Below are positions 1 through 64,000 of a stretch of 64,000 nt of DNA, in pieces. The number at the start of each line of letters is the position of its first letter. Position 1 is the first letter of the stretch. This stretch comes from Bacteroidota bacterium. Its GTDB lineage: Bacteria; Bacteroidota; Bacteroidia; Bacteroidales; FEN-979. Both the position numbers and the translations under genes were made by a program. The stretch is from contig JAPLDH010000047.1 in the NCBI GenBank assembly GCA_026391355.1, forward strand, positions 124,001 through 188,000, in the 5' to 3' direction. The notes under the pieces were generated by a model. The model was not told the origin of the DNA and made no database searches. It saw only the letters and a list, made by a program, of their open reading frames with translations.

Positions 1-282
1 TATGACCGTAACTGTTGCTACTCCCCCGGCTGCAATCCACTCCCAGTGCTTCCAGTGAAAGGGTGAAGCCACTATTGCTTTTGAATCGACCCAGAAAGAT
101 TTGACATAACTTACATTCGGCTTAACAGGGACAAGGGCAACAGAATCTTTTTTCTTTATAGTGGAATCGTTCTTATTTTCAATGGAATCTTTTTTAATCA
201 GATCAGTATTTCCCTGCGCAAATGAAGGCGCTGAAACCATAATTATTAACAGAAAAAATAAATACAGGGATTTCGTTTTCAT
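1..282 (-). CDS. N-terminal part of a secreted protein, possibly PAP2-family phosphatase
   Basis: Only the first 94 codons are inside the window; the gene runs off the left edge. It opens with a clear signal peptide (MKTKSLYLFFLLIIMVSAPSFAQ), followed by a polar Lys/Asp/Ser-rich linker. It then has a segment with YVKSFWVDSKAIVASPFHW and WEWIAAGG. That segment resembles the stretch just before the first membrane helix of Bacteroidota PAP2 phosphatases (D-x-x-I-x-x-S-P-x-x-W). The catalytic motifs would lie outside the window, so the family is inferred. The ATG start is fixed by the signal peptide. Confidence 0.45.
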   Translation of the reverse strand, partial: MKTKSLYLFFLLIIMVSAPSFAQGNTDLIKKDSIENKNDSTIKKKDSVALVPVKPNVSYVKSFWVDSKAIVASPFHWKHWEWIAAGGVATVTVI

Positions 283-495
283 CTTTTTCAACATTCACCA
301 AGCAACCCAAACTTTTTATTTAGACTGAACAAAGGTAAGAAGGTTTTTCGTTTGAAAAACGGGAACATTTATTTTCCTTCTAATAAATTTCCAAATGTTC
401 TTTGGCAGGCATCCAGCTCCTCCCCATTTGAAGCTCCATCACTTACTCCCTGCCTTCTCCTCCTGGTTGGACAAAGGGTTAGGTGTCAGGAAGTC

Positions 496-1428
496 TTAGC
501 GATCCTCATCCGGATCAGGACGGGGAAGAATATTTCCAAACAGGAACCTCAGGTAAAAACCGAAAGAAAGTTTATAATCGGGATAACCGGTAAGGTTGAC
601 ATTGTGGTAATTGATAAATCCTCCGGGTTCGATCCCTAAAATACCTGCAAGAGGGATCCCGATTCCACCGTGAAGTGCACCGCCATATCCAAACCCACCC
701 TGGTATTGCTGGTTTTGCTGCATGGAGGTATTCGGGATGTAATTTTGTGAACCATACAGGTTGATCATGTTGTACTCCTTATCTTCGACATAGATAGAAG
801 ATTTCGTGACCCGCACATAATTCATGTTCAACCCGCCCTGAAGGAAGATATAGATCTTTGTTTTCAACCAGAAATTCCGCTGAAGCAGCAGGTCGACATG
901 GACCCGTTTCTCCACACCCTGTATCGGGATCAGGCGGATATCATGAAAAGTGGGGTAGGATGGGGGATCGACGTCGAATGTAACAAAATTTGTTGCTTTC
1001 AACTGTGTATAATTAACATCGAGGCAAATGCCATACTTCCGGCTCAGATTGTATCTGAGGAAAAAACCCGCCATCATGGTGATGTTGTAATGCATGTTCA
1101 GTGGGTAATCTTTGACAACTACCGTATCTGAAGAACCAAGCGCCTGTTTGATTGCCTGGTACCAGTAATAGTTAGACATCACATAATTTACATTGTTCAC
1201 ATTCTGATATCTTCCATTGTAAAAATTAGCCGAATAGTTATTTGCATGGTACATCCCGACATTGATCCCGACATTCCACCGGATTACCTTGTTTTCCTTT
1301 TCTTCCGGTTCCTTTGTTTTCAGGTTCTTCTTTTGATCGAATTTTTCTTTTACTGATCTATCCTGGGCTTCCAGTTGAAAGGAACAAAAAATGCAGAGGA
1401 TGATAACAGCAGTAAAGAGTCTGTTCAT
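496..1428 (-). CDS. Outer-membrane protein of unknown function
   Basis: This 310-residue protein has a signal peptide ending near residue 21 (FQLEAQ) and then a short charged Lys/Glu region. The rest consists of alternating aromatic and polar strands with many Tyr, Asn and Gly residues. The last strand ends LSFGFYLRFLFGN, followed by a short acidic tail. This composition is typical of small Bacteroidota outer-membrane beta-barrel proteins, but no family motif was recognised. It is a single gene: the neighbour at the left edge is on the same strand 213 bp downstream, and the upstream region carries a 7-nt-periodic array (1494-1521). Function unknown. Confidence 0.6.
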   Translation of the reverse strand: MNRLFTAVIILCIFCSFQLEAQDRSVKEKFDQKKNLKTKEPEEKENKVIRWNVGINVGMYHANNYSANFYNGRYQNVNNVNYVMSNYYWYQAIKQALGSSDTVVVKDYPLNMHYNITMMAGFFLRYNLSRKYGICLDVNYTQLKATNFVTFDVDPPSYPTFHDIRLIPIQGVEKRVHVDLLLQRNFWLKTKIYIFLQGGLNMNYVRVTKSSIYVEDKEYNMINLYGSQNYIPNTSMQQNQQYQGGFGYGGALHGGIGIPLAGILGIEPGGFINYHNVNLTGYPDYKLSFGFYLRFLFGNILPRPDPDEDR

Positions 1429-1493
1429 TATTCAGGATTTGGAGTAGTAAACTGGGGATAAAAGTAGCAAAAATTATAAGAAGTTTGATAATT

Positions 1494-1521
1494 CGTAACG
1501 CATTACGCGTTTCACGTAACC
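1494..1521. repeat. Short 7-nt-periodic array
   Basis: Four consecutive heptads in one register follow the pattern CGTWWCR with variations (CGTAACG, CATTACG, CGTTTCA, CGTAACC). The same word type recurs inside the long heptad array at 44412-44537. It lies in the upstream region of the outer-membrane protein gene. Confidence 0.5.
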
Positions 1522-1654
1522 TTAGATTTTCCAATTCCGTGATTGCATTCAGGATAGTTTTTTTTTGTCTTATTTTCTGCAAATTCTGAAAGAATTTTCA
1601 TCGGGATTTGGTTTATCTGAAAAGAATGACAGGATAAATACTTAACTCTCCTTC

Positions 1655-3139
1655 TTACTTGACATTAACAGAAAATTTAAGTTTCCCTTCTATTGGTTCC
1701 TTGAACGCATTGCATTTTTCCAAATGGTTCTGCATGAAATCCATGTTGAAAGTAATCGTTTCTGAGAATTGTTGTGCTCTGTCAAGCATCCTGATATAGG
1801 GTTCGGGATCTTTATCCCTGGTTAGTTTTCTCAAGGTTAATATAAAATCATCCCTGAAAACTGTCGGGATAATTATCCTTGTTTGCCCAGCTTTCACCAA
1901 TTCAGCATTCATCATGATCCTTGAGATTCGTCCATTCCCATCTAAAAATGGATGGACTTCGCTGATCATGAACATCATAAATGCAGCTTTAGCAAAGGGA
2001 AACAATAATCCTTGATAATAATCATAACCTTTAATAATTGTGCCTTTAACAAGGGTGTGATCAACAAAATGAGTTTCTCCTGCCCGGTTGTTTTTGTCCT
2101 TAAATTGCCCGGGATTTTTTGAAGTCCTTGAACCCAATAGTATCTGATGGCGATATTGTAAAATGCTCAATAGTTCATTGGCGTTACCAGGGACCATTTT
2201 CATTTCCTCCTGATTACTTACAAGTCGGTAAGTCCCAAGGATATCGTGTGAATCTTCATCTCGTGTGGGTATCGGAGTCTCCGTCTCAATAATTTTCTTT
2301 GCCTCTTCAATCTCAAATATGGTCCCCTCTATGTAATTAGAAAAATAAGCTTCAAAAAATGCAAAATTTTTAAATGCAGGATTTTCTATGTTGCGTTCAG
2401 GCCGGGAAGGAAACTCTTCCTGTTTGAGTTTAACAAATAATTTCTCAAATAATTCAATACGGGTAGGATCATAGGGCGCTCCTAATACCCTTGCTATTGC
2501 AAGTGGTGAGGATAAAATTTTTATCGGACGAGTATTCAGCAAAGCACCGATAATTTTATTAAGTTTTTCAAACTCACTTTGAAAACCGAGTTGTTCTGAA
2601 ATAGATCTCGCCCTATCGCGCAACTCATTTAATCCTATCTCCCCCTTATTCCTTAGAACATGTTCGAGTCTATTTTCGATTTCAGGTAATGTCAATGTTT
2701 TCGAATCCGGGCCAGGTTGTCTGGTCGGCTGAAGGTTCTCAAGAAGCGCTCTTTCTATTTGTGAATAATAGAGCCCACCTATAAATGGTACATCTCCTTC
2801 AATCGGACCAGTACCCTCCAGAAATCGAATGGTTACTCCCGGAAGATAGATTTTCTTGGTATATGTGAAAGTTAGAAAAATATTACTGGTAGATGTAGGC
2901 TGGAATTCAAGAGCTGAACGGTGGCTCAACATAGCATTCGGATATAATTTGCCAAGTATATTGAAAAGATTCCGGCGAATTATCACCTCCGGCGTATCAA
3001 TGAGATTTCCAGAGAAAATTCGTGGTGCAATCTTTCTGATAAGATTGTTCCCAAGCAACTTTGATATTGCTTTCCCCTGCTTTGGATCACTTGAGGAAAA
3101 AATAACTTCCTGAAGATGTATAGGCAAAATATTTTCCAT
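1655..3139 (-). CDS. Fic-domain protein with AbiEi-like N-terminal region
   Basis: This 494-residue protein has two parts. Residues about 1-140 resemble the winged-helix/AbiEi-type antitoxin module found in front of some toxins (LSHRSALE, then a beta-rich region with TIRFLEGTGP). Residues about 255-450 are a Fic domain with the complete active-site motif HPFLDGNGRISR (His396 to Arg407). The upstream flap region is also recognisable. An inhibitory-helix motif, SNYIEG (Ser267, Glu271), precedes the Fic core and matches the (S/T)xxxE(G/N) rule for auto-inhibited Fic enzymes. Fic proteins usually transfer AMP to protein hydroxyls, and the intact motif suggests activity after relief of inhibition. 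The N-terminal module may bind DNA, and operator-like repeats lie over and upstream of the start. There is no separate antitoxin gene beside it. Confidence 0.85.
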   Translation of the reverse strand: MENILPIHLQEVIFSSSDPKQGKAISKLLGNNLIRKIAPRIFSGNLIDTPEVIIRRNLFNILGKLYPNAMLSHRSALEFQPTSTSNIFLTFTYTKKIYLPGVTIRFLEGTGPIEGDVPFIGGLYYSQIERALLENLQPTRQPGPDSKTLTLPEIENRLEHVLRNKGEIGLNELRDRARSISEQLGFQSEFEKLNKIIGALLNTRPIKILSSPLAIARVLGAPYDPTRIELFEKLFVKLKQEEFPSRPERNIENPAFKNFAFFEAYFSNYIEGTIFEIEEAKKIIETETPIPTRDEDSHDILGTYRLVSNQEEMKMVPGNANELLSILQYRHQILLGSRTSKNPGQFKDKNNRAGETHFVDHTLVKGTIIKGYDYYQGLLFPFAKAAFMMFMISEVHPFLDGNGRISRIMMNAELVKAGQTRIIIPTVFRDDFILTLRKLTRDKDPEPYIRMLDRAQQFSETITFNMDFMQNHLEKCNAFKEPIEGKLKFSVNVK

Positions 3140-3254
3140 TAATCCATGTGTTTTTACAAAAATAGATAATTATTTCCATCAAATCGATGATTATGGATAT
3201 TATTTTCCACTAAAAAAGTTTTATAAGCCTGGATTTGGAAATATTTTCCACTAA
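3130..3254 (-). promoter_or_regulatory. Repeated operator-like words upstream of the Fic gene
   Basis: The word TTARTGGAAAATA (minus-strand sense) occurs at 3130-3142 (overlapping the start codon), 3201-3213 and 3242-3254. A weaker fourth copy lies near 3169-3182. Spacings are about 31-41 bp. All copies point the same way. Repeated sites over a promoter are what an autoregulating antitoxin-type N-terminus would need. Binding is inferred. Confidence 0.45.
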
Positions 3255-3370
3255 AAGTTCACGTTTCAATCCAGAAGTGCTAGTAGTACAGGATTAATCT
3301 CCTTTTCATACTTTTCAAAGAGAATCTGATTTGAATAATGACAATATTACAACCGTGGAATAAATTATTT

Positions 3371-4150
3371 TCATTTGAATGAAAGAATATCTTCGAGGTG
3401 CAGTGCAACCTCCTGGACGCTTTCAACACATATATCGGCTTTGACATCAGGAAGTTTTGAACCGACTTTGATTATAGACATACCAGCAAGAGTAATACTT
3501 TTGATGGCTGATAAATCATTGTGATCGTCGCAGATAAAAGCAATCTCCTCAGCATTCAGACTAAGTAATTCCCGAACTGTATTCATGGCATTTCCCTTCG
3601 ATGACCAAATACTCAAGATATCATGTGAATTTTGATTTCTGACTACATTTAAGCTCAAAGGGAAATTTATATCTATAGGGCATTTAACAGAAATTTTCGT
3701 TACCTCGAAGTTCATGATCGCGTTTACAAAATCTTCATAAACTTCATAACCAACCAAACTTCCATATTCTACCGAGGATTTTTCCATTGCGGGCCAGACA
3801 AGTCCTGTCCTGGGGAAAACACTCACATAAATACTATCTACACACTTCAATGTTGAGAGATATGCCAATGCATCATTTTTCTCTTTCTTATTTAGCATAT
3901 ACTTCCGGAAGGATACACCATTAATTTGACAAATCAAAGCACCGTTATCGAATATGTGAGGTGCTTTTAAATCAAATCCTTCATGAAGTTTCAGATCGTA
4001 GACGGACCACATACCTCTTCCGGTAGTGATAATCCATTTTCTATCCTGATACCGATTTACAACGGATATAAAAGATCCCGGAAATGATAAGTCAGGTTCC
4101 AAAGTTGAGCCATCAAGGTCAAAAAACACTGCCTTAATTTTCCTGTTCAT
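3371..4150 (-). CDS. HAD-superfamily hydrolase (Cof-like)
   Basis: This 259-residue protein carries HAD motif I near the N-terminus (AVFFDLDGS, Asp11 and Asp13) and motif IV near the C-terminus (ICDDHNDLSAI). It also has the conserved GNAMNTV segment where the motif III lysine lies (SSKGNAM). The cap between motifs I and III suggests the Cof type that dephosphorylates small phosphorylated metabolites or sugars. The substrate cannot be told. It is the last gene of the minus-strand cluster, 33 bp after the opine-type dehydrogenase. Co-transcription with that gene is likely. Confidence 0.8.
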   Translation of the reverse strand: MNRKIKAVFFDLDGSTLEPDLSFPGSFISVVNRYQDRKWIITTGRGMWSVYDLKLHEGFDLKAPHIFDNGALICQINGVSFRKYMLNKKEKNDALAYLSTLKCVDSIYVSVFPRTGLVWPAMEKSSVEYGSLVGYEVYEDFVNAIMNFEVTKISVKCPIDINFPLSLNVVRNQNSHDILSIWSSKGNAMNTVRELLSLNAEEIAFICDDHNDLSAIKSITLAGMSIIKVGSKLPDVKADICVESVQEVALHLEDILSFK

Positions 4151-4183
4151 TGAGATTTTATTCCATTAAGGATGTGGAAACTG

Positions 4184-5248
4184 TTAGGCCTTTGATAGGA
4201 CTCGATAACTGAGTACTTCCTTTGCCAGGGCCTCGTTTTTTAAAAGATTCAGAGGAGAGTTCCAGAAATCTTTATCGCAAATCACGGAGGTGAAATTCAC
4301 AAGCGATTCAGTGAGTGGCATCGGTACACCCAGGATTTGGCCGAGGGTGCACATAAAAACGGAACCATAGGGTATATCCTCTGTAAAATATCGATTTTCC
4401 ACTGAGTCTGGACCGTAGACTTTCTTAAAATCTTCCCAATAGTATTCTTTAAATTTCTGAATACGCTTTTCAGGTGTAATGAAATCAAAAAACCCCAACT
4501 CTTCACAGAGCGCTCTTCTCTCGTGATAAGTTTTGAGCAGAAGTCTTTCTACGCTATCTGTCCAACCATCTTCAAAAAAATAATACTTCTCTCCCCGCTC
4601 AATTCTGGTAATGTTCAGCATTGTAATAAGCGGATGCATTACAGAACTGGAGCGATCTATTGCAGAGTGGAGGAAATTGTCATCAAATGTAAAGGGAGTA
4701 CCCATCAAATGTTCCAATGCTTTTATGGCAGGTGTTATTTCGCTATCAGAAACGGTTATTGGTGTGTCTTTCCGCCTGTTGAGAATATTTATATAGCCTT
4801 CGCTAACACGGGTGGCAATTGGCAGTGTGTGCGCAGAAGCTATTGACGCTATCTTTTGGTGCTCTTGTGTAAGAAAATGATCAAATACGGCAAAACCTCC
4901 AACCAGGTTGATATAACTTATCCAATGGTTTTTTGTTATAATGATCCTGTATATTTCATTAAAAACACCAATATGCGCCTCAACCGGGAGCGTGTTAATA
5001 ATAATATTGCAATCTGAAAGGAGATTCTCAAGAGAATGAATTACAGGAAAACTGTCTCGTTCAATGCTGACCGGAGCTTCATTGCTGTCGTATCTGAAGA
5101 GAATCGGACCCTGTGAACTTAACAGCCTGTTCAAGGTCCGTATATGATCTGGTGAAGAAAACAAAACCGGCTCAAAATCCGGAGATTTAACCATTAAAGC
5201 ATAGAGTGCTAAACCTGCGTTTCCACACCCAAGAATTCCTGTTTTCAT
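4184..5248 (-). CDS. NAD/NADP octopine/nopaline (opine-type) dehydrogenase family protein
   Basis: This 354-residue protein starts with a Rossmann dinucleotide site, GILGCGNAGLA. The C-terminal half is helical with HPLITMLNITRIE, matching the octopine/nopaline dehydrogenase C-terminal domain, where the catalytic His sits in an MHP context (SSVMHPLI). Family members reductively couple an amino acid amine to a 2-keto acid using NAD(P)H. The start is well supported: a strong GGAGG Shine-Dalgarno lies at 5256-5260, which is unusual in this genome. Its placement beside an adenylating enzyme, a pyruvyl transferase and AsnB suggests a small modified amino-acid product, but this is inference. Confidence 0.8.
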   Translation of the reverse strand: MKTGILGCGNAGLALYALMVKSPDFEPVLFSSPDHIRTLNRLLSSQGPILFRYDSNEAPVSIERDSFPVIHSLENLLSDCNIIINTLPVEAHIGVFNEIYRIIITKNHWISYINLVGGFAVFDHFLTQEHQKIASIASAHTLPIATRVSEGYINILNRRKDTPITVSDSEITPAIKALEHLMGTPFTFDDNFLHSAIDRSSSVMHPLITMLNITRIERGEKYYFFEDGWTDSVERLLLKTYHERRALCEELGFFDFITPEKRIQKFKEYYWEDFKKVYGPDSVENRYFTEDIPYGSVFMCTLGQILGVPMPLTESLVNFTSVICDKDFWNSPLNLLKNEALAKEVLSYRVLSKA

Positions 5249-5450
5249 TATTGCCTCCTAATATAATTTATTTAAGATCTCCGTTATTTAACTATTGCTA
5301 TTCAAGTCATTTAACCACATAATATTGGATCAAAAATATGTAATAATCTTTATTTTATCAATAATTGACAAAAATTAAACGAGTGTATAATAAAAAATTT
5401 ATGCTGGAAATAAACAAATAAGTGACATGTGTTATATATATCGTATTTGT

Positions 5451-6548
5451 CTATAAATCTTTAGTATGCCTCTTCATAAATCTTTCAAATCGTGATTTTT
5501 GATACAAAAAACTCCACAATACCTTGTGTTTTCCTAACCTGGAAAACAATCTCCTTTTTCTATAATTCTTTCTTTGCGTTTTAATTTCATAAAGAGTCTT
5601 TTGTGAGTCGAAAACCTTGCTATAGCTCACCTCATTTATGGATAACCTTCCACACCCTTCAATTAAATGGATTGCACTTGTTTTTCTTGTGATGACAAAG
5701 GAGGTGCCCAATTTATCACTATAATATTCCTGTAACCACGGATCTCCTACAGAGATATCTGCATAGTCTGAGAATACATCCTTACAGTTAAGACATGCGT
5801 CTGGGATGAAGTATTTCCCAAAACCGGTATCCCATACGTTAGTGATTTTAACAACATGATCATTGTTAAGCATTACCTGCATTGAGCCAGGCCATCCATC
5901 TCCCCGATAGCGTATCTTTTTAACATCTTTCTTCCTTATTCCCAGGATATAGAGCACATAGTCCGTGGCCTGGAACTTTGGAGTGTGGTTACAAAACAGC
6001 CCGATCGCTATAATGATGGAATGCTTAATCTTATTATCTATATTTTGGTATAGTCTTAAACTCTTTATGTGACATGGCAGACCAACAAAAGCATAGCTGC
6101 CCTCCTTAAGATCTTTGAAGATCAGATTCATTGGCACGGGGCAGTATTTGGAAGCTGATGCTTTTATGATATCTTCCCTGCTTTTTGCAAGAATCGCTTG
6201 TGGAGCAAATACATCATCCTTATAATCACAAACAATTGCTCCATCAATTGTACCGTTTTCCAGCAAGTCAATAAGAAATTGGGTTATAAAACCTCCGCTG
6301 CTGGAATTGAAACGAATCTCTTCATTTTTTGAATATGCGGCATAACATTTCAACACAGAAGGTTTTTCCAATTCGTTAATTGAAGGACAGACCTTAGTGC
6401 ATAAACCACAGTAATTGCATCTCTCAGCATCCACAAGGCAGGGAGTGTCATTTTTAAAGCCTAAAGCAGATGTTTGACAAATGGAGACACAACTGCCACA
6501 ATAGCTGCATAAATTCCTTCTGCCAACTTCAACTGCGGTTTCCATCAT
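5451..6548 (-). CDS. FrhB/FdhB-like Fe-S protein (coenzyme F420 hydrogenase beta-subunit family)
   Basis: The first 60 residues of this 365-residue protein hold two ferredoxin-type clusters (CSYCGSCVSICQ and CNYCGLCTKVC). The rest matches the FrhB/FdhB N- and C-terminal domains, including SSSGGF, GLPCHIKSLR, the RYRGDGWPG segment and DISVGDPW. In Bacteria without F420 this family is usually found in surface-polysaccharide loci beside pyruvyl transferases, where its role is unclear. The start overlaps the stop of the preceding CapK-like gene by 4 bp (ATGA), so the two are translationally coupled. The gene and its two upstream neighbours are visibly AT-richer than the hydrogenase genes, which suggests acquisition. 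Confidence 0.8.
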   Translation of the reverse strand: MMETAVEVGRRNLCSYCGSCVSICQTSALGFKNDTPCLVDAERCNYCGLCTKVCPSINELEKPSVLKCYAAYSKNEEIRFNSSSGGFITQFLIDLLENGTIDGAIVCDYKDDVFAPQAILAKSREDIIKASASKYCPVPMNLIFKDLKEGSYAFVGLPCHIKSLRLYQNIDNKIKHSIIIAIGLFCNHTPKFQATDYVLYILGIRKKDVKKIRYRGDGWPGSMQVMLNNDHVVKITNVWDTGFGKYFIPDACLNCKDVFSDYADISVGDPWLQEYYSDKLGTSFVITRKTSAIHLIEGCGRLSINEVSYSKVFDSQKTLYEIKTQRKNYRKRRLFSRLGKHKVLWSFLYQKSRFERFMKRHTKDL

Positions 6549-7846
6549 ATCCTCGATAAGATGCTTTTATGCTTTCCTGACCTGGTTTTCTCTATAACGG
6601 GAACAGTTGTTACTGTAATTTTCATATCTATGTCATTCAGATGGGTTTCCAGGCCGCTTTTAATTTCATCTTCTGTTCTTGTTTGATGAGTAATGTCCAT
6701 CAATACAATCCGCACATGAAGCTCATCAATCTTTTCTTGTGTTATCTGAAATTCCTTAACATTGTTGCTGAAGTCATGCATTACTACGAGTAAACCGGCA
6801 GGTGATATTTTACTTCCATTTGTTAATACGACAAAGTCATCGCGTCTTCCCATAATAGACTTGATCAGGGGTAAAGGTCTTCCGCAACTGCAAAGATCAG
6901 GAGTCAGCTCAACGATGTCATCAGATTGATACCGGATAAACGGTACAGCATAGGAGTTTAGATTTGTAAGTATCAAATTACCTTTCCCGTAATCCCTTGA
7001 GTCATTGTTTGTACCTAAAATCTGAAGTGCCAGAAAATCAATATTTATATGATACCCCTCATGTTTTTCACATTCCCAGCCAATACATCCCGCTTCCCAG
7101 CAACCATATATGTCCTTTACATCAGCATTGAATGTCTGGTTTATGAACTCACGAGTTCTTTCATCCAACATCTCGGATGCGGTAAATATATGTTTTAAGG
7201 CAGGCATCTTTAGTTGGCCACTTTTTACCCTATGGGCTAACAAATACAAAAATGATGGGTACCCCTTTATTGAATCATAATCCAACTGACTTAACAGACT
7301 TTCTGTTTTTACCTGATTATCAGCCATATCTATTAAGATTGGCGTTCTTCTAAGTTTAAGGATATAGTCAATTTTTTCTTTAAGTGTTAACTGGTGTTGT
7401 GATTCAGCTTTGAATGGTCCGATAAAAACTATTTTATTAAACAGAGGATTAAATCCATTTTCCATTCTAGCTCTATCATATGATACGCCTGCGTAAACTC
7501 CGTCTCTATATGACTGGTAAAAAACCAAAGTGGTCCCGGAAGAACCTCCTGTACTTCTCACATTCAGGTCTGTTTTTTGATACTTGCCTGATATAATGGA
7601 ATCTCCCGCGTTTATTATATCCTGTTTTGTTGAAACAGGTATTAAATGTAAATCATTGCTGTCTTTAATATCGTTTGGGCTTACATTATGCTTCTTAAAA
7701 AGATTGTTGTAATAGGGAACTGTTTCATAAGCGTGCTTAATGATTTGTTGAATTTTTTTACGTTGAATTTCCTTAAGTTTACCAGGCAATTCCCTCATAT
7801 TCGCTTTTTGTTCTGTATTAATAGAGTGAAAATCAACTAATTTCAT
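6545..7846 (-). CDS. CapK/PaaK-like adenylate-forming enzyme (phenylacetate-CoA ligase family)
   Basis: This 433-residue protein shows the AMP-binding P-loop STGGSSGTTLVF and the later motif DIYGCWEAGCIGWECE. It also has the hinge and C-terminal region RYQSDDIVELTPDLCSCGRPLPLIKSIMGRRDDFVVLTNG. These are hallmarks of the phenylacetate-CoA ligase/CapK branch of adenylate-forming enzymes. The metal-type Cys residues ('CEC', 'CSCG') are typical of PaaK relatives. Next to polysaccharide genes such proteins are thought to activate a carboxylate for attachment to a sugar or amine. The stop overlaps the start of the FrhB-like gene by 4 bp. Confidence 0.8.
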   Translation of the reverse strand: MKLVDFHSINTEQKANMRELPGKLKEIQRKKIQQIIKHAYETVPYYNNLFKKHNVSPNDIKDSNDLHLIPVSTKQDIINAGDSIISGKYQKTDLNVRSTGGSSGTTLVFYQSYRDGVYAGVSYDRARMENGFNPLFNKIVFIGPFKAESQHQLTLKEKIDYILKLRRTPILIDMADNQVKTESLLSQLDYDSIKGYPSFLYLLAHRVKSGQLKMPALKHIFTASEMLDERTREFINQTFNADVKDIYGCWEAGCIGWECEKHEGYHINIDFLALQILGTNNDSRDYGKGNLILTNLNSYAVPFIRYQSDDIVELTPDLCSCGRPLPLIKSIMGRRDDFVVLTNGSKISPAGLLVVMHDFSNNVKEFQITQEKIDELHVRIVLMDITHQTRTEDEIKSGLETHLNDIDMKITVTTVPVIEKTRSGKHKSILSRI

Positions 7847-8034
7847 TTGTCTTCCCCTTAAATGTAACGAGTACTAATAAAAAAATGTAACTATACTTTA
7901 CACTCCCATAAATCCATTGCCCTGAAGAAATTTGAAAGTTCCAGAACTGCTATCTGTTCCCAAATAAACTGACCCGAAATGGTACGTTAGAAAAATCACA
8001 CTCAATAAAATGTCTATATTTCTTATTGAATTCT

Positions 8035-9234
8035 TCAACATAGCCTTTCTACAATTTCATCAATCTGTATCAATGCCTTCTCTTTGAGCACCCCGGCTCT
8101 TTCATGAATAAACTTTGATAATTGGGAATAGTTGTTATCAATATAGTTTACCTTGTCATCCACCAAATCAGAAATACTCCCAGGATTCCAACAACTATCT
8201 CCCTTCGCCTCGATAATTAAATTTGATAAGCCCAGGTCTTTGCCAATTACACCATCATATTTTACGCTATAAGACAATGCAATAGCTGGTTTCCCCATTT
8301 GAAAAGTAGAAATAGCACCATGCATTCTTCCGGAAATGGTCAGATAGCCATTTCCAAGAATGAATCTCGCCTTGCTTGCCAGTATTTCATCAGTTATTGG
8401 GATCACCCTTTTATTGTTTAGTTTCTCAGTTATTGCGTGGATCATTTTTCTGTCATCAACATTCTCCGGGTAAAGAACATGTGCCAATAACACAATTTTT
8501 TTTGATTTGAATTTTGCCAGCGCATTCTCTACAATCTTTATCCATTCATGTAGATAGTTATCTGTATTGGAAGTGTATTTTTCAACGAGGCCCGAAGGAA
8601 CTATTGTAATGTATTCGTTTTCTGTTAGATCGTATTCCTTTAATGAATAGGAGTTATTTGTCTGTAAAGCCATGTCCAAAAAAGCCAGGTCACTTGATTC
8701 AATAACATGGCTTAATCCCAGCTCATTCATGAGATATTGTGTATTATTAGGATCTCTTGTGTAAATGGGGATGTTTTTAAGGCAATGATTTGCCAGGTTC
8801 TTTCTGAAGGAATAGAACGGGCCGATCGTCTGCCCTACCAGAAACACCTTGGAGTGTTTGGATAAATTCATTACGTTTATTAAATCAAATGATATCCGCC
8901 ACTTTTCATAATACTCGCTTAGATCATCTCCACCTAGAACAATTATACTGTCCGGTTTGTGTTTGAGTATGGATTTGTTAAAACGGAACACTTTGTTTAT
9001 AACAGATTCTGTTTTTCCTATCCAACTGGTTGGCCTTATCACCTTGCCATCAAAAGAGATAACTGAAGCATTGGCTGTTTCTGATTTTATCCTTTGAATG
9101 TCCTTTTGTGAGTTTGCTCCTACCAGAAACAGACATCCTTTTATACGATTATTAAGATAAGTGATCAAGTTGGCAGTCATCATGAAAGCTCCATAATTTA
9201 ATGAGTTTCCCGCATAAAAGAGAAGTATTTTCAT
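8035..9234 (-). CDS. Polysaccharide pyruvyl transferase family protein
   Basis: This 399-residue protein has the family's N-terminal pattern (FYAGNSLNYGAFMM) and the central SIIVLGGDDLSEYY and VGQTIGPF segments. The hallmark C-terminal ISGRMHGAISTFQMGKPAIALSYSVKYDG carries the conserved R-x-H. WcaK/CsaB-type enzymes move pyruvate from phosphoenolpyruvate onto sugars as a ketal. It is 188 bp upstream of the CapK-like gene and 105 bp downstream of asnB. No glycosyltransferase is present in the window, so the acceptor is unknown. Confidence 0.85.
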   Translation of the reverse strand: MKILLFYAGNSLNYGAFMMTANLITYLNNRIKGCLFLVGANSQKDIQRIKSETANASVISFDGKVIRPTSWIGKTESVINKVFRFNKSILKHKPDSIIVLGGDDLSEYYEKWRISFDLINVMNLSKHSKVFLVGQTIGPFYSFRKNLANHCLKNIPIYTRDPNNTQYLMNELGLSHVIESSDLAFLDMALQTNNSYSLKEYDLTENEYITIVPSGLVEKYTSNTDNYLHEWIKIVENALAKFKSKKIVLLAHVLYPENVDDRKMIHAITEKLNNKRVIPITDEILASKARFILGNGYLTISGRMHGAISTFQMGKPAIALSYSVKYDGVIGKDLGLSNLIIEAKGDSCWNPGSISDLVDDKVNYIDNNYSQLSKFIHERAGVLKEKALIQIDEIVERLC

Positions 9235-9339
9235 TTTATTACCTCTTTAGTTGAATATTTTTTGTCATTATAATAAGCCTTTGCAAATTTTGTTGCAGAC
9301 AAGAAAATAAAATCTGTTCTGTATATTACTGGCACCTGT

Positions 9340-11223
9340 TTATTTGACAATAAAGAATGAATGCCAAAGATGTGTACCAATAACAAGCAGTAATAGTTTA
9401 GTATAATCTCCCTCCTTACGCTTATGTCGCTGGAGCAGTGTGTGTACCATCGACGGCGAAAAGTATTCTGCTTGTTTGCAATACTCAGGACTTAGCATTT
9501 CTTCAGCAAATGTCGGCAACGTTCCGGATAGCCAGGATGAAGAAGGTGCGCGAAGCCCGAACTTCCTCCGGTGGGTAATCGCATGCGGCAAATGAGCGGC
9601 CATAGCAGAGCGCAAAATATGTTTTTCCCGCAGATATTTCATCTTCAGCGTCGGCGGAATATGTGCTGCGCATTGTACTAACTCATGGTCAAGGAATGGC
9701 ACACGCACTTCAAGGGAGTGTGCCATACTCATAGCATCGATCCCATGGGTAATCCAGTTGCCTAATCTCGTCTTAATTTCAATATATTGGATACGTTCAA
9801 ACGGATCCAGGGATGCAAGCCAATCCATATCACACGGCATCTGCCGCATGTTATCGGTTGTGCGCAATTCCTGCGCGATATTTTCACTCCATAATGCATC
9901 CCGGCAATCCGGATAATGCTGCGATATCAAATCGGCATAACTTTCAACCGTAATCGGTCTCCGGGCATAAAACGCCTGGGATTCCAATGGAAATACTTTT
10001 GGCCCTATAGTACCGACCAGCACACATTGTTTCAACCAGCGGGGCATCCGTGAAAAGAGACGCGCCAGTTTATCAATGCGGTACCATGGATAGCCGCCAA
10101 ATAGCTCATCAGCTCCTTCACCTGTCAACACTACCTTAAAACGTTGCGCTGTTTCTTTCGCGAGTAACATCTGAACTATATGGACAGCGGTAATATCCGG
10201 GCGCTCTTCATGCCAGATAGTTTCAGGGTAGAGATCAAAATGATCAGAGGAAAAATGCAAGCGCTGATTTAGGATATTATATCCGGAATATTCTGAGAGA
10301 ATCTTTTTTCTGCGGGTCTCATCGGCACGGGCATCAGCAAAGCTCACTGTGAATGTCTCAACTGGCTTTATTGAGAGGTCGCACATGTGTTTAACAATAG
10401 CACTTGAGTCAATACCCGCACTCAACCATCCGCACACCGGCACATCACTGCGTAAATGCAGCCGGATTGTCTCAATGAATTTTTCCTCCAGTGCTTCACA
10501 CCATTCGCGCTCACTTCGAAACAGGCGTTGAGCGCTGTCTGGCATAAAGGGGACATCCCAGTATTGCTGCACCGTCAGCTCCCCGGTACGATAAACAAAA
10601 TAGTGCCCGGGCAACAGGCTGTTGATTCCCTTGAAGTAGGTACGGTTTCCCAAAACAAATCCGTACCGGAACGTATCTCCAAGTGCACGGGGATCAATGG
10701 CTCGATCAACCATGCCTGTGGTGATAATTGATTTGATTGTCGAAGCAAAGTACAGGTGTCCATCTTTCCCCTTTGTATAAAAAAGCGGCTTGATACCCAT
10801 CCGATCACGGGCACAAAAGAGCTGCCGTTCCTCAGAATCCCATAGGGCGAAGGCAAACATACCACGCAGGTGTCTCAGGCACTCAATACCATACTCTTCA
10901 TAGCAATGTACAACGGTTTCAGTATCACTATGCGTGGTGAAGATATGTCCCTTTTTTTCGAGCTCTGCACGCAACTCAATAAAATTATAAATTTCCCCAT
11001 TGCACACAATTGCAATGGTCTTTTTTTCATTATATACCGGTTGGTTGCCAGAACTGAGATCAATAATACTGAGCCGGCGCATGGCAATACCAATGCCCGG
11101 AGAACGATAGAATCCTTCACCGTCCGGCCCCCGGTGAATCATGCTTTCATTCATAGCCTGAAGTGTGCTGGATTCGGCCATACGATTATTGTCTGAAAAC
11201 GCTACACCACAAATACCACACAT
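9340..11223 (-). CDS. asnB: Asparagine synthase (glutamine-hydrolysing)
   Basis: This 627-residue protein starts MCGICGVAF, so Cys2 is available as the class II glutaminase nucleophile after Met removal. NGEIYNF and the glutaminase RRLSIIDLSSGNQP follow. The synthetase half contains the PP-loop LSAGIDSSAI and GEGADELFGGYPWY, then EVRVPFLDHELV. This is the full-length AsnB architecture, which adds an amide to aspartate or, in biosynthetic clusters, to another carboxylate. Its codons are clearly more GC-rich than those of the next three genes, so it may have a different origin from the rest of the cluster. It is the first gene of the minus-strand series. Confidence 0.92.
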   Translation of the reverse strand: MCGICGVAFSDNNRMAESSTLQAMNESMIHRGPDGEGFYRSPGIGIAMRRLSIIDLSSGNQPVYNEKKTIAIVCNGEIYNFIELRAELEKKGHIFTTHSDTETVVHCYEEYGIECLRHLRGMFAFALWDSEERQLFCARDRMGIKPLFYTKGKDGHLYFASTIKSIITTGMVDRAIDPRALGDTFRYGFVLGNRTYFKGINSLLPGHYFVYRTGELTVQQYWDVPFMPDSAQRLFRSEREWCEALEEKFIETIRLHLRSDVPVCGWLSAGIDSSAIVKHMCDLSIKPVETFTVSFADARADETRRKKILSEYSGYNILNQRLHFSSDHFDLYPETIWHEERPDITAVHIVQMLLAKETAQRFKVVLTGEGADELFGGYPWYRIDKLARLFSRMPRWLKQCVLVGTIGPKVFPLESQAFYARRPITVESYADLISQHYPDCRDALWSENIAQELRTTDNMRQMPCDMDWLASLDPFERIQYIEIKTRLGNWITHGIDAMSMAHSLEVRVPFLDHELVQCAAHIPPTLKMKYLREKHILRSAMAAHLPHAITHRRKFGLRAPSSSWLSGTLPTFAEEMLSPEYCKQAEYFSPSMVHTLLQRHKRKEGDYTKLLLLVIGTHLWHSFFIVK

Positions 11224-11399
11224 ATATCACCCCTTTTCACTTTGTATGCTATTCTTCATTCATTCTTCTATCTGTAAATGACTTCTTTAATTTTATTTTC
11301 CTTATATTGAAGATAAATATACTCTCATTTTTCATTTTAATAAAAATTTTTCTCTTTTTATTTTTTCTTCTTTTTCATAAATATTCCATAAGTGATGCC

Positions 11400-11531
11400 A
11401 TGGCAATCTATGACACTCGGTCTATGCAGCAAATCCTTAACATGAGGAACCGGATGCGGGAAATCTACTCGTCCGGGTCCGTGGGGGAGCGGGGAGGTAA
11501 CGATCCGCTCTACCCGGAAATTCTGAAATAA
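11400..11531 (+). CDS. Possible small protein of 43 residues
   Basis: The frame starts ATG GCA ATC TAT and ends in TAA, encoding MAIYDTRSMQQILNMRNRMR followed by a Gly/Ser-rich stretch and DPLYPEILK. Its base composition is much richer in G+C than the T-rich DNA just before it, and a strong hairpin follows 24 bp after the stop. Both favour a real coding stretch or the tail of a decayed gene. No Shine-Dalgarno is visible and no family was recognised. Confidence 0.25.
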   Translation: MAIYDTRSMQQILNMRNRMREIYSSGSVGERGGNDPLYPEILK

Positions 11532-11554
11532 GAAAAGGAGTGGGGCTACAAAGT

Positions 11555-11587
11555 GAAACCCGCAGAATCACTGACTCCGCGGGTTTC
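11555..11587 (-). terminator. Terminator hairpin after the first hydrogenase operon
   Basis: Nine-base perfect arms GAAACCCGC (11555-11563) and GCGGGTTTC (11579-11587) flank a 15-nt loop. It lies 28 bp beyond the hydC stop. The minus-strand flank is only moderately T-rich, so termination is likely but not certain, and it could also serve the small plus-strand frame. Confidence 0.55.
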
Positions 11588-11614
11588 GGCATCAAGCATT
11601 AACCAAAAAACCAA

Positions 11615-12094
11615 CTAATTGTTGAATTCCTCAACAATATCTTTAACTCCGTCAGGAGATACACGTCCGTAAACTTTTTCGCCCACCATAACGACAGGGG
11701 CGAGACCGCAGGCACCGACGCAACGCAGACAGCTCAATGAGAATTTACCATCGGCTGTTGTTTGTCCTACCTGGATCTTCAATAGCCTTTTGAATTCTTC
11801 GAGCACCTTCTCAGAACCTCTTACGTAGCAAGCCGTTCCAAGGCAAACGGAAATCGGATGTTCCCCTTTCGGGGTCATTGTGAAGAAGGAATAAAACGTT
11901 ACGACCCCGTAAACATGCGCAACAGGCAGATTGAGTTCCTTAGCGATCACTTCCTGCACTTCAGCAGGCAGATAGCCGAAAATTCCCTGGGCTTTATGGA
12001 GGACATTGATCAATTCTCCCTTTTCGTTATTGAATGATTTGCAAACGTCTTTAAGGTCTGTGATTTTCCTTTCCGGTAACTTTATTATAGCCAT
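11615..12094 (-). CDS. hydC: NuoE-like [2Fe-2S] subunit of NAD-linked [FeFe] hydrogenase (HydC/HndA)
   Basis: This 159-residue thioredoxin-fold ferredoxin has the four cluster ligands in NuoE order: CLGTAC in the middle and CLRCVGACGLAP near the C-terminus. The N-terminal helical part (GYLPAEVQEVIAKELNLPVAHVYGVVTFYSFF) is typical of the family. It relays electrons between the flavin subunit (hydB) and the hydrogenase chain. It is the last gene of the operon, 20 bp after hydA. Hnd and HydABC enzymes couple NAD(P)H and ferredoxin to H2, some by electron bifurcation. Which direction runs here cannot be told. Confidence 0.9.
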   Translation of the reverse strand: MAIIKLPERKITDLKDVCKSFNNEKGELINVLHKAQGIFGYLPAEVQEVIAKELNLPVAHVYGVVTFYSFFTMTPKGEHPISVCLGTACYVRGSEKVLEEFKRLLKIQVGQTTADGKFSLSCLRCVGACGLAPVVMVGEKVYGRVSPDGVKDIVEEFNN

Positions 12095-12114
12095 GATCCT
12101 GATTTATTACTGAG

Positions 12115-13887
12115 TTATTCTTCAACAAACACACTGGCGCTCCTGTCAAAATATTTTGTATGTAAAAGATGATGTGATCTGTCACTCCCGGGCGCTCCAA
12201 GAAATTCCTTGTATAAAGAAATAATGAATGGATTTTCATGCGATTTCCGTATCGGTTTTCCTGCATCTTCACGGTAAAGGGCAGAGGCACGTTTTTTCAG
12301 TATAGCGGAATCGCCATGATGGTAAGGTTGTCCACCACCACCTATACAACCACCGGGGCAGGCCATGATCTCGATGGCATGGAACTGACTCTTCCCTTCT
12401 TTGATATCTTCAAGCAGTTTCCTTGCATTTCCGAGTCCATGGGCGATGCCAATGTTCAATAGCAAACCATTGAAATCAATGGTTGCGTGACGGATGCTTT
12501 CAAACCCGCGAAGTTCATTAAAATCGACCTTTGCCAGTTTTTTGTGGGTGTAAAGTTCATATGCTGTTCTGCAGGCTGCCTCGATGACTCCGCCGGTTGT
12601 TCCGAATATTACACTGGCACCGGTTGACTCACCCATCGGTTTGTCAAATTCTTCTTCCGGCATGGCATCGAAATCGATATTGGCCAGTTTTATAAAGGCA
12701 GCAAGCTCACGTGTGGAAATGGAGTAATTTACATCCGGATCACCGCTGACCTTGAATTCATCGCGCTGGCATTCATACTTTTTTGCCAGGCAGGGCATGA
12801 TCGATACCACGATCATGTTCTTCCGGTCGATACCAAGTTTCTTTGCAAAATATTCCTTTGCGATCGGACCAAACATCTGTTGGGGTGATTTAGCAGTAGA
12901 AGGAATATCCCTGAGTTCCGGAAAATGGTGCTCAAAGAAGTTCACCCAGCCGGGACAACAGGAGGTAAGAATCGGTAGTTGAACGGAGGGGTCACCCTCG
13001 AGGTAACGTGTAAGACGGTCGAGTAATTCTGTCCCCTCTTCCATGATCGTCAGGTCAGCAGCAAAGTCTGTGTCGAAAACATAGTCAAATCCAAGTCTGC
13101 GTAGTGCTGCAACCATCTTTCCCGTTACCAGAGTGCCCGGCTCAAGGCCAAATTCCTCTCCCAGAGCAGCTCTGACAGCAGGTGCTGTTTGAACAACAAC
13201 AGTTTTAGCTGGGTCTGCGAGTGCATTGATCACATTTCGCGTGTGGTCAACTTCGGTCAGGGCACCGGTGGGGCAAACAGATACACATTGTCCACAGTAA
13301 GTACAGGTAGATTTTTCGAGATTCATTTCGAATGCCGGGGCCACCACTGCCATAAAACCTCTGTTGACGGCAGAAAGCGCACCTACCGTCTGAACTTCAT
13401 TACACATCATTTCACACCGCCGGCACATGATACACTTATCCACATCCCGGATGATGGCAGGCGACGTATCTTTACGATAGGTCGACTGTTCACCCTGGTA
13501 AGGTATCTCACGAACGCCAAGTTGCTGTGCCATGCTCTGGAGTTCACAACTTCCCGATTTAGCACAGGTCAGACATTCGGCCGGATGATCAGACAAGATC
13601 AACTCCAGAACAGTTCTGCGTGCGTTCAATACCCTGATTGAATGTGTGTTTACTTCCATACCCCCTGAAACCAACGTTGTACAAGCAGGTGCGAGGTTTC
13701 TCCTTCCTTTCACTTCCACCACACAGATCCGGCATCCTCCAGGACGGTTTTCAATGTTCATATCCTTCAACTGAAAATAGCACAGGGTAGGTATATCAAT
13801 GCCAACGGTTTTGGCTGCCTTAAGTATCGTGGTATCTTTTTCGGCTTCAACGGGTTTACCGTCAATTGTCAGTTTTATCAATTCCAT
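12115..13887 (-). CDS. hydA: [FeFe]-hydrogenase catalytic subunit
   Basis: This 590-residue protein begins with a [2Fe-2S] domain (PTLCYFQ...CRICVVE). The His-Cys3 cluster region (HPAECLTCAKSGSCELQ) and two [4Fe-4S] clusters (CIMCRRCEMMC, CTYCGQCVSVCP) follow. All three H-cluster motifs are present: TSCCPGW, MPCLAKKYE and MACPGGCIGGGGQP. The fold ends with the small-subunit-like C-terminal domain. The start at 13887 was chosen because MELIKLTIDG is the usual opening of the [2Fe-2S] domain and GGAGG lies at 13896-13900. A longer in-frame start exists but would overlap hydB. It is 13 bp downstream of hydB. HydEFG maturases are not in the window. Confidence 0.95.
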   Translation of the reverse strand: MELIKLTIDGKPVEAEKDTTILKAAKTVGIDIPTLCYFQLKDMNIENRPGGCRICVVEVKGRRNLAPACTTLVSGGMEVNTHSIRVLNARRTVLELILSDHPAECLTCAKSGSCELQSMAQQLGVREIPYQGEQSTYRKDTSPAIIRDVDKCIMCRRCEMMCNEVQTVGALSAVNRGFMAVVAPAFEMNLEKSTCTYCGQCVSVCPTGALTEVDHTRNVINALADPAKTVVVQTAPAVRAALGEEFGLEPGTLVTGKMVAALRRLGFDYVFDTDFAADLTIMEEGTELLDRLTRYLEGDPSVQLPILTSCCPGWVNFFEHHFPELRDIPSTAKSPQQMFGPIAKEYFAKKLGIDRKNMIVVSIMPCLAKKYECQRDEFKVSGDPDVNYSISTRELAAFIKLANIDFDAMPEEEFDKPMGESTGASVIFGTTGGVIEAACRTAYELYTHKKLAKVDFNELRGFESIRHATIDFNGLLLNIGIAHGLGNARKLLEDIKEGKSQFHAIEIMACPGGCIGGGGQPYHHGDSAILKKRASALYREDAGKPIRKSHENPFIISLYKEFLGAPGSDRSHHLLHTKYFDRSASVFVEE

Positions 13888-13900
13888 TTCTGCGTCCTCC

Positions 13901-15364
13901 TTAATTAATGAAAATCGCATTGAATTTGCACTTCTCCATACATGCTCCGCATTTAATGCATTTCTCAGGATCAATATAATGGGCCTGCTTGCGTTCGCCT
14001 GAGATCGCATTGACCGGGCAATTCCTTGCACAGAGCGTACAGCCGATGCACTTTTCCTCATCGATAATATAGGTCATCAGCGATTTACAAACTTTCGATT
14101 TGCATTTCTTATAGGTCACATGATCGATGTATTCATCGTAAAAATTGTCGAGGGTCGAGAGCACAGGATTGGGAGAACTTTGTCCTAATCCGCAAAGTGA
14201 AGTATCAATGATCACCTTCCCGAGGTTTTTCAGTTTATCCAGATCTTCAAGGATACCATTCCCTTGTGTGATCTTTTCCAGGATCTCAAACAATCGTTTA
14301 TTCCCGATACGACAAGGGGAGCATTTTCCACAGGATTCTTCAACTGTAAATTCAAGGTAAAATTTGGCAATGGCCACCATGCAATCGTCTTCATCCATCA
14401 CGATCATGCCGCCAGAGCCCATCATGGACCCTGCTGCGATCAGGTTATCATAATCGATAGGAATGTCAAGGTGTTTCACAGTGAGGCACCCGCCCGATGG
14501 GCCACCCGTTTGGGCTGCCTTGAATGCTTTGCCATCTCTGATTCCACCACCAATCTCGTATATGACTTCCCTCAGGGTCGTTCCCATCGGGACTTCAACC
14601 AGCCCTACATTATTTATTTTTCCGGCAAGGGCAAAAACCTTGGTTCCTTTGGATTTTGCGGAACCAATAGAAGCAAACCAATCGGCTCCTTTATTGATAA
14701 TGACCGGAATGTTTGCATAAGTCTCAACATTGTTAACATTGGAAGGTTTTCCAAGGTATCCTGATTCGGAAGGGAAGGGCGGCTTTACCGTGGGTTCACC
14801 ACGAAGGCCTTCCATTGAATGGATGAGTGCTGTTTCCTCTCCGCAAACAAAGGCGCCTGCGCCATATCGGATCTCGATATCGAAACAGAATCCTGTTCCC
14901 AAAATCTGATCGCCCAGGAATCCATATTCCCTTGCCTGCTTCATTGCAATCTTTAGCCGTTCTATGGCAAGCGGGTATTCAGCCCTGATATAAACCAATC
15001 CTTTGCTTGCACCGGTGCAATAGCCATTGATTGCCATTGCCTCCAGTACTGAGTGTGGGTCACCTTCCAAAACTGAACGGTCCATAAATGCACCGGGGTC
15101 ACCCTCATCTGCGTTACAGACCACATATTTCTGGTCGCCATGAACCTTACGCGTGATTTCCCATTTTAATCCGGTTGGGAATCCACCGCCTCCGCGACCG
15201 CGAAGACCTGATTTCTTGATGATTTCAATGGTTGCTTCAGGAGTTAATTCGGTGAGTACTTTGCCCAATGCGAGGTAGCCATCCTTTGCAATATAGTCTT
15301 CGATCCTTTCGGGGTCGATGACCCCGCAGTTTCTTAATGCAATACGCAATTGTTTCTGTTTCAT
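13901..15364 (-). CDS. hydB: NuoF-like NAD(P)/FMN subunit of [FeFe] hydrogenase (HydB/HndC)
   Basis: This 487-residue protein contains the NADH/FMN-binding Rossmann-like region (SGLRGRGGGGFPTG, GAGAYVCGEETALIHSMEG). The NuoF [4Fe-4S] ligands follow (ESCGKCSPCRIG, plus a later CGLGQ). A C-terminal pair of ferredoxin clusters is present (CIGCTLCARNCP and CIKCGACMEKC). It lacks the N-terminal thioredoxin-like [2Fe-2S] domain found in some HndC proteins; that module is encoded separately by the preceding gene. It should be the site of NAD(P) chemistry and flavin-based electron splitting. It lies 17 bp after the upstream gene and 13 bp before hydA. Confidence 0.93.
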   Translation of the reverse strand: MKQKQLRIALRNCGVIDPERIEDYIAKDGYLALGKVLTELTPEATIEIIKKSGLRGRGGGGFPTGLKWEITRKVHGDQKYVVCNADEGDPGAFMDRSVLEGDPHSVLEAMAINGYCTGASKGLVYIRAEYPLAIERLKIAMKQAREYGFLGDQILGTGFCFDIEIRYGAGAFVCGEETALIHSMEGLRGEPTVKPPFPSESGYLGKPSNVNNVETYANIPVIINKGADWFASIGSAKSKGTKVFALAGKINNVGLVEVPMGTTLREVIYEIGGGIRDGKAFKAAQTGGPSGGCLTVKHLDIPIDYDNLIAAGSMMGSGGMIVMDEDDCMVAIAKFYLEFTVEESCGKCSPCRIGNKRLFEILEKITQGNGILEDLDKLKNLGKVIIDTSLCGLGQSSPNPVLSTLDNFYDEYIDHVTYKKCKSKVCKSLMTYIIDEEKCIGCTLCARNCPVNAISGERKQAHYIDPEKCIKCGACMEKCKFNAIFIN

Positions 15365-15381
15365 CCTGGTATCCTCCTCAT

Positions 15382-15780
15382 TTACTGGCTTATGACAGTT
15401 TCATAATTGACCGGGATCACTCCGTCGGGCAGTTCTCCTTTACGGATATATCGTTCAATGATCTCATCTGCCTTTCGCGTATTGACAAACCCGAAAACCA
15501 CAGGGTTTTTTCCTGGAATGGTTACTTCTATGGTTGGTTCAGCATAACAATATGACATGCAGCCTGTTTGGGTAACCATTGCAGGAATGTTTCTCTTCTC
15601 CAGTTCCTCTTTGAAATAGTCAAATACAGGACGGGCTCCAGATGCCTGACCACAGGTTGCCATAGCCACTTTCACCTGGATGATGCTGTCGGGGTGATCC
15701 AACAATGAATATGATTCCATCTTTTCTTTCAGAGAATCACGAAGCTTTTTCAGTTCTGTTAATGACGTTATCTTTGTCAT
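15382..15780 (-). CDS. hndB: Thioredoxin-like [2Fe-2S] ferredoxin subunit (HndB-like)
   Basis: This 132-residue protein has a short helical N-terminus and then a thioredoxin-like ferredoxin fold with Cys pairs at MATCGQASG and QTGCMSYCYAEP. This is the HndB arrangement seen at the head of four-gene NADP/NAD-reducing [FeFe]-hydrogenase operons. It probably docks on HydB and carries an extra [2Fe-2S] cluster. It is the first gene of the operon. A long 5' leader precedes it, with a candidate promoter at 15969-15999. Confidence 0.88.
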   Translation of the reverse strand: MTKITSLTELKKLRDSLKEKMESYSLLDHPDSIIQVKVAMATCGQASGARPVFDYFKEELEKRNIPAMVTQTGCMSYCYAEPTIEVTIPGKNPVVFGFVNTRKADEIIERYIRKGELPDGVIPVNYETVISQ

Positions 15781-15810
15781 CGCTTTTCGTTTTTCGATTT
15801 TAATTTTTTC

Positions 15811-15863
15811 ACCTCAACCCCCGTCCCCTTCTCCTTAAGGAGAAGGGGTGCAGGGGATGAGGT
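15811..15863. repeat. Nested inverted repeat in the hydrogenase operon leader
   Basis: A 24-bp perfect palindrome at 15825-15848 (half CCCCTTCTCCTT) sits inside outer arms ACCTCA (15811-15816) and TGAGGT (15858-15863), with C-rich and G-rich stretches between. It would form one long hairpin in the leader RNA. Its sequence style (CCCCGTCCCCTTCTCC) looks like a dispersed palindromic repeat rather than a gene-specific regulator. Confidence 0.65.
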
Positions 15864-15968
15864 GCATGGTAATTTCCCCGTCCCGAGTATTCGGGGCCCT
15901 GGGGTTCATACCAATTGATTTCCGATTTTTCAGATCTGTACCAGGGGTTCTTTCCCAAAAATCTTTTG

Positions 15969-15999
15969 CAAAAGTAAGAAGGATAAAAATCATATACAA
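15969..15999 (-). promoter_or_regulatory. Candidate promoter of the first hydrogenase operon
   Basis: On the minus strand a TTG (-33-like, about 15997-15999) is followed after 20 nt by TACTTTTG (15976 to 15969), which matches the Bacteroidota -7 box TAnnTTTG. Transcription from here would give a leader of roughly 180 nt that includes the nested inverted repeat. Confidence 0.5.
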
Positions 16000-16006
16000 G
16001 AAAATA

Positions 16007-16024
16007 TTGTTAAATATTTCACAT
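16007..16024. promoter_or_regulatory. Crp/Fnr-like dyad upstream of the first hydrogenase operon
   Basis: TTGTTA-AATATT-TCACAT has imperfect 6-bp arms around a 6-bp spacer. It overlaps the perfect dyad TTCACA-T-TGTGAA (16018-16030). It lies just upstream of the candidate promoter and resembles the dyads at 35291 and 47514. This is the weakest of the three. Confidence 0.35.
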
Positions 16025-16108
16025 TGTGAATAAAATAACAGAAGACAGTTTTAATTTTATCTGCAGTGATCATTATGTAGTTAGAAATCTGTACGATGTA
16101 ATTGTGGA

Positions 16109-16140
16109 GTGACACAGTAACACGGTGACACAGTGACATA
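16109..16140. repeat. 8-nt-periodic array, left side of the four-helix-bundle gene
   Basis: Four octads in register follow GTRACACR (GTGACACA, GTAACACG, then two close variants). The same unit in inverted orientation lies at 16621-16652, on the other side of the gene at 16161-16601. Confidence 0.7.
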
Positions 16141-16160
16141 GAAAAAAAGAAAATTTTGTA

Positions 16161-16601
16161 TTGTTGAAAAATTATTCAGGTTTTTTGTGTGACCTTTTAT
16201 TGTTTTTCCGATTAATCAAGAAAACCCTGAAGACGCATAAAGATTTGGACGTTTGGAAAGACAGTATCGAGCTTGTCATATTAATTCATAAACTTACTGA
16301 TCATTTTCCAAAAAAGGAAGAGTATAGATTAACAAGCCAGATTTGCAGAGCTGTAGTATCGATTCCTTCCAATATCAGCGAGGGATCCGCTAGAAATTAT
16401 CCCGCCGAATTTCTTCGATTTTTGCATATATCTCAGGGAAGCCTGTCGGAATTAGAGACACAAATAATCATCGCGTATAAACTGCATTATCTTAATGATG
16501 ATCAATATAAAGAGGTGGATGGGAGATTGATCAGGATAAATGCACAACTTTCGGGGTTAATAAAATATGTCGAACGGAAATCTAAACAAAAGGTGCAATG
16601 A
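16161..16601 (+). CDS. Four-helix-bundle protein (23S rRNA intervening-sequence/S23 family)
   Basis: This protein matches the four-helix-bundle family known from 23S rRNA intervening sequences: KDLDVWKDSIELVILIHKLTDHFPKKE, then LTSQICRAVVSIPSNISEGSAR, then FLRFLHISQGSLSELETQI. The conserved core begins about residue 24 (KTHKDLDVW). The first 22 residues encoded from the only ATG (16161) are not typical of the family, so the true start may be a non-ATG codon near 16227. The biochemical role is unknown; relatives bind nucleic acid or partner with reverse transcriptases. The gene is bounded by inverted 8-nt-repeat arrays, suggesting it moved as a unit. Confidence 0.85.
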   Translation: MLKNYSGFLCDLLLFFRLIKKTLKTHKDLDVWKDSIELVILIHKLTDHFPKKEEYRLTSQICRAVVSIPSNISEGSARNYPAEFLRFLHISQGSLSELETQIIIAYKLHYLNDDQYKEVDGRLIRINAQLSGLIKYVERKSKQKVQ

Positions 16602-16620
16602 TCGACCTCTAACCACTTGT

Positions 16621-16652
16621 ACTTTGTTACTATGTTACTGTGTCACTGTGTT
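16621..16652. repeat. 8-nt-periodic array, right side of the four-helix-bundle gene
   Basis: Four octads in register follow ACTRTGTY (ACTTTGTT, ACTATGTT, then two variants). This is the reverse complement of the left array unit. The array runs over the stop codon of the response regulator (16643-16645), so that protein's last residues (VVTQ) are encoded by repeat units. Confidence 0.7.
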
Positions 16653-17341
16653 ACTACCAGCCTATACCCATTCCCATGAATGTTGATGATCTCGATGGAA
16701 GGATCGGGTTTGAGGTATTTGCGCAGGCGCGCGATGAAAACGTCCATGCTGCGTGTTGTGAAATAATTATCAGTACCCCAGATTTTCCCGAGGGCATCTT
16801 TCCGGGAGAGAATTCCATCTTTTGCCCTGACCATCATTTTTAGTAGTTCAGTCTCCTTGGGTGATAATATTTGAACCTGTTTGTCAAAAATGAGCTGGCG
16901 AAGACGGTGGTTAAAGGTAAACCGGCCGATCGATATCTCTTCCTGCTCAGTTTCAGATTCTGAATTCTCCATATTTCGTTTCAGGATTGCACTGATCTTG
17001 CACAAAAGTACTTCAGAGTCGAAAGGTTTGGTGAGGTAATCATCGGCACCAATCCTGAATCCTTCCAGGATATCCTGTTTCAATGTTTTAGCGGTAAGAA
17101 AGATCAGGGGTAACTTTTCATCGATCTTCTTTATTTCCCTGGCAAGGGTGAAGCCATCCATTTCTGGCATCATGATATCCAGAATACAAAGATCAAAAGA
17201 GCTGTTCCTGAAGGCTGACAGACCTTGTTTACCGTCTTGTTTCAAAATAACTTCATATTCAGTAAGCTCAAGATAGGACTTCAGGATGGAACCAAAGTTC
17301 GGATCGTCTTCAACTAAAAGTATCTTTGTTTTTCTTGACAT
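16643..17341 (-). CDS. OmpR/PhoB-family response regulator
   Basis: This 232-residue protein has a receiver domain at residues about 5-120 (LLVEDD, phospho-acceptor Asp55 in LCILDIMMPEMDGF, LTAK, and Lys in DDYLTKPF). A winged-helix DNA-binding domain follows (LSPKETELLKMMVRAKDG, TRSMDVFIARLRKYLKPD, GNGYRLV). The start at 17341 was preferred because MSRKTKILLVEDD is the canonical beginning; a 14-residue longer frame has no support. It follows the histidine kinase gene by 98 bp, and the gap contains an inverted repeat. The natural end GYRL is extended by VVTQ encoded in a repeat array. Likely target: TTAAC boxes at 19345-19381. Confidence 0.93.
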   Translation of the reverse strand: MSRKTKILLVEDDPNFGSILKSYLELTEYEVILKQDGKQGLSAFRNSSFDLCILDIMMPEMDGFTLAREIKKIDEKLPLIFLTAKTLKQDILEGFRIGADDYLTKPFDSEVLLCKISAILKRNMENSESETEQEEISIGRFTFNHRLRQLIFDKQVQILSPKETELLKMMVRAKDGILSRKDALGKIWGTDNYFTTRSMDVFIARLRKYLKPDPSIEIINIHGNGYRLVVTQ

Positions 17342-17378
17342 GTTACCACTGCAATTTTGAATTATGATTTTTGATGTA

Positions 17379-17433
17379 CCCACCCCGACCTTCAGTCTTC
17401 CCCTCCCTCCTTTAGGGAGGGGTTAGGGGTGGG
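17379..17433. repeat. Nested inverted repeat between kinase and regulator genes
   Basis: Inner arms CCCCTCCCT (17400-17408) and AGGGAGGGG (17414-17422) enclose a 5-nt loop. Outer arms CCCACCCC (17379-17386) and GGGGTGGG (17426-17433) surround them. It resembles the repeat at 15811-15863 in layout and in its C-rich/G-rich style. It may attenuate read-through into the regulator or be a dispersed palindrome. Confidence 0.6.
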
Positions 17434-17439
17434 TAGTTA

Positions 17440-19305
17440 TTAACCCTTCCCTGGTATTTCCTCGCCAATTTCCAATGCTTCAGGTACAAGAGGCAATATC
17501 ACATCAAACCGGCTTCCTTTTCCGGCTTCACTTTCCACATTTAATTGTCCCTTATGTGCCAGAACAATGGCTTTTGCATAGCTCAGACCAAGTCCGAAGC
17601 CTTTCACGCTATGAATGTTCCCGCTGGTTACCCTGAAAAACTTATCAAAAATTTTGTGTTGCTGATCCGGGTTCATCCCGATGCCTTTATCCTGAATCGA
17701 AACAATAACTGATCTGTTCAGGTTCCTGGTGCTCACCCTGATTTCAGGCGGAGCAGTTGAATATTTATTCGCATTATCCAGCAGGTTTACGATTACGTTC
17801 GACAGATGCGGTTCATCTGCTTCAACCATTGTTCTTTCTGCAACAAGATCAAGTATGAGTGAGCCTTCCCTGCGCTCGACCTGTAAACGAAAATTTTCCG
17901 TAACCTTCCGGAGCAGGGTGTGAATATCCACAATACCGGGGTTCAGCATAAAATCTTTGCTGTCGAGCAATGCCATCTGCAGTACCTGTTCCACGCGGGA
18001 GTTCATCCGGCTATTTTCCTCCCTGATAATATGTGTAAACCCACGGATCTTTTCAGGTTCATCGATGATTTTAGGATTATTGATTGAGTCTATCGCAATC
18101 GAGATCGTTGCAATAGGTGTTTTGAACTCATGGGTCATATTGTTGATAAAGTCAGTTTTGATGTCTGAGATTTTCTTCTGCCGGAGCATGATAAAGATGC
18201 TGATGACAGAGGTGATCACTATGATCAGCGTAAAAAAGAGGGATGACAGCATGACCACTGATAATGATTTCAGAAGGTGTGACCGCTGGTGGGGAAAAAA
18301 AATCATCAGTTGATTGGGTTTCTGGAATATATCATTTGGGAAGAGGGAAACTTTGTAGGGTGTGGAAAGGTTTATGGCATTGAACCCCTTCGAATGGATC
18401 GGGATTGGATTTGTGTCGTTACCGGGTGATGCCACTGCAAATTCAAATGGTAATGTAATATCTTTATCGGCGAGTGATTTTATCAATGACCGTTTCAGAC
18501 TTGCAGTATCCACGCGCTGCTCGACTGTAAGGGGTTTGCTTTCCAGTTCAGTTGCGATTTTTTTAATGACTGTTGTGATCTTCCTTGCTTTGTTGGTGAT
18601 CTTGCGCATATCATCCTGCATTTTTGTGGCATGAGGATACGGGTTGTGCATAGGAGGTGTTAAAACAACATCCTCAACCTCAAGTCTTTTTTCCTGTCTG
18701 TTATTTATTGATAGATGCCGGGAAGAAAATGGTGGCCGGTTTGATTTTGGGGCAGATCGCAAACCCGGATGAATTGGGTTGGGATTTACAAATACAAATT
18801 CCTGAACCCGCAACATTGAATCAAGCTTTTGCAGATCCATTTCCCCATTCCATTCAAAAGAAAAACTTCCGGATAATGGATCAATAACAGCAAATGGTTC
18901 ATAGGTTTTCATTACCGAATCCAGCCGGTCAATATTTTGCCTGATGTGATACTCGTAAGTAACGCTTTGAGGTTCAGGAGGGGGCAGGGGGGGAGGCTGA
19001 TGTAAAAACTCATCGTTGGAGATCAGGGAATCAAGTTTCCGGTTCAGCGTAAAAATTGTATCATTTGCAAATGCCTGGATAAGCGTATGGATACTGTCAC
19101 ACACCAGGTTATTTCTCAGATAAACAATATCTTCTTTTGTTTCCAGCCGGCTGACAGTATTACCCAGCGCTTCATTCACACTCTGGTCAAATTGGGCTTC
19201 CTTCACATTAAAGGCATTTTGTATCCAGAAAAACTGTACTCCGATGATACCCATCAATGAAATACAGATCAGTGCAATGATGATATAAAGGAGCTTTGCT
19301 TTCAC
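17440..19305 (-). CDS. Membrane sensor histidine kinase
   Basis: This 621-residue protein has an N-terminal membrane helix (LLYIIIALICISLMGIIGVQFFWI), a periplasmic region of about 320 residues and a second membrane helix (VVMLSSLFFTLIIVITSVISIFIML). The dimerisation/phospho-acceptor motif MTHEFKTPIATISIAID has its phospho-accepting His at about residue 392. The ATPase domain shows NVIVNLLDNANKYS, DKGIGM and GFGLGLSYAKAI. No HAMP domain is evident. The start is GTG (19303-19305). It is the first gene of the two-gene operon with the OmpR-type regulator and is divergent from the secreted protein at 19433. The periplasmic domain has no recognised family, so the signal is unknown. Confidence 0.92.
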   Translation of the reverse strand: MKAKLLYIIIALICISLMGIIGVQFFWIQNAFNVKEAQFDQSVNEALGNTVSRLETKEDIVYLRNNLVCDSIHTLIQAFANDTIFTLNRKLDSLISNDEFLHQPPPLPPPEPQSVTYEYHIRQNIDRLDSVMKTYEPFAVIDPLSGSFSFEWNGEMDLQKLDSMLRVQEFVFVNPNPIHPGLRSAPKSNRPPFSSRHLSINNRQEKRLEVEDVVLTPPMHNPYPHATKMQDDMRKITNKARKITTVIKKIATELESKPLTVEQRVDTASLKRSLIKSLADKDITLPFEFAVASPGNDTNPIPIHSKGFNAINLSTPYKVSLFPNDIFQKPNQLMIFFPHQRSHLLKSLSVVMLSSLFFTLIIVITSVISIFIMLRQKKISDIKTDFINNMTHEFKTPIATISIAIDSINNPKIIDEPEKIRGFTHIIREENSRMNSRVEQVLQMALLDSKDFMLNPGIVDIHTLLRKVTENFRLQVERREGSLILDLVAERTMVEADEPHLSNVIVNLLDNANKYSTAPPEIRVSTRNLNRSVIVSIQDKGIGMNPDQQHKIFDKFFRVTSGNIHSVKGFGLGLSYAKAIVLAHKGQLNVESEAGKGSRFDVILPLVPEALEIGEEIPGKG

Positions 19306-19344
19306 GGTTCAAAATTAATAAATTGAAACAGCGTTTCGGGAAGA

Positions 19345-19381
19345 TTAACTTTTCATTAACCAATTTTAACGTTTTATTAAC
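19345..19381 (+). promoter_or_regulatory. Four TTAAC direct repeats, probable response-regulator boxes
   Basis: TTAAC occurs at 19345, 19356, 19366 and 19377, with 11, 10 and 11 bp spacing. This is one copy per helical turn, the geometry of OmpR/PhoB-family binding sites. The repeats lie between the kinase gene and the divergent secreted-protein gene, 23 bp before a candidate -7 box. Confidence 0.6.
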
Positions 19382-19403
19382 GTGGGGTTCTTCCGGAAGT
19401 CCA

Positions 19404-19411
19404 TAGTTTTG
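19404..19411 (+). promoter_or_regulatory. Candidate -7 box for the secreted protein gene
   Basis: TAGTTTTG matches TAnnTTTG and lies 21 bp before the ATG at 19433. No good -33 element is visible, which fits a promoter that needs the activator boxes just upstream. Confidence 0.5.
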
Positions 19412-19432
19412 TAAGAAAAATAACCACAACCT

Positions 19433-20248
19433 ATGAAAACCAAACTCAATTCCAAGGATTTTTTCCTGCTGATCTGTCTGGCATTACTGACGATCTTCAT
19501 TCTCAGTTCACGTGCATCTGCACAGGATTCCCTGAAAAAGGCGCCATTATCGACCGTCAAAATCAAAATAAGCAAGGATGATAATGGAACGAAAACCGAT
19601 TACGATACGACATTTACAACAAGCAAACCCATGAACTCAAAGGAATTGAATGAGTCGATCACAAAATGGGAAAGGCATTGGAACAGGTTGGATGATCGTA
19701 TGAAGGACCTTGATAAAAGAATGAAGAGATTCAATATTGAAATAAATGATTTAGATCTTCCTGACTCATCCATGATGGATTCCATAAGAAAGATTACGGA
19801 TAAAGTAATTATTATGGGGAATTGCAAAGGGCTTCCGAGGATTTTGTCAGAGGATGATCCGGATGGATTTGAATATAATTTTGAAACGCCGGAACCACCT
19901 GAACCACCCGCAATACCGGGACAACATAGAGAGTTTCGCAATCATTTCGAATTCTGCAATCCTCCTATGCCTCCACGGTTTAGGGAGTTTGGGAATGATG
20001 AAGGAGGTCTGATACCGCTTTTACGTGGTATTCCGCTGGACAGGGTAAAGAATTTCAGTATCAAGGAGAAAAGACATGGCACCCGGATCATTATCGATGT
20101 TGACAGAGCCCCGGTTTTCAACTGTCCGAAATCATGCCAGGAAACAATCATCATTGCTCCTCCAAGAGGAACACCACAGAATGGGAAAGTCCACAGGATT
20201 GAAAAAAGAGTGATAATAAAAGATGAAAACTCGAAGAAGGACGAGTAA
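19433..20248 (+). CDS. Secreted coiled-coil-like protein of unknown function
   Basis: This 271-residue protein has a signal peptide (FFLLICLALLTIFILSSRASAQ) and a short Lys/Asp-rich beta segment. A heptad-rich helical stretch follows (ITKWERHWNRLDDRMKDLDKRMKRFN), then a Pro-rich region (PEPPEPPAIPG). The C-terminal part contains charged beta strands (RGTRIIIDVDRAPVF-like, RVIIKDEN). No family was recognised. It is divergent from the two-component system and carries likely binding sites for that regulator, so it may be its target or a partner of the sensor. A terminator hairpin follows. Confidence 0.65.
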   Translation: MKTKLNSKDFFLLICLALLTIFILSSRASAQDSLKKAPLSTVKIKISKDDNGTKTDYDTTFTTSKPMNSKELNESITKWERHWNRLDDRMKDLDKRMKRFNIEINDLDLPDSSMMDSIRKITDKVIIMGNCKGLPRILSEDDPDGFEYNFETPEPPEPPAIPGQHREFRNHFEFCNPPMPPRFREFGNDEGGLIPLLRGIPLDRVKNFSIKEKRHGTRIIIDVDRAPVFNCPKSCQETIIIAPPRGTPQNGKVHRIEKRVIIKDENSKKDE

Positions 20249-20280
20249 TAGGGTTAATACGCAGTAAAATTTCACTCATT

Positions 20281-20307
20281 GAGGCTGTCACCAAAAATGG
20301 CAGCCTC
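20281..20307 (+). terminator. Terminator after the secreted protein gene
   Basis: The arms GAGGCTGTCA and TGGCAGCCTC pair over ten positions with one G-T wobble, around the loop CCAAAAA. The hairpin starts 32 bp after the stop and is followed by TTACGTTTG. This is a typical Bacteroidota terminator hairpin. Confidence 0.65.
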
Positions 20308-20479
20308 TTACGTTTGTACGGCGGGCATAGTTCATTGACTTTCAGGTTGTAAGTCTTTGTACATATCAAACTGGTAGGAAGTTATAGCGAATGGCAAGCG
20401 TGTTCACCGAGAGTTTTTGAATCTCGTTCCAACGAACTATGATAATAACGATTCGACCTGATGCAAAATAAAAATCTGA

Positions 20480-20761
20480 TTATTTGATGGCCTCCTTATC
20501 ATTCAAAATCTTGAGATAATCAGAATGGCTAAGGGGACAATTGGCTAAATCAATGAAAGATTGCCTTGGCAACATACACTGGTGAGACATTTTATGAATC
20601 AATGATTCTGAAAGATCATGTTTTGAGCCATGGCTGACTTTAGTATGCAAGATAAATTTTCCTTCGTGCCAAAATTCAAGAATTATATGGTCAGTTTTGT
20701 TTGGAACAAAACCTTTATTTTTAAGATTCTTAAGGGTTTTTTTCGAATCAAGAACAGACAT
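20480..20761 (-). CDS. Small HicA-like protein, putative toxin
   Basis: This 93-residue protein has the pattern of HicA/YcfA-like double-stranded-RNA-binding folds: KNLKNKGFVPNKTDHIILEFW, then GKFILHTKVSHG with His residues in the catalytic region. SHGSKHDLSESLIHKMSHQCMLPRQSFIDLANCPLSHSDYLKIL follows. That C-terminal segment is longer than in classic HicA (about 60-80 residues). The gene begins 1 bp after the stop of the 306-residue gene upstream, so the two are co-translated. HicA toxins cleave mRNA; activity here is inferred. It sits beside the defence cassette. Confidence 0.5.
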   Translation of the reverse strand: MSVLDSKKTLKNLKNKGFVPNKTDHIILEFWHEGKFILHTKVSHGSKHDLSESLIHKMSHQCMLPRQSFIDLANCPLSHSDYLKILNDKEAIK

Positions 20762-20762
20762 A

Positions 20763-21683
20763 TTAATCTTTATGTAAAACTATGTAGTTTAAAAAGGATT
20801 TGATAAATCGAACACGATCAGTTATTTCATTATCAGTAAGTTCATTGTAACGGTTGTATATAAAATCAAACTCCTCTGAAAAATTTTCTTCGGCTTCATC
20901 CTCGGTATCACCAACCCCAATAATTCCTAATATATCATTTTTTATTGAATAGAAATTTTCAACCTTTTCAAAGGTACAAGATAATGGATTTCTAAGTTGA
21001 TATACATGCTCTTTAAAGATAATAACCTCTGGTGCAAAAGAAAGCATGACCTTTTTATTTGGATATGCTTCAATTGTACGAAAACTGGTTTTTTTTCCAA
21101 CTGTAGTCAACCTTACTAAACCAGGTACTATCTCACTATTTTGAATTTCAGACTCATCTTTAAAGCTGACGACTAATTTATTCCGAACCTCCTTTTTAAA
21201 CTTTGATATCTTATATTCCTCCTCAAAATTGCCATTACATCGGGAAACAATTTTCAATGGTGAATTTCCACATGAATTGGTGAAATCATAAAGAGCAGAG
21301 ACAATGGCAGAACGAGGTTGGGGTAATTTGTAAAGTTCTGATAATTGATGATAATCACCTTTATTTGAAATATTAAATAGGGTATCAACTTTTTCGTTGA
21401 CAATTTTACGCTGATGATCAACTGTACCCCCAATTGTATGCTGAATTCTATGTGTTAATATAAATGCCGGGACAGCACTATTATGATAGAAATCTGCCAA
21501 TTCGATCTTGAAGTTTTGTAAATCGATTGTCTCTTCGGATTCCAGATCAAAATGTACGATGGAATTGATTAGATTTTGTAAATTCTGGCCTAAAGCAATT
21601 AGGTTCTCAAGTGGAATCGTTTCAAATTTGCCGATTTCGCCACCAACTTCAATTAAAATACCTTTATTTAAGTCAATGGCCAT
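20763..21683 (-). CDS. Unknown protein with HicB-like C-terminal segment, putative antitoxin
   Basis: Most of this 306-residue protein is not recognised. Residues about 245-275 read GIIGVGDTEDEAEENFSEEFDF, which resembles the HicB motif (G-D-T-x-x-E-A-x-x-N). The N-terminal 230 residues are mixed alpha/beta with a possible second domain. Its stop is 1 bp from the start of the HicA-like gene, so it looks like the first gene of a toxin-antitoxin-like pair, although it is much longer than ordinary HicB. It is divergent from the DUF499 gene, about 200 bp away. Confidence 0.4.
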   Translation of the reverse strand: MAIDLNKGILIEVGGEIGKFETIPLENLIALGQNLQNLINSIVHFDLESEETIDLQNFKIELADFYHNSAVPAFILTHRIQHTIGGTVDHQRKIVNEKVDTLFNISNKGDYHQLSELYKLPQPRSAIVSALYDFTNSCGNSPLKIVSRCNGNFEEEYKISKFKKEVRNKLVVSFKDESEIQNSEIVPGLVRLTTVGKKTSFRTIEAYPNKKVMLSFAPEVIIFKEHVYQLRNPLSCTFEKVENFYSIKNDILGIIGVGDTEDEAEENFSEEFDFIYNRYNELTDNEITDRVRFIKSFLNYIVLHKD

Positions 21684-21853
21684 CTTTAGGAATTAATTGG
21701 GAGAAACGAACGAACAAAAATACTATTTTTTTAAATATAGCCCAATTAGAGGGAAATATTATGAATGAATATATCATAATCTCATATAAAACAATTATAC
21801 TTTTTGTTAAATTGCAATTTTATTTGGAATTAAATAAGAATCTCATACGGATT

Positions 21854-21861
21854 TATCTTTG
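21854..21861 (+). promoter_or_regulatory. Candidate -7 box for the defence operon
   Basis: TATCTTTG matches TAnnTTTG, 23 bp before the ATG of the DUF499 gene. A TTTG upstream is too far away to be a normal -33 element. Confidence 0.4.
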
Positions 21862-21884
21862 ATAAAACTTGATTTTAACAATCC

Positions 21885-24800
21885 ATGAATACCCTAAAAC
21901 AAATATTAACCCCCCGCCCATCCGTTTTTGACAAATCCAGGCGTGATGTGGTTCTCGACCTAATGGATCTGACGGATGGTAAAATAAATCCGGAAGAATT
22001 TTTCTCTGAAAACTATATTACAAATGGTATGGAGCAGCTCTATGAGGCTGTTTTTAAAAGGTTGGAAGGAAGATCGGATGACGGTATCTTCAAGTTAACA
22101 CAGGCAATGGGTGGAGGGAAGACCCATAATATGATAGCGATAGGCCTATTGGCAGGATTCCCTGAATACCGGGAGAGAGTGATGGGCAAGATCTATAAGA
22201 CATCCTTTGTGAAGAAAGCAAGGGTTGTATCCTTTACAGGACGGCAATCATCTGAGTTTGGGATTTGGGGGACAATAGCTGAACAGATGGGTAAAAAGGA
22301 GTTGTTCAATGACTTCTATTCACCCTTGAAAGCACCAGGACTTGGCGAATGGATAAAATTGTTCCAGGGCGAACCTACTGTGATCCTGCTGGATGAGTTA
22401 CCTCCCTATTTTCAAAATGCTGCAACCATTTCAGTAGGAAAAGGGACCTTGGCAGATGTGACTACTCATGCATTATCCAATCTAATGAACGCTATCGGAA
22501 AGGCTGAACTATCAAATGTTTCTCTGGTCATTTCAGACCTTACGGCTACATATTCAAGGGGGTCGGGTGCGATCACCGAGGCTTTACAGAATTTTGAGAA
22601 TGAAACCAGACGTTCAGCCAGAAACTTTACACCTGTTCAACAGAACAGCGATGAGATTTACCATATCCTACGGAAGAGGTTATTCGAGCAGGAAATTAAT
22701 CAAAAAGATGCCGATGCCATTGCCGAGGCTTATGCTGGTGAACTTTCTAAGGCTGTCAAAATGGATTTAACCAACGAACAACCTGAAAAATTGAGTTCAG
22801 CTATCAAATCCTCCTATCCTTTTCATCCAGCGGTAAGGGATTTATATGCACGTTTCAAAGAGAATCCGGGATTTCAACAAACCCGCGGGCTTATTCGGTT
22901 AATGAGAACCGCGGTATCAAACATGTGGGATAAGCAACACGGCTGGTCTGATAAAAGTTTGCTGATACACCCGTATGATATAGATCCAAATGATCCGGAT
23001 ACCTTTTCAGAACTTTCTACCATTAACGATACACTCGCCAATGCTATTTCGAATGATATTGCTTCAAAAGGGGATGCCGCTGCCGAAAAAATTTCGGATG
23101 AATTTGGCAATGACCTTCCACTGAAAACCGCAAGATTGCTGTTAATATCGTCATTGAGCATGGTGCAGAATGGGATTAAGGGACTGAAAGTAAATGAAAT
23201 TGCCGCCGACTTAGCCGCTCCTGGGATTGACCTTGGTACGTTAAATTCAAAAGTAATCCCTGAACTCCGCGAAAAATCGTGGTACCTTCACCCCGATAGC
23301 AGTGGGAACCTTCTCTATAAAAATGTACAGAACGTTTCTGCCATGATCAACTCGTATAAACAACAATATCAAAAGGAATCAGTAAAAAAAGAGATCATAC
23401 GATTACTAAATGAATTATTTGTTCCTTCAACTAAAGATTGCAAAGATTGTTATCAAAAGGTCTTTGTACTTCCAAGTATTGACCAGATTGACCTGGATTC
23501 AAGAAACGTTGCCCTGATCATCTATGAACCTCACTTACAGGGAGGCGTCCATCCCGATCTTCAAAAGTTGTATGACCATAATGATCGGTTCAGGAACCGG
23601 ATGCTGTTCCTAACCGGCGATCATCAATCGATGGAAAATATATATGAACAGGCAAGGGGGATCAAGGCATCGAATGCAGTGATTGATGAATTCAAGAAAC
23701 AAAAGGTGGCCAGCAATGATCCACAATTCGATGAAGCAAACACCCAGTCAGAGAATTATCAGTTTAAATTCAGGTCGGCAGTGACAAATGTCTTTGTAAA
23801 ACTTTTCTACCCTACAAAACGAGGCCTTCTGGATGCCTCTATTCAGTTGCAATTCACCGGGAATAATTATAATGGTGAAGAGCAGATACGCAAGACCATG
23901 GAGGAAAAGAAGAAGTTCACCAATGATATCTCCTCAGAAAATTTCATCAAGCAGATCGAAGCCAAACTTTTTGCAGGACAGAAATCCCTCCCGTGGGCTG
24001 ATATCCTTAGTAATGCTGCTCTGATGACCGATTGGTTATGGTGCAAACCAGATGCATTGGAGCAAGTCAAAGTAAGTCAACTTAAAAAGGAACACTGGCG
24101 TGAAAATGGAAACTGGATTGAAATTGGCCCATTCGAAAAACCACCAACCAAAGTCACAGTGCAGCAAATAGAACGAAATCCTGACACAGGCAAGGTAAAA
24201 CTCAGGATTAAACCGGTACATGGTGATAAAATCCTTTATCAATATGGCAAAGGAGTAACAGAACAATGTCCAGAGTGGGATTTTCAGAATATCATGGAAA
24301 CCGATGCGATGGATGTTGAGTTTCTGTGCATTGATTCTAAAAATGAACATGAAAAGGGGAAACCTGTGCTCTGGACCAATGAAATAACTCTGAAATATGG
24401 ATGGATCCCACAAGGTGACGAAACCATGATGGAGATCAATGTAGCTCCAAAATCAGCACAGGTAAAATATACTACGGATGGTAGTGAACCATTATTGAAT
24501 GGTGGAATCTATCTATCGCCTTTTCTGGTGCAGCCTATGACATTGGTTTCGATTATCGGAGTGACGGATTCCTTTCATTCTGAGATAAAATATGTGAAAG
24601 TACCAGCCAAACCGACTAAATTCGAGATCAACAAAATGATACCATTAACCTGGAAGGTACGCTTAAAAAGGGATTCGACTTCAGAAAGCTATAAATTGGT
24701 AGATGCCCTTAAAAAAACTGGCGCCAAGGTTTCTGGGATCGATATCAACTCTCATGCTGAGGACTGGGTAAGCCTGCAGACCAGTCCGGAAATGACTTTT

Positions 24801-24968
24801 GAAGCCAGTCTTGTGGAAGAATACTTGAAATTTATTCAGGATCATATCTATGGGAAAGGAATGCTGGGACTGCAAATTGATGCCTGTCACTTTGAAACCG
24901 GGCAGAAATTTCTGGATTTGATCCGTGAACTTAAAACAGACTACAAAGAAAATGAAATTGAGCAATAA
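21885..24968 (+). CDS. DUF499-domain ATPase of a putative anti-phage cassette
   Basis: This 1027-residue protein has a P-loop (LTQAMGGGKTHNMIA, Lys79 and Thr80) and a probable Walker B (VILLDELPPYF), characteristic of DUF499 ATPases. The middle is helical, with FHPAVRDLYARFKENPGFQQTRGLIRLMR, a segment shared by the family. The C-terminal third is beta-rich, with a chitobiase-like VKYTTDGSEP repeat. DUF499 ATPases occur with DUF3780, DUF1156 methyltransferases and helicases in defence islands. The mechanism is not established. It is the first gene of a four-gene plus-strand operon; the next gene overlaps its end by 17 bp. Confidence 0.85.
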   Translation: MNTLKQILTPRPSVFDKSRRDVVLDLMDLTDGKINPEEFFSENYITNGMEQLYEAVFKRLEGRSDDGIFKLTQAMGGGKTHNMIAIGLLAGFPEYRERVMGKIYKTSFVKKARVVSFTGRQSSEFGIWGTIAEQMGKKELFNDFYSPLKAPGLGEWIKLFQGEPTVILLDELPPYFQNAATISVGKGTLADVTTHALSNLMNAIGKAELSNVSLVISDLTATYSRGSGAITEALQNFENETRRSARNFTPVQQNSDEIYHILRKRLFEQEINQKDADAIAEAYAGELSKAVKMDLTNEQPEKLSSAIKSSYPFHPAVRDLYARFKENPGFQQTRGLIRLMRTAVSNMWDKQHGWSDKSLLIHPYDIDPNDPDTFSELSTINDTLANAISNDIASKGDAAAEKISDEFGNDLPLKTARLLLISSLSMVQNGIKGLKVNEIAADLAAPGIDLGTLNSKVIPELREKSWYLHPDSSGNLLYKNVQNVSAMINSYKQQYQKESVKKEIIRLLNELFVPSTKDCKDCYQKVFVLPSIDQIDLDSRNVALIIYEPHLQGGVHPDLQKLYDHNDRFRNRMLFLTGDHQSMENIYEQARGIKASNAVIDEFKKQKVASNDPQFDEANTQSENYQFKFRSAVTNVFVKLFYPTKRGLLDASIQLQFTGNNYNGEEQIRKTMEEKKKFTNDISSENFIKQIEAKLFAGQKSLPWADILSNAALMTDWLWCKPDALEQVKVSQLKKEHWRENGNWIEIGPFEKPPTKVTVQQIERNPDTGKVKLRIKPVHGDKILYQYGKGVTEQCPEWDFQNIMETDAMDVEFLCIDSKNEHEKGKPVLWTNEITLKYGWIPQGDETMMEINVAPKSAQVKYTTDGSEPLLNGGIYLSPFLVQPMTLVSIIGVTDSFHSEIKYVKVPAKPTKFEINKMIPLTWKVRLKRDSTSESYKLVDALKKTGAKVSGIDINSHAEDWVSLQTSPEMTFEASLVEEYLKFIQDHIYGKGMLGLQIDACHFETGQKFLDLIRELKTDYKENEIEQ

Positions 24969-25596
24969 CGGCTTGTTTGAGTCTGCTTTGGGTTACGGGT
25001 TTGTGCCCGCACAAAGTCAGCACCATTTTGTTGTTTTCATCCCGAAATCGAAAACAAAGGATATTGCGATTTTTGAACTTCCGGTATTCGATGAAGATTT
25101 GACAGAAGATGGTTTATATGCCAACTTTATCGGACCAGAAGGAACCGGAAAGATCATGCTTCATTCATCGAAATGGGAAAAGATCAAAACCTATGCAAGG
25201 GTTGAATTTAACCAGCGATTGAAACTTATGGGGCTCCCGTTATACAACTGGAAGCAGGGAATGAATCAACTCCATCGTCTATTTGGGAAAGAACTTATGG
25301 TATTGGCTTGGGCCATTGAAGATGCTGACCCGGGGAGTATGCCGCAAGCGGTAGAGAACTGGCTGGGTTTGAAACCCGAGGAACGATGGTGGCTTTATAC
25401 CATGACCAATGCAGCTACCGGCCATCCTACACTTGGGAAAGGAAGAGGCTGGCGCAAAGCCTTACGATATGCCCTTACTGAAAACCCCATCCCCGAAGGG
25501 CGGTATACCCAAAACCTACTCGACGAGGTTCAGAAATCGTTGTTTGAAGAAGACCAGGAATTCTATCAACTTAAAAAGAAGAATGATAATGAATAG
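24952..25596 (+). CDS. DUF3780-family protein of the defence cassette
   Basis: This 214-residue protein matches the DUF3780 pattern found between DUF499 and DUF1156 genes: GYGFVPAQSQHHFVVFIP, then W-rich segments KWEKIKTYARVEFNQRL and ELMVLAWAIEDAD. GLKPEERWWLYTMTNAATGH and KGRGWRKALRYALTENP follow. The start at 24952 (MKLSNNGLF) was chosen over a longer frame because it gives the usual family N-terminus and a short overlap with the DUF499 gene. Function unknown; it may be an accessory of the methyltransferase or ATPase. Confidence 0.8.
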   Translation: MKLSNNGLFESALGYGFVPAQSQHHFVVFIPKSKTKDIAIFELPVFDEDLTEDGLYANFIGPEGTGKIMLHSSKWEKIKTYARVEFNQRLKLMGLPLYNWKQGMNQLHRLFGKELMVLAWAIEDADPGSMPQAVENWLGLKPEERWWLYTMTNAATGHPTLGKGRGWRKALRYALTENPIPEGRYTQNLLDEVQKSLFEEDQEFYQLKKKNDNE

Positions 25597-28573
25597 GTCG
25601 TTAATTGAGGTTCAGTTCCCTGTTTCAAAACTATCAAAAGAAAGCTATAAAGAGAGGAAAGCTGTTGCAGGTCAAACTCTTACCGGAATTGGTAAATGGT
25701 GGGGACGGAAACCCTTGATCTTAGTGCGGGCGACCATCCTTGGACTATTGCTACCTGCAACCGATGATCCCGAAAAAGACCGGGAGATTTTCCTAAAAAT
25801 CCTTACAATGGATGATGAGGGATTACTTCTCAGAAAGGGAAAGCCAATCCCAGTTACTATATTGCAAGAAAATGCAACCCCTGCCGAAATACAAAGATAT
25901 TTCGACCCGGATGGAGGATGGAGAAGCAGCATTAACCATGAAGACAAGCAAGAATTCGAAAAGGTAATTTTTCAACGGAATCTGAATTACGACCAGAAAT
26001 TGGAGTATTGCCACAGACCTGAACAAGTTGAAGGCCCCAGTGTAGAATCATGGAATACTATCAATGCCCATCTTGGAACACGAGCCCGAAACCTGAACGA
26101 ACTGATCGCCGAATTAGGAACAAGGCAATTCGGAAATATTCCAAGAGTTGGCGATGCCTTTTGTGGAGGAGGGTCTATTCCTTTTGAAGCTGCCCGCATC
26201 GGTTGTGAAACATTTGGAAGCGATCTGAACCCTGCCGCAGCGTTGTTAACCTGGGCGTCATTGAATATTGTTGGTGGTGGACCGGAAGTATATGAAAAGG
26301 TGATAACCGCCCAAGAAACAGTATTTACCAAAGTGGATAAACAAATCACAGAATGGGGTATCGAACACAATGAAGAAGGATGGCGCGCCGATGCCTATTT
26401 ATATTGTGCCGAGATAAAAAATCCAAAAACAGGGTACATGATACCTTTATCCCCAACCTGGATCGTATCAGAAAAATTTAAAGTTTGTGCGATTTTGGAA
26501 CCAGACCATGAAACCAAACGATATCGTATTAAAATTGTCACCAACGCAACAGATGAATTATTTGAGAATGCCCGGAACGGAACCATTGCCAATAGTGAAC
26601 TCATTGACCCCATGGAGCCTGATTCGAGAATCCCGATATCAACTATAAGAGGCGATCGTACTATTAATGGGAAAGTTGTGTATGGATTGAGAATGTGGGA
26701 AAATGAAGATATCATACCAAATAAAAATGATGTTTTTCAGGAAAGGCTTTATTGTATTCGTTACATTGAACGATTTTTCGAAGTAAAAAAGAATTTTACA
26801 CAAGGAAAAAGGAAATTCAGCAAAGGCCAGATAATAACAATCAATGATTCGAAAAAGATTAATAGGCTGGATGATTTGATTTCAAATGACACTTTGAAAG
26901 GGAGTAATAAACGTCATTTTATTGAACCGAATGAGAATGATTATGTACGGGAAAATAAAGTAGGACAATACCTGAAAGAACGGTTTACTTATTGGCAAAA
27001 AATGGGTTATATCCCTTCTAATAAAATTGTATTCGGGGTTGAAACAGATAGGTTGCAGCGTGAACGTGGCTGGACACATTGGCATCATCTTTTCAACCCC
27101 AGACAGTTATTAATAAATGGTTTATTCAATTCAGTGCTAAATGAAGTTGATTTTATTAATAGAATTAAACCTTTAATAATTGCCAGAATCTCAAATATCA
27201 ATTCACGATTATGCAGATGGTTGCAAACACAAGGTGGCGGTATCGGAGGAGGAAAAGAAACGTTTGACAATCAAGCCCTAAATACACTTTTTAATTATTC
27301 ATGCAGAACATTCAATACTTTGCTATCAGCCAAAGTAAATTTTCCGACCTTAAAAAAAATTGAAGAATCCCTAATTTTTACGGCTGATGCAAGAAATATC
27401 AGTTATGAATCAGACTTCTTTATAACAGATCCCCCTTATGCCGATGCTGTAAATTACCATGAGTTGGGAGATTATTTCTTATCCTGGTATGAAAAACAAT
27501 TAAAAAAGAATTTTCCTGAATGGTACACAGACAGTAAAGCTGCGCTCGCGGTAAAGGGAAGCGGAAAATCATTCAACCGAAGCATGCTGGAGTGCTACAG
27601 TAATTTTACTCGTCATATGCCAGACAATGGGGCGCAGGTTGTAATGTTTACGCATCAGGACGCTTCTGTTTGGGCCGATCTGGCTTTAATTCTCTGGGCA
27701 AGCGGACTACAGGTAACAGCAGCATGGACCATTCAAACCGAAACAGATGCCACCGGGATCAAGAAAGGAAATTATGTACAGGGTACTGTAATTATGGTTT
27801 TACGGAAACAAACCAGCTCTGAGACTGCTTTCTTAAGTGATATCCAGGCCGATGTGGAATTTGAGGTCAAACATCAGATAAAGCAGATGCTGGCCATTGA
27901 TGATCAGGATGATCCTAACTTCGGTGATACCGATTATCAGCTTGCTGCGTATGTTGCAGCATTGCGTGTGATCACGGGATACCGCAACATCGAAGATATG
28001 GATGTGAAATATGAACTCGAACGCGAAAGGAACCCGAGTGAAAAGAGCGAACTCGAGCGGATTATCGAAGATGCCATAAGGATTGCAATGAATGAATTGG
28101 TCCCGACAGGATTCAGGGAAAATAACTGGCGCCGGTTAAGCCCAGAAGAGAGATTTTACCTGAAAGGATTAGATCTTGAATATAAAAGTGAGTACCGCAA
28201 TGGAGTATACCAGGAAATGGCGCGTGGTTTCGGATTACATGATTATAGGTATATGCTCAATACCAATAAAGCAAACCAAACACGGTTGTACACCTCCATT
28301 GAATTCAAGAACCGGGATCTTGGAACGGAAGGATTCAGCAATTCACTTGTCAGGAACATTCTATTTGCAATCCACGAAACATCTATTAATGAGGATCCGA
28401 TGACAGGAAGAAATTGGCTTCATACAGAACTGGCTGATTATTGGGAACGACGGGAACTGATCCTCGACATTTTCAGGTATATTGATTCCCGTTGCCATTA
28501 CCTGGAACACTGGAAGGGTGATATCACTGCACTGGATCTGCTTAAAGGAAGAATAGAAAATGACCGCGTATGA
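25583..28573 (+). CDS. DUF1156 DNA methyltransferase of the defence cassette
   Basis: This 996-residue protein begins with the DUF1156 signature (SYKERKAVAGQTLTGIGKWWGRKPLILVRATILGLLLPATD). The SAM-binding motif is DAFCGGGSIPFEAARIGC (Asp191), and the catalytic motif DPPY lies at residues 616-619 in ITDPPYADAVNYHE. This makes it an N6-adenine or N4-cytosine DNA methyltransferase. The two motifs are about 425 residues apart, so a large domain, perhaps for target recognition, lies between them. It probably marks self DNA. It overlaps the DUF3780 gene by 14 bp. An alternative ATG two codons later (25589) is equally possible. Confidence 0.87.
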   Translation: MIMNRSLIEVQFPVSKLSKESYKERKAVAGQTLTGIGKWWGRKPLILVRATILGLLLPATDDPEKDREIFLKILTMDDEGLLLRKGKPIPVTILQENATPAEIQRYFDPDGGWRSSINHEDKQEFEKVIFQRNLNYDQKLEYCHRPEQVEGPSVESWNTINAHLGTRARNLNELIAELGTRQFGNIPRVGDAFCGGGSIPFEAARIGCETFGSDLNPAAALLTWASLNIVGGGPEVYEKVITAQETVFTKVDKQITEWGIEHNEEGWRADAYLYCAEIKNPKTGYMIPLSPTWIVSEKFKVCAILEPDHETKRYRIKIVTNATDELFENARNGTIANSELIDPMEPDSRIPISTIRGDRTINGKVVYGLRMWENEDIIPNKNDVFQERLYCIRYIERFFEVKKNFTQGKRKFSKGQIITINDSKKINRLDDLISNDTLKGSNKRHFIEPNENDYVRENKVGQYLKERFTYWQKMGYIPSNKIVFGVETDRLQRERGWTHWHHLFNPRQLLINGLFNSVLNEVDFINRIKPLIIARISNINSRLCRWLQTQGGGIGGGKETFDNQALNTLFNYSCRTFNTLLSAKVNFPTLKKIEESLIFTADARNISYESDFFITDPPYADAVNYHELGDYFLSWYEKQLKKNFPEWYTDSKAALAVKGSGKSFNRSMLECYSNFTRHMPDNGAQVVMFTHQDASVWADLALILWASGLQVTAAWTIQTETDATGIKKGNYVQGTVIMVLRKQTSSETAFLSDIQADVEFEVKHQIKQMLAIDDQDDPNFGDTDYQLAAYVAALRVITGYRNIEDMDVKYELERERNPSEKSELERIIEDAIRIAMNELVPTGFRENNWRRLSPEERFYLKGLDLEYKSEYRNGVYQEMARGFGLHDYRYMLNTNKANQTRLYTSIEFKNRDLGTEGFSNSLVRNILFAIHETSINEDPMTGRNWLHTELADYWERRELILDIFRYIDSRCHYLEHWKGDITALDLLKGRIENDRV

Positions 28574-31299
28574 TTAACCGCTTTTCATCACGTCGCCAAC
28601 CTGTTTCAGAAACCTTTCTGAATGCACGGTTACGACATGCCCAATGCTATGACAGGATCGCCGGCTATTTCTCATCCTCTATTTTAGAGGTGGCTGGAGA
28701 GGCAATTGAGAGTATTACCGGCAAAATCAGACTGGTTTGCAACGCCGAACTGGCACAACGTGACATTGAAACTGCCCGTACCGCAGAAATGGCCGTGGGA
28801 CAGGAATGGCGATTTCATTCAGAAGACAAATTGAACGAACAGGTACAGCCCCGCTTACAACGGCTTTATGAATTACTGAAAAGCGGGAAAATGGAGGTGC
28901 GGGTACTCCCCAATGATGTTTTCGGGTTGATCCACGGCAAAGCGGGTGTAATCACTTTGTTAAATGGTACAAAAACTGCTTTTTTAGGCAGTATCAACGA
29001 AAGCAAAACCGCGTGGAAACTAAATTATGAATTACTATGGGAGGATGATTCGGAAGATGCTATATCATGGGTTCAGGAGGAATTTGACACCCTTTGGGCT
29101 CATCCTAAAGCAGTTCTTCTTGCCCAGGCAGTTGTTGAAGATATTAAGCGATTGGCAAACCGAAAGGTTATCTCCCTCGACCGATGGAAAGAAGGGGATA
29201 TACCCGCAGGAGCAATTGTTGAGACCCCGGTTTATAGAAAGCAATATGGATTATGGGCGCATCAGAAGTACTTCGTAAAACTTGCGTATGAAGAGCATCT
29301 TTGCGGACGGGGTGCCCGTTTTATACTGGCCGATCAAGTGGGACTTGGCAAGACCGTTCAATTGGCCCTTGCAGCCATGTTAATGGCCCTGCATGGAGAA
29401 ATGCCAATTTTGGTTATTGCACCAAAGACATTGATCTGGCAATGGCAGGAAGAAATCAAGAAACTACTTGATTTGCCATCGGCTGTATGGGATGGAAAAG
29501 CCTGGGTTGATGAGAATGAAGTCAGGTATGTTAATGCCAAACCTGAAGATGCGATCATAAAATGTCCAAGAAGGGTTGGCATTATCAGTCAGGGCTTGAT
29601 TATAAGAGGTGGAGCGCTTGTTGAGAAGCTATTGGAGAAGAATTTTGAATGTGTCATTGTAGACGAGTGTCACCGTGCGCGACGCAGGAATTTGCATGCC
29701 GGGTGTGAAGATGAAAACCCTGATCCAAATAGATTGATGGATTATATCCTCCGGATTTCTAAGCAGACCAAAAGTCTGCTATTGGCAACAGCTACACCAG
29801 TCCAACTTTATCCGATTGAGGCATATGATATGGTGATGATGTTGGCGACAGGTTCAAACCATATATTAGGAGATGAGTTAAGTATGTGGAGGAGGCGAGA
29901 TAAAAAGTATATGCTTGACTTGGTTCAAGGGGTACAGGAACAACCCGAAAAGTTTACAGACCGATGGGACTGGATGAGGGATCCCTTCCCTCCTGAATAT
30001 GAGGATGACCGGGTTTGGGGTCACATCCGAAGACAAATCAGATTGCGACCTGTTGATTATCTGGTAACCGGGGATCAACTCAGAAATTTGAAACCTTGGG
30101 ACCGAAAGAAGCTCGAAAACTTTGATGCATTCTTCACAAAAACAAATCCTTTTTTACGACATATTATACGGCGAACGCGGACATTCCTTGAAGAAAACAA
30201 TGACCCGATTACTAATGAACCTTTTTTGAAAAAAGTATCGGTAAAATTATTCGGTGAAGATGATAATGAGGCGATTTTGCTACCGGGTTACCTTCAGGAT
30301 GTTTATACCACAGCCGAAGAGTTCTGCAATTCCCTTGGGGAGATCATGAAATCAGCCGGTTTCATAAGGACATTGTTACTTCGCCGGATGGGAAGCAGCA
30401 TCGAAGCTGGCAGGTTAACTGCATTAAAAATGCTTGGAAAAGATACGACCTATGCAGAATTGACGGAGGAAGATGATGAGGATTTTAAAGATGAGAATAT
30501 TGAAGCAGCAATAGAAGTCGAACAAAAAACGGGAATTAGCGCAAGGATTACAGGAAAAGAACAAGAGATACTACACAGACTAATAGCCCTGCTAGAACAA
30601 AATCAGGAAAATGACCCAAAAGTCAACAGACTTAGAGATTTGCTATTTAAAGAAATGTGGGTAGAATTGGGGTGCATCGTATTTTCGCAATATTATGATA
30701 CTGTTCGTTATTTCTCCAGTATAATAGCAGAAGAACAACCGGACATGCCGATTGCAGTTTATGCTGGTGGAAGCAAATCGGGAATATGGTATCACAAAGA
30801 ATATCAACTCTGCTCAAAGGAAGAGATCAAACAGAAGGTACAATCTGGTGAGATCAAACTTGTTTTTGGAACCGACAGCGCCAGCGAAGGCTTGAACCTT
30901 CAGCGGTTAGGGTCTCTTGTAAATATTGACCTTCCATGGAATCCCACCAGGCTTGAGCAACGCAAGGGACGTATACAGAGAATTGGCCAGGTGCGTGATG
31001 AAGTATTTGTTTACAACATGCGATATCATGGTTCGGTGGAAGACCGGGTTCACCAACTTCTTTCCCAACGACTACAAAATATCAACGCAATGTTTGGACA
31101 GTTACCAGACATTCTGGAAGATGTTTGGGTTGAAGTAGCCATTGGAAATAAGAAAAAGGCCGAGGAGATCATTAATGCAGTTCCGGAACGTAATCCATTT
31201 GAGATTCGTTATGACCGAATCGAGCATGTTGATTTTGAGACTTGTAGTGAAGTATTGAATAAGGAGGAGGTGAAGATGAAGTTGGGAAAGGGATGGTAG
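28570..31299 (+). CDS. PLD-like and SNF2-type helicase of the defence cassette
   Basis: This 909-residue protein has an N-terminal phospholipase-D-like domain: RIAGYFSSSILEVAGEA, IHGKAGVI at residues 121-128, and GSINES at 140-145. The HxKxxxxD motif has lost its Asp (Thr129), so nuclease activity is doubtful. A SNF2-type helicase follows, with ADQVGLGKTVQL (Lys261), DECH (365-368), ATATPVQL and GTDSASEGLNLQ...QRKGRIQRIGQ. It overlaps the methyltransferase by 4 bp. A role in moving on or remodelling invading DNA is likely. DISARM also has SNF2 and PLD proteins, but no DUF1998 gene is present here. Confidence 0.88.
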   Translation: MINRFSSRRQPVSETFLNARLRHAQCYDRIAGYFSSSILEVAGEAIESITGKIRLVCNAELAQRDIETARTAEMAVGQEWRFHSEDKLNEQVQPRLQRLYELLKSGKMEVRVLPNDVFGLIHGKAGVITLLNGTKTAFLGSINESKTAWKLNYELLWEDDSEDAISWVQEEFDTLWAHPKAVLLAQAVVEDIKRLANRKVISLDRWKEGDIPAGAIVETPVYRKQYGLWAHQKYFVKLAYEEHLCGRGARFILADQVGLGKTVQLALAAMLMALHGEMPILVIAPKTLIWQWQEEIKKLLDLPSAVWDGKAWVDENEVRYVNAKPEDAIIKCPRRVGIISQGLIIRGGALVEKLLEKNFECVIVDECHRARRRNLHAGCEDENPDPNRLMDYILRISKQTKSLLLATATPVQLYPIEAYDMVMMLATGSNHILGDELSMWRRRDKKYMLDLVQGVQEQPEKFTDRWDWMRDPFPPEYEDDRVWGHIRRQIRLRPVDYLVTGDQLRNLKPWDRKKLENFDAFFTKTNPFLRHIIRRTRTFLEENNDPITNEPFLKKVSVKLFGEDDNEAILLPGYLQDVYTTAEEFCNSLGEIMKSAGFIRTLLLRRMGSSIEAGRLTALKMLGKDTTYAELTEEDDEDFKDENIEAAIEVEQKTGISARITGKEQEILHRLIALLEQNQENDPKVNRLRDLLFKEMWVELGCIVFSQYYDTVRYFSSIIAEEQPDMPIAVYAGGSKSGIWYHKEYQLCSKEEIKQKVQSGEIKLVFGTDSASEGLNLQRLGSLVNIDLPWNPTRLEQRKGRIQRIGQVRDEVFVYNMRYHGSVEDRVHQLLSQRLQNINAMFGQLPDILEDVWVEVAIGNKKKAEEIINAVPERNPFEIRYDRIEHVDFETCSEVLNKEEVKMKLGKGW

Positions 31300-31335
31300 A
31301 TTACAGTATTCTTTTTATATACCAAGCAAATTGAT

Positions 31336-31626
31336 ATGTATCTGTACAAAATTCAACTATGGAATTTCAGAAAGTTCGGACAAGAAACTGACGGAGGAAG
31401 CAGTATTGGGTATGGAAGCATTCCTGACTATGCAAAAAGAATATGGACTACCATTCCAAGAGTATTCCTTTCCTCCTCCATACCTCAATCTTTCATTTCA
31501 CAGAAATTTCGCATCAATGAAAATAGTTGCAACCAATCGAGCAATAACATTATTAATCCCGAAGAACTAAGAGGTTATGACTGGATAAAAAGGAAAGGCG
31601 AAGTGACAAATATCTCCTCAACATGA
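31336..31626 (+). pseudogene. Decayed start of an OLD/RecF-type ATPase gene
   Basis: The frame opens MYLYKIQLWNFRKFG, which matches the N-terminus of OLD-family and RecF-like ATPases (K-I-x-I-x-N-F-R-x-F). The expected GxNxxGKS P-loop does not follow. A second frame overlaps the same DNA (KKLTEEAVLGMEAFLTMQKEYG) and also looks protein-like, so this may be a junction of two gene remnants. It lies 36 bp after the helicase gene, at the edge of the defence island. Confidence 0.35.
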
Positions 31627-31682
31627 TGAGATTAATAAAGGATTCCTGGGATATGTGATAACGAAACCTGCCCGGCAAATAG

Positions 31683-31710
31683 AAAAAAAGCCGCCCTTTA
31701 GAGACAGCTT
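31683..31710 (-). terminator. Terminator of the second hydrogenase operon
   Basis: On the minus strand the hairpin arms AAGCTGTC and GGCGGCTT-type sequence pair over eight positions with two G-T wobbles (31688-31710). A run of seven T (complement of 31683-31689) follows. It lies 24 bp beyond the hydA stop. Confidence 0.65.
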
Positions 31711-31733
31711 CTTTCATTTAGTGAGAGTTAATA

Positions 31734-33527
31734 TTAGTATCTCTTTCTGGGAGTGTAGTGGGTATGTAACAGTTCATGTGACTTATGCCCAAGGGGTTCG
31801 CCAAGAAAGTCTTTGTAGATTTCTGCTACTTCAGGGTTTTCATGTGATTTACGGATGGGCATACCCATATCTTCTTCATAGATGGCAGATTTACGTTTTG
31901 CACGGATCTCAGGATTTGTCGGGATGGGTTGACCACCACCGCCAAGACAACCGCCCGGACAAGCCATGATCTCGATAAAATGATAATTGGCTGTACCGTC
32001 CTTTACATTCTGCATAACCCGTTTGGCATGTGCAAGGCCATTGGCGACAACACATTTCAACTCGACACCCTCCAGAAATTTCCATTCTGGTTTCGTTTTT
32101 TCAATTTTAATGGTGGCTTCACGAACTTCACCTTCTGTACCGCGAACAGGAGTGATATTTAATTTTTCAAACGGAACTTCCCGTCCGGTTACGATTTCAT
32201 AAGCGGTCCTGAGGGCAGCCTCCATAACGCCTCCGGTAGTTCCGAAGATCACTGCAGCGCCGGTTGATGAACCCATGATGCTGTCGAAACTTTCATTCGG
32301 TAAGGACTGGAAATCAAGACCTGCCTGTTTGATCATGATGGCAAGTTCCCGGGTAGTAAGCACGTAGTCAACATCTTTATAGCCACTGGATCGCATTTCC
32401 GGTCGATCAGCTTCAAATTTCTTAGCTGTACAGGGCATGACGGAAACCGAAATGATATTCTTAGGATCAACTCCGCGTTTCTGTGCATAATATGTTTTCG
32501 TCAAAGCGCCAAACATTTGCTGAGGTGATTTGCATGAAGAAAGATTCGGCAGTAATTCCGGGAAAGTATGCTCGATGAATTTTATCCATCCCGGTGAACA
32601 GGAGGTAGTCATCGGCAGAGCCACTGTGGTATCTTTGTCAACCAGGACTCTTTTCAACCGGCTGAGCAGTTCATGACCTTCTTCTATGATGGTAAGGTCA
32701 GCAGTAAAGTCAGTGTCGAGGACTGAATCAAACCCGAGGCGTTTCAATGCTGCAACCATTTTCCCGGTGACGATCTTTCCGGGAGGCAATCCCAATGCTT
32801 CACCAAGGGCGATTCTTACAGCAGGAGCAGTCTGAACTACCACATGTTTTGTTTTGTCATATATGGCTTCCCATACCGGGTCAACATAATTCTTTTCTAT
32901 GAGAGCGCCGGTTGGACAGCGGTTTACGCACTGGCCACAATTGGTACATACCACTTCAAACAGAGGGTTTTCGAAGAAAGTGGAGATCTTCATTTTATCG
33001 CCTTTATAAGCAACATCGAGCGCACTAACACTCTGCAATTCTTCGCATGTTCTAACGCAGCGCTGACAACGGATACATCTGCTGTCATCCTTAATGATGG
33101 CAGAATTGAACCGGTCGATGGTATATTTTTTTCCGGGTACAAGATCCAGGAACAAGTGGTCGCCGGTAAGCATTTCTGATGCGAGGAACTGAAGTTCACA
33201 GTTACCATTCTTGTAACATTTTGTACAATCTGCATTGTGTTCAGAAAGCAGAAGTTCAACGATATGTTTTCTTGCCAGACGAACTTTTCCGGTATTTGTA
33301 AAAACCTGCATGCCTTCGGAAGCGGGCATTGCACATGAAGCCACCAGGGTTTTCGAACCGCTGACCTCTACGACACATACACGGCAGTTACCGGCAACGC
33401 ACAAATCTTCATGATAACAAAGGGAAGGTATATGGATATTGGCTTTTCTCGCTGCTGCCAGGATTGTGGTATCTTCCGGTACCGTAACATCGATGCCATC
33501 TATCTGTAATGTTAACTTATTCGCCAT
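31734..33527 (-). CDS. hydA: [FeFe]-hydrogenase catalytic subunit, second operon
   Basis: This 597-residue protein has the same layout as the first hydA. It starts with a [2Fe-2S] domain (SLCYHEDLCVAGNCRVCVVE) and a His-Cys3 cluster (HNADCTKCYKNGNCELQ), followed by two [4Fe-4S] clusters (CIRCQRCVRTC, CTNCGQCVNRCP). The H-cluster motifs are TSCSPGW, MPCTAKKFE and MACPGGCLGGGGQP. It is closer in sequence to the fusion protein at 35835 than to the first HydA (for example the shared DRPEMRSSGYKDVD and CTKCYKNG segments), so those two are recent duplicates. It is the last gene of a hydC-hydB-hydA operon, 19 bp after hydB. Confidence 0.95.
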   Translation of the reverse strand: MANKLTLQIDGIDVTVPEDTTILAAARKANIHIPSLCYHEDLCVAGNCRVCVVEVSGSKTLVASCAMPASEGMQVFTNTGKVRLARKHIVELLLSEHNADCTKCYKNGNCELQFLASEMLTGDHLFLDLVPGKKYTIDRFNSAIIKDDSRCIRCQRCVRTCEELQSVSALDVAYKGDKMKISTFFENPLFEVVCTNCGQCVNRCPTGALIEKNYVDPVWEAIYDKTKHVVVQTAPAVRIALGEALGLPPGKIVTGKMVAALKRLGFDSVLDTDFTADLTIIEEGHELLSRLKRVLVDKDTTVALPMTTSCSPGWIKFIEHTFPELLPNLSSCKSPQQMFGALTKTYYAQKRGVDPKNIISVSVMPCTAKKFEADRPEMRSSGYKDVDYVLTTRELAIMIKQAGLDFQSLPNESFDSIMGSSTGAAVIFGTTGGVMEAALRTAYEIVTGREVPFEKLNITPVRGTEGEVREATIKIEKTKPEWKFLEGVELKCVVANGLAHAKRVMQNVKDGTANYHFIEIMACPGGCLGGGGQPIPTNPEIRAKRKSAIYEEDMGMPIRKSHENPEVAEIYKDFLGEPLGHKSHELLHTHYTPRKRY

Positions 33528-33546
33528 AATAGTATTAATTATTAGA

Positions 33547-34710
33547 TTAGTAAATCATTTCTTCCTTAAAGTTGTTGACGATTGATGAAAACGAGTTGGC
33601 AACAGATTGGCCAAGGCCGCATTTGGCGGTTATTTTCATGGTTTCGCTTAATTTCATTAATTGATCAAGGTAAACGACAGGTTTGTCGCCTCTTTTCACA
33701 GCTTGGATTCCTTTCTTAAGTTGCTGGCAACCTACCCTGCAGGGAGTACACTGACCGCATGATTCTTCTTCGAAGAAATCCAGGTAGTTGTGCAACACAT
33801 TATACATGGAACGAGAACTGTTGAAGATCATCATCGAACCTCCTGTAGGAACACCTTCGAACCCGATAATGGTATCCTTGAACTTTTTCATCGGGACGCA
33901 GAAACCGGAAGCGCCTCCAACCTGAACAGCTTTGGTATCGCCATCTCCGAATTCTTCCACAAAACGGATCAACGGCATGCCCAATTCAAGTTCATAGATC
34001 CCCGGTTTAGGGGTATCACCGGAAACGGAAAACACTTTTGACCCTCTTGAGTCATGTGTACCCAGTTTACGATATTGTACCGGACCGATCCGGCATATCA
34101 TAACAACATTCACGAAGGTCTCAACATTATTGATAACCGTGGGTTTTGAAAGATATCCGGCAACGGTCGGATAGGGGGGTTTGTTTCTTGGCTCACCCCG
34201 TTTTCCTTCCATTGATTCAAACAGTGCACTCTCTTCCCCGCAAATATAAGCTCCGCTTCCCATCCTGATCTCGATGGTAAAGTCAAGCTTCAGCTTCTTA
34301 GCATAGGCATGAAATTCATCCAGTTCTTTTAACAGGTCGGGTAACATAAAACGGTATTCACCGCGGAGGTACATAAATCCTTTTTTTGCACCGATTACTT
34401 TTGCGCAGATAGCCATCCCTGAAAATACTTTTCTGGGAACCCTGGAAAGTATCTCCCTGTCTTTGAATGTTCCTGGCTCTCCTTCATCGGCATTGCATAC
34501 AACGTACTTTTCTTTTACAGGCTGCTCAGCGGTATATTTCCATTTAATCGCGGTAGGGAAACCTGCTCCCCCGCGGCCTCTCAGACCGGAATCAAGAATA
34601 TCCTTAATGATATCTTCATTGGAGCGTTTTAAGCTTTCTTCCAATACTTTATATTTTTCGTCAGAGTATTCTCCGAATATGAGGTCTACTCTTTGAACTA
34701 ATTCTGCCAT
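33547..34710 (-). CDS. hydB: NuoF-like subunit of the second [FeFe] hydrogenase, short form
   Basis: This 387-residue protein contains the NADH/FMN module (SGLRGRGGAGFPTAIKW, GSGAYICGEESALFESMEG) and the [4Fe-4S] ligands (ESCGQCTPCRVG, CGLGQ). Unlike the first HydB it ends there, lacking the C-terminal pair of ferredoxin clusters as well as any N-terminal [2Fe-2S] domain. It therefore resembles the smallest NuoF type. With hydC it forms the diaphorase half. The divergent fusion hydrogenase may use the same diaphorase. A GGAG site lies ahead of its ATG. Confidence 0.93.
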   Translation of the reverse strand: MAELVQRVDLIFGEYSDEKYKVLEESLKRSNEDIIKDILDSGLRGRGGAGFPTAIKWKYTAEQPVKEKYVVCNADEGEPGTFKDREILSRVPRKVFSGMAICAKVIGAKKGFMYLRGEYRFMLPDLLKELDEFHAYAKKLKLDFTIEIRMGSGAYICGEESALFESMEGKRGEPRNKPPYPTVAGYLSKPTVINNVETFVNVVMICRIGPVQYRKLGTHDSRGSKVFSVSGDTPKPGIYELELGMPLIRFVEEFGDGDTKAVQVGGASGFCVPMKKFKDTIIGFEGVPTGGSMMIFNSSRSMYNVLHNYLDFFEEESCGQCTPCRVGCQQLKKGIQAVKRGDKPVVYLDQLMKLSETMKITAKCGLGQSVANSFSSIVNNFKEEMIY

Positions 34711-34732
34711 ATCTTTTTCTCCTTGAAGTTTT

Positions 34733-35200
34733 TTATGATTTGTTCATGTATTCAGCGATGATATCATGCACTTTTTCAGGTGTAAGTTCGGTGTACGGCT
34801 GATCGTTGATCAGCATTGCCGGGCTTTTATGACACCATCCAAGGCAGTTGGTTTCCAGAAGTGTAAATTTCTTGTTCTGGGTAGTTTCCCCGGATTTGAT
34901 CTTCAACATATTCTCGAGAGCCTGTAAAATCAATTTTTTACCATGCATATCGCAGGTAATGGTTTTACAAACACGGATTACATATTTACCTCTCGGAACA
35001 GTATCCAGGAAAGAATAAAATGTCGCAGTACCATAAACCTGGGCGGCTGAAAGATCCAGTTCCTTTGCAATATCTGTTAAATCATAATCTGCAAGAAAAC
35101 TTTGTCTTTCAACCACTCCCTGTAGAATGGGCATAAGGCTTGTTCTGCTTCTGCCATACTTTTCTACCAATTCCCTGATTAAATTCCCATTTGGTGACAT
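34733..35200 (-). CDS. hydC: NuoE-like subunit of the second [FeFe] hydrogenase
   Basis: This 155-residue protein has the NuoE thioredoxin-like fold with ligands in CKTITC and NCLGWC. The helical N-terminus (LADYDLTDIAKELDLSAAQVYGTATFYSF) is also typical. It carries electrons from HydB to the catalytic subunit. It is the first gene of the minus-strand operon; the divergent plus-strand pair starts at 35426. A -7 box and a Crp-like dyad lie in the shared region. Confidence 0.9.
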   Translation of the reverse strand: MSPNGNLIRELVEKYGRSRTSLMPILQGVVERQSFLADYDLTDIAKELDLSAAQVYGTATFYSFLDTVPRGKYVIRVCKTITCDMHGKKLILQALENMLKIKSGETTQNKKFTLLETNCLGWCHKSPAMLINDQPYTELTPEKVHDIIAEYMNKS

Positions 35201-35273
35201 CGAATAAGTTTTATTTAGTTAATATATTGATTTTAAATATTTTATATTAAATTTTACTTCTCTAATGAGGGTA

Positions 35274-35281
35274 CAAAATTA
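35274..35281 (-). promoter_or_regulatory. Candidate -7 box of the second hydrogenase operon
   Basis: TAATTTTG on the minus strand matches TAnnTTTG and lies about 74 bp ahead of the hydC start. The -33 region is covered by the dyad at 35291-35308. Confidence 0.5.
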
Positions 35282-35290
35282 GAATTTCTT

Positions 35291-35308
35291 TTGTTAATAA
35301 ACTAACAA
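35291..35308. promoter_or_regulatory. Crp/Fnr-like dyad in the divergent hydrogenase promoter region
   Basis: TTGTTA-ATAAAC-TAACAA has perfect 6-bp arms around a 6-bp spacer, the Crp-type geometry. Its arms are identical to those of the dyad before the [NiFe] operon (47514-47531). It sits over the -33 region of the hydC promoter. Confidence 0.55.
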
Positions 35309-35379
35309 CCGTGCCAATATTTTTCAACGGTGAAAATTTATAGACATTCTAAATAATGTTCTATTTAATAGAAAATTTG

Positions 35380-35391
35380 TGATTTTAATCA
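35380..35391. promoter_or_regulatory. Second dyad, close to the fusion-hydrogenase operon start
   Basis: TGATT-TT-AATCA is a perfect 12-bp palindrome about 35 bp ahead of the ATG at 35426. It could be an operator for the plus-strand pair. There is no further support. Confidence 0.3.
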
Positions 35392-35425
35392 AATTCTTTT
35401 ATTTTTACTGGATAAATTAATATAT

Positions 35426-35845
35426 ATGAAAATAGCTGACATAAATTATGAATTAGCGCTCAAATGGATTTTGTGGCTGATCGCCCTTCATTCAATAGGA
35501 TTTGGCATATCCCTGATTGTGCTTCCGATCTCTGTTATTGAATATTTTGGCTTCGATCTTCAGGAAAAATTCTTTGCAGTACAGGGAGGTGTTTTTCACA
35601 TTGTTGTGAGCCTGGCATATATTATGGCCGCCCTTGACCTTGCCCATTCGAGGAAACTGATTATATTGTCCTGTACAGCCAAATTTATGGCGACGATATT
35701 TTTATTGTCCTATTTCTTCTTTGGCAGACCGATATTTATGGTCATTTTCTCAGGTTTTGCTGACTTTTTAATGGGGTTGGCAATCCTGTTATTATATCTC
35801 CAGTACAAAAAAATGAATCTGAAACCACTTGTAAATGAAAAATGA
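35426..35845 (+). CDS. Small four-helix membrane protein coupled to the fusion hydrogenase
   Basis: This 139-residue protein has four predicted membrane helices (WILWLIALHSIGFGISLIVLP; VQGGVFHIVVSLAYIMAALDL; LIILSCTAKFMATIFLLSYFFF; MVIFSGFADFLMGLAILLLYL). It has no signal peptide and a short basic C-terminus. No family was recognised. Its stop overlaps the start of the fusion gene by 11 bp, so the two are co-translated. It may anchor the fusion enzyme or pass electrons to the membrane. That role is inferred from coupling only. Confidence 0.7.
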   Translation: MKIADINYELALKWILWLIALHSIGFGISLIVLPISVIEYFGFDLQEKFFAVQGGVFHIVVSLAYIMAALDLAHSRKLIILSCTAKFMATIFLLSYFFFGRPIFMVIFSGFADFLMGLAILLLYLQYKKMNLKPLVNEK

Positions 35846-38800
35846 ACTACCTTCAATTGTGATCACAGGCGCCTCCGGGTTCATCGGCAGGCACTTCATG
35901 GATTTTGCCAAAGATCATTTTATTATCTATGCTATAGCCAGGCGTTCGGCAAATGAAGCCGGGATCCATTATCACCCCAACATACACTGGATACAATGGG
36001 ACATAGCTTCTGTGACCAAACTCAAGGAGGTGCTTGAATTTATCAATAAGAAAGGAGGCGCTGACTTTATCCTTCACCTGGCCGCTTTCTATGATTTTGA
36101 TTATGCCGATAATACTGCATATCAACGGACCAATATTGATGGAATGAAGAATGTGGTTGAACTGGCCAGGCAGTTAAAAGTAAAACGATTCATCTTTGCC
36201 AGTTCCCTCGCTGCATGTAATTTTCCCGACCCGGGGGTAATGATTACCGAGCAAACCCCACCTGATGCTGACTTTGCATATGCAAAAACAAAAAAGGCAG
36301 GAGAATTGATGCTCAAGGAGTGTTCCCGGTCATTTCCCTGTTCCGTCATACGTTTTGCAGCCGTTTTCAGTGACTGGTGCGAATATCCACCGTTGTACAA
36401 GTTTCTTACTACATGGCTTTCAAATGGTTATGATCATCGTATACTCGGAGGGAAAGGGGAATCTGCTGTTTCCTATATACACATCAACGATCTCGCCAAA
36501 CTGATCCTCAGCATTATCCGGCAAAGTCACCGGTTGCCATCATATGATATTTATGCTGCCAGTCCTGACGGATCAACTTCACACAAGGAATTATTCGAGA
36601 TTGCAACGAGGGATTTCCTAGGAGAAACCATAAAACCGATCTTTATTCCCAAGCTGCTTGCATATCCGGGGATCTTTTTCCGGATATTGATGGGGGACCT
36701 TGGGATCACCCCCAAGCCTTTTGAACGTTACTGGATGCTGAAGTACGTGGATTTAAAGTTAAACGCGGATGCTTCCTATACACGTAAGGTATTGAGCTGG
36801 CTCCCCTCTCCACGGTATCATGTCACCCGGCGTTTATTATTTATGCTGGCCAGGATGAAAAGTAACCCGCTGGAATGGCATACCAAGAATGAGGCTGCAT
36901 TGAAGCATATTTCTTACCGTACCAACCTTATCATTCATGAATACCTGATGCTTGATAAGGAGAAGATCGTATCAAAGATCAATGCAAGGTTAATGTCGTT
37001 GAATAATTCCCATCTTTTTGCCAATTACCAGCAGATGGACGATCTGCGGTTCAAATCACTTACAAGTACCTTATTCAATATTCTTGCTTCTGCTGTTTAC
37101 AGTTCTGATCACAGTTTGTTGATCAATTACATGGATGACATTGCCATTCCAAGGTTTGCAGAAGGGTTTCCGCCCAGGGAGATCTCCAGCATGCTTACTG
37201 TTTTCAGTGAGGTAATTACCGAAGACTTACTTGCCATCACAGAGTTTAAATTCAAGAAACAGGATCTTTATGACTTTATTGGATTAAATTTTCAGCTTGC
37301 CCAGGATGAGGTGGAAGATAAATTTGAGAACTATGAATTTCCTGAAAAAGATGTCGCTCCCCAGAACAGGGTAAATCTTAAAATCGATGGATTGGCGGTG
37401 AGTGTTGAAAAAGGTACATCCATTCTTGATGCAGCACGACAGTTAAATATTACCATCCCCACATTATGTTACCACAAAGACTTGCAGATTGCAGGGAACT
37501 GCCGGGTTTGTCTTGTTGAGTCAGTTGGTTCAAAGACCCTTGTTGCATCCTGTGCAACCCCGGTTGAAGAAGGCATGGACATACTTACGAACAGTGTGAA
37601 GATCAGGGGGGCAAGGAAAACCATGATCGAGTTGTTGCTTTCGGAGCACAATGCTGATTGCACAAAGTGTTATAAGAACGGAAAATGTGAGTTGCAGGGA
37701 CTGGCATCAGAATTCAAGATCATCTCCCCATATTATCTTGATCTTGTTCCCTATAAAGATTATACAATCGATGACCTTTCTCCTTCTATTATCAAGGATG
37801 ACAGTAAATGTATCCGTTGCCAGCGTTGTGTAAGAACCTGTACGCAGATACAAGGGGTCAGCGCAGTTGGCGTGGCATACAAAGGTCCGGATATGAAAAT
37901 TTCAACCTTCTTCGGACGACCATTGTTTGAAGTGATCTGTACTAATTGCGGGCAGTGTATTGATCGTTGCCCGACCGGCGCGCTGGTTGAAAAAAATTAC
38001 ATTGAGGAAGTCTGGACTGCAATCTGGGATAAAAACAAGCATGTAATTGTTCAGACTGCGCCTGCCGTCAGGGTTGCATTGGGCGAGGATCTTGGTATTG
38101 AACCCGGCAAAAGGGTGACGGGTAAACTGGTTTCGGCCTTACGAAGGATGGGATTTGATTCGGTGCTGGATACGGCATTTTCAGCCGATCTGACCGTTGT
38201 TGAGGAAGGAGCCGAATTTCTTGACCGGTTGAAAAGGAAACTGGTCGATAAAGACCCGAAGGTAAAGATCCCCATGACAACTTCATGTTCCCCGGGATGG
38301 GTCAAGTTTATCGAACAGACTTTCCCTGAATGCCTGTCAAATTTGTCTTCGTGCAAATCTCCGCAACAGATGTTCGGAGTATTGGCAAAGACCTATTATG
38401 CTCAAAAAAGAGGTTTAAAACCGGAAAATATTGTCACGGTTTCAATTATGCCGTGTACTGCAAAGAAATTCGAGGCTGATCGTCCTGAGATGCGTTCCAG
38501 TGGATACAAGGATGTAGATTTTGTACTCACCACCAGGGAACTTGCCATCATGATCACCCAGGCAGGCATAGATTTTAATTCACTTCCCAATGACCATTAT
38601 GACAGTTTGATGGGGGAAGCTACCGGGGCTGGAGTTATCTTTGGGGCTACCGGCGGTGTTTCTGAAGCAACCCTCCGGACAGTTATCGAGAAAGTGACCG
38701 GGCATGAGGTTCCCTTTGAAAATCTTGAGATCACACAGGTCAGGGGCTTGGAAGGTATCAAGGAGATGAGTTTTCTGATTGAGGATACCGTTCCCGAATA

Positions 38801-39146
38801 CCGATTCCTGGAAGGAGTAGAGCTCCGTGTTGCCGTTGCAAATGGATTGGCAAATGCAAGGAAGATCATGCAGGATGTCAAAGACAAAAAATCGCCCTAC
38901 CATCTTATTGAAATTATGGCATGCCCGGGAGGTTGTATCGGGGGCGGTGGCCAACCGATTCCTACCAACGCTGAGATCCGCCAAAAACGAATGCAGGCTC
39001 TTTATGCAGAAGAAAGTGGGCTTGAATTGCGGAAAGCGCATGAAAATCCTGAAGTGATTATGGTCTATGAGGAGTTCCTTGGAGAACCGCTTGGGGAGAA
39101 AGCGCATGAGTTACTTCATACGCAGTACCTGAAGAGGATCATTTAA
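35835..39146 (+). CDS. Epimerase/helical-domain/[FeFe]-hydrogenase triple fusion
   Basis: One uninterrupted frame of 1103 residues joins three parts. Residues 1 to about 335 are an extended SDR (NAD-dependent epimerase/dehydratase) with GASGFIG (12-18), FASS (121-124) and the catalytic YAKTK (Tyr149, Lys153). Residues about 350-500 are an all-helical domain resembling RsbRD-type sensor N-termini (FKSLTSTLFNILASAVYS...FPPREISSMLTVFSEVI). Residues about 511-1103 are a complete [FeFe] hydrogenase with [2Fe-2S], His-Cys3 and two [4Fe-4S] clusters. Its H-cluster motifs are TSCSPGW (Cys818), MPCTAKKFE (Cys874) and MACPGGCIGGGGQP (Cys1030, Cys1034). No ATG precedes the hydrogenase part closely enough to make it a separate gene. 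No diaphorase gene follows it. Function unknown. Confidence 0.9.
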   Translation: MKNELPSIVITGASGFIGRHFMDFAKDHFIIYAIARRSANEAGIHYHPNIHWIQWDIASVTKLKEVLEFINKKGGADFILHLAAFYDFDYADNTAYQRTNIDGMKNVVELARQLKVKRFIFASSLAACNFPDPGVMITEQTPPDADFAYAKTKKAGELMLKECSRSFPCSVIRFAAVFSDWCEYPPLYKFLTTWLSNGYDHRILGGKGESAVSYIHINDLAKLILSIIRQSHRLPSYDIYAASPDGSTSHKELFEIATRDFLGETIKPIFIPKLLAYPGIFFRILMGDLGITPKPFERYWMLKYVDLKLNADASYTRKVLSWLPSPRYHVTRRLLFMLARMKSNPLEWHTKNEAALKHISYRTNLIIHEYLMLDKEKIVSKINARLMSLNNSHLFANYQQMDDLRFKSLTSTLFNILASAVYSSDHSLLINYMDDIAIPRFAEGFPPREISSMLTVFSEVITEDLLAITEFKFKKQDLYDFIGLNFQLAQDEVEDKFENYEFPEKDVAPQNRVNLKIDGLAVSVEKGTSILDAARQLNITIPTLCYHKDLQIAGNCRVCLVESVGSKTLVASCATPVEEGMDILTNSVKIRGARKTMIELLLSEHNADCTKCYKNGKCELQGLASEFKIISPYYLDLVPYKDYTIDDLSPSIIKDDSKCIRCQRCVRTCTQIQGVSAVGVAYKGPDMKISTFFGRPLFEVICTNCGQCIDRCPTGALVEKNYIEEVWTAIWDKNKHVIVQTAPAVRVALGEDLGIEPGKRVTGKLVSALRRMGFDSVLDTAFSADLTVVEEGAEFLDRLKRKLVDKDPKVKIPMTTSCSPGWVKFIEQTFPECLSNLSSCKSPQQMFGVLAKTYYAQKRGLKPENIVTVSIMPCTAKKFEADRPEMRSSGYKDVDFVLTTRELAIMITQAGIDFNSLPNDHYDSLMGEATGAGVIFGATGGVSEATLRTVIEKVTGHEVPFENLEITQVRGLEGIKEMSFLIEDTVPEYRFLEGVELRVAVANGLANARKIMQDVKDKKSPYHLIEIMACPGGCIGGGGQPIPTNAEIRQKRMQALYAEESGLELRKAHENPEVIMVYEEFLGEPLGEKAHELLHTQYLKRII

Positions 39147-39150
39147 CATT

Positions 39151-39257
39151 AATGCAGGAATGCAGGAATGTAGAAATATAGGAATATAGGAATGACCATT
39201 AATGGTCATTGGTCAATGGTCAATGCAATGGTCAATAGTCAATGGTAAATGGTAAAT
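39151..39257. repeat. Mixed 8-nt and 7-nt periodic array
   Basis: Five octads of the type AATRYAGR (39151-39190) are followed by a perfect 20-bp palindrome with half AATGACCATT (39191-39210). Heptads of the type GGTMAAT then run to 39257 with one 5-nt irregularity. The array fills almost the whole gap between the convergent fusion-hydrogenase and protease genes. Related heptads occur at 44412 and 49552. Confidence 0.75.
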
Positions 39258-39260
39258 TGA

Positions 39261-39764
39261 TCAGGTTTCTGATTTACAAGCGATCAGTTCAGTGAGTAGT
39301 TTGTCCACATCTTCAAGTATCTGAGGATATTTGTCTTCCAATTCCCTGGTCAGCGAAGTACTGAAGTAGAGATCTTCTATGATCTCAATGGCTATGATGT
39401 CGATATCCTCGGGGATCTTTACGCCGATCTTTTTGCCCAATTGAAGCGCCAGCAGGAAACTGGCATCATGCAGGTTGGAGAGATGGAGTGTCTCTTTGAA
39501 ATCGGAAGGGGAGAAGTGATATATGCTTCCCGGAATTCCGTCTTTGGTGCGGATGGCGTCGATGAAGATCACTTTTTTGTACCCATCGATCATTTCAACA
39601 ATCTCCAATCCTCCAAGGAAGGCTGTCTGAAATTTCAGGGGAATAGGGTATGATTTTCTCTGGAGATCTCCGACCAGTTTTGGCCCGATCCCATCGTCAG
39701 TAAGGTGTTCATTACCAATACCCATAATGAGTATCTGATTCTCCCGGTCTTTGCATCTATCCAT
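39261..39764 (-). CDS. [NiFe]-hydrogenase maturation protease
   Basis: This 167-residue protein has the family's opening ILIMGIGNEHLTDDGIGPKLV. The nickel-sensing Asp region is DDG, and the second conserved segment is YKKVIFIDAIRTKDGIPGSIY, with a later HDASFLLAL. These proteases cut the C-terminal tail of the large subunit after nickel insertion. It is the last gene of the operon, 23 bp after mvhA, whose 26-residue tail is its likely substrate. Confidence 0.88.
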   Translation of the reverse strand: MDRCKDRENQILIMGIGNEHLTDDGIGPKLVGDLQRKSYPIPLKFQTAFLGGLEIVEMIDGYKKVIFIDAIRTKDGIPGSIYHFSPSDFKETLHLSNLHDASFLLALQLGKKIGVKIPEDIDIIAIEIIEDLYFSTSLTRELEDKYPQILEDVDKLLTELIACKSET

Positions 39765-39787
39765 ATTTATTGATCCTATTTCAGACC

Positions 39788-41251
39788 TTATCCTCTTCGG
39801 GTAGTTTGAAGGAGTTCACCTTCCTGGTTACGAACATTCAGTACCATTCTCATTTGTCCGGGCAGTGAATGGGTAGCACAGGAAAAACAGGGGTCGTATG
39901 CACGGAAGGCCATTTCTATCATATTCTGGGTTCCTTCAGTTACCGGCATGTTCTTTTTTATCAATCCCTGAGCAGCTTTTTTGATGGACATGCAGATGGC
40001 TGCATTATTATTCGTGGTTCCGACGATAAGGTTAACCTTCGTAACCATGCCTTTAGAGTCCGTCCAGTAATGATGGGTCAGGGTTCCACGCTGTGCTTCA
40101 ACAGTTCCGACTCCTTCTCCAACAATTTTCCCAAGAGGGGCGCGAAGTTCCGTGCCCGTGATATCCGGATCCTGTGCCAGTTCAAGGCAATGCTCTGCAG
40201 AATAGATCAGTTCAACCAAACGTGCCCAGTGCATAGCGAGGGTAGCATGTACCGGTTTACCACCGAGTATTTTGTACATGGCTTCGTATTCCTTCTGTGC
40301 AATCGGGGTGGTCATTCCGTCGGCTGCATTCAGCCGTGAAAGTGGAGTGGCCTGGTAAACACCTGAATCCTGCCCATCGATAAATCCTTTCCATCCGATC
40401 TTTTTCAGATACGGGAATTTCAGGTAACTCCAAGGTTCCACTCGTTCTTCAACATATTCCATATAATCACGGGGGCTGTATTTATAGAGTTCTTTACCTT
40501 CCGTATCTACAACCCTCACTTTTCCGTCATAGAAATTTACCTTGTTATTCTCATCCACCAGTCCCATTGAATGGAGCTTGAGTGAATAAGGGCCATTCAG
40601 TATGATATCGACATAATCTTTATTACCGAGTACAACATCCTGGAAAAGCTTCATGGAGAACTTTCCGAATTCTATAAACCCTTCTGCTTTTTTTACAATA
40701 TCATCCCTTTGCTCCTCCGTAAGTCCTTTTTTAACACCACCCGGGATGTTCATGACTACATGGGTTTGATGTCCACCCAGTAATGCCTGGATCTCCTGGG
40801 CAATCCGGCGTTGTTTGATGACCTCTTTTCCGATCTCAACACCCACCTTGTTAATAACGCCTAAAAGGTTTCTTTCAGCAGCGGGGGCAGTAGGTCCGAC
40901 CACGAAATCAGGAGCGGCAAGGGCATAAAAATGGGCGATATGGCTGTGAACAAAGTGGGCCATATAAAACAGTTCCCTGAGTTTCTTTGCGGTAGGAGGC
41001 GGTTCGACACCAAAAACTGCGTCAATGGCTTTACCGGAGGCCATATGATGACATCCAGGACATACACCGCAGATCTTGGTGACGATGCTGGAAAGCTCCT
41101 CCACGGGTCGTCCTTCACAGAATTTCTCAAAACCTCTTAATTCGGGAACCTGGAAATAAACATTGTTGACATCCCCGTCATCATTAAGAAATATTTCGAT
41201 TTTTCCATGTCCTTCGAGACGTGTAATAGGGTCAATAGTGATTTGTTTCAT
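39788..41251 (-). CDS. mvhA: [NiFe]-hydrogenase large subunit (MvhA-like, group 3)
   Basis: This 487-residue protein has the N-terminal nickel motif ICGVCPGCHH (Cys61, Cys64) and the C-terminal motif DPCFSCATH (Cys455, Cys458). The PITRLEGHGKIEI start is typical of cytoplasmic group 3 enzymes. After His461, 26 residues remain that would be removed on maturation. It lies beside MvhG and MvhD and not beside NuoEF-like genes, so an Mvh-Hdr type (group 3c) is the best fit. Its ATG overlaps the mvhG stop by 4 bp. Confidence 0.93.
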   Translation of the reverse strand: MKQITIDPITRLEGHGKIEIFLNDDGDVNNVYFQVPELRGFEKFCEGRPVEELSSIVTKICGVCPGCHHMASGKAIDAVFGVEPPPTAKKLRELFYMAHFVHSHIAHFYALAAPDFVVGPTAPAAERNLLGVINKVGVEIGKEVIKQRRIAQEIQALLGGHQTHVVMNIPGGVKKGLTEEQRDDIVKKAEGFIEFGKFSMKLFQDVVLGNKDYVDIILNGPYSLKLHSMGLVDENNKVNFYDGKVRVVDTEGKELYKYSPRDYMEYVEERVEPWSYLKFPYLKKIGWKGFIDGQDSGVYQATPLSRLNAADGMTTPIAQKEYEAMYKILGGKPVHATLAMHWARLVELIYSAEHCLELAQDPDITGTELRAPLGKIVGEGVGTVEAQRGTLTHHYWTDSKGMVTKVNLIVGTTNNNAAICMSIKKAAQGLIKKNMPVTEGTQNMIEMAFRAYDPCFSCATHSLPGQMRMVLNVRNQEGELLQTTRRG

Positions 41252-42234
41252 ACAACTTTCCTCCTTAATATTGAACCGGGAAGACTGAAGCGGTAAAAGA
41301 GCCCGGCTGGATCGACAATATCTTCAATGATCTTTGAAATTTCCTCTTCAGAATTGGAATCGATCATCGTTCCGATGGCCGATATCATTTTGGCGCCCGG
41401 ATCAGAAGAAGTGGACGGAGGCCCGTAACATCCGCGGCAGGGAGAATTTCCTTCCACGCACCTCACTCCACATCCCCCGCGGGTAGCCGGCCCCATGCAG
41501 ATGACTCCCTGCTCAAGAAAACAGGTTACCTTGTCATCCTGGATTTCCCAGGGACGATAAAACTTCTTTATCTTTTTATTTTCCGATTTAGTCCGCTTGC
41601 ATTCGTCGCAGTTGGTTTTCTCCAATGCTCCAACAACTGTGCCTTTCGGTGGGAGTGGTTTACCCGAAACGACCAGGGAGAACACCTCGACCAGCCGTTC
41701 ACTCTGCGGAGGGCAGCCGGGAATGTAATAATCAACATCCACCACCTGGTCCAGGCAACGGACCGTATTATATAAATGGGGGATTGTCAGTTTCCCTTCG
41801 GGCACCTTCACTTCCGTGAGGGGACGGATCTTTTCCGGGTTCAGGGTGGATTCTGATTCTTCGTACACCCTTCTCAAAAGATCTTCCTTTACGGTAAAAT
41901 TGGCCAGACCGGGAATTCCTCCCATGTATGCACATGAACCATAAGCAACAAGGATCTTGGATTTCTTCCGGAGAAGTTTCGCTATATGTTCATTCTCACT
42001 GTTTCGCACAGCTCCGTTGAACAAGGTCAGGTCGATATGACCATCCGGCATGGCTTCAACATCCTTGTATTTAATATCCAATGCAATCGGCCAGAACACG
42101 AGGTCTGCTGCTGCAACTATGTCAAGTACCTTCTCGTGTACGTCCAGTACGGAGACACAGCACCCGCCACAGGCAGATCCCCAGTAAATGGCCAGGTTCA
42201 GCTTGGGTTTCTGATTGGTGGTTTCGTTCGACAT
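41248..42234 (-). CDS. mvhG: [NiFe]-hydrogenase small subunit (MvhG-like)
   Basis: This 328-residue protein begins with the proximal-cluster pattern YWGSACGGCCVSVLD and continues with VAYGSCAYMGGIPG and YYIPGCPPQ. The C-terminal part carries further clusters (CDEC, CFLEQGVICMGPATRGGCG, CRGCYGP). No Tat signal is present, so it is cytoplasmic. It transfers electrons from the nickel site to MvhD and HdrA. It sits between mvhD (11 bp away) and mvhA (4-bp overlap). Confidence 0.92.
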   Translation of the reverse strand: MSNETTNQKPKLNLAIYWGSACGGCCVSVLDVHEKVLDIVAAADLVFWPIALDIKYKDVEAMPDGHIDLTLFNGAVRNSENEHIAKLLRKKSKILVAYGSCAYMGGIPGLANFTVKEDLLRRVYEESESTLNPEKIRPLTEVKVPEGKLTIPHLYNTVRCLDQVVDVDYYIPGCPPQSERLVEVFSLVVSGKPLPPKGTVVGALEKTNCDECKRTKSENKKIKKFYRPWEIQDDKVTCFLEQGVICMGPATRGGCGVRCVEGNSPCRGCYGPPSTSSDPGAKMISAIGTMIDSNSEEEISKIIEDIVDPAGLFYRFSLPGSILRRKVV

Positions 42235-42245
42235 TCTATGACTTA

Positions 42246-42671
42246 TTAAGATTCGACTTCAAGTGTACTTTTAACTTTACTTGGACCAAGTGTGAGAAGG
42301 GTTTTGGTCATATTATTTACGAGTTCGGCAAATTGTTTTCCTTCGCTGGCGCTGATCCACTCGAGTTTGATACGGTCTTTTTCTATCCCCATTTGCTCTA
42401 TATATTTCTCGATCAGCCTGAATCTGCGCAGGCATTTGTAATTCCCTTCCTGATAATGGCAGTCACCAGGATGGCAACCGCAAACAAGTACGCCATCGGC
42501 TCCTTCCTTAAAAGCTTTTAGGATAAATGTAGGTTCAATCCGACCCGAACACATGATCCGGATTACTCGGATGTTGGGCGCATAGCGCAAACGGGATGTA
42601 CCTGCCAGGTCAGCGCCGGTGTATGCACACCAGTTGCATAAAAAAGCGACGATTGTTGGTGAATAACTCAT
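42246..42671 (-). CDS. mvhD: MvhD-like hydrogenase iron-sulfur subunit
   Basis: This 141-residue protein has the MvhD pattern: [25 protein letters not shown], and [18 protein letters not shown]. The Cys residues at 12, 15, 41, 64, 66 and 71 can hold a [2Fe-2S] cluster. MvhD links the hydrogenase to HdrA. It starts 2 bp after the stop of the second hdrA, which is consistent with that partnership. Confidence 0.92.
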
Positions 42672-42673
42672 GG

Positions 42674-44407
42674 TTAAAATCCTTTATATGACATTGACAT
42701 GATTCCTTCGATTTCCGAGATGATCTGAAGGTCGGTAAAATGTTTGCTTGTAATCGCTCCTGCCGGACATGTACCACCGCAGGTGCCACAGCCTTTACAG
42801 AGAACTTCATTGACCTCAGAAACTTTCTTTTCTTTGTTGTAGGATATTGCTGTATAAGGACATACGCTGATACAAGTCTGGCATCCGCAGCACATTTTTT
42901 CGTTTACAAAAGCGGTCGTAACCTCGACGGGACAGGTGCCTGTGGCGATTGTAGCCAGGATCCTTGCCGCCGCAGCTTTGGCTTGGGCCACCGAATCAGG
43001 AATATCCTTTGGTCCCTGGCAGGTCCCTACAATATATACACCGCCGGTTGTCGTTGCTACCGGATCCAGTTTAGGATGTTTTTCAATAAAGAACTGGTTA
43101 CCGCAAAGGCTTACACCGATGGCGCGTACCACTTCCTTAACATGATCGACGGCTTCCATATTGACCATCAGGATGACCATATCCACAGGAACTTCGATTG
43201 ATAGGCCAGAAAGCTTCTCATCCATTTCAATGATCATGTTGCAGTCGTCATTACGGTCAGCCTCCCTGATCCTGGGAAGTCCGTCCTGCTGATCGAACAT
43301 CAGGAAGATGATCTGCTTATGGGTTGTAAGGGCATAGAACTCCTCATGACCTTTACCATAGGCCCTCATATCGGCATAAACCTCGAAAATGTTTGCTGAA
43401 GGCAGGGCTGCACGGATCTGATGGACATATTTCAATGCTACCATGCAGCAGGTCCGCGAGCAATATTCATGGTAATTTTTATTCCGGCTTCCGACACAAT
43501 GAATGATGGCAACATTCCGGGGCTCTTTACCGTATTTTGTAAAGATCTTCCCTTTGGAAAGCATTTCTTCAAACTCTATGGATGTAACTACATCCGGGAA
43601 TTTACCGTAACCGTATTCTGTGATCCCGGAAGGATCGAAAGGTTTCAAACCCACTGCAGCAATGATATTACCAAAAGTGAGTTTGGCCGGTTCATTTCCA
43701 TTGACCTGGATAGTGGTTGTAAAATTACCGATATAACCTGACACATCAGTGATCTGTGTGTTCAGGAAGACGTCGATATTGGGATGGTTCTCCACGCGTT
43801 GAATGATGGGCCGCATCATCTGCTTGGAGCTGGAAAGATGTGGAAAAAGAAGATCGAATTTAGCCACATGACCACCCAGACGGTCGGTTTTTTCTATTAG
43901 GTAGACTTTTTTTCCGGCATTTCCGATTTCAAGTGCAGCAATCATTCCCGATACTCCTCCTCCAATGATCAATGTGGCGGGATCGACGCTGACAGAGCGC
44001 TTTTCAAGCGGTTCATGAAATTCAACACGCCGGATTGCGGCAATCACCAGGTCGATGGCTTTTCGAGTAGCTTCCGACCGATCGGTATGAACCCAGGAAT
44101 CCTGTTCCCTGACATTGGCCATCTCGAAAAGATAGGGATTGATCCCCGCTTTTTCACAGGCTTTCCGGAAGGTGAGCTCATGGATCCGGGGGGAGCAGGC
44201 TGCTACTACCACCCGGTTAAGATGATGTCCCTTGATGTCCTTGATGATCAACTCCTGTCCGGGATCGGAACACATATATTTATAGTTCTTGGCGAGTACC
44301 ACATGCGGGAGTTTGCTGACTTCCTGAGAAACCGCTTCCACATCAACCATCTTGGAGATGTTGGTTCCGCACCAGCACACATAAACGCCTATTCTTGGTT
44401 CTTCCAT
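42674..44407 (-). CDS. hdrA: HdrA-like flavoprotein, paralogue B
   Basis: This 577-residue protein keeps the HdrA N-terminal Fe-S domain (VCWCGTNI, Cys11 and Cys13; YMCS, Cys46; CSPRIHE, Cys71). It also has the FAD site ([16 protein letters not shown]) and a C-terminal pair of ferredoxin clusters ([24 protein letters not shown]). Where HdrA normally has the internal Cys motif after FP-T-L-D, it has [11 protein letters not shown], with no Cys. It also lacks the internal ferredoxin insert. Paralogue A (45679-47481) has exactly the missing parts. It is followed by mvhD and preceded by a 7-nt-periodic array that fills the gap to the QmoC-like gene. Confidence 0.9.
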
Positions 44408-44411
44408 ACGA

Positions 44412-44537
44412 TTACCATTTACTATTTACCATTTACTATTTACTATTTCAATTACCATTGACCATTTACTAATTCGTGTCACGCGTTACGCGTCACTACT
44501 TTTCCTCTTGCCTCGTACCTGGTGCCTCTTGCCTATT
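44412..44537. repeat. Long 7-nt-periodic array inside the hdr-mvh operon
   Basis: Eighteen heptads run in one register while the word changes along the way. The left part is built of TTACYAT words, the middle of CGYGTYA words and the right of CCTCKTR-type words. The array fills the gap between the start of hdrA paralogue B and the stop of the QmoC-like gene. It shares words with arrays at 1494, 39151 and 49552. Confidence 0.8.
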
Positions 44538-45663
44538 TTGGAACTGCATGTTTTTTAAGTTGATGAAAATATGCAGCAAAAGGCCGGTAAGCCAGATGAG
44601 ACCATTTTGAGAAAGGTACTTCAATCAGGATCATCGGTACAAGGATCGCCATGTGGGCGATATACGAAAAATAAGTGGCCATGGGCATACCATTGATCCT
44701 GAAAATATGGATCAGGATACCTGTAACAACTGTTCCGGTGAGCATGGCAAGAAATAACCAGTCACTCACATGTGAGAATTTGAATTTGATGTCTTTATGG
44801 ATGATACGGCCGATAATTGCAAATCCCAAACCAAACAATAAACCAAAAGTCGCATAATATCCGAGGAGTCGCTGTGGATCATAGAAAGGCAGTATCTCTT
44901 CTGTCTGAAACCATTTAAGAAAAACAACAATTACAATGAACATAATGGTATATCCCGACATAAGGAACCAATGTGAAAGCCAGTACTTTTTATCATCACA
45001 TTTTGAGAATTTCGGCTGAACTGCAAAATTGAAAATTAACAGCCAGAATTCACGGATGTGTACCCATAATGAAACCTTGGTTGTGCTGTTTTTCCAGATG
45101 ATCTTGTAATACATCCTGAAAATATTTGAAATAAGCAGGGAAGCTACCACAAAAGCCATGCTCCAGTCGAATGGTTCAATGATCCCTATTGGAGCAAATG
45201 AATTTACTCTGACACCGCCTTGAGCTGTGAGGGTAGTATCGAATTTTATCCCGAAGGAGGGCAGAATAAACAGGAAGGTGATGACTACAAGGGAGGCAAA
45301 GAAGAGTATGAAACCGAGCTCCCATGTTTCGGATGTATAGAACTTCTTAGATAGGCCTGTCCAATCATACAATGATGTAAGATAGCGTCGGAGTGACATC
45401 ATCAGCTCTCCCGGGTTCGCATCCCTCGGACAGGTTTTGGTACAATCCCCGCAATAGTAGCAGAGCCAAGGCTCCACGCTTGATTCGATGGGTCCTTTGA
45501 GTCCCATCTGCATCAGTCTGATCTTTTTTCTCGGAAAAAGAAACCCTTCTTCTGATAATGGACACATTGCAGTACACGTTCCGCAATGATAACAGGCGTT
45601 CCAGTCGCCAATACCGTATTTGATCAGTTCATTTCTCAGATCGGGTTGAACACGGATACTCAT
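44533..45663 (-). CDS. QmoC-like membrane Fe-S subunit (HdrC-HdrE type fusion)
   Basis: The soluble N-terminal part of this 376-residue protein has two [4Fe-4S] clusters (CYHCGTCTAMCP, Cys24-34; CYYCGDCTKTCP, Cys68-78) as in HdrC. From about residue 110 on there are about six membrane helices, as in the cytochrome-b-like HdrE/NarI part of QmoC. A QmoC-like protein can pass electrons between HdrA-type subunits and the menaquinone pool. It lies between the two hdrA paralogues. The operon has no HdrB (CCG-domain) gene, so heterodisulfide is probably not the substrate. Confidence 0.87.
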   Translation of the reverse strand: MSIRVQPDLRNELIKYGIGDWNACYHCGTCTAMCPLSEEGFLFPRKKIRLMQMGLKGPIESSVEPWLCYYCGDCTKTCPRDANPGELMMSLRRYLTSLYDWTGLSKKFYTSETWELGFILFFASLVVITFLFILPSFGIKFDTTLTAQGGVRVNSFAPIGIIEPFDWSMAFVVASLLISNIFRMYYKIIWKNSTTKVSLWVHIREFWLLIFNFAVQPKFSKCDDKKYWLSHWFLMSGYTIMFIVIVVFLKWFQTEEILPFYDPQRLLGYYATFGLLFGLGFAIIGRIIHKDIKFKFSHVSDWLFLAMLTGTVVTGILIHIFRINGMPMATYFSYIAHMAILVPMILIEVPFSKWSHLAYRPFAAYFHQLKKHAVPK

Positions 45664-45678
45664 GGTTGTTTCTCCTTA

Positions 45679-47481
45679 TTATTGAATCAGTGTTAGTTCT
45701 TTGATCCTGCTTTCAACAGCAGATAATGATATAGTAGAAAGTCCATTACTTACTTTACCTCTTAAAATGCTCTGGATGACCCTTGCGGCTGCTGCTGATC
45801 CCTGCGCAACGGAGTCGGGAATATCTTTTGGTCCCTGGCAGGCGCCGGCCATGGAGATGCCTCCCCTGAAAGTTCCGGTTGGATCCACATTATAATTGGC
45901 TTCTTCAAACCAGCCACATTCGGTGACCGGGATACCGAGCATTTTACTAAGTTTGAGATTATCTTCCCCTGGTTCCAGGCCGATTGAAAGTACGACCATA
46001 TCCACATAGTTTGCAATCAATGTTCCTTGCAGGATATCCTCTCCACGCAAAAGAAGTTTACCCCCTTTTTCTTCAACCTTGGCTGTCTTGCCACGGATCA
46101 TGGATACACCTTCTTCCTTTATTCTTTCATAAAACTCTTCATATCCTTTACCAAATGCGCGCATATCAATAAAATATTCAAACACTTCAGCTTCCGGAAG
46201 TTTTTCCAGCACAAGGTGGGAGAATTTAAGGGAATACATGCAACAAACCCTTGAACAGTATTTGTTATAATTTTTATCCCTGCTTCCGACACAATGGATG
46301 ATGGCAATTTTCTCCGGTTTACCCGATTCATTATTAAATATCCAATTGCCCTTTTTGTCCTGAGAACGGTATTGGATATTTCCACCGGTAGGTCCCGAAG
46401 CATTGAGAAGGCGCTCAAATTCCAGGGAATTCAGAACATTCTTGAATTTCCCATATCCAAACTGTTCCATCCGGCTTGCTTCAAAAGGCTTATAACCGGT
46501 GGCAACGATAATATTCCCGACATTGATAGTAATATCCTGGTCCTGTTCATCCAGGTTGATACAATCCGGTACAGGGCATGCTTTGACACAGGCTTTGCAC
46601 TTTCCATTTTTAATGTATATGCAACTTTCAGCGTCAATCAGGTATTTATTGGGCACTGCCTGTGGAAATGGAATATAAATCGCTTTTCGCATGGTTGTTC
46701 CTGCATCGAATTCACTGGGTGCCTGGGCCGGACATTTTTCGGCACATGTGCCACAACCTATACAGGTGGCGACATTCACTTTTCTTGCTTTCTGACGGAC
46801 TACAACGTTAAAATTTCCGGGTGTGCCGTTCACTTCAATGACTTCACAATAACTCATCAGCCGGATGTTCGGGTTCTGGTTAACCTCTACCATCTTGGGT
46901 GTCAGAATACATGCGGCACAGTCGAGCGTAGGAAATGTTTTATCAAATGTTGCCATTTTCCCACCAATTGTCCCTGTTTTCTCCACCAGGTAGACGAGGC
47001 TATTCCCGTTGGCAATTTCGAGGGAAGCTTGTATTCCTGCTATTCCGCCGCCAATAACAAGCGTAGCAGGATTAACAGGGGAATCATCAGCGATGGCGAC
47101 AATCTCGAATGGAATATCTGATACGGCACAGGCAAGCAATGCTTTGGCCCGGTCCATGTCATTTGTGAGTGAAAGTCCGTAATCATTGAAGCTCACAATT
47201 GTGACATTATCAGGATCTTTACCGGTCATTGCCATCACCTTGGAAAACAAGGTTTTCACCGTTCCTGCCATCATTCCTGCTATGATCAGCCTGTTCAGGT
47301 TATGCGTTTCGATCTTTTTAATGATGTTTTCTTCATTCCAGGGAAAGTCATTATAAGACCATATATTACTAACATTTGCAACCCCCTTAAGGTAGCTGTA
47401 CAATTCATTATAATCCAAAGGATCGGGGATCAATTCAGGATGTTTATACAAGAATACCCCGGTTTGCTCAGTATTTTTCAT
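45679..47481 (-). CDS. hdrA: HdrA-like flavoprotein, paralogue A
   Basis: This 600-residue protein keeps the FAD site (VIGGGIAGIQASLEIA, about 142-157) and the internal Cys motif TFPTLDCAACILTPKM (Cys188, Cys191). It also has the internal ferredoxin insert (CIGCGTCAEKCP, Cys240-250; CKACVKACPVPDC). Its N-terminal domain has lost all usual cluster Cys: VFLYKHPE replaces C-x-C-G, SYNDFP replaces the Y-x-C-S region, and AGMMAG replaces CSPR. The C-terminal ferredoxin pair is also absent. The losses mirror those in paralogue B, suggesting a heterodimer. It is the first gene of the operon. Confidence 0.9.
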   Translation of the reverse strand: MKNTEQTGVFLYKHPELIPDPLDYNELYSYLKGVANVSNIWSYNDFPWNEENIIKKIETHNLNRLIIAGMMAGTVKTLFSKVMAMTGKDPDNVTIVSFNDYGLSLTNDMDRAKALLACAVSDIPFEIVAIADDSPVNPATLVIGGGIAGIQASLEIANGNSLVYLVEKTGTIGGKMATFDKTFPTLDCAACILTPKMVEVNQNPNIRLMSYCEVIEVNGTPGNFNVVVRQKARKVNVATCIGCGTCAEKCPAQAPSEFDAGTTMRKAIYIPFPQAVPNKYLIDAESCIYIKNGKCKACVKACPVPDCINLDEQDQDITINVGNIIVATGYKPFEASRMEQFGYGKFKNVLNSLEFERLLNASGPTGGNIQYRSQDKKGNWIFNNESGKPEKIAIIHCVGSRDKNYNKYCSRVCCMYSLKFSHLVLEKLPEAEVFEYFIDMRAFGKGYEEFYERIKEEGVSMIRGKTAKVEEKGGKLLLRGEDILQGTLIANYVDMVVLSIGLEPGEDNLKLSKMLGIPVTECGWFEEANYNVDPTGTFRGGISMAGACQGPKDIPDSVAQGSAAAARVIQSILRGKVSNGLSTISLSAVESRIKELTLIQ

Positions 47482-47513
47482 GTTTTGAAGAATATCTGTG
47501 ACTGAACGTTCTA

Positions 47514-47531
47514 TTGTTAATTAATTAACAA
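47514..47531. promoter_or_regulatory. Crp/Fnr-like dyad before the hdr-mvh operon
   Basis: TTGTTA-ATTAAT-TAACAA is an 18-bp perfect palindrome. It has the same arms and spacing as the dyad at 35291-35308. It lies 33 bp ahead of the first operon start. Confidence 0.55.
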
Positions 47532-47558
47532 ATTAAAAAAAATAAAGTCGTTAAAACA

Positions 47559-47572
47559 ATGACATTTGTCAT
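47559..47572. promoter_or_regulatory. Second dyad before the hdr-mvh operon
   Basis: ATGACA-TT-TGTCAT is a perfect 14-bp dyad between the Crp/Fnr gene and the operon. The 6-2-6 layout is one used by some Crp/Fnr-family proteins. Which protein binds is unknown. Confidence 0.4.
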
Positions 47573-47637
47573 ATTCTGAAAGAAAGTTAAGAAAAGGTAA
47601 AAAAAATCAGGAAGGATAGGATGGGTGCTACGGAAAT

Positions 47638-48351
47638 TTATATTGAAATGTTAGCCAGGCGTGTTAATTCTTCATTATTGGTGATGAAAATTTTTCTTCC
47701 TTTTATGGAAATAAGTTTTTCATCCTTAAATTCAGATAAAAGGCGGATAACTGTTTCAGGCGCTGTACCGATGATGTTTGACAGGTCGTTACGGGTAAGA
47801 TTCAGATATGTTTTATCAGGATTAGTAGATTTTGCATTGAAAGATTTATTGAGAAAAATCAGCGCTTCTGCCAGTCGTTCTTTAACAGGTTTCTGGGCAA
47901 GTGAAGTCATTTTTAATTCTGCTTCTTCAATAAGCTGGCTCAATGTAAGGATGAGCAACCGGGTAAATTCCGGATATTTGACCATCAACTGGAAAAAATC
48001 AGTCTTGGTCACAAAACAGACATAGGAATCTTCAAGAGCGGAGGCAGATGTTGTGTGGTTATTACCGGTAACCAATGCTTTCAGCCCTATAAATTCACCT
48101 GGGAGCACGAAACGGATAATATATTCACGGCCATCATTTCCTTGTTTGTAAACTTTAACTTTTCCTTCCATCAGGCAATAGATGCCGACAGTTTTATGAC
48201 CTTCATGATAGATGTCTTCACCTTTCCTGTAAAAATGGACACTTTTCTGGTTATTCAGATAAAGAAGATCCGCATTATCCAGAGAGGAGGAAAACATCGA
48301 TTTTCCCGCCGGACATGTTTCGCATGTGAACTCTTTTGACCGTTTTACCAC
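47638..48351 (-). CDS. Crp/Fnr-family transcriptional regulator
   Basis: The cNMP-binding-type effector domain of this 237-residue protein spans about residues 20-140 (FYRKGEDIYHEG, GIYCLMEGKVKVYKQG, VLPGEFIGLKALV). A Crp-type helix-turn-helix lies near the C-terminus (LTRNDLSNIIGTAPETVIRLLSEFKDEKLISI). The N-terminus has a CETC pair (Cys10, Cys13), but the full FNR cluster set is not evident. The start is GTG. It is upstream of, and on the same strand as, the hdr-mvh operon, so it is the best candidate for the dyads found before the hydrogenase operons. Confidence 0.9.
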   Translation of the reverse strand: MVKRSKEFTCETCPAGKSMFSSSLDNADLLYLNNQKSVHFYRKGEDIYHEGHKTVGIYCLMEGKVKVYKQGNDGREYIIRFVLPGEFIGLKALVTGNNHTTSASALEDSYVCFVTKTDFFQLMVKYPEFTRLLILTLSQLIEEAELKMTSLAQKPVKERLAEALIFLNKSFNAKSTNPDKTYLNLTRNDLSNIIGTAPETVIRLLSEFKDEKLISIKGRKIFITNNEELTRLANISI

Positions 48352-48378
48352 TGTTGCTTAGGGGAATGTTATTATAGG

Positions 48379-48386
48379 CAAATATA
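48379..48386 (-). promoter_or_regulatory. Candidate -7 box of the Crp/Fnr gene
   Basis: TATATTTG on the minus strand matches TAnnTTTG and lies 27 bp ahead of the GTG start. A TTG about 18 nt further upstream can serve as the -33 element. Confidence 0.5.
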
Positions 48387-48629
48387 GGATAATTTTTAAA
48401 AAGCAAGTACAAGACAACACTTTGTCAAAATGGTTTACCCTCTTAATAAAGAAAAACCCCTTGCCGGTATTCTGACAGCCCCCACCCTTACCTCCCCCAC
48501 GCAAGGAAGGGATCAATAGAACGCTTGCTAACATTATGGTAGACCTTTAGGAGAGCCGTCGATGCCGTATTTTCCAGTGGTCAGGTCGAATGCTTTTTCC
48601 GTTAAGTGTTTGAAAGATAATTGAGTAGA

Positions 48630-48742
48630 GAATATTGAACAACGAAGTCTGAATTAAGAAGAGGTGTGCGATGTGAGTGGTCGTTCTGCAACACTCCCTC
48701 GCTCATGCCTCTTCAAACTTCAAAAATCGTTGATCAATATTC
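48630..48742. repeat. 113-nt imperfect inverted repeat
   Basis: The outer 16-bp arms (48630-48645 and 48727-48742) pair with one mismatch. Inner arms GAAGAGG (48658-48664) and CCTCTTC (48708-48714) share the same centre. The AATATTGAACAACGA word looks like a dispersed Bacteroidota palindromic repeat (MITE-like). No protein is encoded. Confidence 0.6.
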
Positions 48743-48758
48743 GATATTCATGTAAAAA

Positions 48759-49466
48759 TCAGAATAGTCCCCTGCAAATCCAGATTATTCCGACAACGAT
48801 GGCAAGTGCCCCGCCTGAAAAAGTAAACCATTTCAGGAAGATCTGTTTTTCCCTGACAAAGGATTGAAATGCAACAAAGCCAAGGATAAATGCGAAGATA
48901 ACCATGACCACAATAGTGCCGGTCGCAAAGGCAATGATGTAGATCAATGATGCGGTGAATGTAGTAAAGGCCAGGGAGGGAAGAAGTGCAACGAGGTGGC
49001 TGAATCCTGAGAATCCATGAACTATTCCAATGAACAGAGCGGTAAAAGCATTCTCCTTCACCACTTTTTCATGGGTATGGTCATGATCATGCTCTATATC
49101 ATGGGTATGCGGGTGAATGTGCGCATAAAGGAAGGGTTTGGTGTGGAAGTGTGTATGTGGCCTGTTTTTGTGCACATGCCGGCGATAGGTTCTGATAATG
49201 GCCCAGCTTCCAATCCCAATAAGAAGGAAACCGATGATAAGGTCGCTGTGTTCAGCTATGGAATCAACCGGTATGAATTTCTTGAAAAGAAGGAATACTC
49301 CCCAAATAAGGAGCATTCCGATGGTATGTCCCAACCCCCAGGAAAATCCTATAAGCCATGATTTTTTCCTGCTGTCAATTGCAAGTGGCGTTACTGCTGC
49401 AAGATGATCGGGGCCGGTGACCACATGCGCCATACTTGCTGCGATTCCGGTGAGGAAAATGACCAT
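48759..49466 (-). CDS. Nickel/cobalt transporter-like membrane protein
   Basis: This 235-residue protein has about six membrane helices. The first helix contains HVVTGPDHLAAVTPLAID, a metal-transport motif of the HupE/UreH/NiCoT type. A cytoplasmic loop is very His-rich (HTHDIEHDHDHTHE), as expected for nickel binding. A later helix has GIVHGFSGFSHLVAL. Placement between the [NiFe] operon and hyp genes supports nickel uptake for hydrogenase. It is divergent from hypF. Confidence 0.85.
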   Translation of the reverse strand: MVIFLTGIAASMAHVVTGPDHLAAVTPLAIDSRKKSWLIGFSWGLGHTIGMLLIWGVFLLFKKFIPVDSIAEHSDLIIGFLLIGIGSWAIIRTYRRHVHKNRPHTHFHTKPFLYAHIHPHTHDIEHDHDHTHEKVVKENAFTALFIGIVHGFSGFSHLVALLPSLAFTTFTASLIYIIAFATGTIVVMVIFAFILGFVAFQSFVREKQIFLKWFTFSGGALAIVVGIIWICRGLF

Positions 49467-49524
49467 GGAGGATTTTTGAAAGGGTAAATGTAAACCGAAT
49501 CAATCAAAAAAAAAAATTAGTTAT

Positions 49525-49624
49525 AGGTGACAAGGTGACACGGGAAAAATTAAAAGTCAAAAGTCAAATATCAATAAACAGCAAACTGGAAACAGCAAAC
49601 TGGGAACTGGTCAATGGTAAATGG
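49525..49624. repeat. 8-nt then 7-nt periodic array before hypF
   Basis: Two AGGTGACA octads (49525-49540) are followed, after a short irregular stretch, by ten heptads in one register from 49552 to 49624. The heptads include AAAAGTC, AGCAAAC and TGGTMAA. The last words repeat those at 39208-39257. The array ends about 40 bp before the hypF start. Confidence 0.7.
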
Positions 49625-49664
49625 AAGAACTTTCCTATTTTTACACCTCCATCCGGAAAGTGAA

Positions 49665-51983
49665 ATGCTAAAAGAGACCACCTCCATCCTCATCCATGTC
49701 ACCGGCCTTGTTCAGGGTGTTGGATTCCGTCCGTTTATTCACAGGTTAGCACATAAGTACGGGTTAACAGGTTGGGTAAGGAATACGAATGAAAATGTGA
49801 TTATCTGGATTGAGGGAGGAAAAGGAGAGGCAGATCATTTTTTAGAAACCTTGCGAACGGAATGTCCTGAGGCTGCCATCATTGAAGATATCATGACAGA
49901 TAGTGTCCTGCCTGAGGGATTCACTTCATTTCAAATAATCAAAAGTCAGGATGTTTCGGAGGAAGTGACCGGTATCAGCCCGGACATTTCAGTTTGCAAT
50001 GATTGTTTGGAAGACATGGAAAATGAAGGTACCCGTCATGATTACCCCTTTGTGAATTGCACCAATTGTGGCCCGCGGTTCACTATTATCAGGGATCTGC
50101 CTTATGACAGGAAAAATACCACGATGGAGCCTTTTCCACTATGTGATCATTGTAAAAAGGAATTTGAAGATATTGAAGACAGGCGATTTCATGCCCAGCC
50201 GGTTGCATGCTCTGTTTGCGGTCCGGAATATCGGATATGGATTTCAGGGAAAGAGGTTTCATCTGATATCCATGATATCATAGACAGGTCAGTTCAAATT
50301 CTTGAGTCAGGTGGTTTACTTGCAGTTAAAGGGCTGGGAGGAATGCACCTGGCCTGCGACCCATTTAATGATGCTGCTGTTGAAAAGCTCAGAAACATTA
50401 AATCGAGGGAAGGAAAACCATTTGCCTTGATGTTCAAAAATATTGATTGTGCCAGGGAATATACTGATATCAGTGAGGAAGAAGAGGCATCCCTGACCTC
50501 CTGGCGCAGGCCCATCGTATTATTACAACAAAAAACAAAAAACCACGGAACTACTGGTCCAGTGGATTCTTACAAGAACTCTGCACTTTCAGCAAAGGTG
50601 AATGCCGGTCTCGAAAGCATCGGGGTCATGTTCCCATATATGCCTTTCCATCATATGCTCTTGCAACGGGTACACATTTGTGCGATCATTCTGACCAGTG
50701 GTAATTTAAGCAGTGAACCCATCCTCACGGAAAATGAAAAAGCCATTAACACCTTTTCTTTACTGGTTGATGCAGTAATTGTGCATAACCGTGAAATTTG
50801 GAACAGGACGGATGATTCGGTGGTGAGAATAATCAATGGGAAAGAACGGCTCATCCGCCGGTCACGGGGATACGTTCCCATGCCTGTTAACACATCACTG
50901 AACGTTGATGGGATTATTGCCTTCGGCGCTGAACTGAACAACTGTTTTTGTGTTGGTAAGGGGCAAAAAGCTATTTTTAGTCAGCATATCGGTGATCTGA
51001 AAGGGTTGGAAACAACGCTTTTCTACGAACAGACAATCGACCGGTTCATTCGTTTGTTCCGGATAAAACCGGTGCTGGCGGTTGTAGATATGCATCCCGA
51101 CTACATAAGCACAAAGACAGGAATGAATTTCAGGGATCTGCCTGTTATCAGTGTTCAGCATCATCATGCACATATCGCCTCCTGTATGGTGCAGCATGGA
51201 TTGGATGAGAAGGTGATCGGCGTGGCGCTGGATGGGACGGGTTACGGTGATGACGGAAAAATATGGGGTGCAGAATTCATGGTATGCGATTTAACCGGTT
51301 ACAAAAGAATAAACAATTTTGAATACATACCCTTACCGGGAGGAGACATAGCTGCTGAGGAACCCTGGAGGATGGCCGTATCTTATCTCTACCGGGTTTT
51401 CGGAACTTCTTTCCGGGATTTAAAACTTCCTTTCCTGGAAGAACTGAGCACTGCAAAGACACAAATGCTGGTTCAGATGATTGACCGCAAAATAAATTGT
51501 CCACCTGTTTCAAGCGCCGGACGGCTTTTTGATGCTGTTTCTTCACTCCTGAACTTATGCCAGGTGGCAACATTCCCCGCTGAGGGGCCTATGCGTATCG
51601 AATCGGTCATTACAGCAGGGATCGGGGAACGGTATCATTTTCAATATGACGGACCCCTTAATTTTGATATAACCATCCGGGAAATTGTACGGGATATTTT
51701 AAATAATGTGGATACCGGGATTATCTCGGCAAAATTTCACAACACAATAATTTACGCTATCTTTGAAAATGTTAAAAAAATTCGGGAACAAGAGGATATT
51801 AATAAGGTGGTATTATCGGGAGGGGTTTTTCAGAATGCCATTATTCTTTCAGGTTGTGAAGATCTCCTCAGGGCCAGGGATTTTGAAGTTTATTCCCATT
51901 TATCAATACCTGCAAATGATGGAGGTATTGCACTGGGACAATTGATCATAGCAGCAAAAAGGAGAGAAAAGAAATGTGTTTAG
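49665..51983 (+). CDS. hypF: [NiFe]-hydrogenase maturation protein HypF (carbamoyltransferase)
   Basis: This 772-residue protein has the full HypF layout: an acylphosphatase domain (GLVQGVGFRPFIHRLA), two zinc fingers (CNDCLEDM...CTNCGPRF and CDHCKKEF...CSVCGPEY), a YrdC-like domain (LAVKGLGGMHLACD) and a Kae1-like domain with HHHAHIASC. It makes the thiocarbamate on HypE from carbamoyl phosphate. The start at 49665 (MLKETTSILIHVTG) was preferred over an upstream in-frame ATG that lies in the repeat array. It overlaps hypC by 10 bp. Confidence 0.95.
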   Translation: MLKETTSILIHVTGLVQGVGFRPFIHRLAHKYGLTGWVRNTNENVIIWIEGGKGEADHFLETLRTECPEAAIIEDIMTDSVLPEGFTSFQIIKSQDVSEEVTGISPDISVCNDCLEDMENEGTRHDYPFVNCTNCGPRFTIIRDLPYDRKNTTMEPFPLCDHCKKEFEDIEDRRFHAQPVACSVCGPEYRIWISGKEVSSDIHDIIDRSVQILESGGLLAVKGLGGMHLACDPFNDAAVEKLRNIKSREGKPFALMFKNIDCAREYTDISEEEEASLTSWRRPIVLLQQKTKNHGTTGPVDSYKNSALSAKVNAGLESIGVMFPYMPFHHMLLQRVHICAIILTSGNLSSEPILTENEKAINTFSLLVDAVIVHNREIWNRTDDSVVRIINGKERLIRRSRGYVPMPVNTSLNVDGIIAFGAELNNCFCVGKGQKAIFSQHIGDLKGLETTLFYEQTIDRFIRLFRIKPVLAVVDMHPDYISTKTGMNFRDLPVISVQHHHAHIASCMVQHGLDEKVIGVALDGTGYGDDGKIWGAEFMVCDLTGYKRINNFEYIPLPGGDIAAEEPWRMAVSYLYRVFGTSFRDLKLPFLEELSTAKTQMLVQMIDRKINCPPVSSAGRLFDAVSSLLNLCQVATFPAEGPMRIESVITAGIGERYHFQYDGPLNFDITIREIVRDILNNVDTGIISAKFHNTIIYAIFENVKKIREQEDINKVVLSGGVFQNAIILSGCEDLLRARDFEVYSHLSIPANDGGIALGQLIIAAKRREKKCV

Positions 51984-52198
51984 GTGTCCCCGCAAGGGTT
52001 ATACGGGTCGAAGACAATGAAGCGCTTGTTGCAGTCGGAAGCGTTGAATACAAGGCAAGCCTTCTCCTGTTGGAGGATATTAAGGAGGGCGATTATATCA
52101 TCCTTCATGCAGGTTTTGCCATTGAAAAGGTAGATCCTGTTGAAGCCGGGGAGACCCTAAAGCTTTTTCTGGAAATCGAAAAGGATTTCCCTGAATAG
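51974..52198 (+). CDS. hypC: Hydrogenase assembly chaperone HypC
   Basis: This 74-residue protein starts with MCLGVPARV, so the essential Cys2 is present. It ends with a short acidic tail. HypC carries the Fe(CN)2CO unit with HypD and hands it to the large subunit. It overlaps hypF by 10 bp and is followed by hypD after 10 bp. Confidence 0.95.
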   Translation: MCLGVPARVIRVEDNEALVAVGSVEYKASLLLLEDIKEGDYIILHAGFAIEKVDPVEAGETLKLFLEIEKDFPE

Positions 52199-52208
52199 AG
52201 AGCAGCCA

Positions 52209-53288
52209 ATGAAATATGTTGATGAATATCGCGACAGGGAGCTGATTGAAACAGTCTCACAGGAGATAAAAAAAATCTCGAAAAAGAATATTTCCGTGAT
52301 GGAGGTTTGTGGTGGACATACCATGGCCATTCACAGGTTTGCACTCAATACAATGCTTCCTGATACTATCCGGTTGCTATCTGGACCGGGATGCCCTGTA
52401 TGCGTATCAAGCCAGTCATTTATTGATACTGCAGTCGAATACAGCAAAATTTCCGGGATGATCATAGCCACATACGGAGATCTTATCCGTGTTCCCGGTT
52501 CGCATTCTTCGCTGGAAAAGGAAAAGAGCAATGGAAGTGATATCCGGATCATTTATTCAGTATTGGAAGGGCTGGAGATTGCCCGTGCAAACCCGGAAAG
52601 AACGGTGATTTTTCCGGGCATCGGTTTTGAGACTACATCACCTGCAACGGCTGCCACTGTTATCAAAGCAAAAAGGGAAAATATATCCAATTTTTTTGTT
52701 CTCAGCGCCCATAAGATCATGCCTCCGGTCATGAAAGCGCTGGTAGAGGATGGGGTAAGGCTGAATGGCTTTATCGCACCCGGACATGTAAGTGCGATCA
52801 CAGGATCAGTGATTTACAATGACCTGGCTTCCCGTTACGGCCTGAGTGTAGTGATTTCCGGGTTTGAGCCGCTCGATATCATGCAATCCATTCTTATGCT
52901 TGTGAGGCAAATTGAAGCAGCTCACCCACAGGTCGAAATACAGTATAAAAGGGTGGTGAATAAGGAAGGGAATAAGATTGCGCAGGAATTGGTAAATCAC
53001 GTCTTTAGAACCTGTAACGATGATTGGAGGGGGTTGGGAATGATCACCTCCAGTGGATTATCCTTGTGTGATGAGTTTGCGGAATTTAACCCGAAAAGGC
53101 ATTTCAGGATCAACGTTCCGGAAACCATCGAGCCGAAGGGCTGCATATGCGGAAATATTTTACGGGGGATGAAAACGCCCCCGGATTGTAAAAATTTTGC
53201 AAAGGAGTGTACACCTATGAACCCGATGGGCGCCTGTATGGTATCGTCAGAGGGGACATGCGCGACCTATTATAAGTACAGAAACTAA
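52209..53288 (+). CDS. hypD: Hydrogenase maturation protein HypD
   Basis: This 359-residue protein has the conserved VCGGHTMAIHRF, GPGCPVCVS, GFETTSP and the C-terminal [4Fe-4S] region (CICGNILRG, CKNFAKECTPMNPMGACMVS, CATYY). With HypC it builds the Fe(CN)2CO group. It is in the middle of the hypFCDEAB series. Confidence 0.95.
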   Translation: MKYVDEYRDRELIETVSQEIKKISKKNISVMEVCGGHTMAIHRFALNTMLPDTIRLLSGPGCPVCVSSQSFIDTAVEYSKISGMIIATYGDLIRVPGSHSSLEKEKSNGSDIRIIYSVLEGLEIARANPERTVIFPGIGFETTSPATAATVIKAKRENISNFFVLSAHKIMPPVMKALVEDGVRLNGFIAPGHVSAITGSVIYNDLASRYGLSVVISGFEPLDIMQSILMLVRQIEAAHPQVEIQYKRVVNKEGNKIAQELVNHVFRTCNDDWRGLGMITSSGLSLCDEFAEFNPKRHFRINVPETIEPKGCICGNILRGMKTPPDCKNFAKECTPMNPMGACMVSSEGTCATYYKYRN

Positions 53289-53318
53289 AAGAATTGATAA
53301 TACAGGGAACCTGAACCG

Positions 53319-54344
53319 ATGATGAATGTTAATCATGAAAGAATCATACTCAGCCATGGAAACGGTGGACTGATGATGCATGAACTGATCGAGAATATTT
53401 TTATCAGACATTTTGACAATAAAATCCTCAGGGAGCAAACGGATGCTGCGATCCTTAAGATGGATTCATCCACAGTTGCTTTTACAACGGATTCATTCGT
53501 TGTTGATCCTGTTTTTTTTCCGGGAGGGGATATCGGAAAACTGGCCATTTGCGGCACGGTCAACGACCTTTCTGTTTCCGGGGCAATCCCTTTGTATCTC
53601 AGTGTCTCATTTATCCTTGAAGAAGGCTTTCCATTAAAAGACCTCGAAAAAATCGTGTTGTCAATGAAAAGAGAGGCGCAGAAAGCAAAGGTAAGGATCG
53701 TAACCGGGGATACAAAAGTTGTGGACAGGGGAAAATGTGACAAGCTTTTCATCAATACAGCCGGAATAGGAACCATCCGGAAAGAAAACAGGCCGATCGG
53801 TTCAGGTAAACGTATTCGCACGGGTGATAAAATCCTCATAAACGGGAATATCGGGGATCATGGAATAGCTGTTATGAGCGCCAGGGAGTCATTTAACTTC
53901 AGCACAACTGTTGTTTCCGATTGTGCATCACTGAATTTATTAATTCAAAAGATATTAAACAATTGTTCACAGGTCAGATTCATGAGAGATCCGACGAGGG
54001 GAGGGGTTGCTACAGTTTTAAATGAACTGGTCAGGAAGGGAAATTTCGGAATTGAGATTGATGAGGAGTCACTTCCTGTAAGTGAAGGTGTAAGGGGAAT
54101 GTGTGAAATCCTGGGATTTGACCCCCTGTATATGGCGAATGAGGGTAAAGTGATGATTGTTGCCGGGGCAAGAGAATGTGATAAGGTTTTGTCAATTATG
54201 AAAGGAATGAAAGAAGGCAGGCAAAGTGCTGTGATAGGGGAGATTGTAAGCGATCATCCGGGGAAAGTGGTATTAAAGACCATTACCGGGGGAAAGAGGA
54301 TCATAGATTCATTGACGGGCGAGCAATTACCCAGGATCTGTTAA
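53319..54344 (+). CDS. hypE: Hydrogenase maturation protein HypE
   Basis: This 341-residue AIR-synthase-like protein has LSHGNGGLMMHELIENIF, FTTDSFVVDPVFFPGGDIGKLA, GDTKVV and DPTRGGVATVLNE. It ends in PRIC, which supplies the Cys that accepts the carbamoyl group and turns it into thiocyanate. It lies 30 bp after hypD and 9 bp before hypA. Confidence 0.95.
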   Translation: MMNVNHERIILSHGNGGLMMHELIENIFIRHFDNKILREQTDAAILKMDSSTVAFTTDSFVVDPVFFPGGDIGKLAICGTVNDLSVSGAIPLYLSVSFILEEGFPLKDLEKIVLSMKREAQKAKVRIVTGDTKVVDRGKCDKLFINTAGIGTIRKENRPIGSGKRIRTGDKILINGNIGDHGIAVMSARESFNFSTTVVSDCASLNLLIQKILNNCSQVRFMRDPTRGGVATVLNELVRKGNFGIEIDEESLPVSEGVRGMCEILGFDPLYMANEGKVMIVAGARECDKVLSIMKGMKEGRQSAVIGEIVSDHPGKVVLKTITGGKRIIDSLTGEQLPRIC

Positions 54345-54353
54345 TCTGTTTTT

Positions 54354-54695
54354 ATGCATGAACTATCATTGGCTTTGGATGTAATCGACCTGGTAACGGA
54401 GGAAGCGGGGAAGAACAGCCTGAAAGATGTATATGAGATTCACATCGAGGTTGGAGAGATCAGCGGGGTGGATGCAGATGTTTTTCAGCGGGCGATGGAG
54501 ATAGTTTTGAAAAATTCCTCCCTGGGTAAGGCGAAGGTTAAAATCCGGAAAACGCCGGGAATTGGAAGATGCACTGCTTGTGATAAAGATTTTAGCGTTT
54601 CCGATTTTCTGGCATGTTGTCCCGGATGCAATGGTTATCCTTCAGAGATCATCGGTGGAAAAGAATTAAGGGTAACATCGATTATAGGAGAATAA
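54354..54695 (+). CDS. hypA: Hydrogenase nickel-incorporation protein HypA
   Basis: This 113-residue protein starts with MHELSLAL, with the nickel-binding His2. It has the zinc site CTACDKD and CCPGC. It delivers nickel with HypB to the large subunit. It lies 37 bp before hypB. Confidence 0.95.
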   Translation: MHELSLALDVIDLVTEEAGKNSLKDVYEIHIEVGEISGVDADVFQRAMEIVLKNSSLGKAKVKIRKTPGIGRCTACDKDFSVSDFLACCPGCNGYPSEIIGGKELRVTSIIGE

Positions 54696-54732
54696 TATTA
54701 AAAATTGAGGCAGACTCTTTTAAACATAAACT

Positions 54733-55563
54733 ATGTGTGAAACTTGCGGTTGCGGCCAGCCGGATGAATTTACCATCAGGGTTCCGGGTCAGAATGAAAA
54801 CAACGAACATTTCCATCCTGACAAGCAGGGTGGGCATTATCATACTCATTCCCACGATCATGAGCATGAACATGATCACTATTATGAACATGATCATCAG
54901 GGCGACCGGGTGATTGAGATCAATAAGGAAATCCTTGCAGAAAATAACCTGGTTGCAGAACGGAACAGGGGTTTCTTTGAAGGCCGGGGTGTTTTATGCC
55001 TGAACCTGGTAAGTTCTCCCGGCTCCGGAAAGACAACCATCCTTGAGAAAACGATCAGGGAAAGAAATGAGGGTTACCCGGTTTCTGTTATCGAAGGCGA
55101 TCAGCAAAGTATGAATGATGCCGAAAGGATCAATAAGACCGGAGTTCCTGTTATTCAGGTTAATACTGGAACCGGCTGTCATCTGGATTCAAAGATGGTA
55201 AGCAAGGCATTAAAACAACTGGAAGTCGGAAATCATGGGGTGTTATTCATTGAGAATGTAGGAAACCTGGTTTGCCCGGCTTTGTTTGATCTCGGAGAAA
55301 CAAAAAGGGTGGTTGTGATGAGTGTAACCGAAGGGGATGACAAACCGGAGAAATATCCCTATATGTTTATCTCCTGTCAGCTTTGCCTCATCAATAAGTC
55401 TGACCTTTTACCCTATGTTGATTTTGATGTGGATAAATTTATCAGCGTGGTGAAGAAAATTAATCCAACACTTGAATTTATCCTAATTTCTGCAAAAACA
55501 GGGGAAGGTTTTGAAAAGTGGTTTGACTGGTTGGATAAAAACAGGAAATGCCATGTCACTTAA
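54733..55563 (+). CDS. hypB: Hydrogenase nickel-incorporation GTPase HypB
   Basis: This 276-residue protein begins MCETCGCG, the high-affinity nickel motif, followed by a His-rich stretch (HYHTHSHDHEHEHDHYYEHDH) that can store nickel. The GTPase domain has SSPGSGKTTILE, EGDQQSMNDAERI, NVGNLVCPA and NKSDLLP. It ends 11 bp inside truA, so truA is translationally linked to it. Confidence 0.95.
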   Translation: MCETCGCGQPDEFTIRVPGQNENNEHFHPDKQGGHYHTHSHDHEHEHDHYYEHDHQGDRVIEINKEILAENNLVAERNRGFFEGRGVLCLNLVSSPGSGKTTILEKTIRERNEGYPVSVIEGDQQSMNDAERINKTGVPVIQVNTGTGCHLDSKMVSKALKQLEVGNHGVLFIENVGNLVCPALFDLGETKRVVVMSVTEGDDKPEKYPYMFISCQLCLINKSDLLPYVDFDVDKFISVVKKINPTLEFILISAKTGEGFEKWFDWLDKNRKCHVT

Positions 55564-56323
55564 CCGCTATTTTCTGCGGCTTGCATATAACGGCAGTAAG
55601 TATCACGGATGGCAATCACAAAACAATGCCACTACCATTCAGGAAATGCTGAATCATGCAATCTCCTTGCTTGTTTCGGAACAGGTCAGTTTGACGGGAG
55701 CAGGCCGGACAGATACAGGTGTTCATGCACGGGAGTTTTACGCTCATTTTGATCTCTCCAGGCAATTGGATGAACAAGCGAGGAAAAAACTGGTATTTAA
55801 GTTAAATGGCTTTCTTCCTGAAGATATTGTCATCTTTGAAATAATGCCGGTTAAACCCGAAGCAAATGCACGTTTCAGTGCCCTTTCACGTACCTATAAA
55901 TATGTGATCAGCACCAAAAAAAATCCATTTCTGGAAGGATTTTCATATTATCTCTTTGGTAACCTCGATATCGGACTCATGAACAGGGGAGCTGAGATTC
56001 TGCTGGAAACAAAAGATTTCACCTCCTTTTCAAAGGTCGATACCGATACAAAGACCAATATCTGCAAGGTTTACCATGCAGCGTGGGCCATGAAGGGCGA
56101 CGAACTGATCTTCACTATCAAGGCTGACCGTTTCCTCCGGAATATGGTACGGGCCATTGTTGGTACACTCCTTGAACTTGGCCGTACACGAATCACCCTG
56201 GATGAGTTCAAGGTCATCATTGAAAGTAAAAACAGATCTGCCGCAGGAGGTTCAGTACCTGCATGCGGACTTTATCTCGAAGAAATAGAATATCCGTCAG
56301 AAGTGTTTTTATTACATCATTAG
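55553..56323 (+). CDS. truA: tRNA pseudouridine synthase A
   Basis: This 256-residue protein has the family opening YFLRLAYNGSKYHGWQSQ. The catalytic Asp lies in GAGRTDTGVHARE, and RFSALSRTYKY, FLRNMVRAIVGT and the C-terminal AAGGSVPACGLYLEEI follow. It converts uridines 38-40 of tRNA anticodon arms. It starts at 55553 within the 3' end of hypB, a housekeeping gene pulled into the hyp operon. Confidence 0.95.
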   Translation: MSLNRYFLRLAYNGSKYHGWQSQNNATTIQEMLNHAISLLVSEQVSLTGAGRTDTGVHAREFYAHFDLSRQLDEQARKKLVFKLNGFLPEDIVIFEIMPVKPEANARFSALSRTYKYVISTKKNPFLEGFSYYLFGNLDIGLMNRGAEILLETKDFTSFSKVDTDTKTNICKVYHAAWAMKGDELIFTIKADRFLRNMVRAIVGTLLELGRTRITLDEFKVIIESKNRSAAGGSVPACGLYLEEIEYPSEVFLLHH

Positions 56324-56335
56324 CTCAATCAATCA

Positions 56336-58456
56336 TTAATTAATGATGCCGGCTTTACCGGTAGCAATAAAATTCTTTGTCCGGATATTTATTATATAGA
56401 TCCCTGAAGGAACTCCCCTGACATCAAGTTGAACTTCCTTACTTGTTACAATTACATCCGAAGAATATATTACTATTCCTCTGGAATTAATGATCTGTAT
56501 CCTGACCTTTTCATTTACCTGTTTATCGAAAATGATGTTTAGCTTTTCATTGGCCGGATTTGGATAGATTTTAATTGCAGGGGAAGAATGAAGGGGTTGT
56601 TCGTGGACCCCAAAGAATGAACCGCCATTGGGAAGCGTGCCGGTATTGTAACTATTCCTGACGATATCGATCATCTGGCGGAGTTTATCTACTGAAGGAT
56701 AAAGCGAGTCCTGTCCGGTATAATCCCTTGCAAAGACAAAAGCAATGTCCAATTTCTGCAAATCTCCGGGGTGGAAAGTAAAGGGTCCCATCGATCCGGC
56801 ACCCCGGATATCATAGGGTTCGACTCCTGTCGTTTGCGCTGTCCAGTTAACCGGGCCGTCGGGAACACGGCAACCTGTTCCCCAGTTCAATGAATCCGAT
56901 TCACCAGGATACATGAACCTGCAGTCCGGGCCATAACCTCCCTGGGTTGAATGACCCTGGCCACCATAAATAAGGTGGGTACTGTCGTGCCAGATCGATT
57001 GCAGGGCATGATAATATTCAACTGCATATAATGGGTCAGACATATAATTTAACTGCGATCCGGAATTACCTCTGAGGGGCAGGAAATTCGTCAATCCGTA
57101 GCGTTCATTATCTGCAATACTATCACCGAAACCGGTACCATTGATACTCTCGTTGCAAAGCCGGTGACCTGACAGATCGAGTCGTGGCCTGTCATGACCT
57201 GACGGATCCATTAAAGGACCTCCAAGGATTGTTATTGACTGTGCGGGGGCATGTGGTCCATATGAACCCGTTTGACCTGTTCCGTCGTTAATTTTGCCGT
57301 TAAACCCGAAGAAACTGCTTCTTTCAACATCGCAGCCTATATAATCATCTCCGTACCATCCGATATCAAAATCTGCAAACAGGCCAAGGTAAGTTTTATA
57401 GTAAGTCCTGTTTGAGCGGTTGTATATTTGATAATTCATGAAAATTGTGTTTTTAAAGGCTGAATCATCGGGCATGTCAAAAGCGTATGCCATTGCATGA
57501 ATCTCCACTTTCATTTTCCGTCCGCCGGATTCAAGGTGGTTGCTCCTGTCATCATTGAAAATTGCAAACACCGCCTCGTCCCCCTTGATCAGGGGATAAT
57601 CACCATCTGTGGCATCGTACTTTCCATCCGAGTTATAGTCATGGTAAGGGGCAAGTCGGGCAGCCTGTCCAAATGCAGGATTTCCATTTCCCGGCCATTC
57701 CCGTATATTAACAGGTGTGATATATCCCGGGCTGTCCCAGTGGGTTTTATGATAGTCAATCTCTGTTTTACGAATCTTCCAGACCCGGTTCCATATTGTA
57801 TCCTGGCAGACAGAGTAATTGACGGAATCCATCACAGGTCCGGCATAGAAATCAGCGAAAAGCCCCGGATCAATTCCTGTTGCTCCCTGTCTGTACCTTT
57901 CAGCAGCCAGATATAGCATGCTGTCATCCCCTTTTCCACCGATCCATGGTACGAAACTGAAAAAGGTTCCATTCTGGCTATTCTTAGGAACCCTGTAAAG
58001 GCTTCTTGATGATCCATAAAAATTTAATTCATTGCCGTATGCAAGAATTCCTGCTTTTACATTGTTAATATCCAATGAATCATAACTGTGGTCGTGGATA
58101 CGGAAGAGAATATGAGCATTGGAACTTGTTCCGAGGGTATAATCCAGGATCGTATAGCTTCCAGCCTGATTCCCGTTAAAACCCCAATAGGGCTTTACCA
58201 GGTAAGTGATAAACCCTATATAATTATACGTAATTGTGATCAGCCTGCTTCCGGGAGAACCACCACCGGTAACTTTTATTGAATCACCATAAGGTACAGT
58301 ATCATTATCAAGCAAGTTCACTGTTTTTGGGACTCCGGGGTAAAGATCCATGGTGTCGTTAACGGCCTTCAGTGTCTGCGACCTTAGGGGAGGGGAAGAA
58401 ATCAGGAATATCAAAATGAACAGTGTCAGAAGGATTGAGTATATTTTTAACATCAT
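56336..58456 (-). CDS. Secreted T9SS-cargo protein with cadherin-like N-terminal motif
   Basis: This 706-residue protein has a signal peptide (KIYSILLTLFILIFLISSPPLRSQ) and then VNLLDNDTVPYGDSI, like the cadherin/Ig-like linkers of Bacteroidota. A long Tyr, Trp and Asp-rich extracellular region follows. The C-terminal sorting domain contains IYPNPANEKLNIIFD and SGIYIINIRTKNF, matching T9SS type A. The start was placed at MMLKIYS (58456) because the signal peptide begins there; a longer frame would overlap the upstream gene. It follows the propeller gene by 14 bp in one operon. Function unknown. Confidence 0.75.
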   Translation of the reverse strand: MMLKIYSILLTLFILIFLISSPPLRSQTLKAVNDTMDLYPGVPKTVNLLDNDTVPYGDSIKVTGGGSPGSRLITITYNYIGFITYLVKPYWGFNGNQAGSYTILDYTLGTSSNAHILFRIHDHSYDSLDINNVKAGILAYGNELNFYGSSRSLYRVPKNSQNGTFFSFVPWIGGKGDDSMLYLAAERYRQGATGIDPGLFADFYAGPVMDSVNYSVCQDTIWNRVWKIRKTEIDYHKTHWDSPGYITPVNIREWPGNGNPAFGQAARLAPYHDYNSDGKYDATDGDYPLIKGDEAVFAIFNDDRSNHLESGGRKMKVEIHAMAYAFDMPDDSAFKNTIFMNYQIYNRSNRTYYKTYLGLFADFDIGWYGDDYIGCDVERSSFFGFNGKINDGTGQTGSYGPHAPAQSITILGGPLMDPSGHDRPRLDLSGHRLCNESINGTGFGDSIADNERYGLTNFLPLRGNSGSQLNYMSDPLYAVEYYHALQSIWHDSTHLIYGGQGHSTQGGYGPDCRFMYPGESDSLNWGTGCRVPDGPVNWTAQTTGVEPYDIRGAGSMGPFTFHPGDLQKLDIAFVFARDYTGQDSLYPSVDKLRQMIDIVRNSYNTGTLPNGGSFFGVHEQPLHSSPAIKIYPNPANEKLNIIFDKQVNEKVRIQIINSRGIVIYSSDVIVTSKEVQLDVRGVPSGIYIINIRTKNFIATGKAGIIN

Positions 58457-58470
58457 AAAGGTTAAATTTT

Positions 58471-60762
58471 TTATAGAATGATAATTTTCCGGATAACCGA
58501 CCATTTTTCACCTTCAAGATGCAAAAAATAAACACCCCGACCATTTCCAGAAAGATCCACTGGTATGCCTGGTTCCAGTTCATTTATCTTACGAACGATC
58601 ACACGCTGTAAATTATAAATAGTCAGCTTTTTTACCGGGTCTACGGATTCAATCCTGAAAACCCCTGAAGATGGAACCGGCCAAACGTCAATCAATCCAG
58701 GTTCTGCCTCAGAAATCCCTGATGACTTTTCTTTCTGGACAACGGTAAAAGTAAGCGTTCCGCCATATTGGGAGTAAAGGAAAAACGAGGCATATTTTCT
58801 GGCGGCACCCTGATTTGACTTCAGGGTCCTGAACACCACGTAGCTATCTCCATTTCCGCTTGAAGGTTCACAAATCAACCAGTCCGGCATTGTCCCAATG
58901 ATACTCCACCCGACACCGGTGTGTACAAAAAGAGGAGCACTATCGCCGGAAAATTGGTTTAAAACCAAGGTGTCCGGATTCAGTGAGGTGGTAAAAATGT
59001 ATTCAAGTGAACATTTCCAGACCCCATTCTCTGTAGTACCTGCGTAGGCGTATGCCTTACTGACTATAACTGCATTCACGGAAGTATCCTTCAAACCTGC
59101 ATTCAGTTGTTTCCAGTTATTTTCGTCGGCAATTTTATAGATGATCCCATTGATGTTGCTTCCTGAGAAGATGGTCGAATTAAAGGGGTAAATGAAAGTT
59201 ACCGGATTTCCTGCCAACGGGTTAGGTACAGGTAACCAATCCAGTCCATCATTGTCAGAAATGAACATCCCTTGCTGGGTCCCTGCCAGTATTTTATTTC
59301 CTGATTTTCCGAGAGATAGAATATAGAAATTCCCCAATCCAGTGTTCCTTTGTACCCAACTGGTCCCTCCATCCACAGAATAAAAAAACCCATCATCCGG
59401 TGTTCCGGCATATATTTTTCCACCATCTGCAATGAGCGAAAGGATATGTCTTTCTGATGGCCCCGTGTTGTACCGGTACCAATTGTTTCCAAGGTCTTCT
59501 GAATGGTAAATCCCATCCATCGTACCCGCATATAAAAGGGTATCATCGACTGCCAATGCGGTGATATAGGGATTGTCCAACCCATTGTTGACCGGGCTCC
59601 AGCTGTTTCCGTTATCGGAAGAACGAAAGACCCCCATTTCCTGCGTGCCCGTAAAGATTGAATTCCCTGCAAGTTTAATGGATGTGATAAAAGGACTCGA
59701 AATACCATTGTTGCTTGGAATCCAATTGGTTCCCTTATCTGTTGATAGAAATACCCCACCTCCCCAGGTTCCTGAAAAAACAGTAGTTCCGTTTTCCGCA
59801 AATGCCGTGATCCTTGAGTTTCGAAGACCTGAATTAACAGATTCCCATGAAGGGTTGTTCAATCCGGAAAGAAATATCCCGCCACCGTCAGTTCCTGTAA
59901 ATATGCTTGCAGGGGTACAAAGGAGTGACTGTATCCATGTATTGAAGAGCCCAAGGTTGAATGGAATCCAAGTCTGGCCTTCATCACTGCTGCTAAAAAC
60001 TCCATCCCTGGCGGTGCCTGCAAAGAGTCGTGACCCTCCAACGGAAAGTGCATTAACAGTGGCATTTTCAGGTAAACCTGTATTCGAAGAAACCCACTTG
60101 GTTCCAATAAGATCAAAGGAATAAATACCACCGGATTGAGTTCCGGCAAACAGACGGGATGAGTCCGACACCATTGAGAGAATGTAAGTACCGGGTAGTC
60201 CGTTGTTCATTGCTTCCCAGTTGGAACCATTGTCAGTTGAATGGTAAACGCCACTGCCATAGCTACCAATAAACATTTGGTTGCCGGTCTTAACGATTGT
60301 ATTCACCGGTACTTCAGGTATTCCATTGGTAATCATCGACCAGCGTCCTCCACTGTTATCCGAAATGAATAGCCCGGTACCGGTTCCTGCATAAACATTC
60401 GTTCCGTCAGATACCAGCGAAAAAATATTCAGGTTGGCCAGGCCGTTATTTGATGCTGTCCATGAATTGCCATTATCCGCAGAATAAAACACACCATTAC
60501 CATAAAACCCGGCAAAGATGTTTTGTCCGGAAAGTGTTATTGTGTAAACAGCAACCTTTGGTACCCCGTTTTCCAGGGATGTCCAGTTGATCCCGTTGTC
60601 CGATGACCTGTAAATACCCGCCGAAGTCCCGGCAAAAAGCCAATTTACCCTGGATGCGATGCAATAAACAGTAGCCCCGTAAGGGCCGTTGGTCTCTGTC
60701 CACTGAGCTTTGGCAGGAAAGCTGAGAAGGAGGATTGTAGCGATGATCAGCAATGGTTTCAT
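58471..60762 (-). CDS. Secreted beta-propeller repeat protein with T9SS sorting domain
   Basis: This 763-residue protein has a signal peptide (LLIIATILLLSFPAKAQ). About fourteen repeats of roughly 40 residues follow, each with a variant of GTxxGVFxSSDNGxxW and a following NGL, typical of YCF48/BNR-type beta-propellers. The C-terminal sorting domain has VWPVPSSGVFRIES and GRGVYFLHLEG. It is probably a surface or extracellular binding protein; the ligand is unknown. A -7 box (60782-60789) overlaps the 28-bp palindrome ahead of it. Confidence 0.85.
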   Translation of the reverse strand: MKPLLIIATILLLSFPAKAQWTETNGPYGATVYCIASRVNWLFAGTSAGIYRSSDNGINWTSLENGVPKVAVYTITLSGQNIFAGFYGNGVFYSADNGNSWTASNNGLANLNIFSLVSDGTNVYAGTGTGLFISDNSGGRWSMITNGIPEVPVNTIVKTGNQMFIGSYGSGVYHSTDNGSNWEAMNNGLPGTYILSMVSDSSRLFAGTQSGGIYSFDLIGTKWVSSNTGLPENATVNALSVGGSRLFAGTARDGVFSSSDEGQTWIPFNLGLFNTWIQSLLCTPASIFTGTDGGGIFLSGLNNPSWESVNSGLRNSRITAFAENGTTVFSGTWGGGVFLSTDKGTNWIPSNNGISSPFITSIKLAGNSIFTGTQEMGVFRSSDNGNSWSPVNNGLDNPYITALAVDDTLLYAGTMDGIYHSEDLGNNWYRYNTGPSERHILSLIADGGKIYAGTPDDGFFYSVDGGTSWVQRNTGLGNFYILSLGKSGNKILAGTQQGMFISDNDGLDWLPVPNPLAGNPVTFIYPFNSTIFSGSNINGIIYKIADENNWKQLNAGLKDTSVNAVIVSKAYAYAGTTENGVWKCSLEYIFTTSLNPDTLVLNQFSGDSAPLFVHTGVGWSIIGTMPDWLICEPSSGNGDSYVVFRTLKSNQGAARKYASFFLYSQYGGTLTFTVVQKEKSSGISEAEPGLIDVWPVPSSGVFRIESVDPVKKLTIYNLQRVIVRKINELEPGIPVDLSGNGRGVYFLHLEGEKWSVIRKIIIL

Positions 60763-60781
60763 CAGAAACTATCAATGGTTT

Positions 60782-60789
60782 CAAAGATA
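60782..60789 (-). promoter_or_regulatory. Candidate -7 box of the propeller gene
   Basis: TATCTTTG on the minus strand matches TAnnTTTG, 19 bp ahead of the ATG. It overlaps one end of the palindrome at 60788-60815. Confidence 0.5.
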
Positions 60790-60815
60790 AAAAGAATATC
60801 CGGATATTCTTTTTA
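60788..60815. promoter_or_regulatory. 28-bp perfect palindrome between divergent secreted-protein genes
   Basis: The half-site TAAAAAGAATATCC is mirrored exactly. Each end overlaps a TAnnTTTG box, one for the minus-strand gene and one for the plus-strand gene. It could be an operator controlling both. It also could form an RNA hairpin. Confidence 0.5.
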
Positions 60816-60821
60816 CTTTTG
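60814..60821 (+). promoter_or_regulatory. Candidate -7 box of the 777-residue secreted protein gene
   Basis: TACTTTTG matches TAnnTTTG and overlaps the other end of the palindrome. It lies 67 bp ahead of the chosen ATG. Confidence 0.45.
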
Positions 60822-60888
60822 TCTTAACCCCTGAACTCATTGGTATTTTGGTTGATCATGGGGTTAAATGACAATGATGGGACTGGTT

Positions 60889-63222
60889 ATGAAAAGATTG
60901 ATATGCCTTTTCTTCTTTTGTTTTGTCTGGTTATCCTGTATATACTCACAAAAGATTACCGGTCCTTTCATAATGAAACCCATTTATTTTAATATTTCTC
61001 CACCATTAATTTCCCTCACAAAACCTTTATCCGTTAAACCGGAAAGTCGAAAAGCTGAAAGAGCGGAAAAAGAGATTTGGAATTGGTTCCGGAAAAACCA
61101 GAAACGCAACAGGTCACGGAAAAATTCAAATGATCAACTCAGACAGGAGTATTTCGGGAAAATCCAACCTGACTCTGTTCTCGGGAATTTTGATGGCACA
61201 CCGAACATGAATACGGCTATTCCACCGGATACTTATGGTGATGTGGGTACAGACCATTATTTTCATATGGTGAATCTCTCATTTACGATCTTCAATAAAT
61301 CCGGGAATATTCTTCTTGGCCCAATGAGTACAGGTGATATCTGGAACGGGTTACCTTATTCTTCAAATTCAGGGGATGGGATTATTCTTTACGACGACCA
61401 GGCCGACCGCTGGTTTATCACCACGCTGTGTTTGCCTTCTTTCTCATCACCTCCCTATTTCGTTATGGTTGCGGTTTCACAGACCTCGGACCCTGCCGGA
61501 GCCTGGTATCGCTGGGAGTATCAGTTCGAGGATATTCCCGATTATCCGAAATTCGGTATCTGGCGGGATGCCTATTTTATGTCCTGTAACCGTTTTCAGA
61601 ACCAGAATACTTTCAATGGTGCATGTACAGCGGCTTTTGACCGGTCAGCCATGCTTGCAGGTGATCCTTCACCAACAATGGTATCGTTCACAATTTCTTC
61701 GAATACGAACATCACCTCAATCCTCCCTGCTGATTGCGACGGCCCATTCCCTCCGGCTGGAACTCCTGGTTATTTTGCCTATTTGGGCTCAGATTTTCTC
61801 GGAATATATGAATTTCATACCAACTGGACCAATCCTGGAGCCGCAACTTTCGGGAACCTGAATAAGCTAAATACAGGGTCATATAATTCCAATATCCAGG
61901 GAATACCACAAAAAGGTTCGTCAATAAAGCTCGATCCGATCTCCGACCGGCTCATGTACCGGCTGCAGGTTCGGAAATTCAGCGATCACCAGTCGATGGT
62001 CGTAAACCATACCGTCAGGGTAGGAAACCGGGCAGGGATCAGGTGGTACGAGATGAGACGAACAACCGGTAACTGGTCATTGTACCAGCAGTCGACCTAT
62101 GCCCCCGACAGCAATAACCGCTGGATGGGCAGCATGGCAATGGATTCTGCAGGAAATATTGCACTTGGGTTTTCTGTATCCGGTTATGATCTTTTTCCCT
62201 CCGTCCGTTTTACAGGAAGAATGAAAAATGATCCACCCGGGCAGATGACCATTGCTGAGCAATCAATTATTGAAGGAGGCGGCGCACAAACTCATCCATC
62301 AGGTTTTACCACCCGATGGGGCGATTACAGTTCCATGACTGTCGACCCTTCGGATCCATCCGTTTTCTGGTACACACAGCAATATTATCCTGTATCGGCG
62401 GATATCGACTGGCATACAAGGATCGCCTCTTTCTCCTTTGCAAACATTCTGGATATAAATACTACCGCTGCTTTTTCGAGCATCTGTCCGGGACAATCCG
62501 ACCAATTGGATGTGGAGGTTTCTGGAGGTATAGGAAGCTATACCTTTTCCTGGACTTCCATCCCGGAAGGATTTACTTCCTCATTGAAGAATCCCTTGAT
62601 TTCTCCTGAATTTCCAACCAGGTACATTGTCATTGTCTCATCAGGAAACCAGTCAAGAACTGATACCACCCGGGTCGATATCACACCGCCGCCTATTGTG
62701 TTTGCAGGTGATGATACCATATGCTGCAGGCAAATTGCTGAAATCCGCCTCACCGGAAACGCTGAAAATTATACCTCCCTCAAATGGATTACAACAGGTG
62801 ATGGCACTTTTACTGATCCGGTTTCATTATATACCACCTATATTCCCGGACCAAAAGACCGGATCCGCAGCATTATAGACCTTCAACTGATAGCTTATCC
62901 CAGGACTCCCTGTCCGGTCGTATCTGATCATAAACTGATCAGGATGGATACCTGCTCGGGTATCCCGTCGATCGGACCTGGAAACAATACCAGGTATATC
63001 TATCCAAATCCTGGGCCGGGTATGTTCACTTTATCTCTTCCCAGCGATGCAGTCCTTTTTGAAATATCAGATATGGCAGGAAAGATGATCCTTTCAAGAG
63101 ATGTTTCTGCTATGAAGAGTAAAGAAATTTTCATCAACCTTTCTGATAAACCTAAAGGAATATACCCCATCAGGATTGTATTGAAAAGCCGGATAATCAG
63201 GGATAAACTGGTTCGGGACTGA
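60889..63222 (+). CDS. Large secreted protein with PKD-like and T9SS domains
   Basis: This 777-residue protein has a signal peptide (MKRLICLFFFCFVWLSCIYS). A long N-terminal region of about 500 residues (NTAIPPDTYGDVGTDHYFHMVN, DPAGAWYRWEYQFEDIPDYPKFGIW, TRWGDYSSMTVDPSDPSVFWYTQQYY) matches a group of secreted propeller-like Bacteroidota proteins without known activity. Ig/PKD-like beta domains follow (SSICPGQSDQLDVEVSGGIG). The end is a T9SS domain (YIYPNPGPGMFTLSL, KGIYPIRIVLKS). The start at 60889 was chosen because the signal peptide begins there. It is divergent from the propeller gene. Confidence 0.8.
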   Translation: MKRLICLFFFCFVWLSCIYSQKITGPFIMKPIYFNISPPLISLTKPLSVKPESRKAERAEKEIWNWFRKNQKRNRSRKNSNDQLRQEYFGKIQPDSVLGNFDGTPNMNTAIPPDTYGDVGTDHYFHMVNLSFTIFNKSGNILLGPMSTGDIWNGLPYSSNSGDGIILYDDQADRWFITTLCLPSFSSPPYFVMVAVSQTSDPAGAWYRWEYQFEDIPDYPKFGIWRDAYFMSCNRFQNQNTFNGACTAAFDRSAMLAGDPSPTMVSFTISSNTNITSILPADCDGPFPPAGTPGYFAYLGSDFLGIYEFHTNWTNPGAATFGNLNKLNTGSYNSNIQGIPQKGSSIKLDPISDRLMYRLQVRKFSDHQSMVVNHTVRVGNRAGIRWYEMRRTTGNWSLYQQSTYAPDSNNRWMGSMAMDSAGNIALGFSVSGYDLFPSVRFTGRMKNDPPGQMTIAEQSIIEGGGAQTHPSGFTTRWGDYSSMTVDPSDPSVFWYTQQYYPVSADIDWHTRIASFSFANILDINTTAAFSSICPGQSDQLDVEVSGGIGSYTFSWTSIPEGFTSSLKNPLISPEFPTRYIVIVSSGNQSRTDTTRVDITPPPIVFAGDDTICCRQIAEIRLTGNAENYTSLKWITTGDGTFTDPVSLYTTYIPGPKDRIRSIIDLQLIAYPRTPCPVVSDHKLIRMDTCSGIPSIGPGNNTRYIYPNPGPGMFTLSLPSDAVLFEISDMAGKMILSRDVSAMKSKEIFINLSDKPKGIYPIRIVLKSRIIRDKLVRD

Positions 63223-63247
63223 CTAAAAAACTTTCCGGATCATGGAT

Positions 63248-63886
63248 TTATCTCATATCAATCACTTCCACTCCCGGATATTGTTTTGGATTAAAGCTAA
63301 AATCGGCATTGGTGACCGGTACATCAGTGGAGAACTTTGTGACCTTATAGGTAAATACATTGCTATTCTTATCAAACAACATAAAACTTTTTACCTGTAA
63401 CCTGGTTTTATCAATGGCAACAATTGCTTTCGTAATTGTCTTTGATGCCTTTGGAGTCAACTCAACCGTTTCGATATTCGGATCGGTTTGGTTCTTATCC
63501 CTGATGATCTTTGGCTTGTAGTTTTCATTATAGGAGGTGAGCAGTTTGGATGGGGTGAGCGCTTCATCCTTTTCGTTCAGGTTATTTATCTGTACTTCGT
63601 TGGATTCCTGGATATAGGTCCAGATGGTTTTTCCGTCACAGATGACGATCTGGCCGGCAACAGAAAGCCGGTATTTATCCCCCTGGATCAACAATGATCC
63701 AGTCTTAACCTCATTGATCTTTGCCTGTTTATTCTCCATTGTATAGGAGAATTCAGCTTTAATTGACTTATATGCTTTTGTTTTTGCGCTTACCTCATCA
63801 AGCAGGGAAACTGCTTTCTGATCCCTGGTCTGTGAAAACCCGGTTAATACGCTCAAGAGGAATGGAATGATCAGTAATTTATACAT
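63248..63886 (-). CDS. LolA-like outer-membrane lipoprotein carrier protein
   Basis: This 212-residue protein has a signal peptide (LLIIPFLLSVLTGFSQT) and then the LolA-type fold: SAKTKAYKSIKAEFSYTMENKQ, GSLLIQGDKYRLSVAGQIVICDGKTIWTYI, and SFNPKQYPGVEVIDMR. Such periplasmic proteins carry lipoproteins to the outer membrane. It begins 29 bp after the ftsK stop on the same strand, an arrangement common in Bacteroidota. Confidence 0.85.
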   Translation of the reverse strand: MYKLLIIPFLLSVLTGFSQTRDQKAVSLLDEVSAKTKAYKSIKAEFSYTMENKQAKINEVKTGSLLIQGDKYRLSVAGQIVICDGKTIWTYIQESNEVQINNLNEKDEALTPSKLLTSYNENYKPKIIRDKNQTDPNIETVELTPKASKTITKAIVAIDKTRLQVKSFMLFDKNSNVFTYKVTKFSTDVPVTNADFSFNPKQYPGVEVIDMR

Positions 63887-63915
63887 TCTAAAAGGTTATT
63901 AATTTTTGTCTTCTT

Positions 63916-64000
63916 TTAATACTCCCCAAGTTCTTTCAGGTGTATCTCCAAAGATATTATGTCCTTATATCTAACTTCCCTTGCCTTGCTTCCTTCAAAG
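63916..64000 (-). CDS. ftsK: C-terminal end of DNA translocase FtsK
   Basis: Only the last 28 codons are inside the window. They read FEGSKAREVRYKDIISLE followed by a short tail and TAA. The FEGSKAREV segment is the end of the FtsK gamma (DNA-recognition) domain. The gene continues beyond the right edge. Confidence 0.75.
   Translation of the reverse strand, partial: FEGSKAREVRYKDIISLEIHLKELGEY

Follow-up and report, generated by a model that had tools for sequence, protein, structure and literature searches.

We describe a gene in which an extended SDR domain, a helical globin-fold domain (HEL) and a group A6 [FeFe] hydrogenase (HydA) are joined in a single protein of 1103 residues. Our favoured reading, to which we give a probability of roughly 40%, is that SDR-HEL constitutes a putative hydrogenase-associated control or docking module, probably binding NADP(H), that was hard-wired once to a duplicated HydA. 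The gene lies in a 64,000-nucleotide stretch of a Bacteroidota contig (JAPLDH010000047.1), hereafter the window. A preliminary description of this DNA had called the combination unusual, and our literature searches likewise found no description of an SDR-HEL-HydA fusion. The locus contains the following features.

31734..33527, minus strand: unfused paralogous HydA, 597 aa (Pfam, NCBIfam; 70% identity to the fused HydA)
33547..34710, minus strand: HydB (NuoF-like, 387 aa; Pfam)
34733..35200, minus strand: HydC (NuoE-like) of the divergent hydCBA operon (Pfam)
35426..35845, plus strand: D139, a small membrane protein of 139 aa, overlapping the fusion start by 11 bases
35835..39146, plus strand: SDR-HEL-HydA (group A6) fusion gene, 1103 aa (ORF, Pfam, NCBIfam; full length in 14 genomes)
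35835..36839, plus strand: extended SDR domain, residues 1-335 (Pfam Epimerase; conserved GASGFIG, S124/Y149/K153 and R36/R37; model)
36840..37358, plus strand: HEL, helical globin-fold domain, RsbRD_N-like, residues 336-508
37365..39143, plus strand: HydA domain, residues 511-1103, with 2Fe-2S and 4Fe-4S relay and H-cluster loops
39261..39764, minus strand: HycI-type hydrogenase maturation protease, convergent with the fusion
39788..41251, minus strand: MvhA-like NiFe-hydrogenase large subunit, present in each of the family's 15 fusion genomes
41248..42234 and 42246..42671, minus strand: MvhG-like and MvhD-like (NCBIfam VhuG and VhuD, both below the curated cut-offs)
42674..44407, 44533..45663 and 45679..47481, minus strand: HdrA-like, QmoC/HdrC-like (QmoC below cut-off) and HdrA-like; both flavoproteins are taken to be HdrA

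The fusion frame opens with ATG and contains no internal stop in the window, and it occurs full length as 14 frames in 14 genomes, spanning seven genera, two families and one order. The single-frame triple fusion asserted in the preliminary description thus stands, as does its statement that the junction lacks an ATG, the nearest in-frame alternative starts being GTG at residue 493, ATG at 453 and TTG at 520. It is highly improbable that two proteins are made in practice, either because an internal start yields a separate HydA or because the apparent read-through is an artefact of assembly or annotation. Upstream of GTG493, the window and its nearest relative (L016) both carry aggatgag, and the fusion is disrupted by a frameshift inside the HydA part in one genome (G022) and by an internal deletion in another (G007). 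Yet GTG493, common to the window and L016 only, is a codon within a conserved helix and is missing from four of the five relatives compared, and the distance from D491 to the 'IDG/MDG' turn of HydA is 29 residues in nine of ten fused rows and 31 in the remaining one. The 14 full-length frames also rule out a chimera. Two further copies of the fusion are known, one cut by a contig edge and one frameshifted, and scans for promoters and terminators gave no more matches than shuffled sequence.

The fused hydrogenase halves form one clade in the HydA tree (support 99/95), and therefore point to one fusion event, from a duplicated HydA. The fused SDR-HEL halves also group together (94/69), which gives moderate support to a single origin for them. 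Separate fusion events in family f1 and in G529, an outlying genome whose fusion has a long branch, are not supported, since both trees place the fused rows in a single clade. For the HydA tree, L118 (the same gene as L162) and the partial second HydA of L163 were dropped, and the hydrogenase half of L163 was kept as 'split'; near-identical rows were removed before the SDR-HEL conservation alignments (66 of 70 kept), and L019, whose start is cut, was excluded from alignment A2. The locus and genome sets overlap (e.g. L016/G001 and L026/G529), and their counts are not additive. In the SDR, HEL and HydA domains alike pN is far below pS, a comparison for which no dN/dS value is quoted because synonymous sites are saturated. 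A decayed hydrogenase is ruled out by this selection and by the conserved cluster ligands.

The preliminary description had inferred a complete hydrogenase, and this proved correct. Pfam identifies Fer2_4 (511-587), NADH-G_4Fe-4S (594-629), Fer4_Nqo3 (650-717), Fe_hyd_lg_C (735-1038, 4e-96) and Fe_hyd_SSU (1047-1101), and residues 513-1101 match NCBIfam NF040763, '[FeFe] hydrogenase, group A6', scoring 844 bits where the cut-off is 765. The H-cluster loops L1 (TTSCSPGW), L2 (MPCTAKKFE) and L3 (EIMACPGGCIGGGGQP) fit the expected patterns, and the [4Fe-4S]H cysteines C818, C874, C1030 and C1034 are present in 16 of 16 fused rows, as are the ligand cysteines of the 2Fe-2S and three 4Fe-4S relay clusters, save C545, which is missing only from the frameshifted row; all 15 unbroken HydA parts retain every cluster-ligand cysteine. 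The genome also encodes the maturation proteins HydF and HydG. In length, cysteines and L1-L3, residues 511-1103 resemble group A6 HydA and HydA1 of the bifurcating complexes 8a6t and 7q4v, presumably from T. kivui and A. woodii, whereas the N-terminal SDR-HEL, the status as an extra copy and the transcription away from hydCB set the fusion apart. It adjoins no second hydB or hydC, the hydCBA operon with its own HydA lying on the opposite strand. In two of the three pairs examined the fused HydA has changed faster than its unfused counterpart, and branch lengths show the same. Other [FeFe] hydrogenases have joined subunits, such as the HydC-HydB fusion in HydAB of Syntrophus and the single-chain hydrogenase of Nyctotherus; as described in PMC7311640, these unite hydrogenase subunits with each other and, unlike the present fusion, involve no SDR or sensor-fold domain.

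The SDR domain matches Pfam Epimerase over residues 8-240 (E 1.7e-26) and has the glycine motif (TGxxGxxG), Ser-Tyr-Lys triad and Rossmann fold of an SDR. It had been called catalytic-looking on the strength of GASGFIG, Tyr149 and Lys153, all of which were found at those positions; every one of 71 aligned rows carries S124, Y149 and K153, an invariance that suggests genuine catalysis rather than sensing only. R36 occurs in all 70 rows with a letter at that column and R37 in 69 of 70, and as paired arginines of this kind are a rule for NADP(H) preference in SDRs, they suggest NADP(H) as the cofactor. A DWCEY loop follows the active site; its D180, C182 and Y184 are invariant and its W181 and E183 conserved in at least 90%, which suggests a specific substrate. 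In fold searches the SDR model aligned with epimerases and dehydratases of NDP-sugars at Z 29.6-31.2. UDP-glucose 4-epimerase and dTDP-glucose 4,6-dehydratase share its fold, glycine motif and triad, with 16-23% identity among the matches listed, whereas the DWCEY loop, R36/R37 and the C-terminal globin-fold domain distinguish it from known extended SDRs.

The invariant triad, the nearest folds and the loop would all suit metabolic channelling, in which HydA and HydBC set the local nicotinamide redox state via H2 for an active epimerase, reductase or dehydratase of NDP-sugar or other type. Epimerases and 4,6-dehydratases, however, consume no nicotinamide, and the NADP-like R36/R37 sit uneasily with a HydA family named NADH-dependent. 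Moreover, SDR-HEL also adjoins Rnf-like genes and other NiFe hydrogenases, and no sugar-nucleotide family appears among the 25 neighbour families listed out of 146; we therefore consider channelling unlikely. The SDR could instead be a non-catalytic structural or assembly subunit of a redox complex, holding NADPH tightly, and some SDR-HEL loci do hold redox complexes together with a membrane protein. A parallel in function is NDUFA9, described in PMC8762328 as an NADPH-bound SDR accessory subunit at the membrane interface of mitochondrial complex I. NDUFA9 was nevertheless not among the matches listed in our sequence and fold searches, no close kinship being seen in these thresholded or capped lists, and the invariant catalytic triad of the fusion SDR would be needless in a purely structural role, making this explanation quite unlikely.

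The HEL domain had been described as RsbRD-like, a resemblance that is upheld by its relatives' profile matches and its model fold, whereas the window domain itself has no RsbRD_N (PF14361) match. It has no Pfam match above cut-off (the best, HepT-like, at E 0.05), and its profile found nothing significant among sequences of solved structures (best E 0.27); RsbRD_N is nonetheless the commonest family match among HEL relatives, with 16 of 67 members at E<=1 and a best value of 2e-4. The predicted structure (pLDDT 92) resembles globin and phycobilin folds and a stressosome sensor domain. Its best Z of 14.8 is on a par with the value of about 14 typical of helical models without a clear relative, although its fiftieth match, at 13.4, stands above theirs. 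The stressosome sensor 3zta was matched with Z 13.8 (rmsd 2.7, 128 aligned), close to what helical models can attain through a common arrangement, and the pXO2-61 sensor domain 3pmc with Z 13.7 (rmsd 2.8, 130 aligned). HEL thus has a putative globin-like fold and weak profile similarity in common with the N-terminal domains of RsbR/RsbRD and with pXO2-61, but differs from stressosome RsbR in its position between SDR and hydrogenase and in lacking a C-terminal STAS domain, none being detected in a Pfam scan of the whole protein. Canonical haem binding of the globin kind is unlikely, as no HEL column is mostly His or Cys (maximum His 31/71, at residue 349). The locus layouts of stand-alone RsbRD_N-like proteins from other Bacteroidota revealed no neighbour pattern.

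SDR and HEL form one protein older than the fusion, unfused SDR-HEL proteins being found in records of ten phyla. Among 61 unfused loci, a gene for a small membrane protein lies beside 31, NiFe-hydrogenase maturation or catalytic genes (HycI cluster) beside 14 (nine of them Marinimicrobia) and Rnf-like genes beside five, and the loci with NiFe-hydrogenase or Rnf-like genes come from several phyla; the neighbour names Rnf, Hyb and Hox were assigned partly by inspecting translations. Many unfused loci have no hydrogenase, Rnf, sigma-54 regulator or small membrane-protein gene within the flank, and five phylum-level loci (L169-L173) gave no match to hydrogenase labels, save an HdrA-like one in L171. 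Sigma-54 activators flank 15 of the 61 loci, eight being related Marinimicrobia, and are the commonest regulators there (Sigma54_activat in 11 of 148 neighbours scanned out of 243, from 60 unfused loci, with proteins >900 residues excluded). In 59 of 61 unfused rows residue 422 is R or K, a choice seen in 0 of 10 fused rows. A C-terminal tail of 25-59 residues extends 36 of 61 unfused rows and is missing from the fused ones. Both changes fit a covalent linkage replacing a partner contact.

These activators, the resemblance of HEL to stressosome and sporulation-inhibitor sensor domains and the presence of a normal HydABC nearby could indicate an H2 or redox sensor, in which the fused HydA would report the state of its H-cluster or Fe-S clusters through the globin-fold domain to a regulator. 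Sensory [FeFe] hydrogenases of the HydS type have a PAS domain or an altered H-cluster loop. In the fusion protein, by contrast, a Pfam scan found no PAS domain at E<=0.001 and no kinase or output domain, L1 carries TSCSPGW as in the catalytic HydA1 of 7q4v, the relay cysteines are complete and the cluster c4 activators were found only beside unfused SDR-HEL. We regard such a dedicated sensor as improbable.

D139 accompanies 40 of 71 SDR-HEL loci, fused and unfused. Its residues H22, Q53, H58, Y65, K86 and D113 are identical in 41 of 41 rows, and with two invariant histidines within hydrophobic stretches the protein may itself carry haem or quinone. Downstream of the fusion, the MvhA-type NiFe hydrogenase is found in 15 of the family's 15 fusion genomes versus 2 of 28 others (G004 has MvhA without the fusion). 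This co-occurrence could in part stem from a block being lost or transferred as a whole, as MvhA, D139 and the fusion lie together at a single locus. In G529, D139-fusion and HycI-MvhA lie about 4 kb apart and the closest unfused HydA about 25 kb away.

In the control or docking module that we favour, an older, widespread SDR-HEL accessory protein, often accompanied by a small membrane protein, would have been joined to a duplicated HydA in one order. The SDR would bind NADP(H) and provide a ligand-responsive or metabolic input, which the globin-fold domain would pass on unless it serves to dock the protein, while D139 would anchor the complex at the membrane. The fused HydA would still produce or take up H2, working through HydB/HydC of the adjacent operon or a different Fe-S donor. 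The fusion would substitute for the docking of unfused SDR-HEL to hydrogenase or Rnf partners, and the covalent link would place or gate the H2 turnover of the extra HydA beside the Mvh/Hdr-like complex. The Fe-S clusters are not expected to pass electrons directly to an SDR substrate. The domain assignments of the preliminary description were thus correct and its functional interpretation is partly supported. Of the two ideas it offered, a hydrogenase tied to sensing is the better, given the likeness of HEL to non-haem sensor globins and the sigma-54 activators that flank part of the unfused loci. Support is weak for a HydA that would feed reductant to an SDR-bound substrate, because SDRs draw their hydride from NAD(P)H and no flavin domain is present in the fusion to convert Fe-S electrons into hydride.

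The fusion adds an architecture to the [FeFe] hydrogenases and offers a lead to the function of a family classed by family libraries only as an epimerase-type SDR. As it fixes the partner, the hypothesis of control becomes testable, and if the module reading is true, the fusion would be a 'Rosetta stone' naming the target of SDR-HEL. More broadly, and still doubtfully, SDR-HEL and D139 may constitute an unrecognised, membrane-held brake or dock that reads NADP(H) and is common to NiFe and [FeFe] hydrogenases and Rnf in several phyla. If the family does control hydrogenases and Rnf, it would give various anaerobes a shared control over H2 and the flow of low-potential electrons.

One open frame carries the whole architecture:

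35835-39146, + strand, triple-fusion frame, open over 1103 codons

Pfam and NCBIfam models place an NAD-dependent epimerase domain at residues 8-240 and a full group A6 [FeFe] hydrogenase, with 2Fe-2S domain, Fe-S relay, H-domain and small-subunit domain, from residue 511 onward; a helical stretch of 170 residues (HEL) separates the two, so that the SDR, helical and hydrogenase parts of the preliminary description do lie in a single frame. The fusion gene overlaps by 11 bases the 139-codon gene of a small membrane protein, D139 (35426-35845). On the left of the fusion gene, and divergent from it, is a normal hydCBA operon encoding a HydA that shares 70% identity with the fused copy. On its right, the genes for a HycI-type protease, for MvhA/G/D-like NiFe-hydrogenase subunits and for HdrA/QmoC-like proteins point towards it. 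The Mvh/Hdr-like set is adjoined by a CRP-type regulator (window 47638-48351) and by NiFe maturation genes for HypF, HypD and what we take to be a HypE-like protein (49614-54344). A second HydABC-type set (11615-15364) comprises a HydC-like protein, a HydA 49% identical to the fused HydA and a HydB with extra 4Fe-4S domains, and one further HydA is found on contig 34 of the source genome. Inside the hydrogenase region, a DUF499 protein, a DUF1156-type methyltransferase and a PLD/SNF2 helicase stand in a row (21885-31299), which PADLOC lists as a candidate defence set.

In profile and motifs the fused HydA belongs to group A6, but it does not lie in a hydBC operon of its own. Losey et al. describe NADH-dependent non-bifurcating enzymes and fusions of one hydrogenase subunit to another (PMC7311640), and a review presents [FeFe] hydrogenases as modular, the words 'fusion' and 'fused' being absent from its main text (PMC8924675). 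By title or abstract opening, no description of the SDR-HEL-HydA architecture was found in the open-access literature, which does not prove its absence. The front half of the fusion comes from an uncharacterised family.

The fusion is a conserved gene. The same domain order, for which the preliminary description proposed a search, is present at full length in 14 genomes of seven genera and two families (G000, G001, G002, G003, G006, G008, G010, G011, G016, G019, G026, G027, G031 and G529), the search having covered 61 genomes at genus, family and order level and, later, more of the order. Another copy is cut at a contig edge (G021), and in G022 (L163:4089-7410) a frameshift at about residue 545, within the 2Fe-2S domain of HydA, breaks the fusion in two. 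The SDR and mere scraps of HydA are left in G007 (L037:6596-8199), HEL and part of HydA being deleted and the frame broken, which reflects either a decaying gene or an assembly error. Between the window gene and five relatives, pN was 0.06-0.34 and pS 0.75-0.88 across all three domains, HEL being the least conserved. Fused HydA evolved faster than unfused HydA at loci L020 and L021 (pN 0.18 and 0.20 vs 0.11 and 0.11) but not at L016 (0.064 vs 0.067).

The front half is a protein older than the fusion. A contig scan of 84,980 species with residues 136-512 as query gave 71 loci with relatives: nine with the fusion, one broken form (L037) and 61 whose frames stand alone or are cut, most of them 500-570 residues long. 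These 61 are in records assigned to Bacteroidota, Ignavibacteriota, Calditrichota, Marinimicrobia (Fidelibacterota), Krumholzibacteriota, Gemmatimonadota, Zixibacteriota, Acidobacteriota, Thermodesulfobacteriota and Myxococcota. A phylum draw of 395 genomes returned 12 strong matches (E<1e-20), one cut by a contig end and only the window's fused among the other 11, while five of 17 strong matches were fusions in an order draw of 393 genomes. Within the family, a HEL search of 43 genomes found 15 matches, all from fusions (one being the split G022 copy), and no unfused one. Fused rows formed one clade both in the hydrogenase-half tree (16 of 59 rows; support 99/95) and in the SDR-HEL tree (10 of 71 rows; 94/69, and 92% of bootstrap trees), where the closest unfused relatives, L025 and L033, are also Bacteroidota (95/61). 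Stand-alone proteins of 134-167 residues with E values of 1e-13 to 1e-7 against the HEL profile occur in other Bacteroidota (L164, L166, L167); L166 has them in tandem, and their gene neighbourhoods showed no pattern.

The S-Y-K triad of the SDR is kept in 71/71 rows, and its DWCEY loop is near-invariant. NADP-binding SDRs often have arginines at the site where this one carries R36/R37. A model of residues 1-508 (pLDDT 94.5) aligned to NDP-sugar epimerases/dehydratases (6pmh, Z 31.2, rmsd 3.1, 310 aligned). The structure prediction suggested for the helical region gave a HEL-alone model (pLDDT 92.2) whose first matches were phycobilin and globin folds (VIA 9i1r, Z 14.8, rmsd 2.2, 122 aligned), with the stressosome protein 3zta and the sporulation-inhibitor sensor 3pmc also among the 50 listed. 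By Foldseek the best E was 6.7e-3, with none <1e-3. Helical models that lack a clear relative typically score as high as the best Z here, though the Z at rank 50 among those listed (13.4) lies above theirs, and the reading of HEL as a sensor-globin domain is therefore likely rather than proven. RsbRD_N profile matches in 16/67 members point in the same direction, and the RsbRD-like character first proposed for this domain holds as a resemblance. The fusion has left two traces: residue 422 is R/K in 59/61 unfused rows and 0/10 fused rows, and a C-terminal tail of 25-59 residues past HEL, present in 36/61 unfused rows, is gone from the fused.

The hydrogenase part looks catalytic from its residues, and its H-cluster motifs are complete, as had been claimed: all 15 unbroken HydA parts retain the ligand cysteines of the relay and the H-cluster, and the sole missing one, C545, falls in the frameshifted row. 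Its L1 motif, TSCSPGW, is that of HydA1 of 7q4v; a strict L1 pattern misses 9/16 fused rows, among them G529 with its variant FTSCCPAW, and a strict L3 pattern misses two (L007 and L163), although the ligand cysteines are present. HydF and HydG genes lie elsewhere in the source genome, scoring above their cut-offs.

Neighbouring genes bear on whether SDR-HEL is associated with hydrogenases. Across the 71 loci, counts that are lower bounds because contigs are often short gave D139-type genes in 40 (31/61 unfused), HycI-type proteases in 24 (ten fused or broken-fused and 14 unfused, nine of these Marinimicrobia), NiFe large-subunit-like genes in 19, sigma-54 activators in 15 and Rnf-like genes in five (neighbour cluster 17 with 18, 21 and 13; RnfC_N in 2/148 neighbours). 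Three of four order-level unfused loci whose gene order was mapped (L174, L175 and L177, not L176) have genes resembling a NAD-linked HydB/HoxU-type hydrogenase set; since these adjoin D139 or SDR-HEL, a Hox-like set occupies the site that hydCBA has in the window. MvhA is also present on the opposite side in L174 and L175, where L177 has only a HycI gene. Against such an association, five phylum-level unfused loci (L169-L173) with both D139 and SDR-HEL matched no hydrogenase label, save an HdrA-like match in L171. In the family, MvhA (E<=1e-100) occurs in 17/43 genomes, namely all 15 fusion genomes, the broken G007 and G004, although the p of 9e-10 (Fisher's exact) for its co-occurrence with the fusion is too strong given kinship and the shared locus. 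D139 occurs in 15/43, the fusion genomes minus G021 (cut contig) plus G007. Its residues H22, Q53, H58, Y65, K86 and D113 are kept in 41/41 rows, from the window and 40 related loci, and simple hydropathy gives three to five hydrophobic stretches in 37/40 relatives, and it might bind haem or quinone. Eight Marinimicrobia loci (L043, L044, L046, L048, L049, L051, L052, L057) carry a tandem SDR-HEL pair, and next after it come genes for an M54-type peptidase and for a sigma-54 activator.

SDRs perform hydride chemistry without a flavin, and the SDR is therefore not expected to receive electrons from the Fe-S chain, which speaks against the earlier idea that the hydrogenase supplies reductant to an SDR-held substrate. 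On the likeliest reading, an extra HydA has been fused to a hydrogenase-associated module for control or docking. In this reading the SDR would bind NADP(H), the globin-fold HEL would carry a signal or make a contact and D139 may tether the protein to the membrane, while the fused HydA, given its adjacency and its 70% identity to the paralogue, would draw on the neighbouring HydBC.
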